Assembly (NCBI GenBank): GCA_019054805.1
Contig: JAHQIY010000029.1
Coordinates: forward strand, 496,001-560,000
Source of the DNA: Brachionus manjavacas
Lineage: Eukaryota; Rotifera; Eurotatoria; Ploima; Brachionidae
Reading direction: 5' to 3'
DNA: 64,000 bases
In this document: one piece after another, positions 1 to 64,000 of the stretch
How positions within the stretch are numbered: position 1 is the stretch's first letter
How the letters are laid out: each line of letters starts with the position of its first letter
Program-made: the position numbers and the translations under genes
Notes under the pieces: model-generated
What the model saw: only the letters and a program-made list of their open reading frames with translations
The model's database searches: none
Told to the model about the DNA's origin: nothing

Positions 1-1010
1 CATTCTTAATTTCTGATTTATAAAAATTTTTTCATAATGTTTTTGTATTTTTTTGAAAAAAAAAAATTTTTTATCCCTTTTTTTTATTATTTTTTATAAA
101 TTTAAAAAAATTAATAATAGATTTACAGCTTTTTTGCATTCGATTTTTAGTGAATTATAGTGTTGTTTAGAAATTTCAGAATAATTTAACTCATTATTCT
201 TAATGTAATTTAAATATGAAATGAAAGATAAAAAATTTAAATTAATTATAAATCAAATTTAATTTAAAAAAAATCATTTAGTCAATTTTTTTGTGACAAG
301 TTTTACTTCTTTTAACTTGTCATACAAAAAACTAACTAAATCATTAATTAAAAATTAATTTCCTACTAATCTTTTATCAATGATTACTTTGATAGACCAA
401 AAGCAATAAAATATTTTACTTAAAATAAATCTATTCAATTTTTCCATTCTTAAGTAAAAAACCCATGAGCATAAATATAACCTTTTAATTAATTGGAACA
501 ATATCTATATAAAAAATTTAAAATCTTTTTTTATAATTTAATAAAAATTCTATATAAACTTTTTCAATTTATTATTTTTGATTAAATTTTCAAAAAGTCA
601 CCAAAATTTATTTGTCATTTTTGATTTATTATAATGAAAAAATTTTATTTGATGGAAAACACTAGGTATATGTTTTCAGGATCTAAAAACAGTTTTAAAT
701 AGTTATTTGTTTATTGTCCCAGTAAGAAATATTATTACTGATAATTAATTCTTGTATTTCGTAATTCATTCTTTATTTAAAAAAGATGATTAAATCAATA
801 ATTCAAGTTGATAAATTATTCAAATTTATGATGTAAATACAACTGCCATTTATTAATATTCCACAAAGACGATTTTAAAATTTACAATAATATAAAATTT
901 TTAGATTTTTTCTAACAAATTTGGGTCACCAAGCATCAGGTTTCTATTTTTTTTATAATTTCTAAGCATAATTGAATAAATACTTTAAATGAAACAGCTT
1001 AGCTTAAATA
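1..1010. other. AT-rich non-coding DNA
   Basis: No open frame with recognisable protein content was seen on either strand. The stretch is made of A/T runs with scattered stop codons. It ends where LINE endonuclease coding sequence begins near 1011. Confidence 0.6.
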
Positions 1011-3249
1011 GTTGACTACTCAGAACTCCTAGATCTCTTTCTATGCACTAAATCATTAGCGAATAAAATGACTAGTATTGAGATATTAACAGATTCAAAA
1101 ATGGGAAGTGATCATGCCCCGGTAATGTGCACTTTTGGATTCAATAAAGACTTCAGACTAGACCTGACTGAAGCTGAACCACGGTTCAATTTTACCAAGG
1201 CTGACTGGGGTCTTTTTGGAAGCACATTAGACGGAATGATAACTGAAATCAATAATGAAAATCTGAATGACATTAAAAGTTTTGACGAAGTTTTTTCTAA
1301 CTTAATCAAAGCTTCGGCTAATAGTGCGATACCAAATTTTGCTGCCACTACGCTTAAAACCTACCCTAGATCTATAGTCGACTTAATCAAATTGCGCCGA
1401 AAGATAACGAAAAGGAAAAAAAGTTGAAAAAAAATAGTGAAGAGCTAAAAGTTTTAAATTGTGAGTTTGACAAGCTCACTCATCAAATTAGGGTTTCGAT
1501 TAAAAAATATACAGAGGATAGATGGACGAATTTTCTGGGTAAACTTGGCCCATACCCCGCCTCTTCTAGCACTTTTTGGGCAATTATAAATAGAGCTAGA
1601 TCGCAAAAGAAGGGCACAGGAAATCCAAGATGGAAGAATTTATGAATCTGATGAAGATAAAGCAAATTTTTTTGCTTCAATATTAAGTAAGACCTTTTCT
1701 GAGTCGGGTAGCGATTGTACGGACTTTGATACAAATTGCTACAACTTTGTAGAGGAATTTGTGTCAAAGTTGGATTACAGTGACGACCAATTTTCAAAAG
1801 TGTCATTTTTAGAGCTAGTGAACATTATTGACAAATTAAAAGTTGACTCTTCGCCTGGTGAAGATGGCATTCACAACAGATTTCTCAAAAAGCTTTCACT
1901 CAAGGCAATTAGTCTCCTCCTTGATTTGATAAATCTCTCTTTAAGTGTCGGAATACCTGAGTCCTGGAAAATTGCAGTGATTACGATGATTCCAAAGAAG
2001 GCTGGTTACTCTACTGATCCTGTTGATTATAGAGGAATCAGTCTTCTTAGTTGTCTTGGTAAACTAGCTGAAAGAGTTATTAGAAATCGTTTATGTCACT
2101 TTTTAGAAAGTAAAAAACTCATTATTGACGAGCAGTCTTGATTTAGAAATAATAGAGGCTCTGCTGATAATCTTTTATTCATGACCCAAAAGATACAAGA
2201 CCGACTAAATAAACATAATGGCAGCTAGGTATGTGGTATCTTTTTTGATATTTCAAAAGCCTTTGATAAAGTCTGGCATGCTGGACTAATCTATAAACTA
2301 GTCTACCTGGGTGTACCTATTTATCTAGTCAGGTTCGTTAAGAACTTTTTATCGGGCAGATTTTTTAAAGTCAAGATTAGTAGGATGTATCCCATTACTT
2401 GTTCTGATCCTCAAGGATCAGTTTTAGGTCCACTGCTTTTTTTAGTGTACATAGGTGATATTCATCTCTCAAACTCAAAGCACTCTAGTTACTCAGCACT
2501 TTTTGCTGATGACCTGGGGGCGATATTTTACTTTAGAAAGACAGGAAAAGTCATTAAAGTGATTAATAAGTACCTAAGTGGGCTTAAGAATTGGTTGTCT
2601 GCTTGGCGTCTGAAAATGAATGCCTCGAAATGTTGCTATACTATTTTTTCAGGAGGTGGTCGAGGTAGACTGAAAATGGATTTAAAATTTTCTGGAGACC
2701 AGATACCTTATAATCCTAATCCTCTCTTTTTAGGAGTGACTTTCGATGAGTACTTATGTTTTAATAAGCAATTTCAAAACTTAGGAGTTAGAGCTCTGAA
2801 AAGGCTCTTGGCACCTAAAAAAAACTACCCTCACTAGTATCTACAGAGCCTTAATTGGTTCCATGTTTGATTACTCTTTCTTTACCGTAGCATGTATTTC
2901 TAAGACCAACTTAAAACTTGTTCAAACAGTTCAAAACAGAGCTATTAGGTGTATCTATAAGTTAAAATGGGACAGCCCAACTAGGAGTCTCTTTTCAGTT
3001 AGTAACATTTTGTTTATTAAAGAAAGATTCTTACAAATGGGTGCTAGATATATGCTAGAATGTTTCTCTTATAAAAACAGATTCATTAAGCTACTTGTTG
3101 AGGAATATAGTGGGTCGTGGTCTGAAAACACAGCTAAAGTATCGGTTACCTCTACTCCGGTAGGAGCCTTTTTCTCTATAATTCGAATTGCGTATGCGTG
3201 TACTGTCCTAATTAGTTTATATTTGTTTCTTAGCTTTTTTAAGATCTGA
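1011..3249 (+). pseudogene. LINE ORF2 remnant (endonuclease end, reverse transcriptase)
   Basis: The polyprotein is spread over several frames: 1011-1427 (end of endonuclease and linker), 1424-1645 (linker, with K-R-R-K-I-type basic stretch just before), 1761-2141 (RT fingers, with S-P-G-E-D-G and S-W-K-I-A-V-I-T-M-I-P-K), about 2150-2380 (K-A-F-D-K-V-W motif visible in frame after a stop), 2385-2837 (D-P-Q-G-S-V-L-G-P-L-L-F and the catalytic F-A-D-D) and 2863-3249 (C-terminal domain). There is an in-frame TGA right after E-Q-S at 2139-2141 and a TAG at 2226-2228, plus frameshifts near 1425, 1640-1760 and 2840. The catalytic aspartates survive, but the protein cannot be made from this copy. 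Confidence 0.85.
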
Positions 3250-3530
3250 TATGAGAACAGGATTCTATTATAAAGTTATTTAGAATCTATCAATTTTTTG
3301 TCTTCTTTCTTTTCTTCTGTCTTTCTTTTTTCTTTTTTAAAAAAGAAAAAATTTATTTTTAATGATGTAATTTAAAATATGTTTGTTTGTTTTTATTGTT
3401 GTTTTATTTTTTTACTGGGCAGAAGGAGCTCCACTTCGAATGTGCAGTTTGCGCTCTTTTCGAATGTTAGCTCGAAGCCTTTTTAAATGAATTTTTAAAT
3501 AAAAATAACTATTAAAAAAAAAAAAAAAGC
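1011..3530 (+). mobile_element. Jockey-like LINE, 5'-truncated copy 1
   Basis: Non-LTR retrotransposon copy. Translation begins inside the endonuclease domain (D-L-F-L and then S-D-H-A-P, the C-terminal endonuclease motif), continues through the linker and reverse transcriptase, and ends with a 3' UTR carrying the GAAGGAGCT box (near 3423) shared with the other LINE tails here, and an A-run at about 3514-3528. The 5' end is missing, as is usual for incomplete target-primed reverse transcription. No target duplication could be identified with confidence. Same broad family as the copies at 8.5 and 28.7 kb, but clearly diverged from them. Confidence 0.85.
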
Positions 3531-3733
3531 AATAACAAGATTATAAAATCTCAAATCTTAAGCAACTCTTCATGATATTTTATAAGGAAAAAATTCCTGT
3601 TAATTGCGATTCATTTAAAAAATATCATAATTTTAAGAAAAAATCGATTTTCTTTTATTTTTAAACATAATCAATTAGATTTGCATAAATTTTGCTTCTA
3701 TCACTCTTGATTTTTTTAGTACAGACCAAGAAA

Positions 3734-3937
3734 ATGAGTAAAAAGCAAAAAAAACTGAGAATTAGTCTTGGGATTCATTTAATCACTTTTTTAAAATTAT
3801 TTGGCTTCAGAGAAACTAAAATTAACCAGACATTCTTGAACAATGCAATCAAATTTATTAGGCAAACAGATCTTTTGATAAAAGCAAAAAATTTTGAAGC
3901 AAGTAGATTATTCAAGATTGGAAAGTTGATTAAGTAG
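3734..3937 (+). CDS. small basic hypothetical ORF
   Basis: An open frame giving about 67 residues if started at the internal methionine M-S-K-K-Q-K-K. It is lysine-rich with a short hydrophobic stretch (I-H-L-I-T-F-L-K-L-F) and no motif I recognise. It could be an exon or chance; base composition is the same as the flanks. No splice structure was found to extend it. Confidence 0.15.
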   Translation: MSKKQKKLRISLGIHLITFLKLFGFRETKINQTFLNNAIKFIRQTDLLIKAKNFEASRLFKIGKLIK

Positions 3938-4715
3938 TGTCCTGTTAATAGATTTGTTATTTGTTAGATTAATAATTTTTTATTTTAAAAAATCAAAGCT
4001 GCAAATATTTTCATCAATAAATAAGATAAATTAATTTTAAGATTGATGTTCGCATTTAGAACTTGGATCGAATTAAAGATTTTTCTGAATTGAAGCTATT
4101 TAAAAAAAAAATCTATGGATTAAAATTAACTAGTGGAATTTTTATTTAATTTTCAATTAATCTCTTTACGAGTTATTTTTTCAATTCAAAAATTAAAAGC
4201 TAATTAATTTTAAAAAAGATTTTAATACTAATTCTGTTAATAAAATTTCGATAGAAAATATTTAGAAATCTAGGCTTAGAATAACAAGGCATTAAGTTTC
4301 TAAAAAGCTTGAATCTAATAAAAAATATTTGAACATTAGCTTATGAAAAAATTTCTATAAGAATTTGTAAAATCGTCATGGTTTTATTTTTCATATTTTA
4401 AAATAAGCTTCAGGATGCTTAGATTTAAACTGGTGGAATTTTAATTTGCTATTATATGGTTACAATAAATAATTTTTCTTGGAATGAAAATTCACTAAGA
4501 CTTTTTAAGATATCGAAATTAAATTTGTATATCAACAAATATGACTGACGACGACACAAAAACAATCGTAAACAAAATTTTTAAAGTTGATTTTCAATTT
4601 TTTCAGAAATCAACTTGATTCAGTTAGAGTTTAAAATTGGGAAAAATCTTATTTTTATATAAAACTTTTAAGCTAAGATAAAAACGAAAATTTGAACAAA
4701 ATCATTTATTAGGAA

Positions 4716-4903
4716 TCAAACGCTTTTGTGTACTTTTCTAATTATATAATCCTCATTCTTTTCGTTCAATTCAGTTGAAGATATTTTAATTGCTTGTTCT
4801 TCCAACTTCTTGTTAGTTTTTTGTAAATTTTTATTTATAACAAAATCTTTGGGGCTGAAAACCTTGCTCTTTTTTGTTGTTGGCTGGGAGTTGTTTTCTT
4901 TAA
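4716..4903 (-). CDS. possible terminal exon of an unknown gene
   Basis: Open frame on the minus strand of about 62 residues, lysine/glutamate-rich, ending in a stop at 4716-4718. It lacks an ATG, but a plausible 3' splice site (TCTTACAG) lies directly upstream near 4904, so it reads better as a last exon than as a whole gene. The residues K-K-L-E-E-Q-A-I-K-I suggest a short coiled coil. No upstream exon was found. Confidence 0.25.
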
Positions 4904-5506
4904 CTGTAAGACTTTTTGTAATCAATTTTAAGCCATGTGTGTGTAAATAGTTCAGTTAAGTAATGTGTAAATAATAAATTCCTTTTAAATTAAATTTTTC
5001 ATTGATCACTAATTCGTTTTAAAAAATTCTTAGAGTAAGCAGTTTTTAATTTGTTTCCTATTATTCATATTATTTTATTTCGCCTAAGATACAACAAAAA
5101 ATTCGCTATTCAATGTAGAAAAGGCTCATTTTCCTAATGCTACAGTAAATTATTTGATAAGAGTGTTTTTTTTTCTTCCATTGATAATATTAAAAAATCA
5201 TTATATTTATTGATTTTTTAGCAAGAAAACTTGGTTATTAATGAAAACTATGTGTTTAATGTAAGCCGCTCAAATAAGATAATTTTAATTATGAATTGTG
5301 AAAGTCGTCGTCGTCTAAAAACTTGGTTCATTTGCTAGCTGTTTTGTTTGGAGTTACTTTGAATTTGACAAACAAAAAATACATGATTAAATGAGATATG
5401 TGTGTTGGAAAATAGAAGCTTTGATGAAAAAAAAAAAAACCCAATAAAAGTCCTAATTTGCATATTCTTTGGTTATTTTTCAGTTTTCAATATTCGAATC
5501 ATATCT

Positions 5507-7045
5507 GTATGATTTATTTATTTATTTATTGAATTGAATTAACCTCCTTTAAGGAGAAGTAAAAGAAAATAAAGATAAATAATTTTTTTTTTTTTTTTTT
5601 TGTGTTTATGTGTTTTTTTAAAAAAAATGAAAATTATTACCTAAAAATAAAATTACAAAAATAAAAAAGGAACATTAGTTCGAAAATAGAAAAAGGCATG
5701 AAAGTTAGAAAGCAAGATAATTTGGACCAAAATTCATGAATTTCTTTTTTTTTGAATTAGCTCATTTAGGAGAGTTTTGTAATGTTTTAATTTTAAATTG
5801 CAAAGACATAACCAAATTGAATCAGATATACCATCATTAGAAATCAGATTAAACTTAGGATTTTCTTTAAGTTGGTTTATATTTACTGAAATTTTTGAGG
5901 TTTCAATTTTAAAGTACTTGGAAATAAGTACTAAGTCGGAGGAAAAGATTTATTAGAGGGGGTCACTTAGCATATATTTTAAAAATTGTGATGATAGATA
6001 ATTATATTTAATTGTATCAATAAAAGTTAGTTTTGAAAATAGATAAAGTTCATCAAAGTTGAATAATTTTAGTACTTTTAAGACTCGTGACATGTGAGAG
6101 TAGGCTTTTAAACCAAACATTTGTCTAATTAAGTTGTTTTGTAATTTATTTATTGAATCCTTTGTGGTCGAATTAAGAGTAAGAGCCTCAAGACCATATG
6201 TGAATTTAGATAAGCAAAATTTTTTTTATACAAATGATTTGAATTTAGGTGAAGAGGTAGGACTATTTTTAGGCAGAAGATATGAAATTCCAAAAAAGCT
6301 GCTCTGAACTTTTTTAAAATTTATAACTGCCTGTGTATTAAGGTCAAGATTAGAATCTATAATGAATCCTAAGTATTTTAACTGATTTGCTTCTTCAAGT
6401 TCGGATCCATTAAGGTGAAATACCGACTTAAATAATTGAGTGCCAAAGTTAACAACTTTTGTTTTATTAGGGTTAAATTTTATTCTCCATTTATTCCCAT
6501 AAGATCCACAAATATCCAAAAGCATTTGTAGATGGGAGTCAACTGGGCTTATTAAGATTATATCATCTGCGTAGACAATGATAGAAACATTAAGATTTTT
6601 ATAAAGAGCTCCAAGCTCATTGTTAAGGCATTCTATTATAAGATCATCAATATATATGTTGAAAAGAAAAGAAGATAAAATAGCTCCTTGTTTTACACCA
6701 GTTTCAATTTTAAAGGGTTTAGTTGTTAGATTATTTGGAAGAGATAAAACAGCTAGGGCTGAGTTATAATAAATCCTAAGCAATACCCAGTAGGAAGTAT
6801 GCAGTCTCTTTAATAGTTTATAGAATAAGCCATCACGCCATATTTTGTCAAAGGCCTTTTCTGCATCTAAAGATGCTATCCTACATCCAGGGCCTTTATT
6901 GATGTAGTTAAGAGTTGTTTCTTTTAATACAAAAATGGCATGGTTACATGAGGTTTTTTTCTTAAAACCAAATTGGTTATTACTAACTTTGTAAAGATCA
7001 GGAGAGTTAATTAGAATAAGTTTTTCTAGGATTTGAGCAAAGCAG
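5507..7045 (-). mobile_element. LINE copy 2, minus strand, 5'-truncated
   Basis: Read on the minus strand, the copy starts near 7045 inside the RT (A-F-D-K-I-W motif), runs through the palm and C-terminal domain, and ends in a tail of AAAT repeats at about 5507-5530 preceded by a CTCCTTAAAGGAGG hairpin-like box. The tail plus internal 5' start is typical of a truncated target-primed insertion. The RT sequence (V-K-Q-G-A-I-L-S and V-Y-A-D-D) differs clearly from the other LINEs here, so it is a separate family. Confidence 0.8.
5940..7045 (-). pseudogene. reverse transcriptase remnant of LINE copy 2
   Basis: The longest uninterrupted piece is 6226-6783 (about 185 residues) with the G-V-K-Q-G box and the catalytic Y-A-D-D-I followed by L-G-F-I-I-D thumb residues. 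Upstream (6784-7045) the frame shifts but still reads A-F-D-K-I-W. Downstream (about 5940-6225) the C-terminal domain continues in another frame, with T-Y-G-L-E-A and I-R-Q-M-F-G. At least two frameshifts; not functional. Confidence 0.8.
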
Positions 7046-8332
7046 TTTGATTTAGAAATTCAATAATTAATTTCGAATTAGTCGAAAATTAAAATTGTAA
7101 ATTTTGAATTAGTACCACTTCTTCATTTATTAAAATGACATTTTAGATTTTAAGACAATACCGAGTAGAAAACTTTGGTATAAAATATGTCATCTTGATT
7201 CACAAAATGGAGCCATTTTGTTGGTTTTTGAACATTCTGAAATGTTTTCACGTGCGAACGTATGAGGCCAAATATTTTCTACTCAATGAATAATAATATT
7301 CTGAATGGAAAATCAATATTTATTGATTTTATTTATTTTATTTCTAAAACAAAGTGATACTTGAAAACAAAATGATGATTTAAATTTCTAAAGTTTTAAT
7401 TTAGTCGAATAAAAAATATTGATAGAAAGAAACTATTTCTGAAAAGATAAATTGTAAATAGTTATTCATTTTTTGTTTTGTTTATCTGATCATTTTTCTC
7501 CTACAAACAAAGTTGTCAAAATAACGTAAGTGCTGCATTTTTCTGGCTCGTCGCTGAACAAAAGAGTAATTTAGTTTTATTCTAACCCATAGCTCACTAA
7601 AACCGGCACTGGCACTCGTCAACTGTAAATTTTCGATTCGTTCAGCCAACCCATTTCTAATAATGCAATTTAAAAATTTTAAGTTTTTGGTCCAGAAAAA
7701 AAATTTAATTGTAGTGAAAAAAATTTTTTTTTAATTTCCATGAACTTGATTTAATTAGTGCCAGTAGATTGAGCTACTTATAAAAAAAATTTATATTCAA
7801 TTTAGTATTTTTTTCTATTTTACATTTCTAAAAATAATTTTAACAAATTTTAACATGCTTAAGTATTGAGTTTTAATGAGACAACGTAATTTCAAAATTT
7901 AAAAAAAGTTAAATAGAAAAAAAAGAACCTGCCATTTGGATTTGAAGAAAAAATTAAAAATTTAAATAATGTTCTGATTTTCGATCAAGATTAAATAATT
8001 TATCTTAATTTTTTGACACATCCTTTAAATAATCGTGCCGCAGCCATTAATTCTTTTAATTTTTGTGGTATTATTCACGAAGAAAAAAAATCGATAAATG
8101 ATTAAACCATAGCATACTAATTTTTAACTTAAATTATGTTTAATTCTCTGTTGTTGTTGTTTTTTTTTTGTTCAAATATCAGTCTAAAACCTTGTGAACC
8201 AAAAAAAAATTATTGATTTTCTCTTTCTCAAGAAAAATTCTTATTCTTCTTTTATCGCTCGATGTTTTTGGCATATTATTCAATTTGTATTTTTAGATAT
8301 TTATTGTTCTCTTTAAAAAAAAAAAAGAAATA
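7046..8332. other. AT-rich intergenic DNA
   Basis: No coding potential was recognised. A slightly GC-richer patch near 7500-7640 shows no open frame. T- and A-runs dominate. Confidence 0.5.
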
Positions 8333-8902
8333 ATGTATTTGAATTATGCAATGCTGTTTTTAATGGGTTTTTGCTCATCCATTGATGCTCGTTTGTTGAA
8401 AAAGAGACAGCATTCATTCATTTTGACTCTTGATGTCAATCCATACCAGGGAATAGAGCCAACTAATACGCATGCATCTAAGCCAATGTCAGAGTATCAT
8501 TTTCCTATCGATTCGCCCATTTTGAATATAACATGTACTTATTTCGTAGCAAATTGGCATTTATTTCGTATTTCGTTAGTGGCTTCTGCAGGGACGATTG
8601 ACGAACAAAACGAAACAATTACCAAAAAAATATTATCAGCTGCACAAAAAAGTATACCATTTCAGTCTCAAAAAGTTTTCAAGAGCAGTCTACCTCCTTT
8701 TATTGTAGATTTGATTAAAGAACGTAGGAAAATAAGAAGATATTTTCAAAAAACTCGCTGTCAAATGACAAAACAAAGATATAATCATTTAACATTGGAA
8801 ATTAAAATTAGCCTGAAAAAATTTTGGAATCAAAATTGGTTTGATTTTATCAAAAAGATGGGGAAAACCCCCTATCAAGTAGGCCATTCTGGAAAAAACT
8901 AA
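8333..8902 (+). CDS. chimeric ORF: putative secreted N-terminus joined to LINE linker region
   Basis: A 189-residue frame. The first ~70 residues do not match the LINE: they begin with a hydrophobic stretch that looks like a signal peptide (M-Y-L-N-Y-A-M-L-F-L-M-G-F-C) and continue as an unremarkable polar sequence. From about 8546 onward (A-N-W-H-L-F) the frame aligns residue for residue with the LINE linker between endonuclease and RT found at 29.8-30.2 kb. The LINE thus seems to have inserted, 5'-truncated, in frame into another open frame. A one-base frameshift near 8875-8885 separates it from the RT frame. Whether the fusion is expressed is unknown. Confidence 0.45.
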   Translation: MYLNYAMLFLMGFCSSIDARLLKKRQHSFILTLDVNPYQGIEPTNTHASKPMSEYHFPIDSPILNITCTYFVANWHLFRISLVASAGTIDEQNETITKKILSAAQKSIPFQSQKVFKSSLPPFIVDLIKERRKIRRYFQKTRCQMTKQRYNHLTLEIKISLKKFWNQNWFDFIKKMGKTPYQVGHSGKN

Positions 8903-10825
8903 ATAAGTTTAGATCAAAAAAAGGATCAAATTTAATCCCAACTTTAACTCTGAACAACCAAGATTTCAAAACAGATGAGGAAAAAGGGAAATTATTTGGA
9001 AAAATATTATCCTCAACATTCAGTCTTAATTCTGACCTCGAAAACACTGAAAAAGATACAGAAATATCTCATTTTAATTTAAAATACTTTAAGAATAATA
9101 GTCAGCCAATATTCAACGAACCGATTAGCCTTAATGAAATGATTATAGCATTAAAAAGGCTAAAAGGAGAAGCAGCTTGCGGACCTGACCTAATCCACAA
9201 TTTAATGTTAAAAAACCTCCCTTTAAATTTGTTAAAAGAAATAATAGATCTCTTCAATCTTAGTCTCCAAGAAGGTTCAGTTCCTAAAGCTTGGAAAAGT
9301 GCCAATATCACAATGATACCTAAGAAATCTTCACCTACACAAGACCCATCTAATTATCGACCAATAAGCATTATAAGCTGTCTGGGTAAACTGCTTGAAC
9401 GTATTATATTTTCAAGGTTATATGATTTCTTGGAAAAAAATTCTTTGCTAATTCAGAAACAATCTGGTTTTAGGAAACATCGAAGAACCGCAGATAATTT
9501 AGTTTTCCTTATCCAAAAAGTTGTCGAATCTTTTAATAGAAAGAAAAAAGTATGTTGCTTATTTTTTGACATTTCTAAAGCTTTCGACAAAGTCTGGCAT
9601 GAAGGTATAATTTACAAGCTGATAAAGATAAATATACCTGCCTACTTAATTTATTGGATTAAATCATTTCTTAACTGTAGAACATTTAAAGTAAATATAA
9701 ATGATCACATTAGTGATGAATTCAAAATATCTGCTGGCGTTCCTCAAGGATCAGTTATTAGTCCTTTATTATTTAGTATATTTATTGATGATATTCCTAA
9801 AAGAAATAAATCTAATAAAGAATATTCACTTCTCTTTGCAGACGATCTTGTCACTTTTTTCATTTATAAAAAAAATGGAAATATAGAAAGTAAGATGAAT
9901 AAGTACTCAGTTGAATTAGAAAAGTGGCTTTTCAAGTGGAAAATGAAGATTTCGGTTCAAAAGTCTTGCTCAATGATTTTTACTAAAAATAATAAAGTAA
10001 GTTCTGTGTTTAATTTAAGGATTTATGGGAATAGGATCGAAAACTTAAAAGAAATAAAGTTCCTAGGTATTAGATTTGATTCTAAATTAACCTTTTCTTC
10101 AATGATAGAAGAAATTAAAGAACGTTGCAATTCAAGGCTAAATTTAATAAAAATCTTGTCGAATAAAAAATGGGGCCTTGACTTAAACACATTAGGAAAC
10201 CTTTATAAGTCTTTGATTGGATCTATTCTAGATTATTCTTTTCCTTGTCTTAACTCTCTTTCAGAAACTAATATCAAAAGGTTAGAAGTAATCCAAAATT
10301 CAGCAGTTCGTTCTATACTAAAACTAAGATATGATACTCCCTCCAACATATTACATAATGAGGCATATAATAAACTTAAACTACTAACAGTCTCAAATCG
10401 ACTTTTTGAGTTGAGTGAGAGATATGTTAGGGCAGGACTGAGCCATTCTGTTCCATTAACTGTTAGACTGGTGGAAGAATATAACAGAGGTTTCGAATCA
10501 AGATACATCGAGTACCCAACTCCATTGTGTAATTGCTACCTTACTATTTCTTCTTTTTTCCTGAATCATCAAATAATTAAAATATGTATTCTGTTACTCT
10601 CTATCAAAATTTATCGAATTTTAATTTTAATATTTATCTACTTTTTAAGTTATATTATTTTAACTTTATTTTTTCTTACTTTTTATTTTTATTTTATTTT
10701 ATTTAACTTTATTTTAATTTTTTATTTATTTATTTTTTTTTTTTTTTTTTTTTTTTTAATCTGAAGGAGCTCTAGCTCGGTACAGATATACAAATAAATA
10801 ATAATATACAAATAAAATAATAAAC
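8546..10825 (+). mobile_element. Jockey-like LINE copy 3
   Basis: 5'-truncated but otherwise the best preserved member of the main LINE family in the window. It runs from the endonuclease-RT linker, through a full RT and C-terminal domain, to a T-rich 3' UTR, the CTGAAGGAGCTCTAGCTCGG box near 10761 and an ATAA/AAAT tail up to about 10825. Confidence 0.9.
8881..10764 (+). CDS. LINE reverse transcriptase (ORF2, RT and C-terminal domain)
   Basis: Reverse transcriptase for target-primed integration of the LINE. The frame is open from 8881, not merely from the ATG at 9139, since R-P-F-W-K-K-L-N-K and the RT N-terminal region read through without a stop. RT blocks in order: G-P-D-L-I-H-N (9181), I-T-M-I-P-K-K (9307), Y-R-P-I-S-I-I-S-C (9355), D-I-S-K-A-F-D-K-V-W-H (9568), G-V-P-Q-G-S-V-I-S-P-L (9736), catalytic F-A-D-D-L (9835) and F-L-G-I-R-F-D (10060). 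The last ~90 residues after C-N-C-Y-L are hydrophobic because the frame runs on into the T-rich 3' UTR; the real protein may end there only by chance stop. All catalytic residues are intact, but the endonuclease is missing, so the copy cannot move on its own. Confidence 0.85.
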   Translation, partial: RPFWKKLNKFRSKKGSNLIPTLTLNNQDFKTDEEKGKLFGKILSSTFSLNSDLENTEKDTEISHFNLKYFKNNSQPIFNEPISLNEMIIALKRLKGEAACGPDLIHNLMLKNLPLNLLKEIIDLFNLSLQEGSVPKAWKSANITMIPKKSSPTQDPSNYRPISIISCLGKLLERIIFSRLYDFLEKNSLLIQKQSGFRKHRRTADNLVFLIQKVVESFNRKKKVCCLFFDISKAFDKVWHEGIIYKLIKINIPAYLIYWIKSFLNCRTFKVNINDHISDEFKISAGVPQGSVISPLLFSIFIDDIPKRNKSNKEYSLLFADDLVTFFIYKKNGNIESKMNKYSVELEKWLFKWKMKISVQKSCSMIFTKNNKVSSVFNLRIYGNRIENLKEIKFLGIRFDSKLTFSSMIEEIKERCNSRLNLIKILSNKKWGLDLNTLGNLYKSLIGSILDYSFPCLNSLSETNIKRLEVIQNSAVRSILKLRYDTPSNILHNEAYNKLKLLTVSNRLFELSERYVRAGLSHSVPLTVRLVEEYNRGFESRYIEYPTPLCNCYLTISSFFLNHQIIKICILLLSIKIYRILILIFIYFLSYIILTLFFLTFYFYFILFNFILIFYLFIFFFFFFFLI

Positions 10826-10845
10826 ATTTTTTATCATTTGTTAGA

Positions 10846-11637
10846 ATGGAATTTGAATACGTTCCAACCACCAAAGGCAATCCTATGATTTTTTATAGAG
10901 GCTTTTTATATCAACGCTTAAAAAAACCAAATATTGATGGTACTGCTACTTGGCGTTGTAAAAAATATTATAATTTAAAATGTAAGGCTTTATGTTATAC
11001 TAAAAATGATGAAGTTAAGGTTATTACAGGCACACACAATCATCCTATTTTAACAAAAAGTGAGGTAGTTTTCAGTAAAACCCAAGATGTTATTAAAAGA
11101 AAAGCGACTAATACCACAGGCCCTTTAAAGAAGTTGTTTGAAAATGAAGTCAATAAAGCAATACGCGATAACCAGTTATCGCTTGAAGAAGCCTCTAGTT
11201 TTGCCCCTACTTTTCGTGCCTCAGTCAAACATCTGAGGAAACTAAGGAAACAAAATTTGCCTCCCTTACCTAAAGCAAAAGAAGAAATTACATTTGAAGA
11301 AGAATATTGTAGATACACTGAAACTACGTGTGGTGAGAGATTTTTGAAAAATCGTGGAAAATTCATCAACTATTGGTATTTTTGGAAGAAGTATCAATTT
11401 GTTGGCAATAAGTTTGTTGTTAATGAGAGCAGTTTATGTTTACGAAATTGGTCCATTGTCATTTGTTTCAGATATTCCTCGTCAAAATAATTGGCCTATC
11501 TATTTATCATTAAATAATGCTCATTTTACCTCTATTATTCCTTTCAATAATCCTTTTTTTATTCCTTTTCCAAATGCAAATCATTTGGCCCATTTCAAGC
11601 ATAATTTACCTAATTTGCAATTTTATTTAGATTGAAT
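10846..11637 (+). pseudogene. FLYWCH zinc-finger protein with OTU-like C-terminus, frameshifted
   Basis: The first frame (10846-11490) opens with a FLYWCH zinc-binding domain: F-L-Y-Q-R, W-R-C-K-K, L-K-C-K-A, then T-G-T-H-N-H, the expected two Cys and two His. The C-terminal part lies in another frame (about 11365-11637) and reads G-R-S-I-N-L-L-A-I-S-L-L-L and V-Y-V-Y-E, then L-N-N-A-H-F-T-S-I, which looks like the second half of an OTU-type cysteine protease, including the His of the active site. The Cys half was not found. A frameshift lies before 11370. FLYWCH domains occur in hosts and in Mutator-type elements, so this may be transposon-derived. Confidence is good for FLYWCH, moderate for OTU. 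Confidence 0.6.
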
Positions 11638-11852
11638 AATTATTTTTTTTGATTGGTTTTTTTTTTTTAATTCTTTTAGCAAATAAAAATTTAGAATAAT
11701 AAATTATAATTTTTAAATATTTCCGTTGTTGAAAACCTATTTCACACTTATCTTTTCTTTTTTACCGATTTTATTTTCCGCCGGTATCACAACCAACAAT
11801 TCAACCTAAAAAATTTAATTATCGATCCAGACAAAGAAAATCAAACAAGGAA

Positions 11853-12386
11853 ATGACAACTCAGTTGTCAGAAGATTCTCAGCTGTTACAAAACCTTAGT
11901 ATTATTTCTGTTGAAAACATTGAGCAAAAATCTAAAACATTTGTTGATAGCCAACAGCTAGTTAAAGCTGACAAAAGAGTTGTTGTTGCAGACGATACAC
12001 TAAGCGACATTATGGGTGAAATATTTAAGGCTGATGCCCGCACAAGTGGTTATCGAAATTTGTTTAATGAAAGTAATGACACTAGATTAAACGAAAACAT
12101 TGGTGTCAGTGAATGCGAAAGCGATGTACTAGAAAACGTGGAAAAAGAAACAAGTTTAGAGCCTTTCCAAAATAGCAGTCAGTTTTCGCAAAGAACTGAA
12201 ATAATTGAATGTGTTAAAGATATGGATGGAAATTTTTACTGTAAGATCGCGAATTCTAATTGTAATGCTAAATTTTCCAGCGATTTTGGTTTGCGTATTC
12301 ATGTTGAAAAAATTCACAAGGGTTACAAATTAGGGCCGTTTCAAACTCCTAGGTCGGAAAACGAGAACTTATTGCATATAAACTAG
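11853..12386 (+). CDS. protein with a single C2H2 zinc finger
   Basis: A 177-residue frame. Residues 1-125 are polar and acidic without recognised domains. Near the C-terminus is one C2H2 finger: Cys, six residues, Cys, twelve residues, His, four residues, His (positions about 12239-12332), slightly long between the two Cys. The ATG lies in an AT-rich leader without clear signals. It sits directly beside the Tigger-like element but outside its inverted repeats. Could be a small nuclear DNA-binding protein or the remnant of transposon cargo. Confidence 0.5.
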   Translation: MTTQLSEDSQLLQNLSIISVENIEQKSKTFVDSQQLVKADKRVVVADDTLSDIMGEIFKADARTSGYRNLFNESNDTRLNENIGVSECESDVLENVEKETSLEPFQNSSQFSQRTEIIECVKDMDGNFYCKIANSNCNAKFSSDFGLRIHVEKIHKGYKLGPFQTPRSENENLLHIN

Positions 12387-12412
12387 TTAATTAACTATTA
12401 GTTTTATTCCAT

Positions 12413-13619
12413 TACAGTCGAGTCTGGATAATACGATGTGTTTGGGCGGAAAAAAAGGACATCGTATAAACGAATATCGTATTAATCAAATTTGCATGTT
12501 AAAGGATGGGAAGAAAAATATTGAAAATAAATATTTTTAAAGGAATTATTGTTTATTTAAAAATAATAAATATATTAAAAGGAAAAATATTTATCAATTT
12601 TGTGAAGTCGCTTCAAAGTCCAGTTAAGGAAAAACTTTTTTCTTCTTTTTTAAAATCTTTATTTTGAGCTTAAGCCAAAAAAAACGGGATTCCCCATGTG
12701 CTTCCCCCTCTCTATTTATATCTTTATTTTATCGAGAGTCATATAACTACTCGAACATGTAAAAATAAAAAGTACAAAAATAAAATATAAAAATATCATA
12801 AGTAACTTAACGCTCACATACATAATAAATAAATAAACAGATACTTATCTGTGGTGAACACCACAAATTTTACTTTGAAAAGACTGATCGACGCTACAAA
12901 ATTGATCCATTTTAGACAACTGATCAATGAATAAAGAACAGTCTTCGTTCTTTTGGGCAAAATACAATCGTAGTTTATCTATGCAGTCCGTTGCTTCTTT
13001 TTTTGAAATTTTCAATGCGTTTTCTATTGGCTCAACATGTTCTTCCAATTGTTCATCATCTTGTTCTCTGTTGATTGTATTTATTATATCTTCGTCTGAA
13101 TATTGTCCAAAAGGCTCTAAATCTTTATCAATGTTGGCATAGGCATACTTGTTGAAGTCAAATGTATTTTGAACGGTGTTGAGTTTATCAAACGATTTTT
13201 CATATTCCACCAAGTCTGCATTTTCAATGCTTTCCTCTCTTATTTCCATTATATTGTTTAATTTGAGTGGACATTTTTTGTTTACATATGTATATAAAAT
13301 TACCTTTATATACACACAAGCAATTAAATTAACATTAATATTTAATTATATTTAAATATAACTAGATTTCAGTGGTCTTCTATTTTTTTGTTTAAAAGAT
13401 CAATATCGTATTAAAAACGATCAATTAGCACTGATTTGTACGTTTTTTTCTGAATAAACCTATCGTATTAATTAGATATCGTATTAAAGAAACATCGTAT
13501 TAACAAAGAAATTTAACATTAACATGTAATTATATTGGGGAATGTAAATTATGAAAAAAAATATCGTTATAAAGCGAATATCGTATTAATCAGCATCGTT
13601 ATAACAAGACTCGACTGTA
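12413..13619 (-). mobile_element. Tigger/pogo-like DNA transposon, internally deleted
   Basis: The element lies between TA dinucleotides at 12413-12414 and 13618-13619, the target duplication expected for Tc1/mariner-superfamily transposons. The ends are inverted: CAGTCGAGTCTGGATAA at 12415 and, on the other strand, CAGTCGAGTCTTGTTATAA from 13617. The box ATCGTATTAA recurs inside both ends (for example 12475, 13402, 13577). At 1203 bases it is too short for a full transposase and holds only its C-terminal piece, on the minus strand. Confidence 0.85.
12845..13249 (-). pseudogene. C-terminal remnant of Tigger-like transposase
   Basis: Minus-strand frame, open from 13315 and with a likely ATG at 13249 (M-E-I-R-E-E). 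The sequence reads Y-S-D-E-D-I-I-N-T-I, an acidic linker, then A-T-D-C-I-D-K-L-R-L-Y-F, which matches the tail that follows the DDE domain in Tigger/jerky-type transposases. The catalytic DDE region and the CENP-B-type helix-turn-helix are absent, deleted from between the inverted repeats. It could still make a short protein, but not a transposase. Confidence 0.6.
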
Positions 13620-13828
13620 TCAATTAATTTTATTTAATCATTTTATTCATTCCTTTTATTCAATTCTTTTAATTCTATTTAATTTTTCTTACTTATTTTA
13701 TTTTATTTAAATTAAAATATAGATGTAACTTGTGCACATTCAAAATTTAAATTAATATTAAAATTGTATTAATGAATCGTAATTAAAATTTCAAAAAAAA
13801 AAAAAAAAAAAAAGTTTCAGCGCTCGGT

Positions 13829-15515
13829 GAGTATTGGATTCCATTAACAGTTGACAACCACGCAAGCTTTCCAGTTATTGAAGGACGGCAAATACACTAA
13901 TGTTTAGTCAAGCGGAAGCACATTTTCTTAAAAGGATGTAGTAAGAATATTACTACGTCTTCTTTCTAAATTATTCAAAGTCCTTTCTCTCTGCTTTCAC
14001 TTGATCTAACCTTCACTTGGATGGTGATGCCATCCGATTGACTTTATATATCATTATTAATATTAATAAAGATTCGCATCACTAAAATACAGCTTTTATT
14101 AAACTACGGTTTAGACCCCCACCAGCTTACGCTACATTTTATTTAGTTCCTTTAACTCAAGATAAAGTAGGAGTCTAATTAGGTTTGTTCGGATCAAACT
14201 TTTTGATGGGAAATATCGGCCAAAATCAAATTTCAATTTTGACTAAATCTCACTAATTGTCCCTGGATTTAAAAAAAATCTTTTTATTCCACTTACTGTC
14301 TAATAATTGTCCCTATTCTATCCTAGTGGATAATGGGGAGGCGCTCATCTCCTTTTCATGTACCTTTTTGATCAACGGCTACGATCTGACACAGAGGCTA
14401 CTGCATCGAGTTGATCATCTACACCGCAATTATTACCCAGTCGAAACTGGTCCCCCTATTTTTATAATGAAATAGGTTTAAACATTCGCCCCGTTTTGCA
14501 ATGATATTTTGAAGATTTTTTCACCCTCAGCGAGTTTGTACCCTCGAGCCGCTGCTTGCATGACTAACACCCAAACCATTCGTCTATACGGGCTACTTAC
14601 TGTCTATTATTTAAAAAAAATTTAAGACATCTAATGCCAATGAGGAGTTGTCCAATCACTAGAAAATTCTTCTGGGACGACGTCACAAAAAAATACTTTT
14701 TTGTGGAATCGGGGGGCTATGAAAACATTCCTGAGGTTTCAGGTTCCGAGGAATTAGTTACCTCTCTAGACACTAGGAATCCCAACAATGAACCCGCAAT
14801 ATCAAACAATGAAGGGGTTCAGGCACCCTCCTGAGAACACTCCATCCACGCCAACCAAAACATCCACCACCAACACAACATCTTCCCCAGAAGCCAGCAT
14901 GCCAGTTAGGTTTAAGCCAGCGGCAATTAACCAGCCGCTTAATAAGTCAGTGTAGATTGGCTCGTATTTCGCACCTCCAACTGACATACTTAAGTTCCAT
15001 AAGAAGAGTTTCCCGTCCCTAAAGCCTTTTTTAACAGACTAAGGGACGGGTTGAGAATTTGGTCGAAGGGTGGCTGTGCCAGAACCTTTGAAGACTTTTA
15101 GGCACAAAATCCTAGCCAGCGACGAGGACAGGGACAAGATCCTCGCCTCTTTACTGCGTGCGGGGATCGTTGAAGAGTCCATCGCCTGCTCTACAGGACA
15201 CGTTATTGTGGTACCTTTTTCCTTGTTTCGAGACCCGGTTCGAAGGTGAGACCAATTGCTGACTTCTCAACTCTCACATAAATAATTGATGCCGCCAATT
15301 TCCGCTTGAAATCCGCGTACCAGCTGGTCAATGATCTAAACTCATTTATGGTATCATTTATGGTACTAAATTGGATTTCAAGCAGGCATTTTTCAATACA
15401 AACCTGCATCCCAAATTCAAATTTATTACCACCTTTGGATATGGGGGAGGTTGTTCAACTTTACAAGGATGTCCTGTGGATTTTGTAATGCCCCGTTTGT
15501 CCAATCTAGTAGAGG
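13829..15515 (+). pseudogene. decayed LTR-retrotransposon pol fragment (Gypsy-like)
   Basis: A conspicuously GC-richer block. Reading across frames, 14305-14350 gives I-L-V-D-N-G-E-A-L-I, resembling an aspartic-protease active site with the usual D-T-G changed to D-N-G. 15080-15200 gives a helix-rich run ending in A-G-I-V-E-E-S-I-A-C-S-T-G. 15238-15330 gives K-V-R-P-I-A-D-F-S. 15365-15510 gives K-L-D-F-K-Q-A-F, then F-I-T-T-F-G-Y and a C-P-V-D-F tail, the order of RT blocks in Ty3/Gypsy-type pol. Several stops and frameshifts; no LTRs, RNase H or integrase found. The family is an inference from the RT block order. Confidence 0.55.
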
Positions 15516-16416
15516 TTAAATTTTGGAATGTTCGAGCGTAGTGCATTTTGCAGAGATTTTGCACATCATTAGCAGACTTTTTAAATAATAAAATAATTCT
15601 AAGTTAATATTGCAAGCATGAAAAACTTTGTGTTTTTTTATGAATTTTGACTTTAGGTTTGTGATATGATAATCCTCAAGATAATATTTGTAGTTTAAAA
15701 ATTATCTTCGCTCTGTTTTCCATTTTTTTTCAATTGAATATTTGTTAAAAACACCAAATGAAAGTAAATTATCACTTATGTCAAAATTTTATAAGAAGAA
15801 AACAAAGTTTTTCGTGTCTAGTCCGTTAGGTAAACTATGTTTTATCTGAGAACAAAATATTTCGGCTAATAAGTGAACTATGGTTCACTTTACCAACTAG
15901 ATACAGTTTTTTAATGATTGAATATAAAATTTAATCAAAATGAATTATTTATCTATTTTTTTTTTCTTTTTAATGCCCATTTTTATTCTTTTTATTTATT
16001 TAATTATCCAATTCTTTAGTTTAATCTAAAATTCTAATAAAAGAATTCAAATTTGATTTGTTAAAACTTAACCTTTGAAGTATGGTTTATTATATTTTTT
16101 TAATTAATTTTAAGTTTGTTATTTTTTAAACATTAACTGTTTAAATAAGTTTATAAAAAAAGTCTAATTCAAATTTAAAAGCATGCTTGATTTCATTTTT
16201 TTTTTTTCAAGGTTTTTTTTTCTTGTTTTTTTTTATATATTTTTTTTTATCTACATTAAAAAAATAAATATCTACTAAAAAAATGATTTATCTACTTACA
16301 AAAATTAGTCGCTTTTTTATCTTTTTTAATATAGTTTTTTATTTCATTTACTTATTAAAAATTAAAGATTGTACATTTTGTAAATAGATAACTATTAATG
16401 TCTGTGTTTATGTAAC
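15516..16416. other. AT-rich intergenic DNA
   Basis: Nothing coding was recognised. A loose inverted repeat (GTCTAGTCCGTTAGGTAAAC near 15816 against its imperfect complement near 15893) may be a hairpin or the trace of a small element. Confidence 0.4.
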
Positions 16417-17409
16417 AAGATTTCGGATCTTGCCTGTTATGTGACCAGTGACTCTATGTCGATTTGGTGACCAGGTATTTTTTCTGACTGGTCACATATT
16501 CACTGGTCACCTAATATGTGATCAGGCAAAATTATTTATTAGGTAAAAATTTTTATAAATAATTTAAACCTGGTCACCTAAATTTTGAAATTGGTCTCAT
16601 TAATTTCTTTTTAGTTAGATAAAATTAAATTGTAATTATAATTAAATAATTGCAATTGCAATTAATTGTGACGACGTAGATGAAGAAGATATTGAATCCT
16701 TATTTGGGTCTTTGAAAGGATCTGAATATGGGTATGAATTTGGTGATGATAACAATGAAGAAGAGAGTAATGATGTTGAAGTGGAAATTTTCAGTGTAGA
16801 CTCGGTGGAAGAGTTAAATAGACTTAAAAATTATGAAAGCGATGAAGAAAGTTATCCACATACGGAAACAATTACAATAAAAGAGATTGATTTTTTGGCA
16901 TATGGCACCGATTCAGATCATGAAGAAAATTGTGAATCAGATTTTGAAGAGGTTAGTGAAGCCATTTGCAAGCTTAATTTAAATCAAACAAAAAAAATTA
17001 GAAAAGTTATCAAAAATTGCATCAGAAGCGACACAGTCTGCTGTAAAAAGAGGCCCTAGCAAACATTAAAACTCAATAGCTTGCCCGGAGTGCGGGAAAT
17101 TAATGAAAAATGAGCGTGGTGTAAAGCAACACATCACAAAAATGCATAAATAATTTTTTTTATTTATTTTCTATAATTTTAAATTAATATTTAAATTGGC
17201 CACGTAAAAAAAAAAAACCTGGTCATATAAATTTAATAATTGGTCACTTAAATAATAAAATTTTTAAAAAAAAATTCTTTACTTTAAATAATAATATTGC
17301 CTGGTCACATATTAGGTGACCAGTGAAAATGTGACAAGTCAGAACAAATACCTGGTCACCAAATCGACATAAAGTCACTGGTCACATAACAGGCAAGACC
17401 CAAGATTTC
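16417..17409. mobile_element. DNA transposon with ~115-base inverted repeats and 8-base target duplication
   Basis: AAGATTTC at 16417-16424 and again at 17402-17409 is a perfect 8-base target duplication. The element proper is 16425-17401 (977 bases). Its ends match inverted for about 115 bases with few differences, starting GGATCTTGCCTGTTATGTG at the left and GGGTCTTGCCTGTTATGTG read inward from the right. GGTCAC/GTGACC boxes are repeated many times inside both ends, possible transposase-binding sites. An 8-base duplication suits hAT, P or some Mutator-like elements. No transposase is present; the cargo is an acidic ORF and a C2H2 finger. Confidence 0.9.
16666..17152 (+). pseudogene. acidic protein with C-terminal C2H2 finger, frameshifted, inside the transposon
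   Basis: The open part 16712-17059 encodes an acidic protein rich in D, E and S. It can be extended upstream in frame to about 16669 (D-D-V-D-E-E-D-I-E). Near 17010 the natural-looking sequence shifts frame (K-I-A-S-E-A-T-Q-S-A-V-K-R), meets one stop (TAA at 17067) and continues into a standard C2H2 finger at 17082-17150: C-P-E-C-G-K, twelve residues between second Cys and first His, then H-I-T-K-M-H-K and a stop. So one frameshift and one nonsense change separate an acidic N-terminus from a DNA-binding C-terminus. The gene lies wholly within the inverted repeats. Confidence 0.6.
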
Positions 17410-18554
17410 TATGCAACTATAGATGTCTTCTAGTAAAAGGTCTTCGGAAGTATGCTTGCCGTAGCCTTTTATTATTATTATAAAATGAACGAGACAAATT
17501 TATTATCAAATAAATAGATCATTTAAATATTTTATCATTTTTATGTTTATATTTTAAATTTTTAAAAAGTTTTTTAACATAGTTTATAGAAAACTTGATT
17601 GTTTACATTGAATAAAAATCCCAAATAAAATATGAAAAGCCGCTTTTAAATCAGGAAATTGCGGCAATTTCTTGATTTAATGGATCAAATTTGCAAAATT
17701 TTAAGACAAAAAAGTTTGAATTGTTGGATTATAAAGTGAAATTTACATTTTAATAGGCGACGAAATTATAGAATTAAAATGGCCATCAATTAATGGACTG
17801 ATAAGAAAATTTAAATTCTACTGACAAAAATGACTAAATCTACAGACAAAAAAACTACATATGATGACAAATAAATTAAATGACTGATTAAATAATTATT
17901 TGAGTGACAAAAATAATTTTTTGACTTAGTTATTATTTTTACACCAAATTAACGATTTTGAGATCACAATAAAAATCAAAATCTTGAACTATAGCACCAA
18001 AATCAGAAAGAAGCTCCAGGTAAAATTTATCCTGGAGGAAAAATATTTGAAATTTCAAGAAAAAATAGGAACTTTACACGGGAATTTAAATGATGATTGA
18101 AATGAAATTGAAATTTGAAAAAATCAAGAATGAAATTCTTGATTTAAAGTTTAATTCATTTTAATTATTATTAAAAAAAGTTGAAAATGAAATTATTTTT
18201 AATTTTAAGAATAGAAATTACCTTCTTTTTTAATTAAGCAATTGATAATCAAGAACAAAAAAAAGTCTTCATTTTATTAGAATTTTTTTGATCACATTAT
18301 ACTAATTATTATGCTATCATCGCCAAATCTGGAGCAATCTTTTTAATAATTAAATTATTAAAATTAGTTAATTTAACATTTTTAAATATTTTTTTGATAA
18401 AAAAAAAAACATTTTAATTTTTTTCTTCATTATATTATAATCTTCAGATTGAACAGAAAAAACAATACACTAAATTTTGGATAAATTTTTATTTAAAAAA
18501 AAAAGGGAAAAAAATCAAAAAAAAAAAAAGTTTGATTAATCAAATATAAAACGA
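17410..18554. other. AT-rich intergenic DNA
   Basis: No genes recognised. A small imperfect hairpin lies at about 17650-17683 (AAATCAGGAAATTGC facing GGCAATTTCTTGATTT). Confidence 0.45.
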
Positions 18555-19453
18555 CTATTTTTTATTTTTAAAATAATTTTCTATTTTTTTTTTGTTATTA
18601 ATTTGGCAAATCAAATCGCCGCTCTCAATATCGTAAGCATAGTTTAAGCTGGATGCCAATTTTCTTGAGTGCGTAATTGAATGACCTTCGGCAATAACTA
18701 CAATTTTATTCCAAAATTTGCCGTAACTTTCTAAGCAAATTTCTTCACCATTGGACGGCATTGGAACTTTGAACTTATTTCGGCGCGTATATCCAAGCTC
18801 TTTGAAAGAAAATTCTTTCCATTCAATTTGCAAATTTTTCTTGAAAATAAACAATTAATTAGTAATATATTAAATTTAATTAAGAAAAAAATAAAAAAAT
18901 TACTATTTTTTCATCAGAAAAAAATTCAATGAAGGGCCATTCGTACTCGTCTTTAGCATAACAAAGTACCAAAATTTTCATACCATTGTCGGTATTTTCG
19001 ATTATTTTAATTTTTTTATTTTTCAAAATTTTGCCATCCCAATAGAATTTGAATTCCGAATAAAAATTGGGATCAATAAAAAAATCAAGATCGTCATCGT
19101 GGTCTATTATTTCGTTTTTTCGAACCAGGCCTAAAATAAAAAATAGTTTATTTTTTAATTTAATATTATTAAAACGGTTTCAAACCTAATAATGTGCCGT
19201 AGGCAGCGCATATTTTGTCCTTGAATTTTGAACTTTTTATATCGTCTAGAATGTCCCTTAGAAGCTGATACAATTTTGTCCTGTTAGCCGCGCTCATTCT
19301 CAATTGTATATAATTTGAAGCCGGCTTTCCATCTTTAATTGGACCATTTTTTTTTAGCTCATTAGCTATTTTAGTTTTGTGCTGGTTGTTGAGATTTTTT
19401 TTAATATCGCTCTTTATGACAATACGGTTTCTTAGATTGATTTGTCTTTCCAT
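18555..19453 (-). CDS. LicD/fukutin-family putative phosphotransferase, three exons
   Basis: Exons on the minus strand: 19453-19186, 19130-18904 and 18839-18555, joined by GT..AG introns of 55 and 64 bases; the joined frame is 259 residues with no stop. The junction of exons 1 and 2 creates Y-G-T-L-L-G-L-V-R, followed in exon 2 by H-D-D-D-L-D. This G-T-L-L-G..R...DDD.D signature is that of LicD/fukutin-type nucleotidyltransferase-fold proteins, which transfer phospho-sugar or phosphocholine groups onto glycans. The acidic triplet would bind metal. No signal peptide or membrane segment is visible at the chosen start (M-E-R-Q); an upstream in-frame ATG at 19489 would add 12 residues. The protein is short for the family. 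It looks intact, unlike its surroundings. Confidence 0.75.
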
Positions 19454-19815
19454 TTGATAATTGAAATTTTTTTTCTTAAAAATAATCAAATTTTAGGGAA
19501 CAAAAAACGAGTGAATAATTTTAAGTAATAAAAAAATTAATTAGAGCTAAATTATTATTTATTTGCCTATCTGTGTTGAGCCTAAAAATCAGATTAAAGA
19601 AAAATTTTAATTTTATTTTTCTTTTATACGAGATCAATCAAATGCAACTAAATTAATACAACGAATGTCATTGATGTTCTCACGGTCAATCCAAATCTGA
19701 GTAGTAACTGTTCAATTCAATTATCATTCAATTGTAACCTGGAAATTGACAAACTTTAATAGAAATAATACAAATTGACTTGAGAATTATCTTTAGATTT
19801 TGGAAATTATTCTAA

Positions 19816-20121
19816 TTAGTATAAAATAAATTTTATGATTGAAAAATACAGGGGTTCCGCATTAAATTTAAAAATTGAATAGATTTTCTCATGAAGCTCC
19901 TTAAAATTATTTTCAATCCCCTTGTTTAACAGCAATTTTAATTTGTATCTGTTAACCGCGCCTGTTACATTTTTCAAAATGAGTTTTGCTAAATATTTAG
20001 AAACTTTCTTCGTATTAATGTAAATATGTGCAACAAGACTTCCCCATACAAAATTGCTGTCCACAATTCTCTTAAGCACTTTGCATTTTTTTGAATCAAC
20101 TCCTGCAGGCCGAATCATCAT
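19816..20121 (-). CDS. hypothetical protein, 101 residues
   Basis: Minus-strand frame starting M-M-I-R-P-A-G-V-D. It is basic, with predicted helices (K-V-S-K-Y-L-A-K-L-I-L-K) and no motif I can name. The part K-E-L-H-E-K-I-Y-S-I-F could be the start of a longer domain continuing in another exon. It lies upstream of the LicD-like gene on the same strand, about 360 bases away, but no splice link between them was found. Confidence 0.35.
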   Translation of the reverse strand: MMIRPAGVDSKKCKVLKRIVDSNFVWGSLVAHIYINTKKVSKYLAKLILKNVTGAVNRYKLKLLLNKGIENNFKELHEKIYSIFKFNAEPLYFSIIKFILY

Positions 20122-20352
20122 TTTTTAGTTGAGAAAAAAATTATTGAAAAAATATCTTCAATTTTTAAAAGAACAAGGTTTTACCTGTTGCTTCGCTGCC
20201 AGAATAATAAAAAGAAAAGAAAAAGAAATCAATATTGATTATTTAATAGATTGATTTATTTTATTTATTATATTGAAAAATTCTTATTAAAATTGATTTT
20301 AAAAAAATTTTTTCATAAGTGTTGATTAAATGATTTAATGAATATTTCTGTC

Positions 20353-20686
20353 CAGTATGTCACAAAAAGTTAGAATCAACCTTTTTTCTATTTGATTGTT
20401 TTTTTGTTCATTATTTCGTCAAGTCGGCTATTTCTCTTTCAGTCTTTGTCTGATTTTTCAAAAAACATGCAATTTGACATCTTTGTTGATCAGTTAGTTT
20501 ATTTTTACCCATTTTTTCTCTATTTTGTCAGATTTTTAGGTGGTCTTATTTTTAAAAGACTATTATTTGAAAAAACTTTTTATGAATTGAATTGAATTGA
20601 ATTCATAGTTAACGATTTTTTTAATTGCAAAAAAACAGTATTTTTAGTTTTTTCAACTTGATTCTAATTTTTTGTGACATACTGTA
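20353..20686 (-). mobile_element. short Tc1/mariner-like element
   Basis: Inverted ends CAGTATGTCACAAAAA followed by TTAGAATCAA lie at 20353 and, on the other strand, from 20684; about 27 bases match. A TA follows the right end (20685-20686); the left flank reads TC, so that half of the TA duplication has decayed. The interior codes for the start of a transposase. At 332 bases it is a MITE-like deletion derivative. Confidence 0.75.
20411..20512 (-). pseudogene. N-terminal helix-turn-helix fragment of a Tc1-like transposase
   Basis: A 33-residue frame beginning M-G-K-N-K-L-T-D-Q-Q-R-C-Q-I and continuing T-K-T-E-R-E-I-A-D-L, the classic first helix-turn-helix of Tc1-type transposases (L-T..R..I..L....S..EIA). 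It then stops. The DDE catalytic part is gone. It might still bind the element's ends if translated. Confidence 0.6.
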
Positions 20687-20699
20687 CAAACAACATTTC

Positions 20700-21440
20700 T
20701 TGTAAGAAAAATTTGAATGAATAAATTTGAATGAATTTGAATAATTTTTTTCTTTTCTTAATTTTTTAATCAAAATTTATTTTTAAGTTGTAAAAATATT
20801 AATATATATTATGTAATCTAAAAAAAATGGATTAAGACAATTATAAAAGCACTATATTCATATATTAAAGTTAGTTATCGTAAGTATATGCATGAAAATT
20901 TTACTTTTTTTCACACATTTGGGTTTTAAATATTAAGATTCTTACACAATATCAAATCGTTGGAAACATCTATTCCAAATTCATTTAAAATATACGCTTT
21001 TTGCGTGATCTACATAATCCATAAACTGATAATTGTTGGTTACACATCACCAATGTCTCTGCTATTCATTAGACTTGATTTGGTAATTTGGAAAAAAAAT
21101 TCTCAAAAAATAGCATCAAAATAAATCTTTTCTTTTTGAATAAGCGTCCTCACAAAAATTACTGACTTTTGATAGACCTAAATAGCTTTTTTGTATTTTT
21201 TGAGTATTAATTAAATATTTTCTATTACATATAATCAACTAATTCATTTCTAGTCGAAACCATGTATTTCACTTACATGAGAAAAAATAAATTAATTTAC
21301 TATTTATCTTATTTATTTCAGAAATTACGCCAGATTCGGCGAAAATAAAAAATTTAATTTTAAAGTATAAAAATTGTAAAATTCAAAAAAAATTCTTCTT
21401 AAAAAAATTTATAGAAATTTTTAGAATTCAAGATTACATG
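20700..21440. other. AT-rich intergenic DNA
   Basis: No gene recognised. It includes ACGCCAGATTCGGCG near 21325, a GC-rich near-palindrome that recurs as a variant at 42400 and 18320. Confidence 0.4.
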
Positions 21441-21446
21441 CCTAAA

Positions 21447-21625
21447 AAGCACTTCAAAAATAAATAAGTTTCAAAAAAGAGTAGGCAACTTTCTATCGGG
21501 GTTAAAAAAAAAATAAATTATTATTGTAATTGATTATTATTTTATTTTATTTTATTTCATTTTAACTCCCATAGAATGTAGCCTACTTTTTTTGAAACTA
21601 ATTAAACTTTGAAGCACTATTTAAC
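21447..21625. repeat. long imperfect hairpin (MITE-like)
   Basis: The segment beginning AGCACTTCAAAAATAAATAA and continuing through AGTTTCAAAAAAGAGTAGGC faces its imperfect complement at about 21555-21625 (GCCTACTTTTTTTGAAACT, then CTTTGAAGCA). The arms are about 60 bases each, around an A/T-rich loop. No coding sequence and no clear target duplication. Confidence 0.6.
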
Positions 21626-21689
21626 ACAACTCACAGCATCTAGATGTCATTACTTGAGTTACAACTAAACAGAAAAAATTTATTTTTAT

Positions 21690-21785
21690 TCATTTATTTA
21701 TTTATTTATTAATCAGTGCCGAGCTAATGCTCCTTCAGAATAAAAAAAAATTATATAAAGTCAAATAGGAAAAAAATGGCTTTTT
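21690..21785 (-). mobile_element. LINE 3' end only
   Basis: Minus strand reads TTCTGAAGGAGCATTAGCTC and then GG, followed by a tail of AAAT/AATA repeats: the 3' terminus of the same LINE family as the copy ending near 10825. Only the last hundred bases or fewer were inserted. Confidence 0.7.
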
Positions 21786-21889
21786 TTTAAAATAGATAAT
21801 GTTATAGGAGCAAAATTTTCTCACATAATTATCCGAAAATAACCAGGTAACTAATTGACTCTCCAACAAGATAAATTGATAAAAAATTA

Positions 21890-22159
21890 TTGGTTAATAC
21901 ATCAACTAATTGTTACCAAAATGATAAACGCACAGAGAGAAAATACTGGTGTTGGCGCCCGTGCAAGCGGACACTTGACCGGCCAAAATTTTCAGAAACC
22001 ATGACCGTGTCTGCATTAGCCGGGCTGCTTTTGGCGGCCAGTTATTTTGCCGGTCTAGTTGACGGTGTTTGGACTGCTAAAAAATACAGACGGTCAAAAA
22101 AAACTGTCAATATTTTAGCGGACACAGCGAAGAGATTAGAAAAGACCCCTTACACCTAG
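21890..22159 (+). CDS. small putative membrane protein, origin unknown
   Basis: An 89-residue frame, clearly GC-richer than everything around it between about 21930 and 22150. Its middle is a hydrophobic segment (S-A-L-A-G-L-L-L-A-A-S-Y-F-A-G-L) followed by a basic tail (A-K-K-Y-R-R-S-K-K), so a single-pass membrane segment with a cytoplasmic positive end is plausible. An alternative start is the methionine just before the hydrophobic part (22000). An overlapping frame (M-I-N-A-Q-R-E-N) also reads for about 27 residues. No family recognised; the base composition suggests a foreign or conserved origin. Confidence 0.35.
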   Translation: MVNTSTNCYQNDKRTERKYWCWRPCKRTLDRPKFSETMTVSALAGLLLAASYFAGLVDGVWTAKKYRRSKKTVNILADTAKRLEKTPYT

Positions 22160-22299
22160 GTATCAAAAACTCGTCACTGGTTTTAATTCAAAAGCCAATA
22201 CTTCAAATTGGCTAACGAATTTTGTTTAAAGTGAGGCAATAAAAATTCTAGATAAACATAATTTTAGAAATTAAAAAATGTTTTTTTTTTTTTTTTTCC

Positions 22300-22450
22300 T
22301 ACTTGAGAGATATTTTAATATAATAAGCCCTGAATTACTTAATGTTAGCTTTGGGTCTAATCTGATTCCTAAGAATTTGACTTTGGCTTCACAATTTAAC
22401 CTTTATTTAGATTTTTTTATTTTTGTCATACTTTAATTGATTGCCATGCA
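22300..22450 (-). mobile_element. LINE fragment, RT thumb region
   Basis: On the minus strand the sequence reads A-K-V-K-F-L-G-I-R-L-D-P-K-L-T-L, matching the F-L-G-I-R-F-D-S-K-L block after the catalytic site in LINE reverse transcriptases. The flanking sequence is too decayed to follow. Confidence 0.55.
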
Positions 22451-22648
22451 AAAACATTAACCACTCTTTTAAAAACACTTTTTACTTTTTTTTTGGTTAC
22501 TTTTTTTTGTAATTTGAATTTGAATTTAAATCAAAATAAATTTAATTTTTCAAGATATTTTTTTAGGAAATCAATTTAATATTAGATAAAAAAACCATTG
22601 ATAATTTGACACAAATTTTATTTTAAGATCAACAAACAAAAAGTAAAA

Positions 22649-23160
22649 TTAACTCGAATTAGAATCTTCATCACTCACAATCCTGAGTTGTCTAGCTCTT
22701 CTGCCAACCGGCCTTCTAATTGTACTCTCACTTTTTTCCTTATATCTTTTTTGTTGTCTCATTAAAATTTCATCTTGACGCTCAACAAAATGCACCAAAT
22801 TCATCAAGACAGAAATATAATTGTGGTAATTTCTGATCATTTTTTCCCTAATTCTCATACTTCGTCTCAAATTTGGATTAAGGTTTTCACACTCTTCTAA
22901 TTTCAACTCTAAAATTTCGATTTTTTTCATCAAATTTTCATCAAATTTTCTTTTTGTTTTCTCAACTTCTCTCTTTTGATTCTCGGAGTTCTAGGTGTCT
23001 TTGGACTCTGCTTTGTTTTCACATTCTCCGACGCCTCTTTCACACCAGCCACATTAATACTTGAATTTTTAGTCGTCACCGGAGTTTCATCTTGCTTTGC
23101 TTTGGACTTTCTAGTGACCATAGGCTCACTTTTGGTCTCTTTTTGCTCATTTTTGGCCAT
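22649..23160 (-). pseudogene. basic coiled-coil protein, probably one frameshifted gene
   Basis: Two frames meet at 22930-22933. The first (from 23160) starts M-A-K-N-E-Q-K and is rich in K, T, S and P, like a disordered nuclear protein (T-P-R-T-P-R-I-K-R). The second, ending at 22649, reads M-K-K-I-E-I-L-E-L-K-L-E-E-C, a coiled coil, then a basic tail and D-E-D-S-N-S-S. The second frame is also open upstream of its ATG (K-R-E-V-E-K-T-K-R-K-F-D-E-N), overlapping the end of the first by about 50 bases, so a one-base indel near 22960-22980 most simply explains the pair as a single protein of about 170 residues. Function unknown. Confidence 0.45.
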
Positions 23161-23169
23161 TTTCTGAGC

Positions 23170-24010
23170 CGGTATTGTTGCAGCCTTTTTTACACTTTTC
23201 TGTCTGATGCTTCGGTTTTCTCGGTTTTTCTAACTTTGGAAAAAGTTTTCAAAAAATATCATTTTAGCTCTAGAAAATAAGAGCTCACACTTTTTTAAAA
23301 TCAAAGTGAAATTTCATAGTGTTGGGAAATCAGTTCCAAAAGGAATCAGTTAATAAAACCAAAAGAAATTTTTTAGGAGTAAAAAAAACTTTAAAAAAAA
23401 AACTATTTATTTCTAAAATTAAAAATGCTAATCTAGAAAAAGTTAAAAAAAAAAAAGCTTTATTCTTTTTAATCGTATTCTCTCTTTCGATTATGCTACA
23501 GCACAAACTAAACACGCTTTTTGAACATGCACTAAAGCAACTCCCGCCCATGCTAAAATATTTTTGATTAAGAACGCATGGTCAAACAGTATTATCACGG
23601 GTTTAGGCTTGAATTTAATAAACAATAGAAAAATTTATTTTTTTATAATGCTTTAGTGCAGCACCAAGAATTAAGGAAAAAAATATAAGAAAAATAAATT
23701 ATTTATTATTTTGTTTTTTTTTATCGATTTTGTCTTGTGTTATTTCATCCAGTATAAAAACAAAATAAAATTTTATTATAGTGACATCATTAATATCTTT
23801 TCAAATTAACTTTTAAAAAATAATGAAGAACTGTTCATTATGATAAATAATACTTTGTTCAATAGATCACCTTTTTTTCATAACTAATTACATTGGCAAT
23901 TCTGAATGCTGACATTATTAAGTTTAATTACATATATAACTATGTCAAATTACATAATTGATATTATTATAAAAAAAAGTTAAATTTTTTTTTTGAAAAA
24001 AACATTCAAA
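23170..24010. other. AT-rich intergenic DNA
   Basis: Open frames here (for example 23319-23567) are lysine/phenylalanine runs from A and T tracts with no protein-like pattern. Nothing else recognised. Confidence 0.4.
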
Positions 24011-24222
24011 CAGAATTGTCTAAACGTCTAAAAATAAAGTCCAAGTCGGGACTTATAATTTTTTTATTTTCCATATTTCAGAATTTTCTTAAATTTTAGC
24101 ATAAAAGTCTTCACAATTCTTCTTCAGTATTCAAAATTTAATGCCCGGACTTGAAATTTTGAAAAAAATAAAAGTCTTTGACTGGGACTTGACTTGAGAC
24201 TTGTGACTTTTAAACAACTCTG
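24011..24222. mobile_element. hAT-like MITE
   Basis: Ends are inverted: CAGAATTGTCTAAACGTC at 24011 and, on the other strand, CAGAGTTGTTTAAAAGTC from 24222. Flanks CATTCAAA and CATTAAAA form an 8-base target duplication with one mismatch. A CAG-start and 8-base duplication suit hAT. Internal AAGTCCAAGTC/GGGACTT boxes are shared with the copies at 30920, 31433, 46862 and 25847. Confidence 0.65.
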
Positions 24223-24584
24223 CATTAAAATAAAAAAAAAATTTACTTTTCAATACATTCATTGAAAATGAAATTAGCGTAAAAATACGCAATAAACTAC
24301 TCCAACATTTATTTTAATCAATTGTAAATTAAAGAATCACAAAATGATCTATTTAGAAAAAAACTAAATGAAATATTAGAATAAATTGAAAAAATTTAAT
24401 TACATAAAAAATATAAGGTTAAGCGTTAAACATTTTTAATTGAAATTAATTCCATTTTTGATAGAAATTTTATTTTTTGAAAAAAAAACAAGAAAAATGT
24501 TAAAATTCGATTTAAAAAAATTATCGAATAAATTTATTGAATAAAAAATTCATTTATCAAATTAACTAATTAACTTACAAATTG

Positions 24585-24812
24585 CTTTGTATTCATCTTT
24601 GAGTGCTGATGATCCTAATGGGGTCCTCATTTGCAAATGAAGCTTGTATTTGCGCCTGGTTACCTTTTTTAAATCATTGTTGAACCATTACGGATTTTTT
24701 TTAGCTACTTTGGAGTCTATTGAAATTTTTTTTGATGGTATGAATTCTTAGACACCATTCTTATATACTTCCATTACTATTTTGTATTGTTTTTCAATAT
24801 CATTTGTACCAT
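24585..24812 (-). mobile_element. LINE fragment, endonuclease-RT linker of another family
   Basis: Minus-strand translation gives P-x-W-F-N-N-D-L-K-K-V-T-R-R-K-Y-K-L-H, then D-E-Y-K-A, the K-P-W-F/W-N-N linker pattern before the RT in LINEs of the Jockey/CR1 groups. It is interrupted by stops and does not match the linker of copies 1, 3 or 4. Confidence 0.5.
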
Positions 24813-25383
24813 TCGCTAATTAATGTGATATTTAATTAATCGGTTAAAAAACTAAAAATAAAAGTTGTTTTATGTCTTTTTTTTCTTTTACTAATAATTA
24901 ATAAATTTAGAAAGGTTTTTTTTAATTTCATCAATAGATTTAATAATTTTTAAATCTTACGAATTTTAAACTTTTTATTATCAATTCATTTTGATATAAA
25001 ATTCTATTCTTAAGTTGACAAACGAGGAAAAAGAAAACAACATAATTTATCTCATGATCAAAAAAAATTTATTCACTCTGAAATTGGGCTGTTAAGATGC
25101 GAAAAACTGCTTCACCCAAAACTTTGTAAGCAAGAGAGTTTTTTAAAATCCAAATTCCACTTCATTATTCATTTAATAATGGAAAATGAAAACACCGATT
25201 TCGAATAATTGAGAATCGAAAGCTTACTCGGATCTATTTACTAAATCTTAGAAACCTTGAGTCATTAAAAGTATTTAGATTTGAATGACTCTCTTAAAAT
25301 AATTGAAGTGAATAAACAGTGTTGACAGTTGAGAATATGTTCATGTCCGTAATGGAAGAAAAAATTTGTTTGCAAGCATGTAA

Positions 25384-25581
25384 TTGGCATTTTTAGACTT
25401 ATTAAATATGCAACAATACTTAATAAAAATAAAAAATAAACAAATTAATGCAAAAATCGAAAAAGAAAACTTAAACGATAAATCTGTCCTAATCTCGAAT
25501 GTTCCGCTAATTCCATCAGATAGCGGACTCTCTTTTGAATTAAAAAGATGGCAATTTCTTGTTTCATATCCTCAAAATTAA
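25384..25581 (+). CDS. unassigned short ORF
   Basis: Open frame of about 65 residues without a good ATG context. It contains polar, protein-like stretches (N-V-P-L-I-P-S-D-S-G-L-S-F-E-L) but no motif I recognise. Could be an exon; weak support. Confidence 0.15.
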   Translation: MAFLDLLNMQQYLIKIKNKQINAKIEKENLNDKSVLISNVPLIPSDSGLSFELKRWQFLVSYPQN

Positions 25582-25846
25582 GTATATGCCTTAAATGAAA
25601 TGATTGTCTTTTCAGATGGCAAGAAAAAAATTACAAGAAATGTTGTCTTAAATTAAATTTCTAATTAAAAAGTTTTAAATTGTTAAAAGAATAAACTAAA
25701 GTAGAAAATATTTTAAAATCAGAACAAAAAATTTATTTGAAGTTAATTGTTTTTAATCTAATGAGTTCCATATATTGGTAATGTGTACGGCGAATTGGAG
25801 TTCATGATTATCTGTAAATTTCAAATCAAAATTTTTAATTTTTGGT

Positions 25847-25935
25847 CAGAGTTGTTTAAAAGTCACAAGTCTCAAGTGATTTTTTTTTTTGATGAATAAA
25901 ATAAATTGTCTTAATCTTGAAGACTAAATAGTCCG
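25847..25935. repeat. partial copy of the CAGAGTTGTTTAAAAGTC MITE
   Basis: One end of the hAT-like MITE family is clear (CAGAGTTGTTTAAAAGTCAC at 25847, then AAGTCTCAAGTG); the opposite end is lost or unrecognisable. Confidence 0.5.
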
Positions 25936-26837
25936 AGATCCCAAAGCAATTTTTCTCCAGTTTTACAAATTAATCAAATAAATTTTTCTGTTTTTCCATT
26001 TATGTAGAGTTATTATTGAGTAACGAAAGATCACGAAAATTTTCGCATAATTCTCAACTACTTTCAAAGCATTTTTTCCAGAAAATGAATTGAGCACTCA
26101 CGATCTTCTCTAACATTATCGTGAGATTTATTTTTCATTCAATGAATGTGAAGACTTTTTTACTAAAATTGCAAGAAAATTGTAATATGAACAATCAACC
26201 GTGAAATTATTTGACAGAGTATTTACAAACACATTTTACTCCATTAAGCAACTCGCTTAAAATTTAACATTTACAGAACTAAATTATCCGTTTTAGTAAA
26301 AAATTTATTTAAACTCTTCTGAATTGAAAAAAACTTCCCAAATTTTCCAATGTCAAATTTATGTGCAATGCTAAATCTTAATAAAAGTACAAAAGTAATT
26401 GAAATCTTATTAAAAAATTTAAGGGAATCAATGCTGGTGAAGATGCTCAGATTCGTATTTCTAAAAGTGACCCCTGTTTGGAAACTTTAAGTAAATAAAT
26501 TCGAATTATAATTTTTAACCTGTTAGGTTTATCTTCAAAATTAAAAAAGCCTGAATCATTAACTGGTTCATTTATGTACCAGAAGTGCTGTTCAGCTAAC
26601 TTTTTTCTACTTTCTGGCTTTTATCATAAAGATTAGCTGAATTTAATGAAATTTTTTATCATAAAAGTCTATAGATTTTTATTTATCATTTATTTCAAAA
26701 TTTTACAGGGTTCCAGAAATACAATCAAATAATGAAAAATTGAAGTTCATGATCAAATGTAAATTTCAAATCAAAATTTTTAGTTTTTGATTTAAATTAA
26801 AAGGTATTTTTTATCAATTTTTTAATACCGTAAACCT

Positions 26838-27167
26838 TTGCCCAGCATACTAGGAATAAACCTGAAATTTAACCGGAATTCTATATGGAATAGTTCCCAT
26901 CGAAACCATGTTAAAGTAATTTTTTTGAATTTTTTGAGAATTCCGGTTAAAATTAAGAAATGTTCTATTAATAAAAGCTTCCAGTTATCAGGGCGTTATG
27001 TTTTAAATGATTTAAATAGCCAACTTCAATCTCAGCCCCGAACCCAGGCTTTAGTTCAAAATACTCGGCCTCGGCCACAGCTTGTTGTAAACAATACAGA
27101 TTCTCAAGAAAATACACTAGTAAAAAAATCTAATTTTATAATTTTTTTTAAGATTTTAATCAATTAA
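26838..27167 (+). CDS. unassigned ORF with an inverted repeat at its start
   Basis: A 109-residue frame. The first third is crossed by a perfect inverted repeat (AACCGGAATTCT at 26871-26882 facing AGAATTCCGGTT at 26937-26948). The later part is Q/P/N-rich and disordered (L-Q-S-Q-P-R-T-Q-A-L). No domain recognised. It might be an exon (GTAAAA follows at about 27120), but support is weak. Confidence 0.2.
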   Translation: MPSILGINLKFNRNSIWNSSHRNHVKVIFLNFLRIPVKIKKCSINKSFQLSGRYVLNDLNSQLQSQPRTQALVQNTRPRPQLVVNNTDSQENTLVKKSNFIIFFKILIN

Positions 27168-27169
27168 AT

Positions 27170-28085
27170 TTTGATCATTTGATTATAATCATGAATTTCA
27201 AGTTGCCATTTAATATAAAATAAAGTTACAAAAAAAAACTGCTTAAAAGTAAAATTCAAAATTATTTACAATAGCTTTCAAATTAAACAATTTTTGAGAA
27301 TTTTTTTCAAATTCCACAGAAGTTTTTTTTTATATTATTGACATTTTAACAAAAAGTTTCCTTCAATTTTAGTTATTTTTGATGCGAAAAATTAAAAAAT
27401 ATAAATTTACACATTTTTAACTTTTGGCAAAGAATTAATAAAAAATAATTAAAATAATATATTTTTAATATTTAGACCCTTAACCTGATATTAAAGTAAA
27501 AAATGAAAAAAAATGACTTGGACTTTATATTTGATCAATATTAATCAATATTTTGAAATTTTGCAATACAAAATTTAACTTTTTTTAGCATATTAAAATT
27601 TAATTAGTATTAAAATTAAAATAAACTGCAGACGCTTGAGGTAAAATGTTTTGTACGTTATCTTAAAAAATAAGTGAATTTTCGACATAAATATACAATA
27701 ATTTGAAAGGATGATTCTTCTTATTTTTTCAAAAGTAAATCATTATGATGAAAATAAAAAAGAAAATAATTTGCATCTAATTTATTTGAAAAAGATACAA
27801 ATATAAAATAAAGCAGTAGATTCAATTTTATTTTATTTATGTGTCTCGATTGTATTTGAAATGTTGGAAAACATGCTGGATAATTTCTAAAATATTTAAA
27901 TGAGAATTTATTACTCTTTCAGATAATATACCTAAGTTGTTTACATATTAAATGATGTCATCATGTATTAACGAAATCGATTTAAACTTCTTATTGCTCA
28001 TCTTGTAGATTAATTTAGTTTTAATAATTATTAGTAAAATAACTTAAACTAAATGGTATTTACAGTATGTACAGCTTTTCTTAGG
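27170..28085. other. AT-rich intergenic DNA
   Basis: Nothing coding or repeated was recognised. Confidence 0.45.
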
Positions 28086-28089
28086 CATT

Positions 28090-28460
28090 TGAAAAATGGC
28101 TATTGAATTTGGTATGGGAGTTGCTTTACAGAAAAAGCCCTCACTTATTTGAGGGTCTATGTTTTAGAATTTTACAAGATCTGTTATTAGAGGATTTAAA
28201 CACTAAGAGCCCTTATTAGATAGTTATTGGAAAATTTTTTGTATCTTTCTTCAATAAAATATAGATTAAACTGGTTCAGCATTTTAATGTTCGAAAGGAG
28301 ATAGGATAACTTCGAGATTTTTTTAAGCGCTTTTGTTTGCATGGACTCTATTGTTTTTATAAATAATTCGCAGGTGCTTTAAGTGATAAATGGGCTATAT
28401 TCTATAAAGTTTTCTTCCGGAAAATGCAAATTATATAGGGTATAAGGCTTTTTTTCTTAA
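28090..28460 (-). mobile_element. LINE fragment, C-terminal ORF2 region
   Basis: The minus strand reads M-Q-T-K-A-L-K-K-I-S-K-L, then N-L-Y-F-I-E-E-R-Y-K-K, the pattern (Q.KALR.I ... ER) found after the RT in Jockey/LINE ORF2 proteins. Stops follow. A diverged family and a very short piece. Confidence 0.45.
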
Positions 28461-28686
28461 ATATTCTTATTTAAGTAAGCTTAAGTCTAAATTAAGTTTA
28501 GTTGCTGATAGCATTTCTATTTTGGTTCTTTATGATCAACTAAACTTCTAAACTTGACTTGCCTTGAGAATAAAAAATCAAAATTTAATTTTTACAAAAA
28601 CTTAAATTTAGTTAAAAATGAAATCAGACAAAACATCAACTCAAGTAATAATTTAACTTTTAACTCATAAAAAAATTCAAGTCAAG

Positions 28687-30415
28687 TCCGAAAAGCTTAA
28701 ATCGCTTGAAAGGAAAAAGATTGACTACAATGATCTTTACATCGACCAAGAAGAAACGCAATCAATAATTGAAGCTGACCAAAAAGATACTGATGAAAAT
28801 GTAATGCCAAAAACACCTGGATATCAGCCAACAAATTTCAATGACGTAATATCCCAAATTAGCCCAAAAGACCTTAAAACTCCAGTTTTAGAAGAAGCTT
28901 TGATAAGTCGTTTAAACGATTTTCTACCACTATGCCAGTCATCTGTCAATGTACGCTCAAATGATCAGAATAACACTGAAAATTTTTTCCAAACCAAAAA
29001 TCAAACTAAGAGATTTCCCGAATCTGATCCAAATGAAAAAGAGCTCACCGAAAATGAATCAAAGAAAACATTAGTTGTCTTGGAAAATGAAAACGACAAT
29101 ACCTTCGAGTCTGAATCAAACAGTTCAACAACTGAATGTTCAATTCAAGTAGATCATCTTAGCCAATTTTTTAGCTCAAAAATGTCCCGACATTGTTTTG
29201 CTCAATGAACTAAAGATAGATTTAAGTGAGGCAAATATTTATCTTGATTTTCACAATTATCAATTCATAACAAAACCACGCAACAAGTATGGAGGATGAG
29301 TAGCTATTTTAATTAAAGAAGGAATTGAATTTATACAAGATTTCTCTTATGAGGAATTCAATTCCGAACTCTTTTGAAAAAAAATGAACTTAAGAAAGAA
29401 TAATGAATTGTTTATATTTAGTCTTTATAATCCACCCAAAGTGCATCTGAACTTTGAGTTTTTTAAAACAGTTAATAAAAAATGTAGAAACTACATTTTA
29501 GGTGGTGATCTTAACGCCAGAACAAAGCAAATAGGCTGCATAGGGGAAAATGAAAACGGCATAATGTTGGAAAGAATAATCAATGAGTTAGACTTCTCAG
29601 TAATCAATGATAAGCGTCCTACTTTCAATATTTTTAATAGGAATTACTTTGAAATTCTTGATCTTTTTTTAGGTTCATCTTCATTAATTGACAAAATTAC
29701 CGACTTTTGTGTCCTAAATAGTCAAGACATGACTAGAGACCATTTCCCAATCGAAGCATCGATTTCTAAGGGCTATCAATTAGAAAATAAATCAGCAGCT
29801 AAAAAGTTTAACTATAAGAAAGCAAACTGGCAATTATTCAGCGAGATTTTAAATTCTCAAATAGTGAATATCACTGAAAGTTCCCTCACAATAGATCAAC
29901 TAAATGATAAAATCAGAGAAAAAATTATTTCTTCTTCACATAAAAGCATTCCTTATCATTCTCAGAAAATCTACAAAACCAGTCTTCCCCCGAACATTGT
30001 TATTCTGATAAAAGAACGAAGGAAAGTAAGAAGAAACTTTCAAAAAACTCGCTGTCAAAATCTAAAGAAAAAATTTAATCAACTTACATTTGAGTTAAAG
30101 GCCTCTTTAAAAAAATTCTGGAATCAAAATTGGTTTGATTTTATTGAGAAAATGAATTGGAAAAAACCCACTGATTCTGGAAAAAAATAAATAAATTTAG
30201 ATCAAAAAAAGGATCAAATTTAATCCCAAATTTGTTTTTAAATGGCAAGGAATTAAAAACTAATGAAGAAAAGGGAAAATGCTTTGGAGAACTCTTATCT
30301 TCAATATTTAGTCCTAATTCTGATTTAATAGATCTTGATAAAGATTTCGAAATACTTAATTCTAACTCTGAATTCTTTGGAAATTATGCTCAGTCTAATT
30401 TTAATGATCCAATTT
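28687..30415 (+). mobile_element. LINE copy 4, 5' part (ORF1 end, endonuclease, linker)
   Basis: First half of a LINE that resumes at 41704 after an 11.28-kb transposon insertion. Contents: the C-terminus of a polar protein (probably the end of ORF1 or the ORF1-ORF2 junction), the apurinic-type endonuclease domain, and the linker before the RT. The interrupted codons N-D-P-I-C join across the insertion to L-N-E-L-I once one copy of the 8-base duplication TCCAATTT (30408-30415) is removed. The 5' boundary is not sharply defined. Confidence 0.85.
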
Positions 30416-30444
30416 GCGGCGGTGAAGTTTGGAGCAAAAACTAA
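28804..30444 (+). pseudogene. LINE endonuclease and linker remnant
   Basis: 28804-29208 encodes a polar, E/N/S-rich stretch. The endonuclease frame starts about 29155 (Q-K-C-P-D-I-V-L-L-N-E-L-K, the conserved N-terminal Glu block) and shows a TGA after K-Y-G-G at 29298. The frame 29384-30190 carries G-G-D-L-N-A-R (active-site Asp/Asn), D-L-F-L and D-H-F-P (final endonuclease motif), then the linker S-L-P-P-N-I-V-I-L-I-K-E-R-R-K. A frameshift follows at about 30185, and 30232-30415 gives the RT N-terminal region. The frame's last residues after 30415 belong to the inserted transposon, not the LINE. Confidence 0.8.
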
Positions 30445-30919
30445 AGCAAAATATATTTTATTTAATTGAAAACTACTTTTATTTTAATTATTACGAATTA
30501 TTTCAAAAATAAATTGTTTAACATTTTTAAACATAATTTGTTAAAAGTAAAAAATTCAAAAAAAAAAAAAAAATCTTTATATTTGGAGAAAAGATCGATT
30601 ATTGATAGAAACAATCCAAATGTTAAGTTTTTTCTGATCTGATAAAAATATTTTCGATTTGTTTACTAATGATAGAAAAATTTTGGAACTTGTCAATTCA
30701 TTTTTTTTAATTTTTGATTTTATCTATATTTTAATGAATTTTTGAAAAAATTTAAATTAATTTAAACTCTCAAAATTTTTTTTTTTTTTAAATTTTTTAA
30801 TTATTTTATTTAAAAGCATTATTCAACTAAAAAAAGATTTTTAATGCATTGACCATTAAGGTAATTTAAAAATTTACATTTGTTGACACTTTTTCTTAGA
30901 AATTTTCAATATCTTTATA

Positions 30920-31086
30920 CAGAGATGTTTAAAAGTCCCATACTCAAGTCCGGACTATTTATTTTTCTCAAAAGTCCAAGCCGGGACTTTCCTTATACCG
31001 TTCCAGGTAGTTATTGTGGCGGCATAGTTAAAGTCAAAGTCCGGTCTTGGACTTGACTAGAAATTTGTGACTTTTAAACAACTCTG
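30920..31086. mobile_element. hAT-like MITE, 167 bases
   Basis: CAGAGATGTTTAAAAGTCCC at the left faces CAGAGTTGTTTAAAAGTC on the other strand from 31086. AAGTCCGGACT and AAGTCCAAGCCGGGACTT lie inside, as does a CCGTTCCAGGTAGTTATT stretch shared with the right end of the 46862-48094 element. Confidence 0.65.
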
Positions 31087-31432
31087 TCTTAATTATTTTA
31101 AATGGTAAGTTATTCTATTGTATTTGTTCAATTATATCGGACTTACCTTTTATGTGATTCTAAAAGAATTTATGATTTTTCCATGATAAAAGCAGATAGA
31201 ATTTCAAAAATAAAATCATACTCAATTTTCGTCCTTAATACCGCTGAGATACTGCAGATCATTATTTGATCAAAACTCAAACAAAGTTTGATTTAAAATT
31301 TAAAAAATTCCATCAAGCTTAAATCAATTTCGGAAAAAAACGAAAATTCTTAAAGAACCACAGAAAAAGAAATTCCAATACAATTGAACAAATACAGAGA
31401 ACAGCTAACCAGAAAAAATAATTGAGACAGAG

Positions 31433-31512
31433 TTGTTTAAAAGTCACAGGTCTCTAGTCAAGTCCAAGTCCGGACTTTAAAAAAAAGTCCGGACTTGGAC
31501 TTTAATTTTAGT
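31433..31512. repeat. partial MITE / palindrome
   Basis: One CAGAGTTGTTTAAAAGTC end is followed by a perfect palindrome in which AAGTCCAAGTCCGGACTT faces itself across a short A-run (31462-31502). Same family as the neighbouring MITE; the second end is missing. Confidence 0.55.
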
Positions 31513-32264
31513 GACCAATAGTACCTAAAGAATAAGATAAAGATATCAAATTTCAAAAAAATGTGCCAAATATAAAAAGATCAAATTACAAAATTGGTGA
31601 AAACACAACTAAAATAACTAAAAACTAAAAGAAAATTAAATGTTTTTTTCGAAAAATTCGATTGTCCAAGGCCTTCTTGTTAAGTAAACCCTTGAATTTT
31701 CACTTTCATAATAGAGTTTTCCAAATTTTCCTTTTTTAACTGATCTTCCATTTGCCAAACCTGAACTCTTGTAAGTTCCAACGATGGGATCTTCATTTTA
31801 TTCCTGTAATAATTTATTATTTCCAATCAATTAAATTAAAATGAATAAGAATTTTGAAAAATTACCAAAAATAGATGTTTTTTGTCAGATAAATCATCAA
31901 ATTTTCTTTTACTTGGAAAATCTTCTTGTGCAATTGGTTTTTGAAATTCCTCTAAATAATAATTAAAATATTCAATTTAAAAAAGAAAAAAATAATACCT
32001 ATCTGACTGTTTAAAATAATAATTTCTTGATTTTTGTCATTCAATTCATTTGTTAGAGATGTTTTTTGAATTAAACAATTAGAAAACTTTTCCGGGTAGT
32101 TATTTAAATCATCTTTTAATGCAGATATTTTCCTTTCTAATTCATTTATTTCTTTTTTTTGACTTAAAATAGTTTTGTTTTTGTTCTCATTAGGAATGCT
32201 TAAAATAGAAAATAAAATAATTTTTTGGAATAAAAAAATTTTAGAAAAAATAACTCTTTCTAGT

Positions 32265-35200
32265 ATCTAGGATCTAGGATCTTTTTCTAGTCAGGTCAAT
32301 GAAATTCTTGGATCGCCTTTATTGAATTGTAGTTTAGATAAGAAAAGGATAAGTGTTCGTGAACCTTTTCTCACTTGTATTTATACAAATGCCACGTCAC
32401 TCAACAACAAACTTACGGAGCTTGTTGTCCGGTTGGATAAGTTGGATAGGCCACATATTGTATGTGTATCTGAGACTTGGTATTCCGAGTACTCGTTACC
32501 ATGTATATCTGGATATACTTTATACCGAAGAGACAGAACGGGACGTGGCGGTGGAGTTTGTATATATGTGAGAGATGATCTGTGTTCGATGGTAGTGACC
32601 TGTAGAGTTCTATGTGCAGATGGTGTTGAACAGATATGGTGTGGCGTGAGAAGTGGTGCTGAAAGTTTGTTGGTGGGATGCATGTACAGACCACCTAATA
32701 GTTATGGTTTTGTCACTGTGTGTGTGAATGATTCATTAAAAGAGGCAAGGAAAATGATTGAGAATAAAATATATAATGCGATGGTAGTCTGTGGAGATTT
32801 CAATTTCCCAGAAATCAGCTGACATGTGATGGCCAGTGGAGAAAATGAGATGCGGTTCTTGGAAGGCTTAAATGAATCGTATATGATTCAGTGTGTAGAT
32901 TTTCCAACATTTATATATGGAAAAAATGGAAATTCAAGTGTACTTGATCTACTGTTAACGAGTGAGCCTGAAAGAGTTCTGGAAGTAAGGACTTTGCCAC
33001 CACTAGGTGAAGCCGAGAAGGCTCATGTGTTGATAGAGTGGAAATTTGCAATGAAAGATGTGAGCACAAGATTTACGAAAAAAAAGAGAAAAAACGTAAG
33101 AAAAGCTGATTTTCACCAAATCAACACTGGTATGAGGTCAGTGGACTGGAAAAAAGAATTTGTTGGACGGCATGTTAATGAATGTTATGCAAGTTTTCTG
33201 AATGTGTACCTGCGAATCTATGAGAAAAAGGTACCCGAGAAAAGAGAGAATTTGCGAAAGAGCGAAAAATGGATGAACTACGAGGTTAATAGAGTGATAA
33301 AACTAAAGCATCGAGCTTGGTATAAGATGAAAGCATGTAATAAAAGTTCATTTGAAATAAGTAAATATTATTATGGAAAAGCATGTAGAGAGTTAAAACA
33401 GAAGTTAAGAAATGTAAAATCGGATTATGAGAACAGACTGTCTAAAAAAGCAAAAAGTGATCCGAAACTAATTTATGCCTATGTAAAAAGCAAAATGGGA
33501 GTAAAGGAAGAAATAAGAATGTTAAGAACAAAAGAGGGTGAAGTAACGATTGACAAAAAACTGATAGCTAAGCTATTAAATGATCAGTTTCATTCAGTCT
33601 TTAATAAAGAAACCAAGGATAATTTGCCTTTTTTATTTTACGTACTTCCTCTACTTTCGATATTGAGAATGTCATGCAGGAGCTAAACGAGGATCTGATT
33701 GAACGGAGACTAGAGAAATTAAATGGCAACAAATCGATGGGCACAGACCAAGTACATCCACTGATACTGAAAAACTGCGCAAAAACGATGTCAGTTCCAT
33801 TAAAGATAATTTTCGAAAAATCATTAGAGACAGGAAAAATCCCAAAAGAGTGGAAAAGAGCAAACGTGTCTCCAATCTACAAAAAAGGAAGTAAATTAGA
33901 GCCAGCTAATTATCGACCCGTATCACTGACGTCTGTCGCTTGTAAAGTTCTGGAAGGTATTGTCATGGACCGAATAATGTTTTACCTTCAAGAGAATAAT
34001 CTAATAATTGGAAGTCAACATGGATTTGTTCCAAAGAAAGGTTGTGTAACGAATCTACTTGAAACGCTTGATATGATCACGACTGAGTTGGCCAAAGGTA
34101 ACAGTGTGGATGAAATACTATTAGACTTTTCAAAGGCTTTTGATACGGTACCGCATCAACGACTTCTTCATAAACTACGAGGTTATGGACTAGGTGAGAA
34201 AATAGTAAGTTGGCTCGAAGACTTTTGAGTATGAGAACTCAGCGAGTTGTACTTGGGGATGGAGTTTCTAGATGGTCAGAGGTACTGAGTGGAGTTCCGC
34301 AAGGATCTGTACTTGGACCCCTGCTATTTGTTTTGTACATAAATGACCTACCTGACTGCGTTTCAAATAAAATGGAATTGTATGCAGATGACTCAAAAAT
34401 ACTCGGTATAGTTAATAATGTTTATGAGAGAGCGATGTTACAGAAAGATCTGGATGCAGTATGTCAATGGATAGAGGTTTGGCGTATGGGACTTTGTGCT
34501 AACAAATGTAAAGTAATGCATTTCGGCAGACTAAATGAAAGGCATAAATATACACAAAAAAGCAACAGGAATGTTATACTAGCGACCACAGATTGTGAAA
34601 GGGATCTTGGAGTGATGGTTTCATCAGATTTGAAGTGGACCAGCCAAGTGAAAAGTGGTTGTGCGAAAGCGAGTAGGGTGCTTGGAATGCTAAAGCGAAC
34701 GTTTACAAGTAGAGAGGATAGACTGTGGGTAAGATTGTATATATCCATGGTGAGACCCCACCTAGATTACGCAGTGCAGGTTTGGAATCCAAGTATGAAA
34801 ATGGACGTGAATGCGTTGGAAAAGGTGCAAGAGAGGGCAACAAAAATACCTTTGTCTGTAAGAAACATGCCGTATGAAAAGAGGCTGACAAAATTAGGAC
34901 TGACAAAGCTGAGTGAAAGAAGAGTGAGAGGGGACTTGATTGAAATGTACAAACTAGTGAATGGAATAGAAAAGGTAAGCTTGGTCAAGAATCTAGTGAA
35001 TAAATCAGAAAACAAGGGACCAGCCGGGGCGTTAAGAGGAAATAGCATCAGAAACCAGAGAGAAAGTTTCCCAGCTAAAATTAGAAACGATTTTGCGGCT
35101 GCAGTAAATGCGAGACATGTATTTTTCTCAACCAGAGTAGTTCCGCATTGGAATAGGTTGCCAGAAAACGTGGTGAAATCCAAGTCAACCGCTAATTTTA

Positions 35201-35323
35201 AAATGGCTTTAGATAAGTTCAATGGAATCGGCTGCTACAGCTCTACACGGCCAATTGGCGGTGATGGGCTTAGACAATCTACATGTTAGGTGTCGCAGCA
35301 AGAACTACTACTACAACTACTAC
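32265..35323 (+). mobile_element. CR1-like LINE, nearly intact, inside cargo gene B
   Basis: Non-LTR retrotransposon with endonuclease, RT and C-terminal domain almost full length, ending in an ACT-rich microsatellite tail (CTACTACTACAACTACTACT near 35308). It is visibly GC-richer than all other LINEs here and of a different family, closer to CR1-type elements of flatworms and other animals (inference from the protein style). It lies on the opposite strand to gene B and divides its second zinc-finger exon from the exons downstream. Confidence 0.85.
32322..35289 (+). pseudogene. CR1-like ORF2 (endonuclease-reverse transcriptase), three lesions
   Basis: 32322-32822: endonuclease with Y-T-N-A-x-S-L-N-N-K, S-E-T-W and V-V-C-G-D-F-N-F-P. 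The TGA at 32820 falls where the family has Trp (F-P-E-I-S-W), so it is a single nonsense change; the same frame goes on to 33686 with the linker. A one-base shift near 33660 leads to 33674-34228: RT with M-G-T-D-Q-V-H-P, S-P-I-Y-K-K-G, N-Y-R-P-V-S-L-T and D-F-S-K-A-F-D-T-V. A second one-base loss in the codon after L-E-D-F near 34222 leads to 34210-35289, with G-V-P-Q-G-S-V-L-G-P, catalytic Y-A-D-D-S and the C-terminal domain to a natural stop. Very recent decay. Confidence 0.85.
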
Positions 35324-35859
35324 TAACTACCAATTATGTAATGTTGGATTAATATTACCAAGCCCATTGCAACCAAGAACTCCACATTTAGTTGATTTGG
35401 TTGAATTAATAATTAAACCGTTTCTAAGGGAACAATCGGTAAGATTATTTTCAAAAACATCTTGACTAATTATTTTTAAAAAAAAATAATTTTTCCATTT
35501 AAATTAAAAAAAAATGCAACTTTTTCATTCAAGTAATGATATTCTTCTGTTGAAAGATTCAATCTCTATCTTTTGATTTGAGATAATAAATTCATCACTT
35601 TGGCTTAAAAAAAAAGAATTTCTAAAAAATGAAAATTATTCATTTATTTAAAAGCAGATAAATAAAAATTAAAAAAACCTCTTTTGTTCTAAATTGGAAA
35701 TCTTAATAAGGAGATCATTAGTAATTTTAACATTTGAGTCAGAAAGATCGATTAATTTTGAAGTTCGGATTTCGAATTCGTTTATCTGATTAAAATATTG
35801 ATTGGCAAGAATTTTATACTCTTGGCACTGCTTTTCAAGGCTAAAAAACTGCTGGTCAA

Positions 35860-36275
35860 GATCACCATTGTGCTTCTCAAGGCATCTCAAAATATGACTT
35901 GAAATTTTTTTTTTATTCTGAGAAAAACAAAATTTTATTTTAAAATACATTTCCTCATCAAATTTATGTTGGTCTTCCTTTAACTGGTCAGCAAGATTTT
36001 TTTGCAAATGTGCTAGATTAATCAATTTAATATTTTGATTTTTAAGATCATTGATTTCATTAATCTTGTCTTGAATCAATTTATCTCTAGAAAATTAAAT
36101 TTTTTATTTTATTAAATAAATTTAAAATAAGCTACTTTTGATCAAGATCACCATTGTGCTTCTCAAGGCATCTCAAATTATGACTTGAAATTTTTTTTTT
36201 ATTCTGAGAAAAACAAAATTTTATTTTAAAATACATTTCCTGTTTAAATTTATGTTGGTCTTCCTTTAACCTTTA
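35860..36275 (-). repeat. duplicated ~130-base exon segment in gene B
   Basis: The stretch at about 35858-35995 and that at 36138-36275 are almost identical (both carry GATCACCATTGTGCTTCTC, the same ATTCTGAGAAAAACAAAATT and a GGTCTTCCTTTAAC end). In the gene's frame they encode a coiled-coil segment. It is a local exon duplication, on a small scale the same process that built the array at 54.2-61.4 kb. Confidence 0.75.
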
Positions 36276-37363
36276 ACTGGGCAACTTCCTATTACACTAT
36301 GGCTTTTGTATTTGTTATTGTTATTTCCTTCGCTTTTACATATTTTTGCCAATGGACACTTTTTTTTTGACATCTTTCATATCTGTTATCTCCTTATTCA
36401 GGTTAAAATTATTTTGATTCAGAAATTCATTATCTCTCTGAAGTTTTATTGATTCGTTTTCTAGTTTTTCTATTTTTTTTGCAAAATTTTCCTCTCTTTT
36501 TGGTAAATTACATTTTTTAAAATTCTATTTATGAATTTACGTTTTTGTTTTCATTTTTTAACAGCTGAATTAGTTTACTTGAATTTTTCCCAAATCATTT
36601 TCGAGAATGCAATTTCGCTTAATTGGTTACTTAAATTAATTATTTCTGTTTCTTTTTTTTCAATCATGTTTTCAACAATAATGATTCTTGATTTTAAAGT
36701 TAAAGAATCGGGATCTTTGATTGGAATGATTTCTTCCTTCATTAAATTGTCAAACTCTATAATACTCCTTTCATTTAAAGGTGTTGATGAAAGAAATTCA
36801 TGCTTAAAATTTAATTTTAATAATATTTTATTTAATTATTAGTATTTAGAAACTTGTTTGTTGTCAGACTTATTATCCATAATTTTTTCAACAAAGCTAC
36901 CAAATGAATCAACAAAAGAGTTTTTCTTGATATATTCCCAATCTTTTCATATGAATTTTGCTTTTTTTAATAAAATTTCATAATTCAATCTATTTAAGAT
37001 AAAATAAAAGCCTACATTGTCTGGACAATCTTTTTGGTCATTAGAAATGGATTCAGAAAACAATTTTTCTCTGGATCACAGGCTTTTGGACTGTTTTCCT
37101 TTCTTTTAGGATTCCTCGAGTTCATTTTAAAATGTTTTTTTTTAATTTCTGACAACATAAACATTTTTTAAGTGTAAAATTGAATATTAGTAGATCATTT
37201 AATAATTTAGCTAAATTACAAGCTATGATACATTATCTGCAAAAATTAATTAAGAATTCGTTTAATAATTCATAAAAACATAAAAATTTTATTAAGTTTA
37301 TTATATCTAAAACTAATTTTTGCACAAATTGGGTAGAACTTAATTTTGAATTATTTTTTAAAT

Positions 37364-40300
37364 TCAATTTACACGTGCTATGAGATGAGTGAATAGAACA
37401 AATATATGAAATATCAAAAGTTTTCTCAATTTCAGAATTACAGACAAAACAATATGACTTTTTTGTTCAGAAAGTGAATTTCTAAATCCATCATCAAGCT
37501 CTAGAAAAATACTCTCACGAATATTATTCGGAAAAAACATCTCTTTTTCGTTTGAAATTGTCTCCAAAGCTAATATCTTAATAAAAAAACAAACAAATGC
37601 GCCACATGATTTTTGATCCGATTGTTTCACATGAATAAATGTTTTTAATTTCCAGATTGATTTATCTTGCTTAAAGCAATTTAAACCTCGAATAAATGAA
37701 CTTAAAGAAAATCATTTTTAGAAAAAGAAAATTTAAAAACAAATAGTCAAAAGTTATAATATTAGTTAAATTTAATGCTATTAAATTTTTATTCATTTTT
37801 AATTGCTGAAAAGTTATTTTAGTCGCAGTTTGATTTTTTAAAAATTTTAATATGTTTTTTAATTTTATCGATTCTTTCCAAAAAATTTAAAAAATTTTAT
37901 GTGAAGAATACTAATTACGAGATTTTTTGTATTTTTTTCTTTTTTCTGGTTTTAATAAAATATTTTTTGATTGAAATAATAAAAATTTTCTAAGAGATTA
38001 AATTATATTCTAATTCATAAAATAAAATTTAATTTTAATCTCATTATTAAAAAAGAATTTTGGAAATAAACTGTTAAATAACAGTTATTAAATTTTAAAC
38101 TTTTAAGATAACAATTACTTACATTTAAATCTTAAATATTTTCTAAATATCCTTTTTCATAAATTTGTGTAGCAGTAAAAAAATTAAAATAAAACATTTT
38201 TTTTTTGGCTTTTTTTAATTACTAAAAAAATGAAAGCATCAATTACCTAAAAATAGGAACATAATATTAAAAAATTAAAACAGCATGTTTCAACTTACTG
38301 AATCACTTAGACATTTTTTTTCTATTAAATCTTGTATTTGTTTTACAGTTACAATATAGCAGTCGATTTTATAAAAGGCACAATCCTCTAGATGGTATTA
38401 ATTATCAAGCAAGGAATTGTCTACAAATACTTTTTCATTATCTAAATTTTTAAATTAGATTTAGAAAGTGTCAAGTGTCAAAATTATTTTTAAATCACCA
38501 TTTCCGGTCGGATTTTCAAAAGTTTTATTAATGGTTTCCCCTGAAAAATCAAAGTCTGTATGTCCATTAAAGGATCTTATGCATGGTTCCTTTTTTGAAT
38601 TGGACGCTCTTTCTGGAAATTTCCACATTTCAACATCTTCTGGTGTGTGTTTAATTTTTTTAAAATTTTTAAAATTTTAATCAAAAATATCTTTGTATTT
38701 TTCAAATTTAATCTTTATGTAGTTAAATAAGGGAGCAGCGATTTCACTCGGAAAGCATCTCCGCTTTGTATTTATTCGCTTGTTTACGCAAAGTAGATCA
38801 TTTTTCAAATGACCGAACCACGTTTCTAATGAATTGTTTGAAAGCCGAGTGGTGTAATCCTCAAGACAATCATTTAACAATATACCAGTCCAAAAAGGCA
38901 TAATATACAGCCTTTTTCTAATAATATAGAAAATACTCGGGCAGTATAAATCGTTCTTTTCATATTCGATAAACAAAATTTCCTCATTAAAAATATTTTT
39001 TTCTTCATTTTTCAGTAAGGTATCAAAATATAAGGAAAATGGAGAATTTTTTTGAAAGCTTAAAATTTCTTGATCTTCAAAAAAAAATTCCAAATCAACC
39101 TTATTTTCTGATTTACTGACAGCAGAAAGTGAACTCAGCCATTCCAAATTCCGAATCTCTATTTTGATTTTTAGTTTTAAAAGGTATTTTCTCAAATTTT
39201 TACTTATAAATTTTCTATTATATATATTAAATAAAGCTACAAGAATCTCATTAAATTCAGTTAGTTTAACAGAATTTTGTAATAAAGAAAATCCAAAAAT
39301 AAAATCCCTATTGAAACTACTAATCTCAGATTTTTTCTTATTTTTTCGAAAATCATCATTTATATTTTTTAATAAATGAGTTGAACATAAATATATTCTA
39401 ACAGGAAATATATTTCTGAGCTCTTCCTTGTTATGAATCATTAAGTTGAATGCCCAATTCCGATAATGAATCGGCTTACAGTTATTAAATGCTGCTAGAA
39501 TTGCATTAATACTGGCCCATGAAAAATCAGTCACAACAACTTTTGGAAGTTTAAAAAAGCTATAGCATTTAAATTTGTTGACAATTATCTTTAAATAACA
39601 CTCGATCGATAAACTATCATAAGAACTGCTCAGAAAATCTGCAATTAGAAAATGGTCTCGTTTTTCTTTTTGTTCTGGTTATTTACTTTTAGCCATAATT
39701 GTAAAAAGAAGAATTCTATTTTGTCCCTGTAAATCAATCATTAATTTTCCGGTCGCATCAAAATGCCAAATCGGATTTTCTTTACTAAGAACTGCCCATA
39801 TTTTTACCTTTTTTAAATGCAGAAATTGTGTAAAAATATTTAAGTATATTGAAAGGATTATTTGTAATATTATCGGAATTTTAATTTTAAATATTAGATT
39901 AAATTTTTTTTAATTGCCATAGAATTAAAATAAAAATTTTCAATACCTGAAGTTCACTCAAAAAAATTAACCCAATTGGCAATTTATTGATTTCCTGTAA
40001 GTAGCCATTAATTCTATTCGTATTCTCACTCTTAAAACAACTATCATAAAGAAGTTTTGTAGCCTCTGAATCAATGATTAGGTTTTGCGAAATTTGAAAT
40101 CGATGGTTAAATTCACTTGTAATTTTTTTAAAAGTTTGAATTTGTTTTTGATCGAATTCCTAGTGACAAGTTAGTATTATTTAATAAAAAATCAATTAAT
40201 TGTCTTACTCTTTTCAATATATCTCGTTTCTGATTTGTAATTTGTAATGCCTTTGGCTTTTAATTCATAACAAAGTCTTAATCTTCTCTCACCAGTAATT

Positions 40301-40691
40301 TTAGATTTCCGTATTTCAACTGCAGAACTGTGTTCAATTGTTTGACTCCATTGTCCAAATCGGTCATAATTTCTTTCCATTCAGATTCCGATATGATAAA
40401 ATCAAAAAAATTGGCGTTTTGTCTTTCGCCATAATTTGAATCTTTCAAAATTCTTAATACACTTGTTCGATATGAATTTCGATTTTGTTCCCAATTTTTA
40501 CTTAAATAAAGTGCGTTTCCAATTGAAAATGGCTCTTTGAAAAATTCTTCAGCAAGTCTTCCCCAAATTCCTTGTTTGTTAGATAATTTCTCATTGACGT
40601 TCAAGTTACTTAATTTGTTGTGAACCATTAAATTTACGGTTGTTTTTATTAAATCGGTCCAATTGACATTTTTTCGTTCAATTTTTTCCAC
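37364..40691 (-). pseudogene. MULE-like DDE transposase with Ulp1 protease and RING-like tail
   Basis: Read on the minus strand. N-terminal region from 40691 (M-E-K-I-E-R-K) to about 40220 with a frameshift near 40300; exon 40159-39947; exon 39807-38677 with the catalytic core: W-H-F-D-A-T-G (first Asp), V-V-T-D-F-S-W-A-S (second Asp), L-C-S-T-H-L-L-K-N (the Cys..His of Mutator-type enzymes) and S-N-N-S-L-E-T-W-F-G (Glu). One TAA interrupts it at 39681-39679. Coding sequence continues past the stop at 38677 to about 38460. Further on, 38300-38400 and 37364-37660 give a Ulp1-type C-terminal protease (V-K-Q-S-D-Q-K-S-C-G-A-F-V-C, catalytic Cys), then, in another frame, C-F-V-C-N-S-E-I and C-S-I-H-S-S-H-S-T-C, half a RING. 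Together: transposition enzyme with a SUMO/ubiquitin-type protease. Broken copy. Confidence 0.7.
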
Positions 40692-40699
40692 TAAACAAA

Positions 40700-41690
40700 T
40701 AAATTATTATCATAATGATTAAAGTTATTAATTTTAGATAATAAACCTTTAATTTATTTTGTAATAAAATTTAGAATTAAAACTAAGTCAGCCAATTTAA
40801 TTAGCATTCTTATTTGCTAATAAGAAACAAAATAAATGAAAATACAAATTGATATGATTATTTTATTTAAAAAAATATTAATTTTTTTCTATAATTTTGA
40901 ATTCTTCTCCTCAAATCAAAGAAATCAACACGGAAATAATTCGGACTTTTTCGGAACCATCAATTCATCAATAGTAACTGATGATCAACAAATAATCAGA
41001 ACTTATCACATCTAAATCAGATATCAATCAGATCTTTTTTGATTAGGCTTTTATTTTTGTCTTTTTTGATCTGGTAAAATTTTAAGTTGGTAAATCATCA
41101 TCATTGCTCAATAATGACAAAAAAAAACGATTATCTCAAATTTTATAAATCGAGGGTTGTCAAGCAAATTTCAGAAAGAACAGGTAGCTGTTAGACAAAC
41201 GAGAGCTGTCTGGTCGAACACTCGACTTTAATTTTTGATGGTTGGTTCCTGCTCAAAAAAAGTCAATTAGTATCAAAAAGGTTTTAAATAAAACTTTATC
41301 TTGGTCGTCCTACTTTAAATTTGAATAATTTAATTTTTTTCTGCATGGTTTGGATGAAACAGTATAGGAAAACCCAATTGAAAGTTTAGCCAATTTAAAT
41401 TTTACTAACTCGAAAATTTTTCGAAAAATTCATGATTTACAATAGGATCATTTAATTAAGAAAACATTTATTAAATTCTTAGAGAATATGAAAGGAAATT
41501 ATTGCAAAACTAACTTCTTTTAATATTGATTTAAAGATCAATATTTTTTATTTTTATTTATTTTTAAAAATTTTACAAAATATTCTATGATAAATTATGA
41601 ATTTTTTTTTAAATAAATTTTTTTACAAACTTTTAAAAGATCGTTAAAAAATTTTGCTTTGCTTTAATTTTTTTTGCCCCAAACTTCACC
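40700..41690. other. right subterminal region of the transposon
   Basis: No gene recognised. It presumably includes the promoter of the transposase gene, whose start lies at 40691, but no clear element can be pointed out in the A/T-rich sequence. Ends in the inverted repeat at 41671-41695. Confidence 0.5.
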
Positions 41691-41703
41691 GCCGCTCCAA
41701 TTT

Positions 41704-42425
41704 GCTTAAATGAATTAATTATGGCTTTAAAAAGATTGAAAAATGAAGCGGCATCAGGACCTGTCCAAATTCATAATCTAATGATAAAAAACTTACCTAG
41801 AAATTCATTAATAGAAATAATAGAACTTTTTAATTTATCTCTTCGAGAAGGTAGAGTCCCTAAAGCATGGAAAACACCGAACATTACTATGATTCAAAAA
41901 AAAGCCTCTTCTTTACAAGATCCTTTAAATTATAGACCAATTAGTATAACGAGTTGTTTAGGAAAGCTCCTGGAACGCATAGTATTTTCAAGATTATACA
42001 ATTATTTGGAACAAAATTCACTCCTTATCCAGGAGCAATCTGGATTTAGGAAACACCAGCGAACATCAGATAATCTTTTCTTTTTAATTCAAAAAAATTG
42101 TGGAATCTTTTAATAGAAATAAAAGAGTTTGTGGCCTTTTTTTTGATATTTCTAAAGCCTTCGATAGGGTTTGTCATGAGGGTTTACTTTTTAAATTGAT
42201 TAAAATGAATCCACCTCATTACTTGACTAATTGAATTAGATCCTTTTTAGACTCTAGGAAATATAAGGAAAATGTGAATGATCATCTGAGCGAAGAATAT
42301 AAAATAACTGCAGGTGTTCCTCAAGGCGCAGTAATTAGTCCTCTTTTATTTAGTATATATAAAAAAATCCATGTATTTAATTTTATTTTATTTTTAACAT
42401 CGCCAAGTCTGGCGTAATTTTATGA

Positions 42426-42459
<34 letters not shown>

Positions 42460-43188
42460 TATATTAATGACGTCCCAAAAAGAAACAAAACAAATAACGA
42501 ATACTCTCTGCTTTTCGTAAATGATCAAGTTACATTCTTCATTTATAACAAAAAAGGGAACCTAGAAAATAAGATTAATAAATACACCAACGAACTAGAA
42601 TAATGGCTTATTAAATGGAAAATGAAGATATCAGTTGAAAAGTCGTGTTCAGTAGTCTTTCCTAGGTACAAAAAAGAGGGTGATAATCTAAACTTAAAAA
42701 TCTATGGAAACAGAATAATGAACCAAAAAGAAATTAAGTTTCTTGGTATTAAATTTGATTCTAAGTTAAACTTTAATATATTAGTAGACGAAATTAAAGA
42801 ACGCTGCAACAAAAGGCTAAATATTATTAAGATATTGTCAAACAGAAAATGGGGTCTCAATCAAAACACACTAGGAAATTTATATAAACCTTTAGTCGGA
42901 TCGATTTTAGACTATTCTTTTCCTTGCTTGAATTCATTTTCAGAAAATAATATCAAAAAGTTACAAGCAATTCAGAATACAGCAGTAAGATCTATCCTTA
43001 AGTTAAAATATGATACTCCCTCCAACATCGTGCAACATGAGGCTTTTATTAAACTAAAATTACTAACAGTCTCGAATCGACTTTTTGAGTTGAGTGAGAA
43101 ATATGTTGGGACAGGACTGAGTCATTCTATTCCATTGGTTGTAAGACTGGTGGAGGAATACAAAGAAGGTTACGAATCGATATATTGA
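41704..43188 (+). pseudogene. LINE reverse transcriptase remnant
   Basis: 41704-42113 encodes the RT fingers (L-N-E-L-I-M-A-L-K-R, I-T-M-I-Q-K-K, N-Y-R-P-I-S-I-T-S). After a frameshift near 42100 the D-I-S-K-A-F-D-R-V-C block follows, then a TGA at 42232-42234. The insertion at 42358-42468 falls in L-L-F-S-I-Y / I-N-D-V. The catalytic F-A-D-D has become F-V-N-D (42510-42521), so activity was lost. 42622-43188 covers the C-terminal domain and ends early at Y-E-S-I-Y because of a one-base loss also present in the copy at 45591. Confidence 0.8.
42358..42468 (+). mobile_element. small insertion with (AAT)n tail inside the LINE
   Basis: The uninterrupted LINE would read L-F-S-I-Y-I-N-D-V; here about 110 bases intervene. 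The insert contains the near-palindrome CGCCAAGTCTGGCG at 42401 and ends in a run of AAT repeats (42430-42460) before the LINE resumes. The flank TATAT appears on both sides. It looks like a short non-autonomous retroelement or MITE. Confidence 0.5.
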
Positions 43189-43439
43189 ATATCCAACTCC
43201 ATTGTGTAATTGCTACCTAGTAATTTCTTCTTTTTTTTTCCTGAAACTTGAACTATTTAAACATGTGCCACATGTAAATAGAATCTTTTCCAATTTATGT
43301 CTTTTCAACTTTCATTTTTTTAGCTTATTTACTCTATTTTGATTCTTTTTTTTTTATCTAATTTTATTAACTTTAATTTTATTTTTATTTAATTTTTTTA
43401 TTTTATTTTTAACTTATTCTGAAGGAGCTTTAGCTCGGT

Positions 43440-43690
43440 ACAGAAAACAAATAAATAAAATAAATAAAAATAGCGTGTGCTGCTTGCAGTTAGGACTAAA
43501 CTAAACTTAAAAGAGGACTAAAGAGAAAAATAAAGAGATGTCAATACTGGGGTCTTAACACAAGGATGTGAAATCAACAAAAAATTTTAAAAAAATTTCT
43601 GATAAATCCATTCTTAAATATTTATTTATTTAATTTAATTAAAACCTAAGGTCGTATGACGTTTGTAAAGTATGTAAACATTTGCCACAT
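43440..43690. repeat. LINE 3' flank, master copy of a segment repeated at 46.4 and 51.1 kb
   Basis: About 230 bases after the LINE tail (GCGTGTGCTGCTTGCAGTTA onward) lead into the last ~60 bases of the RHS pseudogene. The same segment is joined to LINE 3' ends at 46410-46667 and 51085-51350 with only a few base changes. Only here does it continue into the rest of the RHS gene, so this is the parental arrangement. Confidence 0.8.
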
Positions 43691-44950
43691 GTAACAATCT
43701 GTGCATTTGAACAGCACTTGAAAAGCCCTGAATTTCCAATTGCATGGATTAAAAGAGCCCATTGATGATAAAATGCCAAAATGAGCTGCAAATATTCCCA
43801 AGGCAATTGTTATTCCAACGCCAGCTGCTAAACTAACGTCAAAAGCTGCCGAAATGACTGCTGCACCGGCACAAAAGCCAAATGGAAGAAAGAGGCCAGT
43901 TAGGGCACCAAAAAATAAGCCTAAATAAAGATTCGCATTCTCCCATTCCCATTCTAAAGGATTCCAAGTATCCATTGACGCAGATGCGCCTAAATAAGAA
44001 CCAACAACTACAAAACCTAGGAAGACAACAAATGCTAAATTTCCATCCGGATCGTACATGCATACTGGCGAATTGCCAGCATATTTGTACGGCGATGCGT
44101 ACTGTTCTTTGGCATTCACTTGATAAAAGCGTCCAATAGTTGGATCATAAAATCTGGCATGATAATTGTATAAGCCAAGCTCTTCGTCCCATTCTTGTCC
44201 TGTAAATCGGTACCTGATATGAGATGATTCACCTAAGCCCAAGTTCCTAATAACATTACATATTTTTTACCACTAAACGCACTGACTGCTCATGGTCTGT
44301 GATCACATTATAAAATTCATTGTCTCTTATAAAACCGCACAAACCCTTTGGTCCATAAACATAAGCTGTAGAAAATTCGTTCTCAATTTCTTGTTGTTTG
44401 CTAAAAGTGATCTCTTTTTCAACCAGACATCGTCCACTTTTGTCTCTAAAGTACATTATCTCACGTAATTTTTATTCTCATGTCTAAAACACATTTGTAC
44501 ACTCGCTCGTTCATCGAGTCATAAGCCAAGTGAACTTGAGTTCCGTTTTTGAGCACAAATTTAACAGCTCTATTAGATATTTCATCATAAACAATTTTTT
44601 CTATTTGCCTATGCTCGGCCTTAGTCACATTGCCAAGTGAGTCATATTCAAATCGATTCACATTCAGTTTGGGTGTAGCAGTCGTTGGACTGAAGCCACC
44701 GCTGAAAAGTTTGAGCAAACGATTCGCGAGTGATGACTTTTCGCCTAATGACTCCATCTTGAAGCAAATAGATAAGCTTTTTCAGTAGAGAAATCGGATA
44801 GCCCGATGCTTGCAAGAGATTTCTGAGAGGTTCTTGATCAATCCATTCTAAAGTGTTCACCTTGCCAAACTTACTCTGTCCACTAATGCACTCAGGTCTA
44901 ATGCATTCGCTTTCAACCAACGCCTTCCAAATTAGCTTACTTTTTTCCAC
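43646..44950 (-). pseudogene. RHS/YD-repeat core protein remnant
   Basis: Minus strand. Pieces in order: 44950-44760 (unassigned), 44757-44461 (F-E-Y-D-S-L-G-N-V-T, a YD-type repeat), 44456-44256 (I-M-Y-F-R-D-K-S-G-R, V-Y-G-P-K-G-L), and 44242-43646 with the RHS core signature: Y-R-F-T-G-Q-E-W-D, then G-L-Y-N-Y-H-A-R-F-Y-D-P and G-R-F. After the core comes a hydrophobic, glycine-rich C-terminal domain with at least two membrane-type segments, in the position where bacterial RHS proteins carry variable effectors. Frameshifts near 44760, 44460 and 44250. RHS cores with one glycine-rich tail occur in some invertebrates, probably after transfer from bacteria. Dead copy or a gene with unrecognised introns. 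Confidence 0.7.
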
Positions 44951-45289
44951 ACTAATTTTTTTATCATTAAGAAAAACTCTTTGAATTTATTGGCACACCA
45001 TTATCATCACCTACATGACAAAAAAAATTAATTAACAGCTCTGACACTTATCCCCCGCCAATATTCAAAAACAAAATTTTAACAGTTTTTACTAAAAACC
45101 AAAATCTAAACCCCTTCTTTCAACATCATCAGAATTGAGTTCAATTTAATTTAATTATTTATTTGATTTATTTAAATTTTAAGTTAAGTTTTTGTATATT
45201 GAGATTTTGAGGAAGGAATATAATTGAGTTAACTTTGTCAACTATTAATTAAAAACAAAGTAATGGCTATCAATCCTAACTAAGACATA
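44951..45289. other. AT-rich intergenic DNA
   Basis: Nothing coding was recognised. Confidence 0.45.
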
Positions 45290-45351
45290 TTACATATAAC
45301 GAATACTCTCTGCTTTTCGCAGATGATCTAGTTACATTCTTCATTTATAGC

Positions 45352-45516
45352 AATTTTATGTTTTTTATTTCATTTTTGATTTTTACTCGAAACACATTTA
45401 AACAATTTTTGATTCTTTTTAATAATCATTAGGCTAAAAAGAAGGACTTTGTTCCATTCTCAGTAGCCTGAGGGTTTCTCTCAAATAAATATAATATAAT
45501 AATAATAATAATTATA
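45352..45516 (+). mobile_element. small insertion with (AAT)n tail inside LINE copy 5
   Basis: It splits F-F-I-Y-N-K-K of the RT. Copy 4 lacks it, so it arrived after the two copies separated. It ends in AATAATAAT before the LINE resumes, and the flanks TTTATA and ATTATA suggest a short target duplication. The interior (AGCCTGAGGGTTTCTCTC) does not resemble the insert at 42358. Confidence 0.5.
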
Positions 45517-45590
45517 ACAAAAAGGGGAACCTAGAAAATAAGATTAATAAATACACCAACGAACTAGAACAATGGCTTATTAAATAGAAA

Positions 45591-46157
45591 ATGAAGATAT
45601 CAGTTGAAAAGTCGTGTTCAGTAGTCTTCTCTATGTACAAAAAAGAGAATGATAATCTAAACTTGAAAATTTATGGAAACAGAATAATGAACCAAAAAGA
45701 AATTAAGTTTCTTGGTATTAAATTTGATTCTAAGTTAAACTTTAATATACTAGTAGACGAAATTAAAGAACGCTGCAACAAAAGGCTAAATATTATTAAG
45801 ATATTGTCAAACAGAAAATGGGGTCTCAATCAAAACACACTAGGAAATTTATATAAATCTTTAGTCGGATCGATTTTAGACTATTCTTTTCCCTACTTGA
45901 ATTCATTTTCAGAAAATAATATCAAAAAACTACAAGCAATTCAGAACACAGCACTCAGATCTATCCTCAGATTAAAATATGATACTCCCTCCAACATAGT
46001 GCATCATGAGGCTTTTATTAAACTAAAATTACTAACAGTCTCGAATCGACTTTTTGAGTTGAGTGAGAAATATGTTGGGACAGGACTGAGTCATTCTATT
46101 CCATTGGTTGTAAGACTGGTGGAGGAATACAAAGAAGGTTACGAATCGATATATTGA
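45591..46157 (+). pseudogene. LINE ORF2 C-terminal part
   Basis: 188 residues from M-K-I-S-V-E-K-S to Y-E-S-I-Y, containing F-L-G-I-K-F-D-S-K and the Q-N-T-A-L-R-S-I C-terminal block. It differs from copy 4 by only a few residues. A TAG just upstream (45586-45588, where copy 4 has Trp) closes the frame. Confidence 0.8.
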
Positions 46158-46409
46158 ATATCTAACTCCATTGTGTAATTGCTACCTAGTAATTTCTTCT
46201 TTTTTTTTCCTGAAACTTGAACTATTTAAACATGTGCCACATGTAAATAGAATCTTTTCCAATTTATGTCTTTTCAACTTTCATTTTTTTAGCTTATTTA
46301 CTCTATTTTGATTCTTTTTTTTTTTATCTAATTTTATTAACTTTAATTTTATTTTTATTTTTTTATTTTATTTTTAACTTATTCTGAAGGAGCTCTAGCT
46401 CGGTACAGA

Positions 46410-46840
46410 AAACAAATAAATAAAATAAATAAAAATAGCGTGTGCTGCTTGCAGTTAGGACTAAACTAAACTTAAAAGAGGACTAAAGAGAAAAATAAAG
46501 AGATGTCAATACTGGGGTCTTAACACAAGGATGTGAAATCAACAAAAAATTTTAAAAAAATTTCTGATAAATCCATTCTTAAATATTTATTTATTTAATT
46601 TAATTAAAACCTAAGGTCGTATGACGTTTGTAAAGTATGTAAACATTTGCCACATGTAACAATCTGTGTCTTCTAAACTTTCATTTTTTTTTTAGCTTAT
46701 TTACTTTATTTTGATTTTTTTTTCATTTTATTAACTTTAATTTTATTTTTGATTTTTATTTTGATTTTGATTTTTTTAATTTTTTTCTGAAGGAGCCCTA
46801 GCTTGGTACAGAAAACAGAAAAAAAAAAAATAAAAAAAAA
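46410..46840 (+). repeat. copied LINE flank joined to a second LINE 3' end
   Basis: 46410-46667 repeats the 43440-43690 flank including the RHS gene tail (complement of V-I-R-P-stop). At 46668 it switches to another LINE 3' UTR (TCTTCTAAACTTTC), ending in CTGAAGGAGCCCTAGCTTGG and an A-rich tail near 46840. The switch point is the same as in the copy at 51350. Confidence 0.8.
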
Positions 46841-46861
46841 ATAAATAAGGACAAACTAAAT

Positions 46862-48094
46862 CAGAGTTGTTTAGAAGTCCCAAATTAAAGTCCAAGTCCG
46901 GACTTCAAAAATTAAAAAAAAACAAAAAAGTCCGAAACTCGCTTGACTTCCATAACAACCACCTGTGACCGCAAAAATATCATTTCCTGGAACGAAAGAA
47001 ATTTGATTTGTCCCTTTACATTTATTGAACGCAAAAAAAATCTCACGATCATGTTTAGCAATAAAAAGGCTGCCTTCCGCCGGGAATCAGAAAAGACTTA
47101 ATAAACAACGTCTTTACTCTCACATCTGAACACCCGGCTTTCTCAAAAATACATCGTTGTTTTGAAAATAAAATAAAGTCCGGACAGCTCCTATGTCATT
47201 ATCTCCATTAAAGCTAAAAAAATATTGCTAAAATTTTTTTCATTACTAATTAAATTATTAGTAATTTTTCATTTGGCAAGTTTATTTTTCTATTTAACTT
47301 TTTTTAAATTTTGATATTAAAACCTGAATAACTAAGCATGTTAAAATTTGAAATATAATTACGCTATTATTTTTAAAAATGTAAAATAGAAAAAAAAACT
47401 TGCCATTTTTACTTTCTTTTAAAAAATTTTTTTAAAAGTGAAAATTTTACTTTATAAGGCCAAGGATTTTACTTGATTTAAATAAATTAAAGAATTTCGG
47501 TGTAATGAATTAAAATGACTTCTCAATATTTAATAAATCTAGATGGAAAATTTTTAAAAGTTATAGTAAAAAAATTGAATTTACTTTTATTGAGATAAAT
47601 TTAAAATTCATTTTTTTGGTTAATGATGTAAACATTGCTCTCAGGATAAAAGAAACCAAATTAAAAGAGTAGATTTTGCTTTTCATGCACCATGTCCAAA
47701 GAGTACGTGTCACAATGTCGAACTAACTCGACCATGATTCATTCATTCTCATAAATTTCATTTGTCCTTGATTCTGACTGATGGATTCCAGATGATAATT
47801 ATTTGGCTTAGTTTAATTAAAAAATAAAAAATAATCATAATAAAAATTTAAGAAATCAATAAAATTTTTATTTTTTTTGTAAATTTGAATATCAAAAAAT
47901 CTAGATAATTTTTATTTTCGATTAATCATAGTTTTTTATCAATTGAATGAAATGTTAGATTATCATGTGTGATGATCAAGGCCAAATTATCTTTTTGCGG
48001 TTCCAGGTATTTATTAAGGCGGTCTACTAAGTTTCAATGTCCGACCTTGGTTTTTTTTTATTGACTTGAGACATTTGACTTTTAAACAACTCTG
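46862..48094. mobile_element. long hAT-like non-autonomous element
   Basis: Ends CAGAGTTGTTTAGAAGTCCC at 46862 and, on the other strand, CAGAGTTGTTTAAAAGTCAA from 48094. Both ends continue for about 100 bases with matching boxes (AAGTCCAAGTCCGGACTT; a CCAGGTATTTATT stretch also seen in the MITE at 30920). The 1233-base interior has no open frame of note. Flanks AACTAAAT and AATAATTT do not make a clear duplication. Confidence 0.6.
47680..47752 (+). repeat. left arm of an inverted repeat around the four-exon gene
   Basis: The sequence with TTTCATGCACCATGTCCAAA and ACGTGTCACAATGTCGAAC matches, inverted and with few changes over about 65 bases, the sequence at 49238-49312. It lies inside the 46862-48094 element. 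Confidence 0.65.
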
Positions 48095-48287
48095 AATAAT
48101 TTCAAAATTATTTAGTAAATTAAATTTAAGTCAAAATTTTAAATAGGATTAAAGTTTTTAATTTTTAAATTAATCCGCGCAATTTTCTTCTCTAGGACCG
48201 AAACAGTTCAAAGCCATCTGCATTATATTAGAATAAAATGAATTTTTACGCGTTTTTTGTTTTATTTTAAATTTGAATTTTTTAAAT

Positions 48288-49110
48288 ATGGACATAAATC
48301 GAGAAATCAAAAATTTGGATCAAGATAAGTGTTTTCTATCACTGAGTCCTAATGAACGCTTGTGTTTGACTAATAAAAGCTTTAATTCCGAATCGGGCTC
48401 TAGCATTAGGCGAGCTAAGGCTCAAAGAGTTGAGTCAGATCTCAACCAAGATTTGGAACCAAGTTTTGAACTTTCTTTACCAGCCACTATTGAATTTTCC
48501 CAATCAGATTCAATTCAAGTTCTAAATGAACCAGAATCTAAAAAGTAAATTTTTAACTACTATTAAAAGAAATTTTTTTATTTTTAAAGAAGATGCAGTG
48601 ATGATTTTGACTTGGTAAGAAGTAAACTAGAAGTGGCTCAAAGCTCTGTTAGCAGCCTAAAGAGTGAGGTGGCATCACTGCAAGAAACAATCAAAAACAG
48701 CAATAAAGCTGAAAAAATAATTAGCCTGGTCGAGACTAAATTGACCCAATTAAGTTTTAAAATTGAAAAATTTGAAAATATTTTGCTTCAGGTACTTCAA
48801 AAATTATCAATAATATGTTAATGAAAATTTAATTTCCAGTTGCCATTGGAAATTGAGACAATAATTAAACAAAGAATAAATGATGCGGTTATATTGCTAG
48901 AAAAAACCATTGACCAGAAGTAATATAATATCTTTTTAAAATATAGGCTTCTTTTTAAATTATTTAAATAGAATGGGCGAACAAGTCGGAAATGTTGAAA
49001 ATAAAAATAAAAGTGATTCGTGCATAATGTTGAGTTCAAATGATTCTAATGGGATTTTGGGCCCTAACAGTCAAGAATCAATTGATTCTCTTTTTGATTT
49101 TGAAGTCTGA
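48288..49110 (+). CDS. coiled-coil protein, four exons, intact
   Basis: Exons 48288-48544, 48590-48791, 48840-48919 and 48972-49110, with GT..AG introns of 45, 48 and 52 bases. Joined frame: 225 residues, no stop, phases 2, 0 and 2. The start is M-D-I-N-R-E-I. Residues 1-85 are polar and acidic; exon 2 gives a clear coiled coil (S-S-V-S-S-L-K-S-E-V-A-S-L-Q, then I-E-K-F-E-N-I-L-L-Q) that extends into exon 3; the C-terminus is acidic and disordered (S-I-D-S-L-F-D-F-E-V). No catalytic or zinc-binding motif. It is one of the few undamaged genes here. It lies between two inverted repeat arms, so it may be cargo of a mobile element. Partner and role unknown. Confidence 0.65.
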
Positions 49111-49237
49111 AATTTTAGTTTTGTTATAATTTTGAAATAAAAATTTTTTCACTAAATGATAACTAAATTAAATTTAATTAATTCTTCGGTGCTAAAATAT
49201 TTGTCATAATTCCTATACAAAGTGGTGATGCATGATG

Positions 49238-49312
49238 ATTGTGCGTATCATAAATGAATCATAGTCGAGTTGGTTCGGCATTGTGACACGTAAGCATTGG
49301 ACATGGTGCATG
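49238..49312 (-). repeat. right arm of the inverted repeat around the four-exon gene
   Basis: Complement of the 47680-47752 arm over about 65 bases (TGTGACACGTAAGCATTGGA and ATGGTGCATGAAAA are the clearest parts). Arms about 1.56 kb apart with the four-exon gene between them. Confidence 0.65.
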
Positions 49313-49449
49313 AAAATTTAAATCTCTTTAAATTTGAAGTTGAAGACACCGAGAACTATTTTCAGAAAGAAATTGAAAATCAAAAGCTCAGAAATTTGAC
49401 AGCAATTTGGCTGAGGGAATTAATGTTAAAAAAACAATTTTATAGATAA
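49303..49449 (+). CDS. 48-residue ORF starting within the inverted repeat
   Basis: Begins at the ATG of the repeat arm (M-V-H-E-N-L-N-L) and continues as a charged helix-like sequence (T-E-N-Y-F-Q-K-E-I-E-N-Q) to A-I-W-L-R-E-L-M-L-K-K and a TAA. Unusually protein-like for its length. No family recognised. Could be the start of a second gene or a terminal exon. Confidence 0.25.
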   Translation: MVHENLNLFKFEVEDTENYFQKEIENQKLRNLTAIWLRELMLKKQFYR

Positions 49450-49499
49450 ATACCCAAATTTGAAAATAAAGTTTAAATAAACTATAGTGTTTTTTTTAT

Positions 49500-49925
49500 T
49501 ATAAAAGCATTAATTACTAATGATGAATTTAAAATTAAGAATAAATTAAGAATTTAAAATTAAAATTTTTAAATTCTTAATTTATTAAAATCAAATGAAA
49601 AAAGTAAAAAATACAATTCGATTATTTTCAAGGCTTTCTTGAATTTCTTAAATTTGAAGAGTTTAGCAGAAATTAATGCTTTTGCACATCATTAGTTGAC
49701 ATTGACAATTGATGCAATCTTGAATGTTGTACTATTTTGCATTTACAGAACTAAGTTTGAACCTTTAGAAAAAAACTATTCAATTTTTTCAGTTCTTTTT
49801 ATCTTTTTGCACCGAACATCACTAAAGCATATAGACAGACAAATTAAAATAATTAGATTTTTAGAATTTTTTTTTCTTAATTATTGATTTATCTAAAGCA
49901 ATTTTTTTTCAAATAGGCAAATCTT
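49500..49925. other. AT-rich intergenic DNA
   Basis: Includes an inverted repeat of AATTTAAAATTAAG/TTAAGAATTTAAAATT type near 49525-49580. Nothing coding was recognised. Confidence 0.35.
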
Positions 49926-49928
49926 TGA

Positions 49929-50433
49929 GTGCAAATGGCTTTACTGTTAATGGCTTTGAGACACCACAAACTCAAAACGTTGAATGCTAAGGTCTACCGA
50001 TTTGTGATAGTAATTTTATCTGAAGAAAAGTCGAATAAAGTTAAGATGGGTTTTTATTCTTTAAAAAGACTTGGTTGTAAACCAAAATCTGCATGTTTTT
50101 ATTTAGTCAGCTTTCTCTGCTACCATCTAGATTTAGAAAATAGACTAAGAGGATCTGACACAATACAAATTTTATAAATTGAAAATGCACTAAGAATTAA
50201 GAAATTTGCAAAGATTAGACCTCTGATGAAAACCTATGAACTTAGAGTTGGTAGAAAAACTATACATCAAACACAAGATATTCTTCTTGAAGCATTTAAA
50301 AGATAGCTCGGTGTGCTGGAATATCATGCCATTCCTACGCAGTAAATATAAAGAGTCTGATCAGAAAAACACTTCGTTTTGCAAACAACTTCAAAGTGTG
50401 AAGAAAAAGACTCATAACGAAGTTTCCGATTAA
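49929..50433 (+). pseudogene. possible decayed coding region, unidentified
   Basis: Frames 49929-50177 and 50236-50433 are adjacent, and a third frame between them (about 50180-50307, ending K-T-I-H-Q-T-Q-D-I-L-L-E) also reads like protein. The composition is more balanced than in the flanks, which suggests a former gene with frameshifts, but I recognise no domain. Confidence 0.25.
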
Positions 50434-50439
50434 AGTTCC

Positions 50440-51035
50440 AAGACCTCAATCTAAATAATAATCAATCATCTATTTACGGATTTATAAATATCGTGGTCTA
50501 GTTGATTCGATAAAGTTTGTTGCCTCCAAAAAAAATTAAATTTTTTTAATCTTTTTAATTTATAAAATGACCTCCTTGAAATCGATTTACTTAAAAAATT
50601 GTATTTCTTTCATATTAAATTAAATTAGTTTTGGTTTAATTTTTTGTGTTTGAATTACAAAATGTATCCAATGTTGAAATAACATTGAAAAAGTAATTTC
50701 AAGTTAATATTGCCAGCATTTTCATATTCGAAATTAAACTTGATAGTGAGATAGAACAAGTTTAGTTTTTATTAAAAAATAAAAAAAAAAATATATTAAA
50801 ATTTTTCGTGTTCGGTAGTTCATCTTAAACACTTTAATTGTGGTTCGTTTAATGTATTTTAACAAAAACTGAATTTTAAATATGTATATTGGTATTGTGG
50901 ATTTTAAATGCGGAATTAAATTTCATTGCATGTTTAGTAATTGCAATCCTTCTTCATGATTTGAAAAAAAGCTTTGAAATATAAAAAAAATTTAAACAAA
51001 ATTTTCTAAAAAAAAACATATTAATTTTATTTTTA
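50440..51035. other. AT-rich intergenic DNA
   Basis: No gene recognised. A short piece (AAGTTAATATTGCCAGCAT at 50701) resembles 15601-15620, perhaps an old dispersed repeat. Confidence 0.35.
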
Positions 51036-51445
51036 TTTTATTTTTTTATTTTATTTTTAACTTATTCTGAAGGAGCTTTAGCTCGGTACAGAAAACAAAT
51101 AAATAAAATAAATAAAAATAGCGTGTGCTGCTTGCAATTAGGACTAAACTAAACTTAAAAGAGGACTAAAGAGAAAAATAAAGAGATGTCAATACTGGGG
51201 TCTTAACACAAGGATGTGAAATCAACAAAAAATTTTAAAAAAATTTCTGATAAATCCATTCTTAAATATTTATTTATTTAATTTAATTAAAACCTAAGGT
51301 CGTATGACGTTTGTTAAGTATGTAAACATTTGCCACATGTAACAATCTGTGTCTTCTAAACTTTCATTTTTTTTTTAGCTTATTTACTTTATTTTGATTT
51401 TTTTTTCATTTTATTAACTTTAATTTTATTTTTTATTTTGATTTT
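51036..51445 (+). repeat. third copy of the LINE 3' end plus flank
   Basis: It starts in the LINE T-rich 3' UTR, passes the CTGAAGGAGCTTTAGCTCGG box and tail, continues through the flank and RHS gene tail to 51350, then switches to the second LINE 3' UTR exactly as in the copy at 46668. It breaks off near 51445, before the second LINE's terminal box. Confidence 0.8.
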
Positions 51446-51474
51446 ATTTTGAAGTTCAAAAATACATTAATTGT

Positions 51475-51812
51475 ACAGTGAGTGGCAGTGAAATTCAACT
51501 ACAAAGCTGGTTTTAATGGGCATTGTGAATTTTGGTACAAAAAACAAATACAAAATATAAAAAATGTCAAAGCTCAGGTTCTGAAGGAGCAAAACATGTT
51601 CTGTAAATTGTAGCAACTGAAACGTTTATTGTACCACCAATATACTGATTCTGCAAAACTCTGCAATACATCTGCAAAATTCAGAATTTTGTGATTTTTA
51701 GTACAAAATCAGAAACAAAATATAAAATACACCATAGATTTATTTTGGACAAGCAAAAAAATATTCTGTAGAATGTAGCAACTGCTACATCCTCTGTACC
51801 ACCACTTAATGT
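51475..51812. repeat. diverged tandem duplication, ~165-base unit
   Basis: 51515-51640 and 51685-51810 share the order: TTTTGGTACAAAA / TTTTTAGTACAAAA, AAATATAAAA, GCAAAA, TTCTGTA, GTAGCAACTG and GTACCACCA. The two units are diverged but collinear. Not coding. Confidence 0.5.
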
Positions 51813-52009
51813 AAAAATAATAATATAAAATTCAAAATCTTACAAAGCATTTAAACCACTGTTTAGGCAACCCAAAGTATAGAATTTTAAACTTTTGTTA
51901 TGTTTAAAATGTGTTTTAAAAATATTTTTTTTATTTGAAAAAATATTGAAAACAAATATTTTGAAAATTGCTGCGCACTGTAATGGTATTTTCAAACCAG
52001 TTCAAAAAA

Positions 52010-52100
52010 AAAGATAGCCAGGAGTCGAATTCGGGTGACAAAAACTTACATGAAACCTACTTACAAATTAATAAAGCGTTTTACCAGACAGGATCCACTT
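52010..52100 (-). other. tRNA-like sequence (degenerate)
   Basis: The minus strand contains TGGTAAAACGC, which resembles a tRNA A box, and about 45 bases later ATTCGACTCC, which resembles a B box, followed by a few bases that could be an acceptor strand. The cloverleaf does not fold cleanly by eye, so this is at best a tRNA pseudogene or the head of a tRNA-derived SINE. Confidence 0.2.
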
Positions 52101-52254
52101 AAAAATAAACCGAATAGTAAATAGAAAGTGTCTTTTATTATTAAAAAAAATCAATGAAAAAAATAATCAAGTTATCTTTTATAGATTTTTTTATTTAATT
52201 ATTGATTTTATAAAATAAAATTGAAATTTTTAATTGTTTTTATAGCAATATTAA

Positions 52255-52500
52255 AGGGTTCCTCTGTAGGACGACAAGTCAAACCAGCTTTGTCACACCA
52301 AAGACTATGAAAAAGTAGCCTAGTCCTAAAATTCAGCGCTTAAAAAAATAGGCCCTAATCGAAGTCATCTCGATGATCAAGGGCCTCAATCGCTCATGTA
52401 CCGACTGAAATACCTTCACAGAGGCAATCAACTACACTGCTTAACTTGAACTGAAAAAAATAATAAAAGAAATCGTTTTATGACGAACTCAAAGAGATTT
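52255..52500. other. GC-richer block with a strong hairpin, no ORF
   Basis: AGGCCCT at 52350-52356 pairs with AGGGCCT at 52380-52386, and inside it ATCGA pairs with TCGAT (near 52358 and 52369). The surrounding 240 bases are much richer in G and C than the flanks yet have stops in every frame. Could be a structured RNA gene or part of an element end. No RNA family recognised. Confidence 0.35.
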
Positions 52501-52599
52501 GACTCTTTAAAATATAGCACTAAGCTAACGAATAGCGAATGCAGTGAAAGTGCTTCGATTAAAGTGTGCATTTTATATAAGAAAATTTTAAAATAAATC

Positions 52600-53290
52600 C
52601 ACAACATTTTGATTGTACTAAGGGCTGCTCCAAGTCAAATTTTAATATTTTAAAAATTTAAACCAAATTTTAAAAAATGAATTTCAATACACGATGCTTG
52701 TCAATTATTTGGAGTGAATTAATTTAAAGCTTTTCTATTTGAAAAATATTTTTTTGGTCTCATGCTAATCATATTTAAAAACAAAAATTTAAGTATGGTA
52801 CAACGAGATCAACATTCTTCAATTCACTATGAATTTAAATATTATATTATCAAAAATTTTTATTAAATTATAATTTTTAAATTGGAAAAATAAATAAAAA
52901 AATAAAAATATTCTTAAAAAATTTATTTATTTTGAAATAATTCTTATCATTTTCTCACGAAAATCTGAAATGAATATTTAAGAAGTAATTAAATAATCCG
53001 ACATTATGGATCAGCATTCCTAGAATCTCCAGCTTTTTCAATCTCTTCCTAAAAAAACGAAAATGGTAAATAATATCTTATAACCTTGATGGTTATGCAT
53101 ATCATTAATTGATCAAAATATTTAACACTTCCTTTTTTTGAAAGAAAATGAAAAAGCTTTTGACTGATTCTAGGAAAAGGAGGGTTCATGCCGAATTATA
53201 TTAAAAACTTCTTCTATATTCATATCAAATTTTCGTTTAAAATGATAAGAAAAATTTCAAATTAAAAAATACAAAACAATAAAAATATAA
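52600..53290. other. AT-rich intergenic DNA downstream of the giant gene
   Basis: No coding sequence recognised. If the giant gene belongs to a transposon like the one at 30416, the left end of that transposon should lie around here or a little below, but no GCGGCGGTGAAG-like end was found. Confidence 0.4.
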
Positions 53291-53294
53291 AAAT

Positions 53295-56200
53295 TTAATC
53301 CGAAAAAAACTCTATGCACGATTCAGCCCGACGTGTAATGTATACTCGATTCTTTCCGGAGGTTTCATAATAAAATCCGCCTCTTTTCCCCTTAAATACA
53401 ATACTTCCATTTGCTGAACCGTTGCTTAGATAAGTTCCGACAGGATCGTCTTTGTTTTCGTTTTTTAAAACTAAATCTTTATTTAAACGGGAATAATTTA
53501 ATTAAAAAAAAATTAAATTAATTATACCATTATTAGTTTTAGCTCTCTTTTCGGATGATTCTAGATTTAATTTTAAATCTTTAATTGAGGTATTTTTTTC
53601 CATAATTTCTTCCTGTAATTGGAACATTGTAAACTTCATCTCAGCTTTTAAATGAATATTAATCAAGATAATTAAATAATTAAATTTCCATACTTAATTC
53701 ATTTTTTAAATTTTCATTTAAATTTTGCAAATCGTCATAATCCTGCCTGAGTTCAGTTAGTTGTCTCTGATTCTGATTTTCGTATCCAATTTTTTTATTT
53801 GATGGATTAAATGGACAATAACGGCCACTATTTTTTTAATTTAAATATGTTAAATTTTAATTATTATTAAAAAATAACCTTATATGCCTCTTTTTCTTAG
53901 GATCAATATGACCTTTTCCCCCACAAAACTTAAATGGACAATTCGTTTTTTTCATTCCGTAGAAACGTATTGAACTATCGCCTTCAAAATTTAGATCGAT
54001 GAATTGTTTTTTAAAACAGGTTAATTCTTTCGATCTAAAATAAATAAAAATATAATAATAAGAAGTATTAAAAATATAAATACTTTTTATCTAAAAATGA
54101 GTTTTCAATACCAAGAACAACTATTTTTTCTCCATCATCTTTCTAAAAAAAAATTATTAAGGAAAAAAGATTTCAAAAAAATTACATTTCATCCTGAAGT
54201 TGAATCTTCACAATTTCCTGCCTACTTAGTTCAAGTTTATTTTCTTCAGCAATACCGTTAAGTTTTTCGTTCAGACTTTGCCTTTAGAATTAAAGAAAAA
54301 TTTTTTTGATTTTTAAATATTTTTTATTCTTACACTTCATCCTCTAGATGAGCTTTAGCTGCGTCACACTTGCTGAGTTTTTCGGCCATATTTTCTCTTC
54401 AAAAAATTTAAATTAATATTTTAATTAATTTTTCTGTATCACTTACTTTTCTTCAGTAGATTTTTCTTTTTCTTCGGAAAAAGCATTTAAATTTCTCTTT
54501 AGGCTTTTACTTATATTATAAGAAAAATTTCTATATAAATTCATTTGTATCATTTTTAAATCTTACAGTTCAACTTCTAGATCTTTTTTCTTTACTTCAT
54601 TGCTGTTGAATATTTTAGACAATTTTTCACTTTAAAAAAAAATAAATTAATTTAATTTAAGACAAATTTTTCGATCGTACTTTTGCGCATTTAATTTTTT
54701 ATTTTCTTCAGCAATACCGTTAAGTTTTTCGTTCAGACTTTGCCTTGAGAATTAAAGAAAAATTTTTTTGATTATTAAATATTTTTTTATTCTTACACTT
54801 CATCCTCTAGATGAGCTTTAGCTGCGTCACACTTGCTGAGTTTTTCGGCCATATTTTCTCTTCAAAAAATTTAAATTAATATTTTAATTAATTTTTCTGT
54901 ATCACTTACTTTTCTTCAGTAGATTTTTCTTTTTCTTCGGAAAAAGCATTTAAATTTCTCTTTAGGCTTTTACTTATATTATAAGAAAAAATTCTATATA
55001 AATTCATTTGTATCATTTTTAAATCTTACAGTTCAACTTCTAGATCTTTTTTCTTTACTTCATTGCTGTTGAATATTTTAGACAATTCGAAAAATTTGTT
55101 TTAAATTAAATTAATATTTCTTAAATTAAATTAATAAATTTTTCGATCGTACTTTTGCGCATTTAATTTTTTATTTTCTTCAGCAATACCGTTAAGTTTT
55201 TCGTTCAGACTTTGCCTTTAGAATTAAAGAAAAATTTTTTTGATTATTAAATATTTTTTTATTCTTACACTTCATCCTCTAGATGAGCTTTAGCTGCGTC
55301 ACACTTGCTGAGTTTTTCGGCCATATTTTCTCTTCAAAAAATTTAAATTAATATTTTAATTAATTTTTCTGTATCACTTACTTTTCTTCAGTAGATTTTT
55401 CTTTTTCTTCGGAAAAAGCATTTAAATTTCTCTTTAGGCTTTTACTTATATTATAAGAAAAAATTCTATATAAATTCATTTGTATCATTTTTAAATCTTA
55501 CAGTTCAACTTCTAGATCTTTTTTCTTTACTTCATTGCTGTTGAATATTTTAGACAATTTTTCACTTTAAAAAAAATATATTAAATTAATTTAAGACAAA
55601 TTTTTCGATCGTACTTTTGCGCATTTAATTTTTTATTTTCTTCAGCAATACCGTTAAGTTTTTCGTTCAGACTTTGCCTTTAGAATTAAAGAAAAATTTT
55701 TTTGATTATTAAATATTTTTTTATTCTTACACTTCATCCTCTAGATGAGCTTTAGCTGCGTCACACTTGCTGAGTTTTTCGGCCATATTTTCTCTTCAAA
55801 AAATTTAAATTAATATTTTAATTAATTTTTCTGTATCACTTACTTTTCTTCAGTAGATTTTTCTTTTTCTTCGGAAAAAGCATTTAAATTTCTCTTTAGG
55901 CTTTTACTTATATTATAAGAAAAAATTCTATATAAATTCATTTGTATCATTTTTAAATCTTACAGTTCAACTTCTAGATCTTTTTTCTTTACTTCATTGC
56001 TGTTGAATATTTTAGACAATTTTTCACTTTAAAAAAAATATATTAAATTAATTTAAGACAAATTTTTCGATCGTACTTTTGCGCATTTAATTTTTTATTT
56101 TCTTCAGCAATACCGTTAAGTTTTTCGTTCAGACTTTGCCTTTAGAATTAAAGAAAAATTTTTTTGATTATTAAATATTTTTTTATTCTTACACTTCATC

Positions 56201-59200
56201 CTCTAGATGAGCTTTAGCTGCGTCACACTTGCTGAGTTTTTCGGCCATATTTTCTCTTCAAAAAATTTAAATTAATATTTTAATTAATTTTTCTGTATCA
56301 CTTACTTTTCTTCAGTAGATTTTTCTTTTTCTTCGGAAAAAGCATTTAAATTTCTCTTTAGGCTTTTACTTATATTATAAGAAAAAATTCTATATAAATT
56401 CATTTGTATCATTTTTAAATCTTACAGTTCAACTTCTAGATCTTTTTCTTTACTTCATTGCTGTTGAATATTTTAGACAATTTTTCACTTTAAAAAAAAT
56501 ATATTAAATTAATTTAAGACAAATTTTTCGATCGTACTTTTGCGCATTTAATTTTTTATTTTCTTCAGCAATACCGTTAAGTTTTTCGTTCAGACTTTGC
56601 CTTTAGAATTAAAGAAAAATTTTTTTGATTATTAAATATTTTTTATTCTTACACTTCATCCTCTAGATGAGCTTTAGCTGCGTCACACTTGCTGAGTTTT
56701 TCGGCCATATTTTCTCTTCAAAAAATTTAAATTAATATTTTAATTAATTTTTCTGTATCACTTACTTTTCTTCAGTAGATTTTTCTTTTTCTTCGGAAAA
56801 AGCATTTAAATTTCTCTTTAGGCTTTTACTTATATTATAAGAAAAATTTCTATATAAATTCATTTGTATCATTTTTAAATCTTACAGTTCAACTTCTAGA
56901 TCTTTTTCTTTACTTCATTGCTGTTGAATATTTTAGACAATTTTTCACTTTAAAAAAAATATATTAAATTAATTTAAGACAAATTTTTCGATCGTACTTT
57001 TGCGCATTTAATTTTTTATTTTCTTCAGCAATACCGTTAAGTTTTTCGTTCAGACTTTGCCTTTAGAATTAAAGAAAAATTTTTTTGATTATTAAATATT
57101 TTTTATTCTTACACTTCATCCTCTAGATGAGCTTTAGCTGCGTCACACTTGCTGAGTTTTTCGGCCATATTTTCTCTTCAAAAAATTTAAATTAATATTT
57201 TAATTAATTTTTCTGTATCACTTACTTTTCTTCAGTAGATTTTTCTTTTTCTTCGGAAAAAGCATTTAAATTTCTCTTTAGGCTTTTACTTATATTATAA
57301 GAAAAAATTCTATATAAATTCATTTGTATCATTTTTAAATCTTACAGTTCAACTTCTAGATCTTTTTCTTTACTTCATTGCTGTTGAATATTTTAGACAA
57401 TTTTTCACTTTAAAAAAATATATTAAATTAATTTAAGACAAATTTTTCGATCGTACTTTTGCGCATTTAATTTTTTATTTTCTTCAGCAATACCGTTAAG
57501 TTTTTCGTTCAGACTTTGCCTTTAGAATTAAAGAAAAATTTTTTTGATTATTAAATATTTTTTTATTCTTACACTTCATCCTCTAGATGAGCTTTAGCTG
57601 CGTCACACTTGCTGAGTTTTTCGGCCATATTTTCTCTTCAAAAAATTTAAATTAATATTTTAATTAATTTTTCTGTATCACTTACTTTTCTTCAGTAGAT
57701 TTTTCTTTTTCTTCGGAAAAAGCATTTAAATTTCTCTTTAGGCTTTTACTTATATTATAAGAAAAAATTCTATATAAATTCATTTGTATCATTTTTAAAT
57801 CTTACAGTTCAACTTCTAGATCTTTTTCTTTACTTCATTGCTGTTGAATATTTTAGACAATTTTTCACTTTAAAAAAAATATATTAATTTAATTTAAGAC
57901 AAATTTTTCGATCGTACTTTTGCGCATTTAATTTTTTATTTTCTTCAGCAATACCGTTAAGTTTTTCGTTCAGACTTTGCCTTTAGAATTAAAGAAAAAT
58001 TTTTTTGATTATTAAATATTTTTTTATTCTTACACTTCATCCTCTAGATGAGCTTTAGCTGCGTCACACTTGCTGAGTTTTTCGGCCATATTTTCTCTTC
58101 AAAAAATTTAAATTAATATTTTAATTAATTTTTCTGTATCACTTACTTTTCTTCAGTAGATTTTTCTTTTTCTTCGGAAAAAGCATTTAAATTTCTCTTT
58201 AGGCTTTTACTTATATTATAAGAAAAAATTCTATATAAATTCATTTGTATCATTTTTAAATCTTACAGTTCAACTTCTAGATCTTTTTTCTTTACTTCAT
58301 TGCTGTTGAATATTTTAGACAATTTTTCACTTTAAAAAAAATATATTAAATTAATTTAAGACAAATTTTTCGATCGTACTTTTGCGCATTTAATTTTTTA
58401 TTTTCTTCAGCAATACCGTTAAGTTTTTCGTTCAGACTTTGCCTTTAGAATTAAAGAAAAATTTTTTTGATTATTAAATATTTTTTTATTCTTACACTTC
58501 ATCCTCTAGATGAGCTTTAGCTGCGTCACACTTGCTGAGTTTTTCGGCCATATTTTCTCTTCAAAAAATTTAAATTAATATTTTAATTAATTTTTCTGTA
58601 TCACTTACTTTTCTTCAGTAGATTTTTCTTTTTCTTCGGAAAAAGCATTTAAATTTCCCTTTAGGCTTTTTCTTATATTATAAGAAAAAATTCTTAATAA
58701 ATTCATTTGTATCATTTTTAAATCTTACAGTTCAACTTCTAGATCTTTTTTCTTTACTTCATTGCTGTTGAATATTTTAGACAATTTTTCACTTTAAAAA
58801 AAATATATTAAATTAATTTAAGACAAATTTTTCGATCGTACTTTTGCGCATTTAATTTTTTATTTTCTTCAGCAATACCGTTAAGTTTTTCGTTCAGACT
58901 TTGCCTTTAGAATTAAAGAAAAATTTTTTTGATTATTAAATATTTTTTTATTCTTACACTTCATCCTCTAGATGAGCTTTAGCTGCGTCACACTTGCTGA
59001 GTTTTTCGGCCATATTTTCTCTTCAAAAAATTTAAATTAATATTTTAATTAATTTTTCTGTATCACTTACTTTTCTTCAGTAGATTTTTCTTTTTCTTCG
59101 GAAAAAGCATTTAAATTTCTCTTTAGGCTTTTACTTATATTATAAGAAAAAATTCTATATAAATTCATTTGTATCATTTTTAAATCTTACAGTTCAACTT

Positions 59201-62200
59201 CTAGATCTTTTTTCTTTACTTCATTGCTGTTGAATATTTTAGACAATTTTTCACTTTAAAAAAAATATATTAAATTAATTTAAGACAAATTTTTCGATCG
59301 TACTTTTGCGCATTTAATTTTTTATTTTCTTCAGCAATACCGTTAAGTTTTTCGTTCAGACTTTGCCTTGAGAATTAAAGAAAAATTTTTTTGATTATTA
59401 AATATTTTTTTATTCTTACACTTCATCCTCTAGATGAGCTTTAGCTGCGTCACACTTGCTGAGTTTTTCGGCCATATTTTCTCTTCAAAAAATTTAAATT
59501 AATATTTTAATTAATTTTTCTGTATCACTTACTTTTCTTCAGTAGATTTTTCTTTTTCTTCGGAAAAAGCATTTAAATTTCTCTTTAGGCTTTTACTTAT
59601 ATTATAAGAAAAAATTCTATATAAATTCATTTGTATCATTTTTAAATCTTACAGTTCAACTTCTAGATCTTTTTCTTTACTTCATTGCTGTTGAATATTT
59701 TAGACAATTTTTCACTTTAAAAAAAATATATTAAATTAATTTAAGACAAATTTTTCGATCGTACTTTTGCGCATTTAATTTTTTATTTTCTTCAGCAATA
59801 CCGTTAAGTTTTTCGTTCAGACTTTGCCTTTAGAATTAAAGAAAATTTTTTTGATTATTAAATATTTTTTTATTCTTACACTTCATCCTCTAGATGAGCT
59901 TTAGCTGCGTCACACTTGCTGAGTTTTTCGGCCATATTTTCTCTTCAAAAAATTTAAATTAATATTTTAATTAATTTTTCTGTATCACTTACTTTTCTTC
60001 AGTAGATTTTTCTTTTTCTTCGGAAAAAGCATTTAAATTTCTCTTTAGGCTTTTACTTATATTATAAGAAAAAATTCTATATAAATTCATTTGTATCATT
60101 TTTAAATCTTACAGTTCAACTTCTAGATCTTTTTTCTTTACTTCATTGCTGTTGAATATTTTAGACAATTTTTCACTTTAAAAAAAATATATTAAATTAA
60201 TTTAAGACAAATTTTTCGATCGTACTTTTGCGCATTTAATTTTTTATTTTCTTCAGCAATACCGTTAAGTTTTTCGTTCAGACTTTGCCTTTAGAATTAA
60301 AGAAAAATTTTTTTGATTATTAAATATTTTTTTATTCTTACACTTCATCCTCTAGATGAGCTTTAGCTGCGTCACACTTGCTGAGTTTTTCGGCCATATT
60401 TTCTCTTCAAAAAATTTAAATTAATATTTTAATTAATTTTTCTGTATCACTTACTTTTCTTCAGTAGATTTTTCTTTTTCTTCGGAAAAAGCATTTAAAT
60501 TTCTCTTTAGGCTTTTACTTATATTATAAGAAAAAATTCTATATAAATTCATTTGTATCATTTTTAAATCTTACAGTTCAACTTCTAGATCTTTTTTCTT
60601 TACTTCATTGCTGTTGAATATTTTAGACAATTTTTCACTTTAAAAAAAATATATTAAATTAATTTAAGACAAATTTTTCGATCGTACTTTTGCGCATTTA
60701 ATTTTTTATTTTCTTCAGCAATACCGTTAAGTTTTTCGTTCAGACTTTGCCTTTAGAATTAAAGAAAAATTTTTTTATTATTAAATATTTTTTTATTCTT
60801 ACACTTCATCCTCTAGATGAGCTTTAGCTGCGTCACACTTGCTGAGTTTTTCGGCCATATTTTCTCTTCAAAAAATTTAAATTAATATTTTAATTAATTT
60901 TTCTGTATCACTTACTTTTCTTCAGTAGATTTTTCTTTTTCTTCGGAAAAAGCATTTAAATTTCTCTTTAGGCTTTTACTTATATTATAAGAAAAAATTC
61001 TATATAAATTCATTTGTATCATTTTTAAATCTTACAGTTCAACTTCTAGATCTTTTTTCTTTACTTCATTGCTGTTGAATATTTTAGACAATTTTTCACT
61101 TTAAAAAAAATATATTAAATTAATTTAAGACAAATTTTTCGATCGTACTTTTGCGCATTTAATTTTTTATTTTCTTCAGCAATACCGTTAAGTTTTTCGT
61201 TCAGACTTTGCCTTTAGAATTAAAGAAAATTTTTTTGATTATTAAATATTTTTTTATTCTTACACTTCATCCTCTAGATGAGCTTTAGCTGCGTCACACT
61301 TGCTGAGTTTTTCGGCCATATTTTCTCTTCAAAAAATTTAAATTAATATTTTAATTAATTTTTCTGTATCACTTACTTTTCTTCAGTAGATTTTTCTTTT
61401 TCTTCGGAAAAAGCATTTAACTTTTCTTTTAGATCTTTTCTTTAGTATTTTAAGATATAAATTTTTCTGATTATTATACATTATTTTAATCTTACTCTTC
61501 AGCCTCAAAATGGGCTTTTAATGCCACGAGTTTTGCAGTCACATTTTCTCTTTTAAATATTTGTTAAATTTATTTTATTTTTACATAATCTGATATCCTT
61601 TTTTTAAAATTACTTTGCTTCTTTTAGCTCTTGGCCTTCTTCCCGTAAATTTTCAGTCGTCTCCATTAATCTTTTTCTTAAATAAAATATTTTCATTTGA
61701 GCAAAAAACAGTTCATTTTTTCTTTACATTTGAAATTCTTGAGAATGGTTATTCTTTGAAAGCTGGTCTAATATTTCTGATTTTTCAGAGTCAGTTTGAG
61801 AATATTTTCTGATTATTTCAAATTTCCTTTCAATAATATTAAATTTGTTTCTTTTTATTTGACTTAAAATTACTCGTTTAATATTTTGCTTTTCTGTATT
61901 AATTCCAGTTCTACTATTTCTTTTTCTTCTTTTTCTTTTTGAAATCTCATTTCGCTTGATTCAATTTTTAATTTTAAGCTTTCTTCTAACTTTAAATGTT
62001 CTTGAATCAGTCTTTGATTTTCTTCTTTTAGTTTTTCATTTTCTTCTCTTTGCTTGAAAAAATTTTAGGAGAAAAAATAGAAAATCTTTAAATAAATTCA
62101 AAAATCTAAACCTTATTAAAGAACGGACAGTTTTTGATTACAAAGTGTGATGATAAACCTCTTTTTACGTTTCCTTTGCCATTACATTCTTTAATTAGAG

Positions 62201-63200
62201 GACATGACCTGGTTGTTTTTTCTTTAAGTAATTCATTTTCTTGAATCAATTTCTCAACATCTCTTTTTAAAGACTGTATTGTGTAATCTTGCCTTTCTCT
62301 TTCTTTTTCTCCATCTCATTTCTAAAAATATACATTTTAATTTATTTCCAATATCAAAGTCAGTCGATTTTGTGATTCGTACTTTTGCCTTAAGTTTTCT
62401 TTTAATGCTTCATTTTCATTTTGAAGGATTTCCTCATTTAAAATACAATCAGTATAAAATTGTTTCCATTGATCAGTCTTTGATCTTAATGCAGCCTTTT
62501 AAGAAGATTAGATTTAATCATCGATGAAAAAAAAATTAAATACTCGTAAGTTATCAATCTCTGATTCCATATCACCATTATCATGATTCATAAGTGAAAC
62601 ATTTTGATTTTCGGAAAAGCTTCCGTTCAAAAGAGGAGTTGACGATTGAAAAATTACGTCGATCTAAATAAATTTAAAATATTGTTTATCAAATACTCAA
62701 AAATACTCACAGTATTTTGATCATCCCGCTTTTCAGCGACATTTTCAAAAACATTTTGCAAAAAATTGGAAATTCCATTTGAAATATTCTCAACTAGCTC
62801 AAATGATTTATTCTTAAGATAAAATTGTTTAAAATTTTAAAAACATAAATTTTAAAAAACAAACCACAAATGTCTCTATGTAAGAATCATCTAAACTATT
62901 TGAATGTATTTCTTCGCCAAAATCAAAGAATTGCTTGCATTCTTTTGGACTCTCCTTCACTTTGATACATTTTTTTGGTCCATCATCAATTTTCACTAGT
63001 TGAGATTCGACCAGATCGCTTTTTAGTGAGGATGAAATAACATATGTTTTAACAATAATTTTATCCTTTGATTCATTATTGAATTCATCTTTGGAATAAT
63101 TCTCATTGTCTGATCCATCCTTAATTTCAACGTATGGATCACATTTTGAATTTGATCTTTTTTTTAGGTTTTCGGACATTTTTGAATTTAAAATATTCAA
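53295..63200 (-). CDS. gene A: giant MYT1-finger coiled-coil protein with amplified 63-base exons
   Basis: Minus strand, starting at 63200 or more likely at the ATG at 63179 (M-S-E-N-L-K-K-R), and ending at the stop 53295-53297. In order: polar N-terminus with C-D-P; N-K-S-F-E-L-V-E-N-I; Q-S-S-T-P-L-L; coiled coils; a CCHHC-type finger at 62110-62210 (C-P-L-I-K-E-C ... H-F-V-I-K-N-C-P, first His replaced by Asn); more coiled coil; the 84-residue repeat array (54238-61420); a second finger at 53810-53945, C-P-F-K-F-C-G-G-K-G-H then H-I-S-G-R-Y-C-P across an intron, with exactly the MYT1 spacing C-x4-C-x4-H-x7-H-x5-C; coiled coil; and a C-terminal domain (53295-53470) with G-K-R-G-G-F-Y-Y and R-V-Y-I-T-R-R, resembling short basic RGG-YY adaptor domains. 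Paralogue of gene B in the 11.28-kb transposon. More than 1,300 residues of continuous coiled coil would make a rod of roughly 0.2 micrometre. Role unknown. Confidence 0.65.
54238..61420 (-). repeat. tandem array of ~462-base units, four 63-base exons each
   Basis: Sixteen near-identical units, spacing 457-470 bases. In the second unit, exons lie at 54681-54743, 54797-54859 and 54910-54972, each exactly 63 bases. Each exon has 1 base, 20 codons and 2 bases, bounded by GTAAG/GTACG donors and AAG acceptors with introns of about 50-57 bases. Four exon types alternate and encode an 84-residue repeat. Within each 21-residue block, residues 1, 4, 8, 11, 15 and 18 sit at heptad a/d positions (for example V, L, L, I, N, L in the type containing Q-S-L-N-E-K-L), so exon borders coincide with heptad borders. 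I count 16, 16, 16 and 15 copies of the four exon types; diverged relatives flank the array on both sides (54100-54237 and 61421-61560). Confidence 0.9.
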
Positions 63201-63505
63201 ATATTGTATAGGTTTTGTCTAAATTACAGTTTTAAATTTTAAATTAATTTTAGAAGATTAAAAATTTAATTTTAAGACTTTGTGGATTTAAAAGGCCTAA
63301 AATAATTCTAGTTTAACTTTATTAAAATTTTAATTAGCTTATTAAGTGAGCACACTCGCTGGAAAGCCAAATTATAAATACTTTTAGTAAAATATGGTTA
63401 ATAATCTTATTACCTTCGTAATTATTTAGTTAAAATTTACAATTTAATTTAACAGATTTATTTGTTAAATATATATTAAAAAAAATTTTTGTCAAATCAT
63501 TTATT

Positions 63506-64000
63506 TTAAAAACAAATTGGACATGACTGATTTAATTCATAATTTTCAATACATGATTGGTGAAATTTATGAAAGCAATCACCTTTCACAATATTTTTAA
63601 ATGTTTTGATTTCTGAACCACATTTGGAACAGAAATTTTCACTAGAATTTTTTCTGAAGGTACGAATCATTTCAGAACGCAATTTTTGAAGTGAACTATT
63701 CAACGTATTGAAAAAGAGCGGTTTTCCCTCTACAAGACATTTTAGAAAGAAGCTCACAAATACCCCACAATTATTAGGATCATTTTGAAGTGAATGATCA
63801 CATTTTGCTTGTTTCCAATTTCTATTATTCAGTGATTCAACGGTAGAAGCAAATCTTCTTTAAAAAAATATATACAGATACATTTTAGATGAAAAACTGA
63901 CTTATACTTACTTCCAGTTTTCAAAAGATTTTTTCTGATTTTCTATTTTTTCTCCTAATGGATCAACATAGTAAAATTTACTTCCGTTTAATTCAATAAA
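63506..64000 (-). CDS. Ulp1-type cysteine protease with C-terminal RING finger (3' end of gene)
   Basis: Two exons within the window: 64000-63912 (running off the edge) and 63857-63506, with a 54-base GT..AG intron in phase 2. The first gives F-Y-Y-V-D-P-L-G, the Asp block of Ulp1/SENP-type peptidases. The second gives S-L-Q-N-D-P-N-N-C-G-V-F-V, the Gln and catalytic Cys, then a RING-H2-type finger at the end: C-S-K-C ... C-F-H-K-F-H-Q-S-C ... C-P-I-C-F-stop. These proteases remove SUMO or related modifiers, whereas RINGs recruit ubiquitin- or SUMO-conjugating enzymes, so the fusion pairs removal and attachment. The same order (Ulp1, then RING-like) ends the transposase gene at 37364, so a transposase probably lies just beyond the window. 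Confidence 0.75.

Follow-up and report, generated by a model that had tools for sequence, protein, structure and literature searches.

Fibrillar collagen genes carry exons of equal length, 54 bp, which hold whole protein repeats and whose number can change in frame. According to the reports on chicken BG genes, the BG tail is a presumed coiled coil encoded by many short whole-heptad exons, whose number differs from gene to gene and is 13 to 36 in haplotype B12 (PMC4046983, PMC5938342). Similarly, a report on Tetrahymena leucine-rich repeat (LRR) genes describes arrays of 90-bp exons with phase-2 introns, often located beside a LINE-like element, and attributes them to unequal crossing-over (PMC6564038). 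Further, Ulp1 domains have been reported in the Mutator and Ginger1 transposons (PMC2836005).

Here, we describe a coiled-coil exon array in the rotifer Brachionus manjavacas, within a window of 64,000 nucleotides (contig JAHQIY010000029.1, positions 496,001 to 560,000; all coordinates below are those of the window). The gene that carries the array is probably an accessory gene of an Ulp1-bearing DNA transposon family, with a coiled-coil rod that was extended stepwise. Its parts and its nearest neighbour are as follows.

63509..63859, minus strand: neighbouring open reading frame (ORF), with Ulp1-like (Peptidase_C48) and RING-like matches that all stay under the Pfam cut-offs
62383..63179, minus strand: exons A-D, with the start codon, N-terminal part and first coil
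62112..62321, minus strand: exon Z1, first C2HC (MYT1-like) zinc finger
61728..62052, minus strand: exon F (179 nt) and exon G (99 nt), coding for coiled coil upstream of the array
61614..61676, minus strand: relic exon H of 63 nt, with weak similarity to E1 (7 of 500 shuffles)
61496..61549, minus strand: relic exon I, 54 nt, E2-like (0 of 500 shuffles)
54186..61439, minus strand: tandem exon array, 63 exon-like blocks in the unit order E1-E2-E3-E4, 462-base period
61377..61439, minus strand: hybrid first E1, 63 nt, at the 5' edge of the array
56426-56487, 56886-56947, 57346-57407, 57806-57867 and 59653-59714, minus strand: five 62-nt copies of E4
55030..55087, minus strand: E4 without an AG acceptor, preceding intron partly inverted
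54186..54281, minus strand: hybrid last E3, 96 nt, at the 3' edge of the array
54084..54142, minus strand: exon J, out of frame with the last E3 as cut here
53694..54034, minus strand: two exons with the second C2HC finger, which is split by an intron
53528..53644, minus strand: exon M, coil
53295..53476, minus strand: last exon, with a PBCV_basic_adap-like C-terminal domain

A tandem repeat with a period of 462 bases, 15.6 copies and 98% matches occupies 54236-61429, in agreement with the sixteen units of about 462 bases given in a preliminary description of this DNA. That description had also counted about 63 exons of exactly 63 bases. The number of blocks is indeed 63 (16 each of E1, E2 and E3, and 15 of E4), but they are copies of four distinct exons, not 63 independent ones, and exactly 63 nt together with both splice dinucleotides (GT...AG) are found in 56 of the 63, or in 56 of 62 when the acceptor-less E4 is omitted. 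The array introns are of the GT...AG type and 49-57 nt long, a single aberrant stretch of 65 nt excepted. The four exons would be spliced in series, and when joined they form a single frame with phase-2 borders and 21 residues per exon; one common phase and the 21 residues had been stated before.

Each 63-nt exon encodes three heptads, and the unit of 84 residues comprises 12. The proposed coiled coil is borne out by the core hydrophobics of the unit, 15 of 18 of which fall in one a/d pair, a value equalled by none of 20,000 shuffles; the rod may dimerise, probably as a parallel dimer. Because the exons measure 63 nt and the introns are in phase 2, any gain, loss or skipping of exons preserves both the frame and the heptad register. 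In addition, the split codon at the exon joints is located in the hydrophobic core, and the following exon supplies no more than the third base of it, so that nearly the same residue results whatever the exon order: across all 16 orders, the joint residue is a fixed V or L, or else K or N, and never a stop.

The history of the array is legible as a series of steps. In exons and introns alike, sequence similarity pairs E1 with E3 and E2 with E4 (0, 0, 0 and 1 of 500 shuffles), and the unit probably arose by doubling of a two-exon, 42-residue module. This stepwise pattern fits the earlier view that the coil was extended by tandem copying of exons neutral to frame and register, and we infer unequal exchange as the growth process. 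No difference separates the 16 copies of E2 or the 15 full copies of E3, and only one acceptor has been lost across the whole array. Some variants are common to neighbouring units and others to distant ones. The near identity among units implies recent homogenisation, which also upholds the earlier reading of recent change. In exons, 3 of 252 columns vary among units as compared to 10 of 210 in introns (P 0.025, or 0.043 when a pair of neighbouring columns is counted as a single event; columns varying only in unit 14 are omitted), while substitutions alone do not differ (2 of 252 and 5 of 210, P 0.25). The idea of a molecular ruler, also put forward before, finds no support here, as the single individual gives no sign that length is measured or variable.

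The preliminary description did not mention the fingers at the ends, the C-terminal domain, the paralogue carried by a transposon or the defective copies. In Pfam, exons A-D matched nothing at an E-value better than 0.03. The first finger matched PF01530 at E 2.2e-4 and PDB entry 2mf8 at E 2.9e-4, and the second matched PF01530 at E 1.8e-4 and PDB entry 2cs8 at E 6.4e-6; both remain below the PF01530 gathering cut-off of 32.3 bits, with top scores of 21.7 and 21.9. The C, C, H, C ligand positions are conserved in both according to the PDB-match alignments, and the fingers may bind zinc and DNA. In two cuts, the C-terminal exon scored 20.4 and 20.2 bits against PBCV_basic_adap (PF08789), which has a cut-off of 20.4; the corresponding domain of the paralogue had no match to PF08789. 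The two domains are 59% identical over 51 residues, and their pS of 0.89 against a pN of 0.31 over 50 codons indicates protein-level constraint since the array gene and the paralogue split.

Searches for relatives of the rod were negative. For the 84-residue unit, the 10 candidate stretches in viral_contigs and the 81 in genome_contigs all failed the tblastn check, and neither a transposase-like ORF described below (138 candidates) nor the C-terminal exon (16 candidates) had any relative in viral_contigs; these collections hold viruses and prokaryotes and have little bearing on animals. Two joined units had no PDB match at E 0.01, and no LRR domain was among their best 25 of 63 Pfam families. 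The Pfam hits of the coil itself, such as YabA (35.7 bits, above its cut-off of 30), were taken to reflect generic coiled-coil similarity. The two units also weakly match PF10473, a CENP-F coil whose description speaks of 'leucine-rich repeats'. The window as a whole had no Rfam match at the gathering score and no tRNA.

The uniform length described earlier does not extend to all blocks. The common frame and phase hold, but five 62-nt E4 copies, the acceptor-less E4 and the 96-nt hybrid E3 do not conform. The frame-stopping copies, 5 of 15 E4 (starts 59714, 57867, 57407, 56947 and 56487), differ by one base in a run of A, and four of them lie in adjacent units (121 of 3003 placements; P 0.04). 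As assembled, with all exons joined from exon F, the first 62-nt copy (start 59714) introduces a stop at residue 463, within the fourth unit. The acceptor of the E4 at 55087-55030 is lost because intron 3 there is a partly inverted copy. With these six exons omitted the array frame stays open, and splicing could thus bypass the damaged copies. Outside the array, two joints are out of frame, namely exon D to Z1 and the last E3 to J.

A second locus in the window places a relative of this gene in a mobile element.

30416..41695, no strand assigned: bounded DNA transposon of 11.3 kb, with terminal inverted repeats (TIRs) of about 50 bp and an 8-bp target-site duplication (TSD), TCCAATTT; holds the paralogue
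31636..36839, minus strand: diverged paralogue of the array gene, inside this element; 5' limit uncertain
37367..37711, minus strand: Ulp1-like ORF of the transposon, PF02902 E 5.9e-4, 20.2 bits against a cut-off of 20.7
38680..40703, minus strand: candidate transposase-like ORFs; no transposase family matched

Both TIRs and TSD are present, and the element interrupts a non-LTR/reverse-transcriptase element that has an uninterrupted relative at 8845-10764. A length of 8 bp is the best reading of the TSD (10 bases are shared exactly, partly by chance), whereas Mutator target-site duplications are usually 9-11 bp. A further reverse-transcriptase element, at about 32271-35289, splits the paralogue in turn. 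Judged by their sequences, the array gene and the paralogue are one family, characterised by MYT1-like C2HC fingers and by a common C-terminal domain. The transposase-like ORFs, in which we take D, D, CxxH and E motifs assigned by eye to be present, matched no transposase family in Pfam, MULE included, or, for the two also scanned there, in NCBIfam; the AlphaFold prediction of the largest (pLDDT 36) gave an unusable fold. At both loci, an Ulp1-like ORF lies directly upstream in the same orientation, although the match between the two covers just 28 residues, and the Ulp1/RING-like gene at 63509..63859 appears to continue beyond the window end (64000). A scan for the TIR with up to seven mismatches returned, beyond the two known ends, only position 49828 (seven mismatches, wrong orientation), and so no copy of this TIR on the side of the array gene that lies within the window. 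The palindromes behind the two coiled-coil genes (31036-31478 and 52923-53269) were rejected as shared ends, their longest mutual match being 23 bases. AAGTT, the reported MYT1 core (PMC9307810), lies in the TIR but was likewise not retained as evidence: chance alone would give about 0.09 sites in 24 bp, and by eye the two preferred preceding purines are not both there.

The location of the paralogue inside a bounded transposon and the Ulp1-like ORF beside the array gene make it probable that the latter is a transposon accessory gene. We infer that a transposon of this kind also encloses the array gene, with its far end beyond 64000. The setting of the proposed family is an AT-rich, intron-bearing eukaryote. 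The protein would be a long coiled-coil rod that carries a MYT1-like C2HC finger at either end, together with a basic C-terminal domain that is conserved. In a first step, the two-exon, 42-residue module would have doubled into the 84-residue, 12-heptad unit; in a second, this unit would have been multiplied about 16 times through unequal exchange, with the frame, register and joint neutrality of 63-nt phase-2 exons letting copy number change freely. A far more speculative extension, to which we attach very little weight, is that of an element-borne adjustable rod: a dimer about 200 nm long at most, each end bearing a sequence-specific finger, would bridge or space the element ends in transposition, and unit number would be tuned to element size via unequal exchange. 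If so, neutral exons and the skipping of damaged copies would make the array self-buffering.

The main competitor, less probable but a serious possibility, is a dead or dying gene whose array spreads unselected, effectively as a satellite, with exon features inherited from a few originals; this is compatible with a transposon origin. The five frame-shifted E4 copies and the two mismatched outside joints suggest that the gene may be dead, and the clustering of four of these copies, the acceptor-less E4 and the insertion-split paralogue point the same way. Against this, E2 and E3 are invariant, a single acceptor has been lost array-wide, and the frame is open once the damaged E4 copies are skipped. 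Conversely, we consider it unlikely that this is a host gene for a structural coiled-coil protein of adaptive length, as in chicken BG, and that the transposon carries a captured copy. The exon logic is the same as in BG, the C-terminal domain is under constraint and array exons vary less than introns, but the difference vanishes for substitutions alone, the Ulp1-like neighbour recurs with unchanged order at the two loci, and Ig and transmembrane families are unmatched in the scanned pieces, unlike in BG.

An assembly artefact in unit number or homopolymer lengths is similarly doubtful. Near-identical 462-base units across 7 kb are difficult to assemble, and all five E4 breaks are one-base changes in an A run. 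However, other repeats in the window show 2 homopolymer indels against 36 substitutions (three overlapping comparisons), which makes assembly error an unsafe explanation; hybrid exons mark both array edges, and variants are common to some neighbouring units, though others are shared by distant ones. It is scarcely credible that the exons are not joined but used singly, through the mutually exclusive splicing described for Dscam. Dscam does have tandem arrays, and the exons here are tandem, near-equal and in frame; since the copies are nearly identical, choice among them would yield little diversity.

With the transposon accessory gene as the preferred reading, the locus can be set against known systems. 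The fingers resemble those of the MYT1 family in their C, C, H, C spacing and in their best PDB matches, MYT1 (2mf8) and the KIAA0535 protein (2cs8), which we take to be MYT1L; unlike in that family, single fingers stand at the two ends of a rod and score under the Pfam cut-off. Fibrillar collagen forms a triple helix, whereas the array codes for heptads. Like the Ulp1-bearing transposons (Mutator-like, Ginger1), the element at 30416-41695 has TIRs, a TSD and an Ulp1-like ORF; in Ginger1, Ulp1 lies within the transposase protein, whereas this element has an Ulp1-like ORF plus an extra coiled-coil/finger gene. The Terminons of bdelloid rotifers are likewise reported as giant elements whose accessory ORFs in some cases contain coiled-coil motifs, but they are telomeric retroelements as opposed to a TIR element (PMC6431247). 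Among the literature matches listed (titles and abstract starts), none described a transposon-borne heptad-exon array.

The preliminary description knew of no named family with this layout. Yet this kind of layout is already known, chicken BG and Tetrahymena being very close to it. Tetrahymena LRR genes share tandem exons of one exact length and phase-2 introns, but encode leucine-rich repeats of 90 bp in place of a heptad coil of 63 nt, and are ciliate genes, whereas the long ORFs of the window are open in the standard code. The cytoplasmic tail of BG, a butyrophilin family member, shares tandem whole-heptad exons, one intron phase and a split codon at the borders. BG exons are described as 21 nt long (one heptad; a few 18 or 24) against 63 nt in 56 of 63 blocks here, and as forming 57 sequence groups in contrast to nearly identical four-exon units. 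The BG codon is split one base/two outside the hydrophobic core, and that of the array two/one (phase 2) inside it. BG also has Ig-V and transmembrane exons, for which Pfam gave no match in exons A-D or the other scanned pieces (G, H, I, J and M not being scanned alone). The near-identical units offer a natural test of the rate of exon-array change within a species, and the Ulp1-transposon linkage suggests that such arrays can originate in and travel with mobile elements. The array looks like an independent case of BG-type equal-length, in-phase, heptad-multiple exons, which suggests convergence on intron phase as a means by which coiled coils can be lengthened safely.

The exon array is real. 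Tandem Repeats Finder returns a single array at 54236-61429 (period 462, 15.6 copies, 98% matches), in which each unit, read on the minus strand, carries four 63-nt exons (E1 to E4) and GT...AG introns whose lengths are about 50, 52-53, 50 and 57 nt. Counted along the array there are 63 exon-like blocks (16 each of E1, E2 and E3, and 15 of E4), representing only four distinct exons. The layout given in the preliminary description was therefore right, but its claim that all blocks are exactly 63 nt long was not: 56/63 have this length together with both splice dinucleotides, the deviants being five E4 copies of 62 nt, one E4 without an acceptor and a last E3 that is a 96-nt hybrid.

The 84-residue unit places 15 of 18 core hydrophobic residues (L, I, V, M, F) in one a/d heptad pair, which none of 20,000 shuffles equalled, and the heptad start position is identical for every 21-residue exon. 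The split codon at the exon borders (phase 2) falls on a core heptad position. None of the 16 exon orders creates a stop at the joint, where the residue stays the same (V or L) or is K/N; it is nearly independent of order because the next exon supplies the third base only. Retention of an intron gives an immediate stop for three of the four unit introns. A coiled coil rises 0.1485 nm per residue, and on this constant the predicted rod measures about 12.5 nm per unit and about 196 nm for 63 exons; the 'molecular ruler' function proposed earlier is unsupported.

The array gene can be read on the minus strand as beginning with the ATG at 63179; its stop codon ends at 53295. On this reading it comprises exons A to D (N-terminal part and first coil), Z1 (a C2HC finger), four coil exons (F, G, H and I), the array, exon J, an intron-split second C2HC finger, further coil and, in the last exon, a basic C-terminal domain, with joints computed from exon F through the array and matched by eye elsewhere. 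Outside the array the joint of D with Z1 and that of the last E3 with J are out of frame; by eye, another donor within the last E3 would restore the second. The two fingers reach at best 21.7 and 21.9 bits against PF01530, below the cut-off of 32.3. In the PDB they match MYT1 (2mf8) and the KIAA0535 protein (2cs8; MYT1L) best, and the C, C, H and C ligands are preserved. The PBCV_basic_adap match of the last exon is borderline with respect to the cut-off.

When the exons are joined as assembled, omitting the acceptor-less E4, a stop is met in the fourth unit, at residue 463 from exon F; when the 62-nt exons are omitted as well, the frame is open to the array end. Each break in the five 62-nt copies is a one-base difference within a run of A and could be a sequencing error. 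However, four of the five are adjacent (P 0.04), and three overlapping comparisons of other repeats in the window gave 36 substitutions as against 4 indels, 2 of them in homopolymers; the breaks may just as well be true damage. The acceptor-less E4 belongs to unit 14, in which intron 3 holds a partly inverted copy and thereby loses the acceptor. Aligned in reverse complement, this intron scores 28 (shuffle mean 13; 0/500 as high), and its forward score is 29 because the 5' part is kept.

Among 15 aligned units, 3/252 exon columns and 10/210 intron columns vary (P 0.025, counted by eye from a table, omitting columns varying in unit 14 only), or P 0.043 if two adjacent columns are one event; substitutions alone affect 2 exon and 5 intron columns (P 0.25). 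The units resemble one another too closely for a proper selection test within the array.

At the DNA level E1 is similar to E3 and E2 to E4 (each 0/500 codon shuffles), and the introns matching these pairs are also alike (0 and 1 of 500). Under heptad-preserving shuffles of the protein, the same two of the six pairs among the unit exons exceed chance (P 0.03 and 0.04), unlike the remaining four. Further pairs exceed chance for exon DNA (E2-E3, 1 of 500; E3-E4, 12 of 500) and for introns (I23-I34, 2; I34-I41, 3; I12-I23, 12; I12-I41, 26 of 500), and thus all four exons may descend from one ancestral exon, with the strongest pairs probably marking the doubling of a two-exon module. Upstream of the array, exon I resembles E2 (0 of 500 shuffles), E4 (6) and E3 (17), and exon H is weakly E1-like in DNA (7 of 500) and not above chance in protein; together they represent an older, diverged module. 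With its 54 nt, exon I is an exception to the 63-nt rule.

A diverged paralogue of the array gene lies in a DNA transposon at 30416-41695. GCGGCGGTGAAGTTTGG occurs at both ends in inverted orientation, inside terminal inverted repeats of about 50 bp (81% identity) that are flanked by the direct repeat TCCAATTT, an 8-bp duplication. The flanks are two halves of one reverse-transcriptase (non-LTR) element, and the alignments of an uninterrupted relative (8845-10764) to the left and right flanks overlap by 9 bases, as target-site duplication predicts. On the minus strand the 11,280-base insert contains transposase-like ORFs, a Ulp1-like ORF whose PF02902 match (E 5.9e-4) falls just short of the cut-off, and the coiled-coil gene, which is split by a second reverse-transcriptase element; the locus is a three-level nest, an 11.3-kb DNA transposon in a non-LTR element, itself hit by another element. 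Between the paralogue and the array gene the C-terminal domain shows 59% identity, with a pS of 0.89 and a pN of 0.31 over 50 codons; the family has been kept as protein. It also seems prone to internal duplication. A 132-base direct repeat (35853-35984 and 36139-36270, 96% identical) lies within the paralogue.

Directly upstream of the array gene is a Ulp1/RING-like ORF, in the same order as at the transposon locus, and Ulp1 domains are on record in Mutator and Ginger1 transposons (PMC2836005). We infer that the array gene lies within a transposon of its own, the window ending inside the Ulp1/RING-like gene; the association is likely. Large imperfect palindromes, hardly alike in sequence, stand directly downstream of both coiled-coil genes (31036-31478, 74% self-complementary; 52923-53269, 72%).

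The window has 23-37% GC in 2-kb steps, monogonont rotifer genomes having 25-31% (PMC11954553), and many non-LTR elements. The introns observed are shorter than the mean introns reported for Brachionus (118-392 bp; PMC6555955). A rotifer source is a weak guess on these values, and no conclusion depends on it. Other features are as follows:
10816-11490, plus strand, FLYWCH zinc-finger ORF (E 1.9e-14) adjoining a reverse-transcriptase element
43646-44781, minus strand, ORFs that by eye look like an Rhs/YD-repeat core, with a weak RHS_repeat match (E 0.012), among retroelements
43373-43703, 46335-46770 and 51019-51452, dispersed repeats, 98-99% identical, the first two adjoining truncated reverse-transcriptase elements

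Among the matches listed in a limited literature, no description was found of a three-heptad exon, near-identical four-exon units, a finger-rod-finger protein or the transposon link. The earlier statement that no named family has this layout is nevertheless answered by two known systems taken together. Chicken BG genes encode a presumed coiled-coil cytoplasmic tail from 21-nt exons, which number 13 to 36 per gene within a single haplotype; exon number differs between haplotypes and introns can be read through (PMC4046983, PMC5938342). In Tetrahymena LRR genes, exons of exactly 90 bp with phase-2 introns occur in the tens of thousands, and unequal crossing-over, possibly involving a LINE-like element, is the explanation given (PMC6564038).
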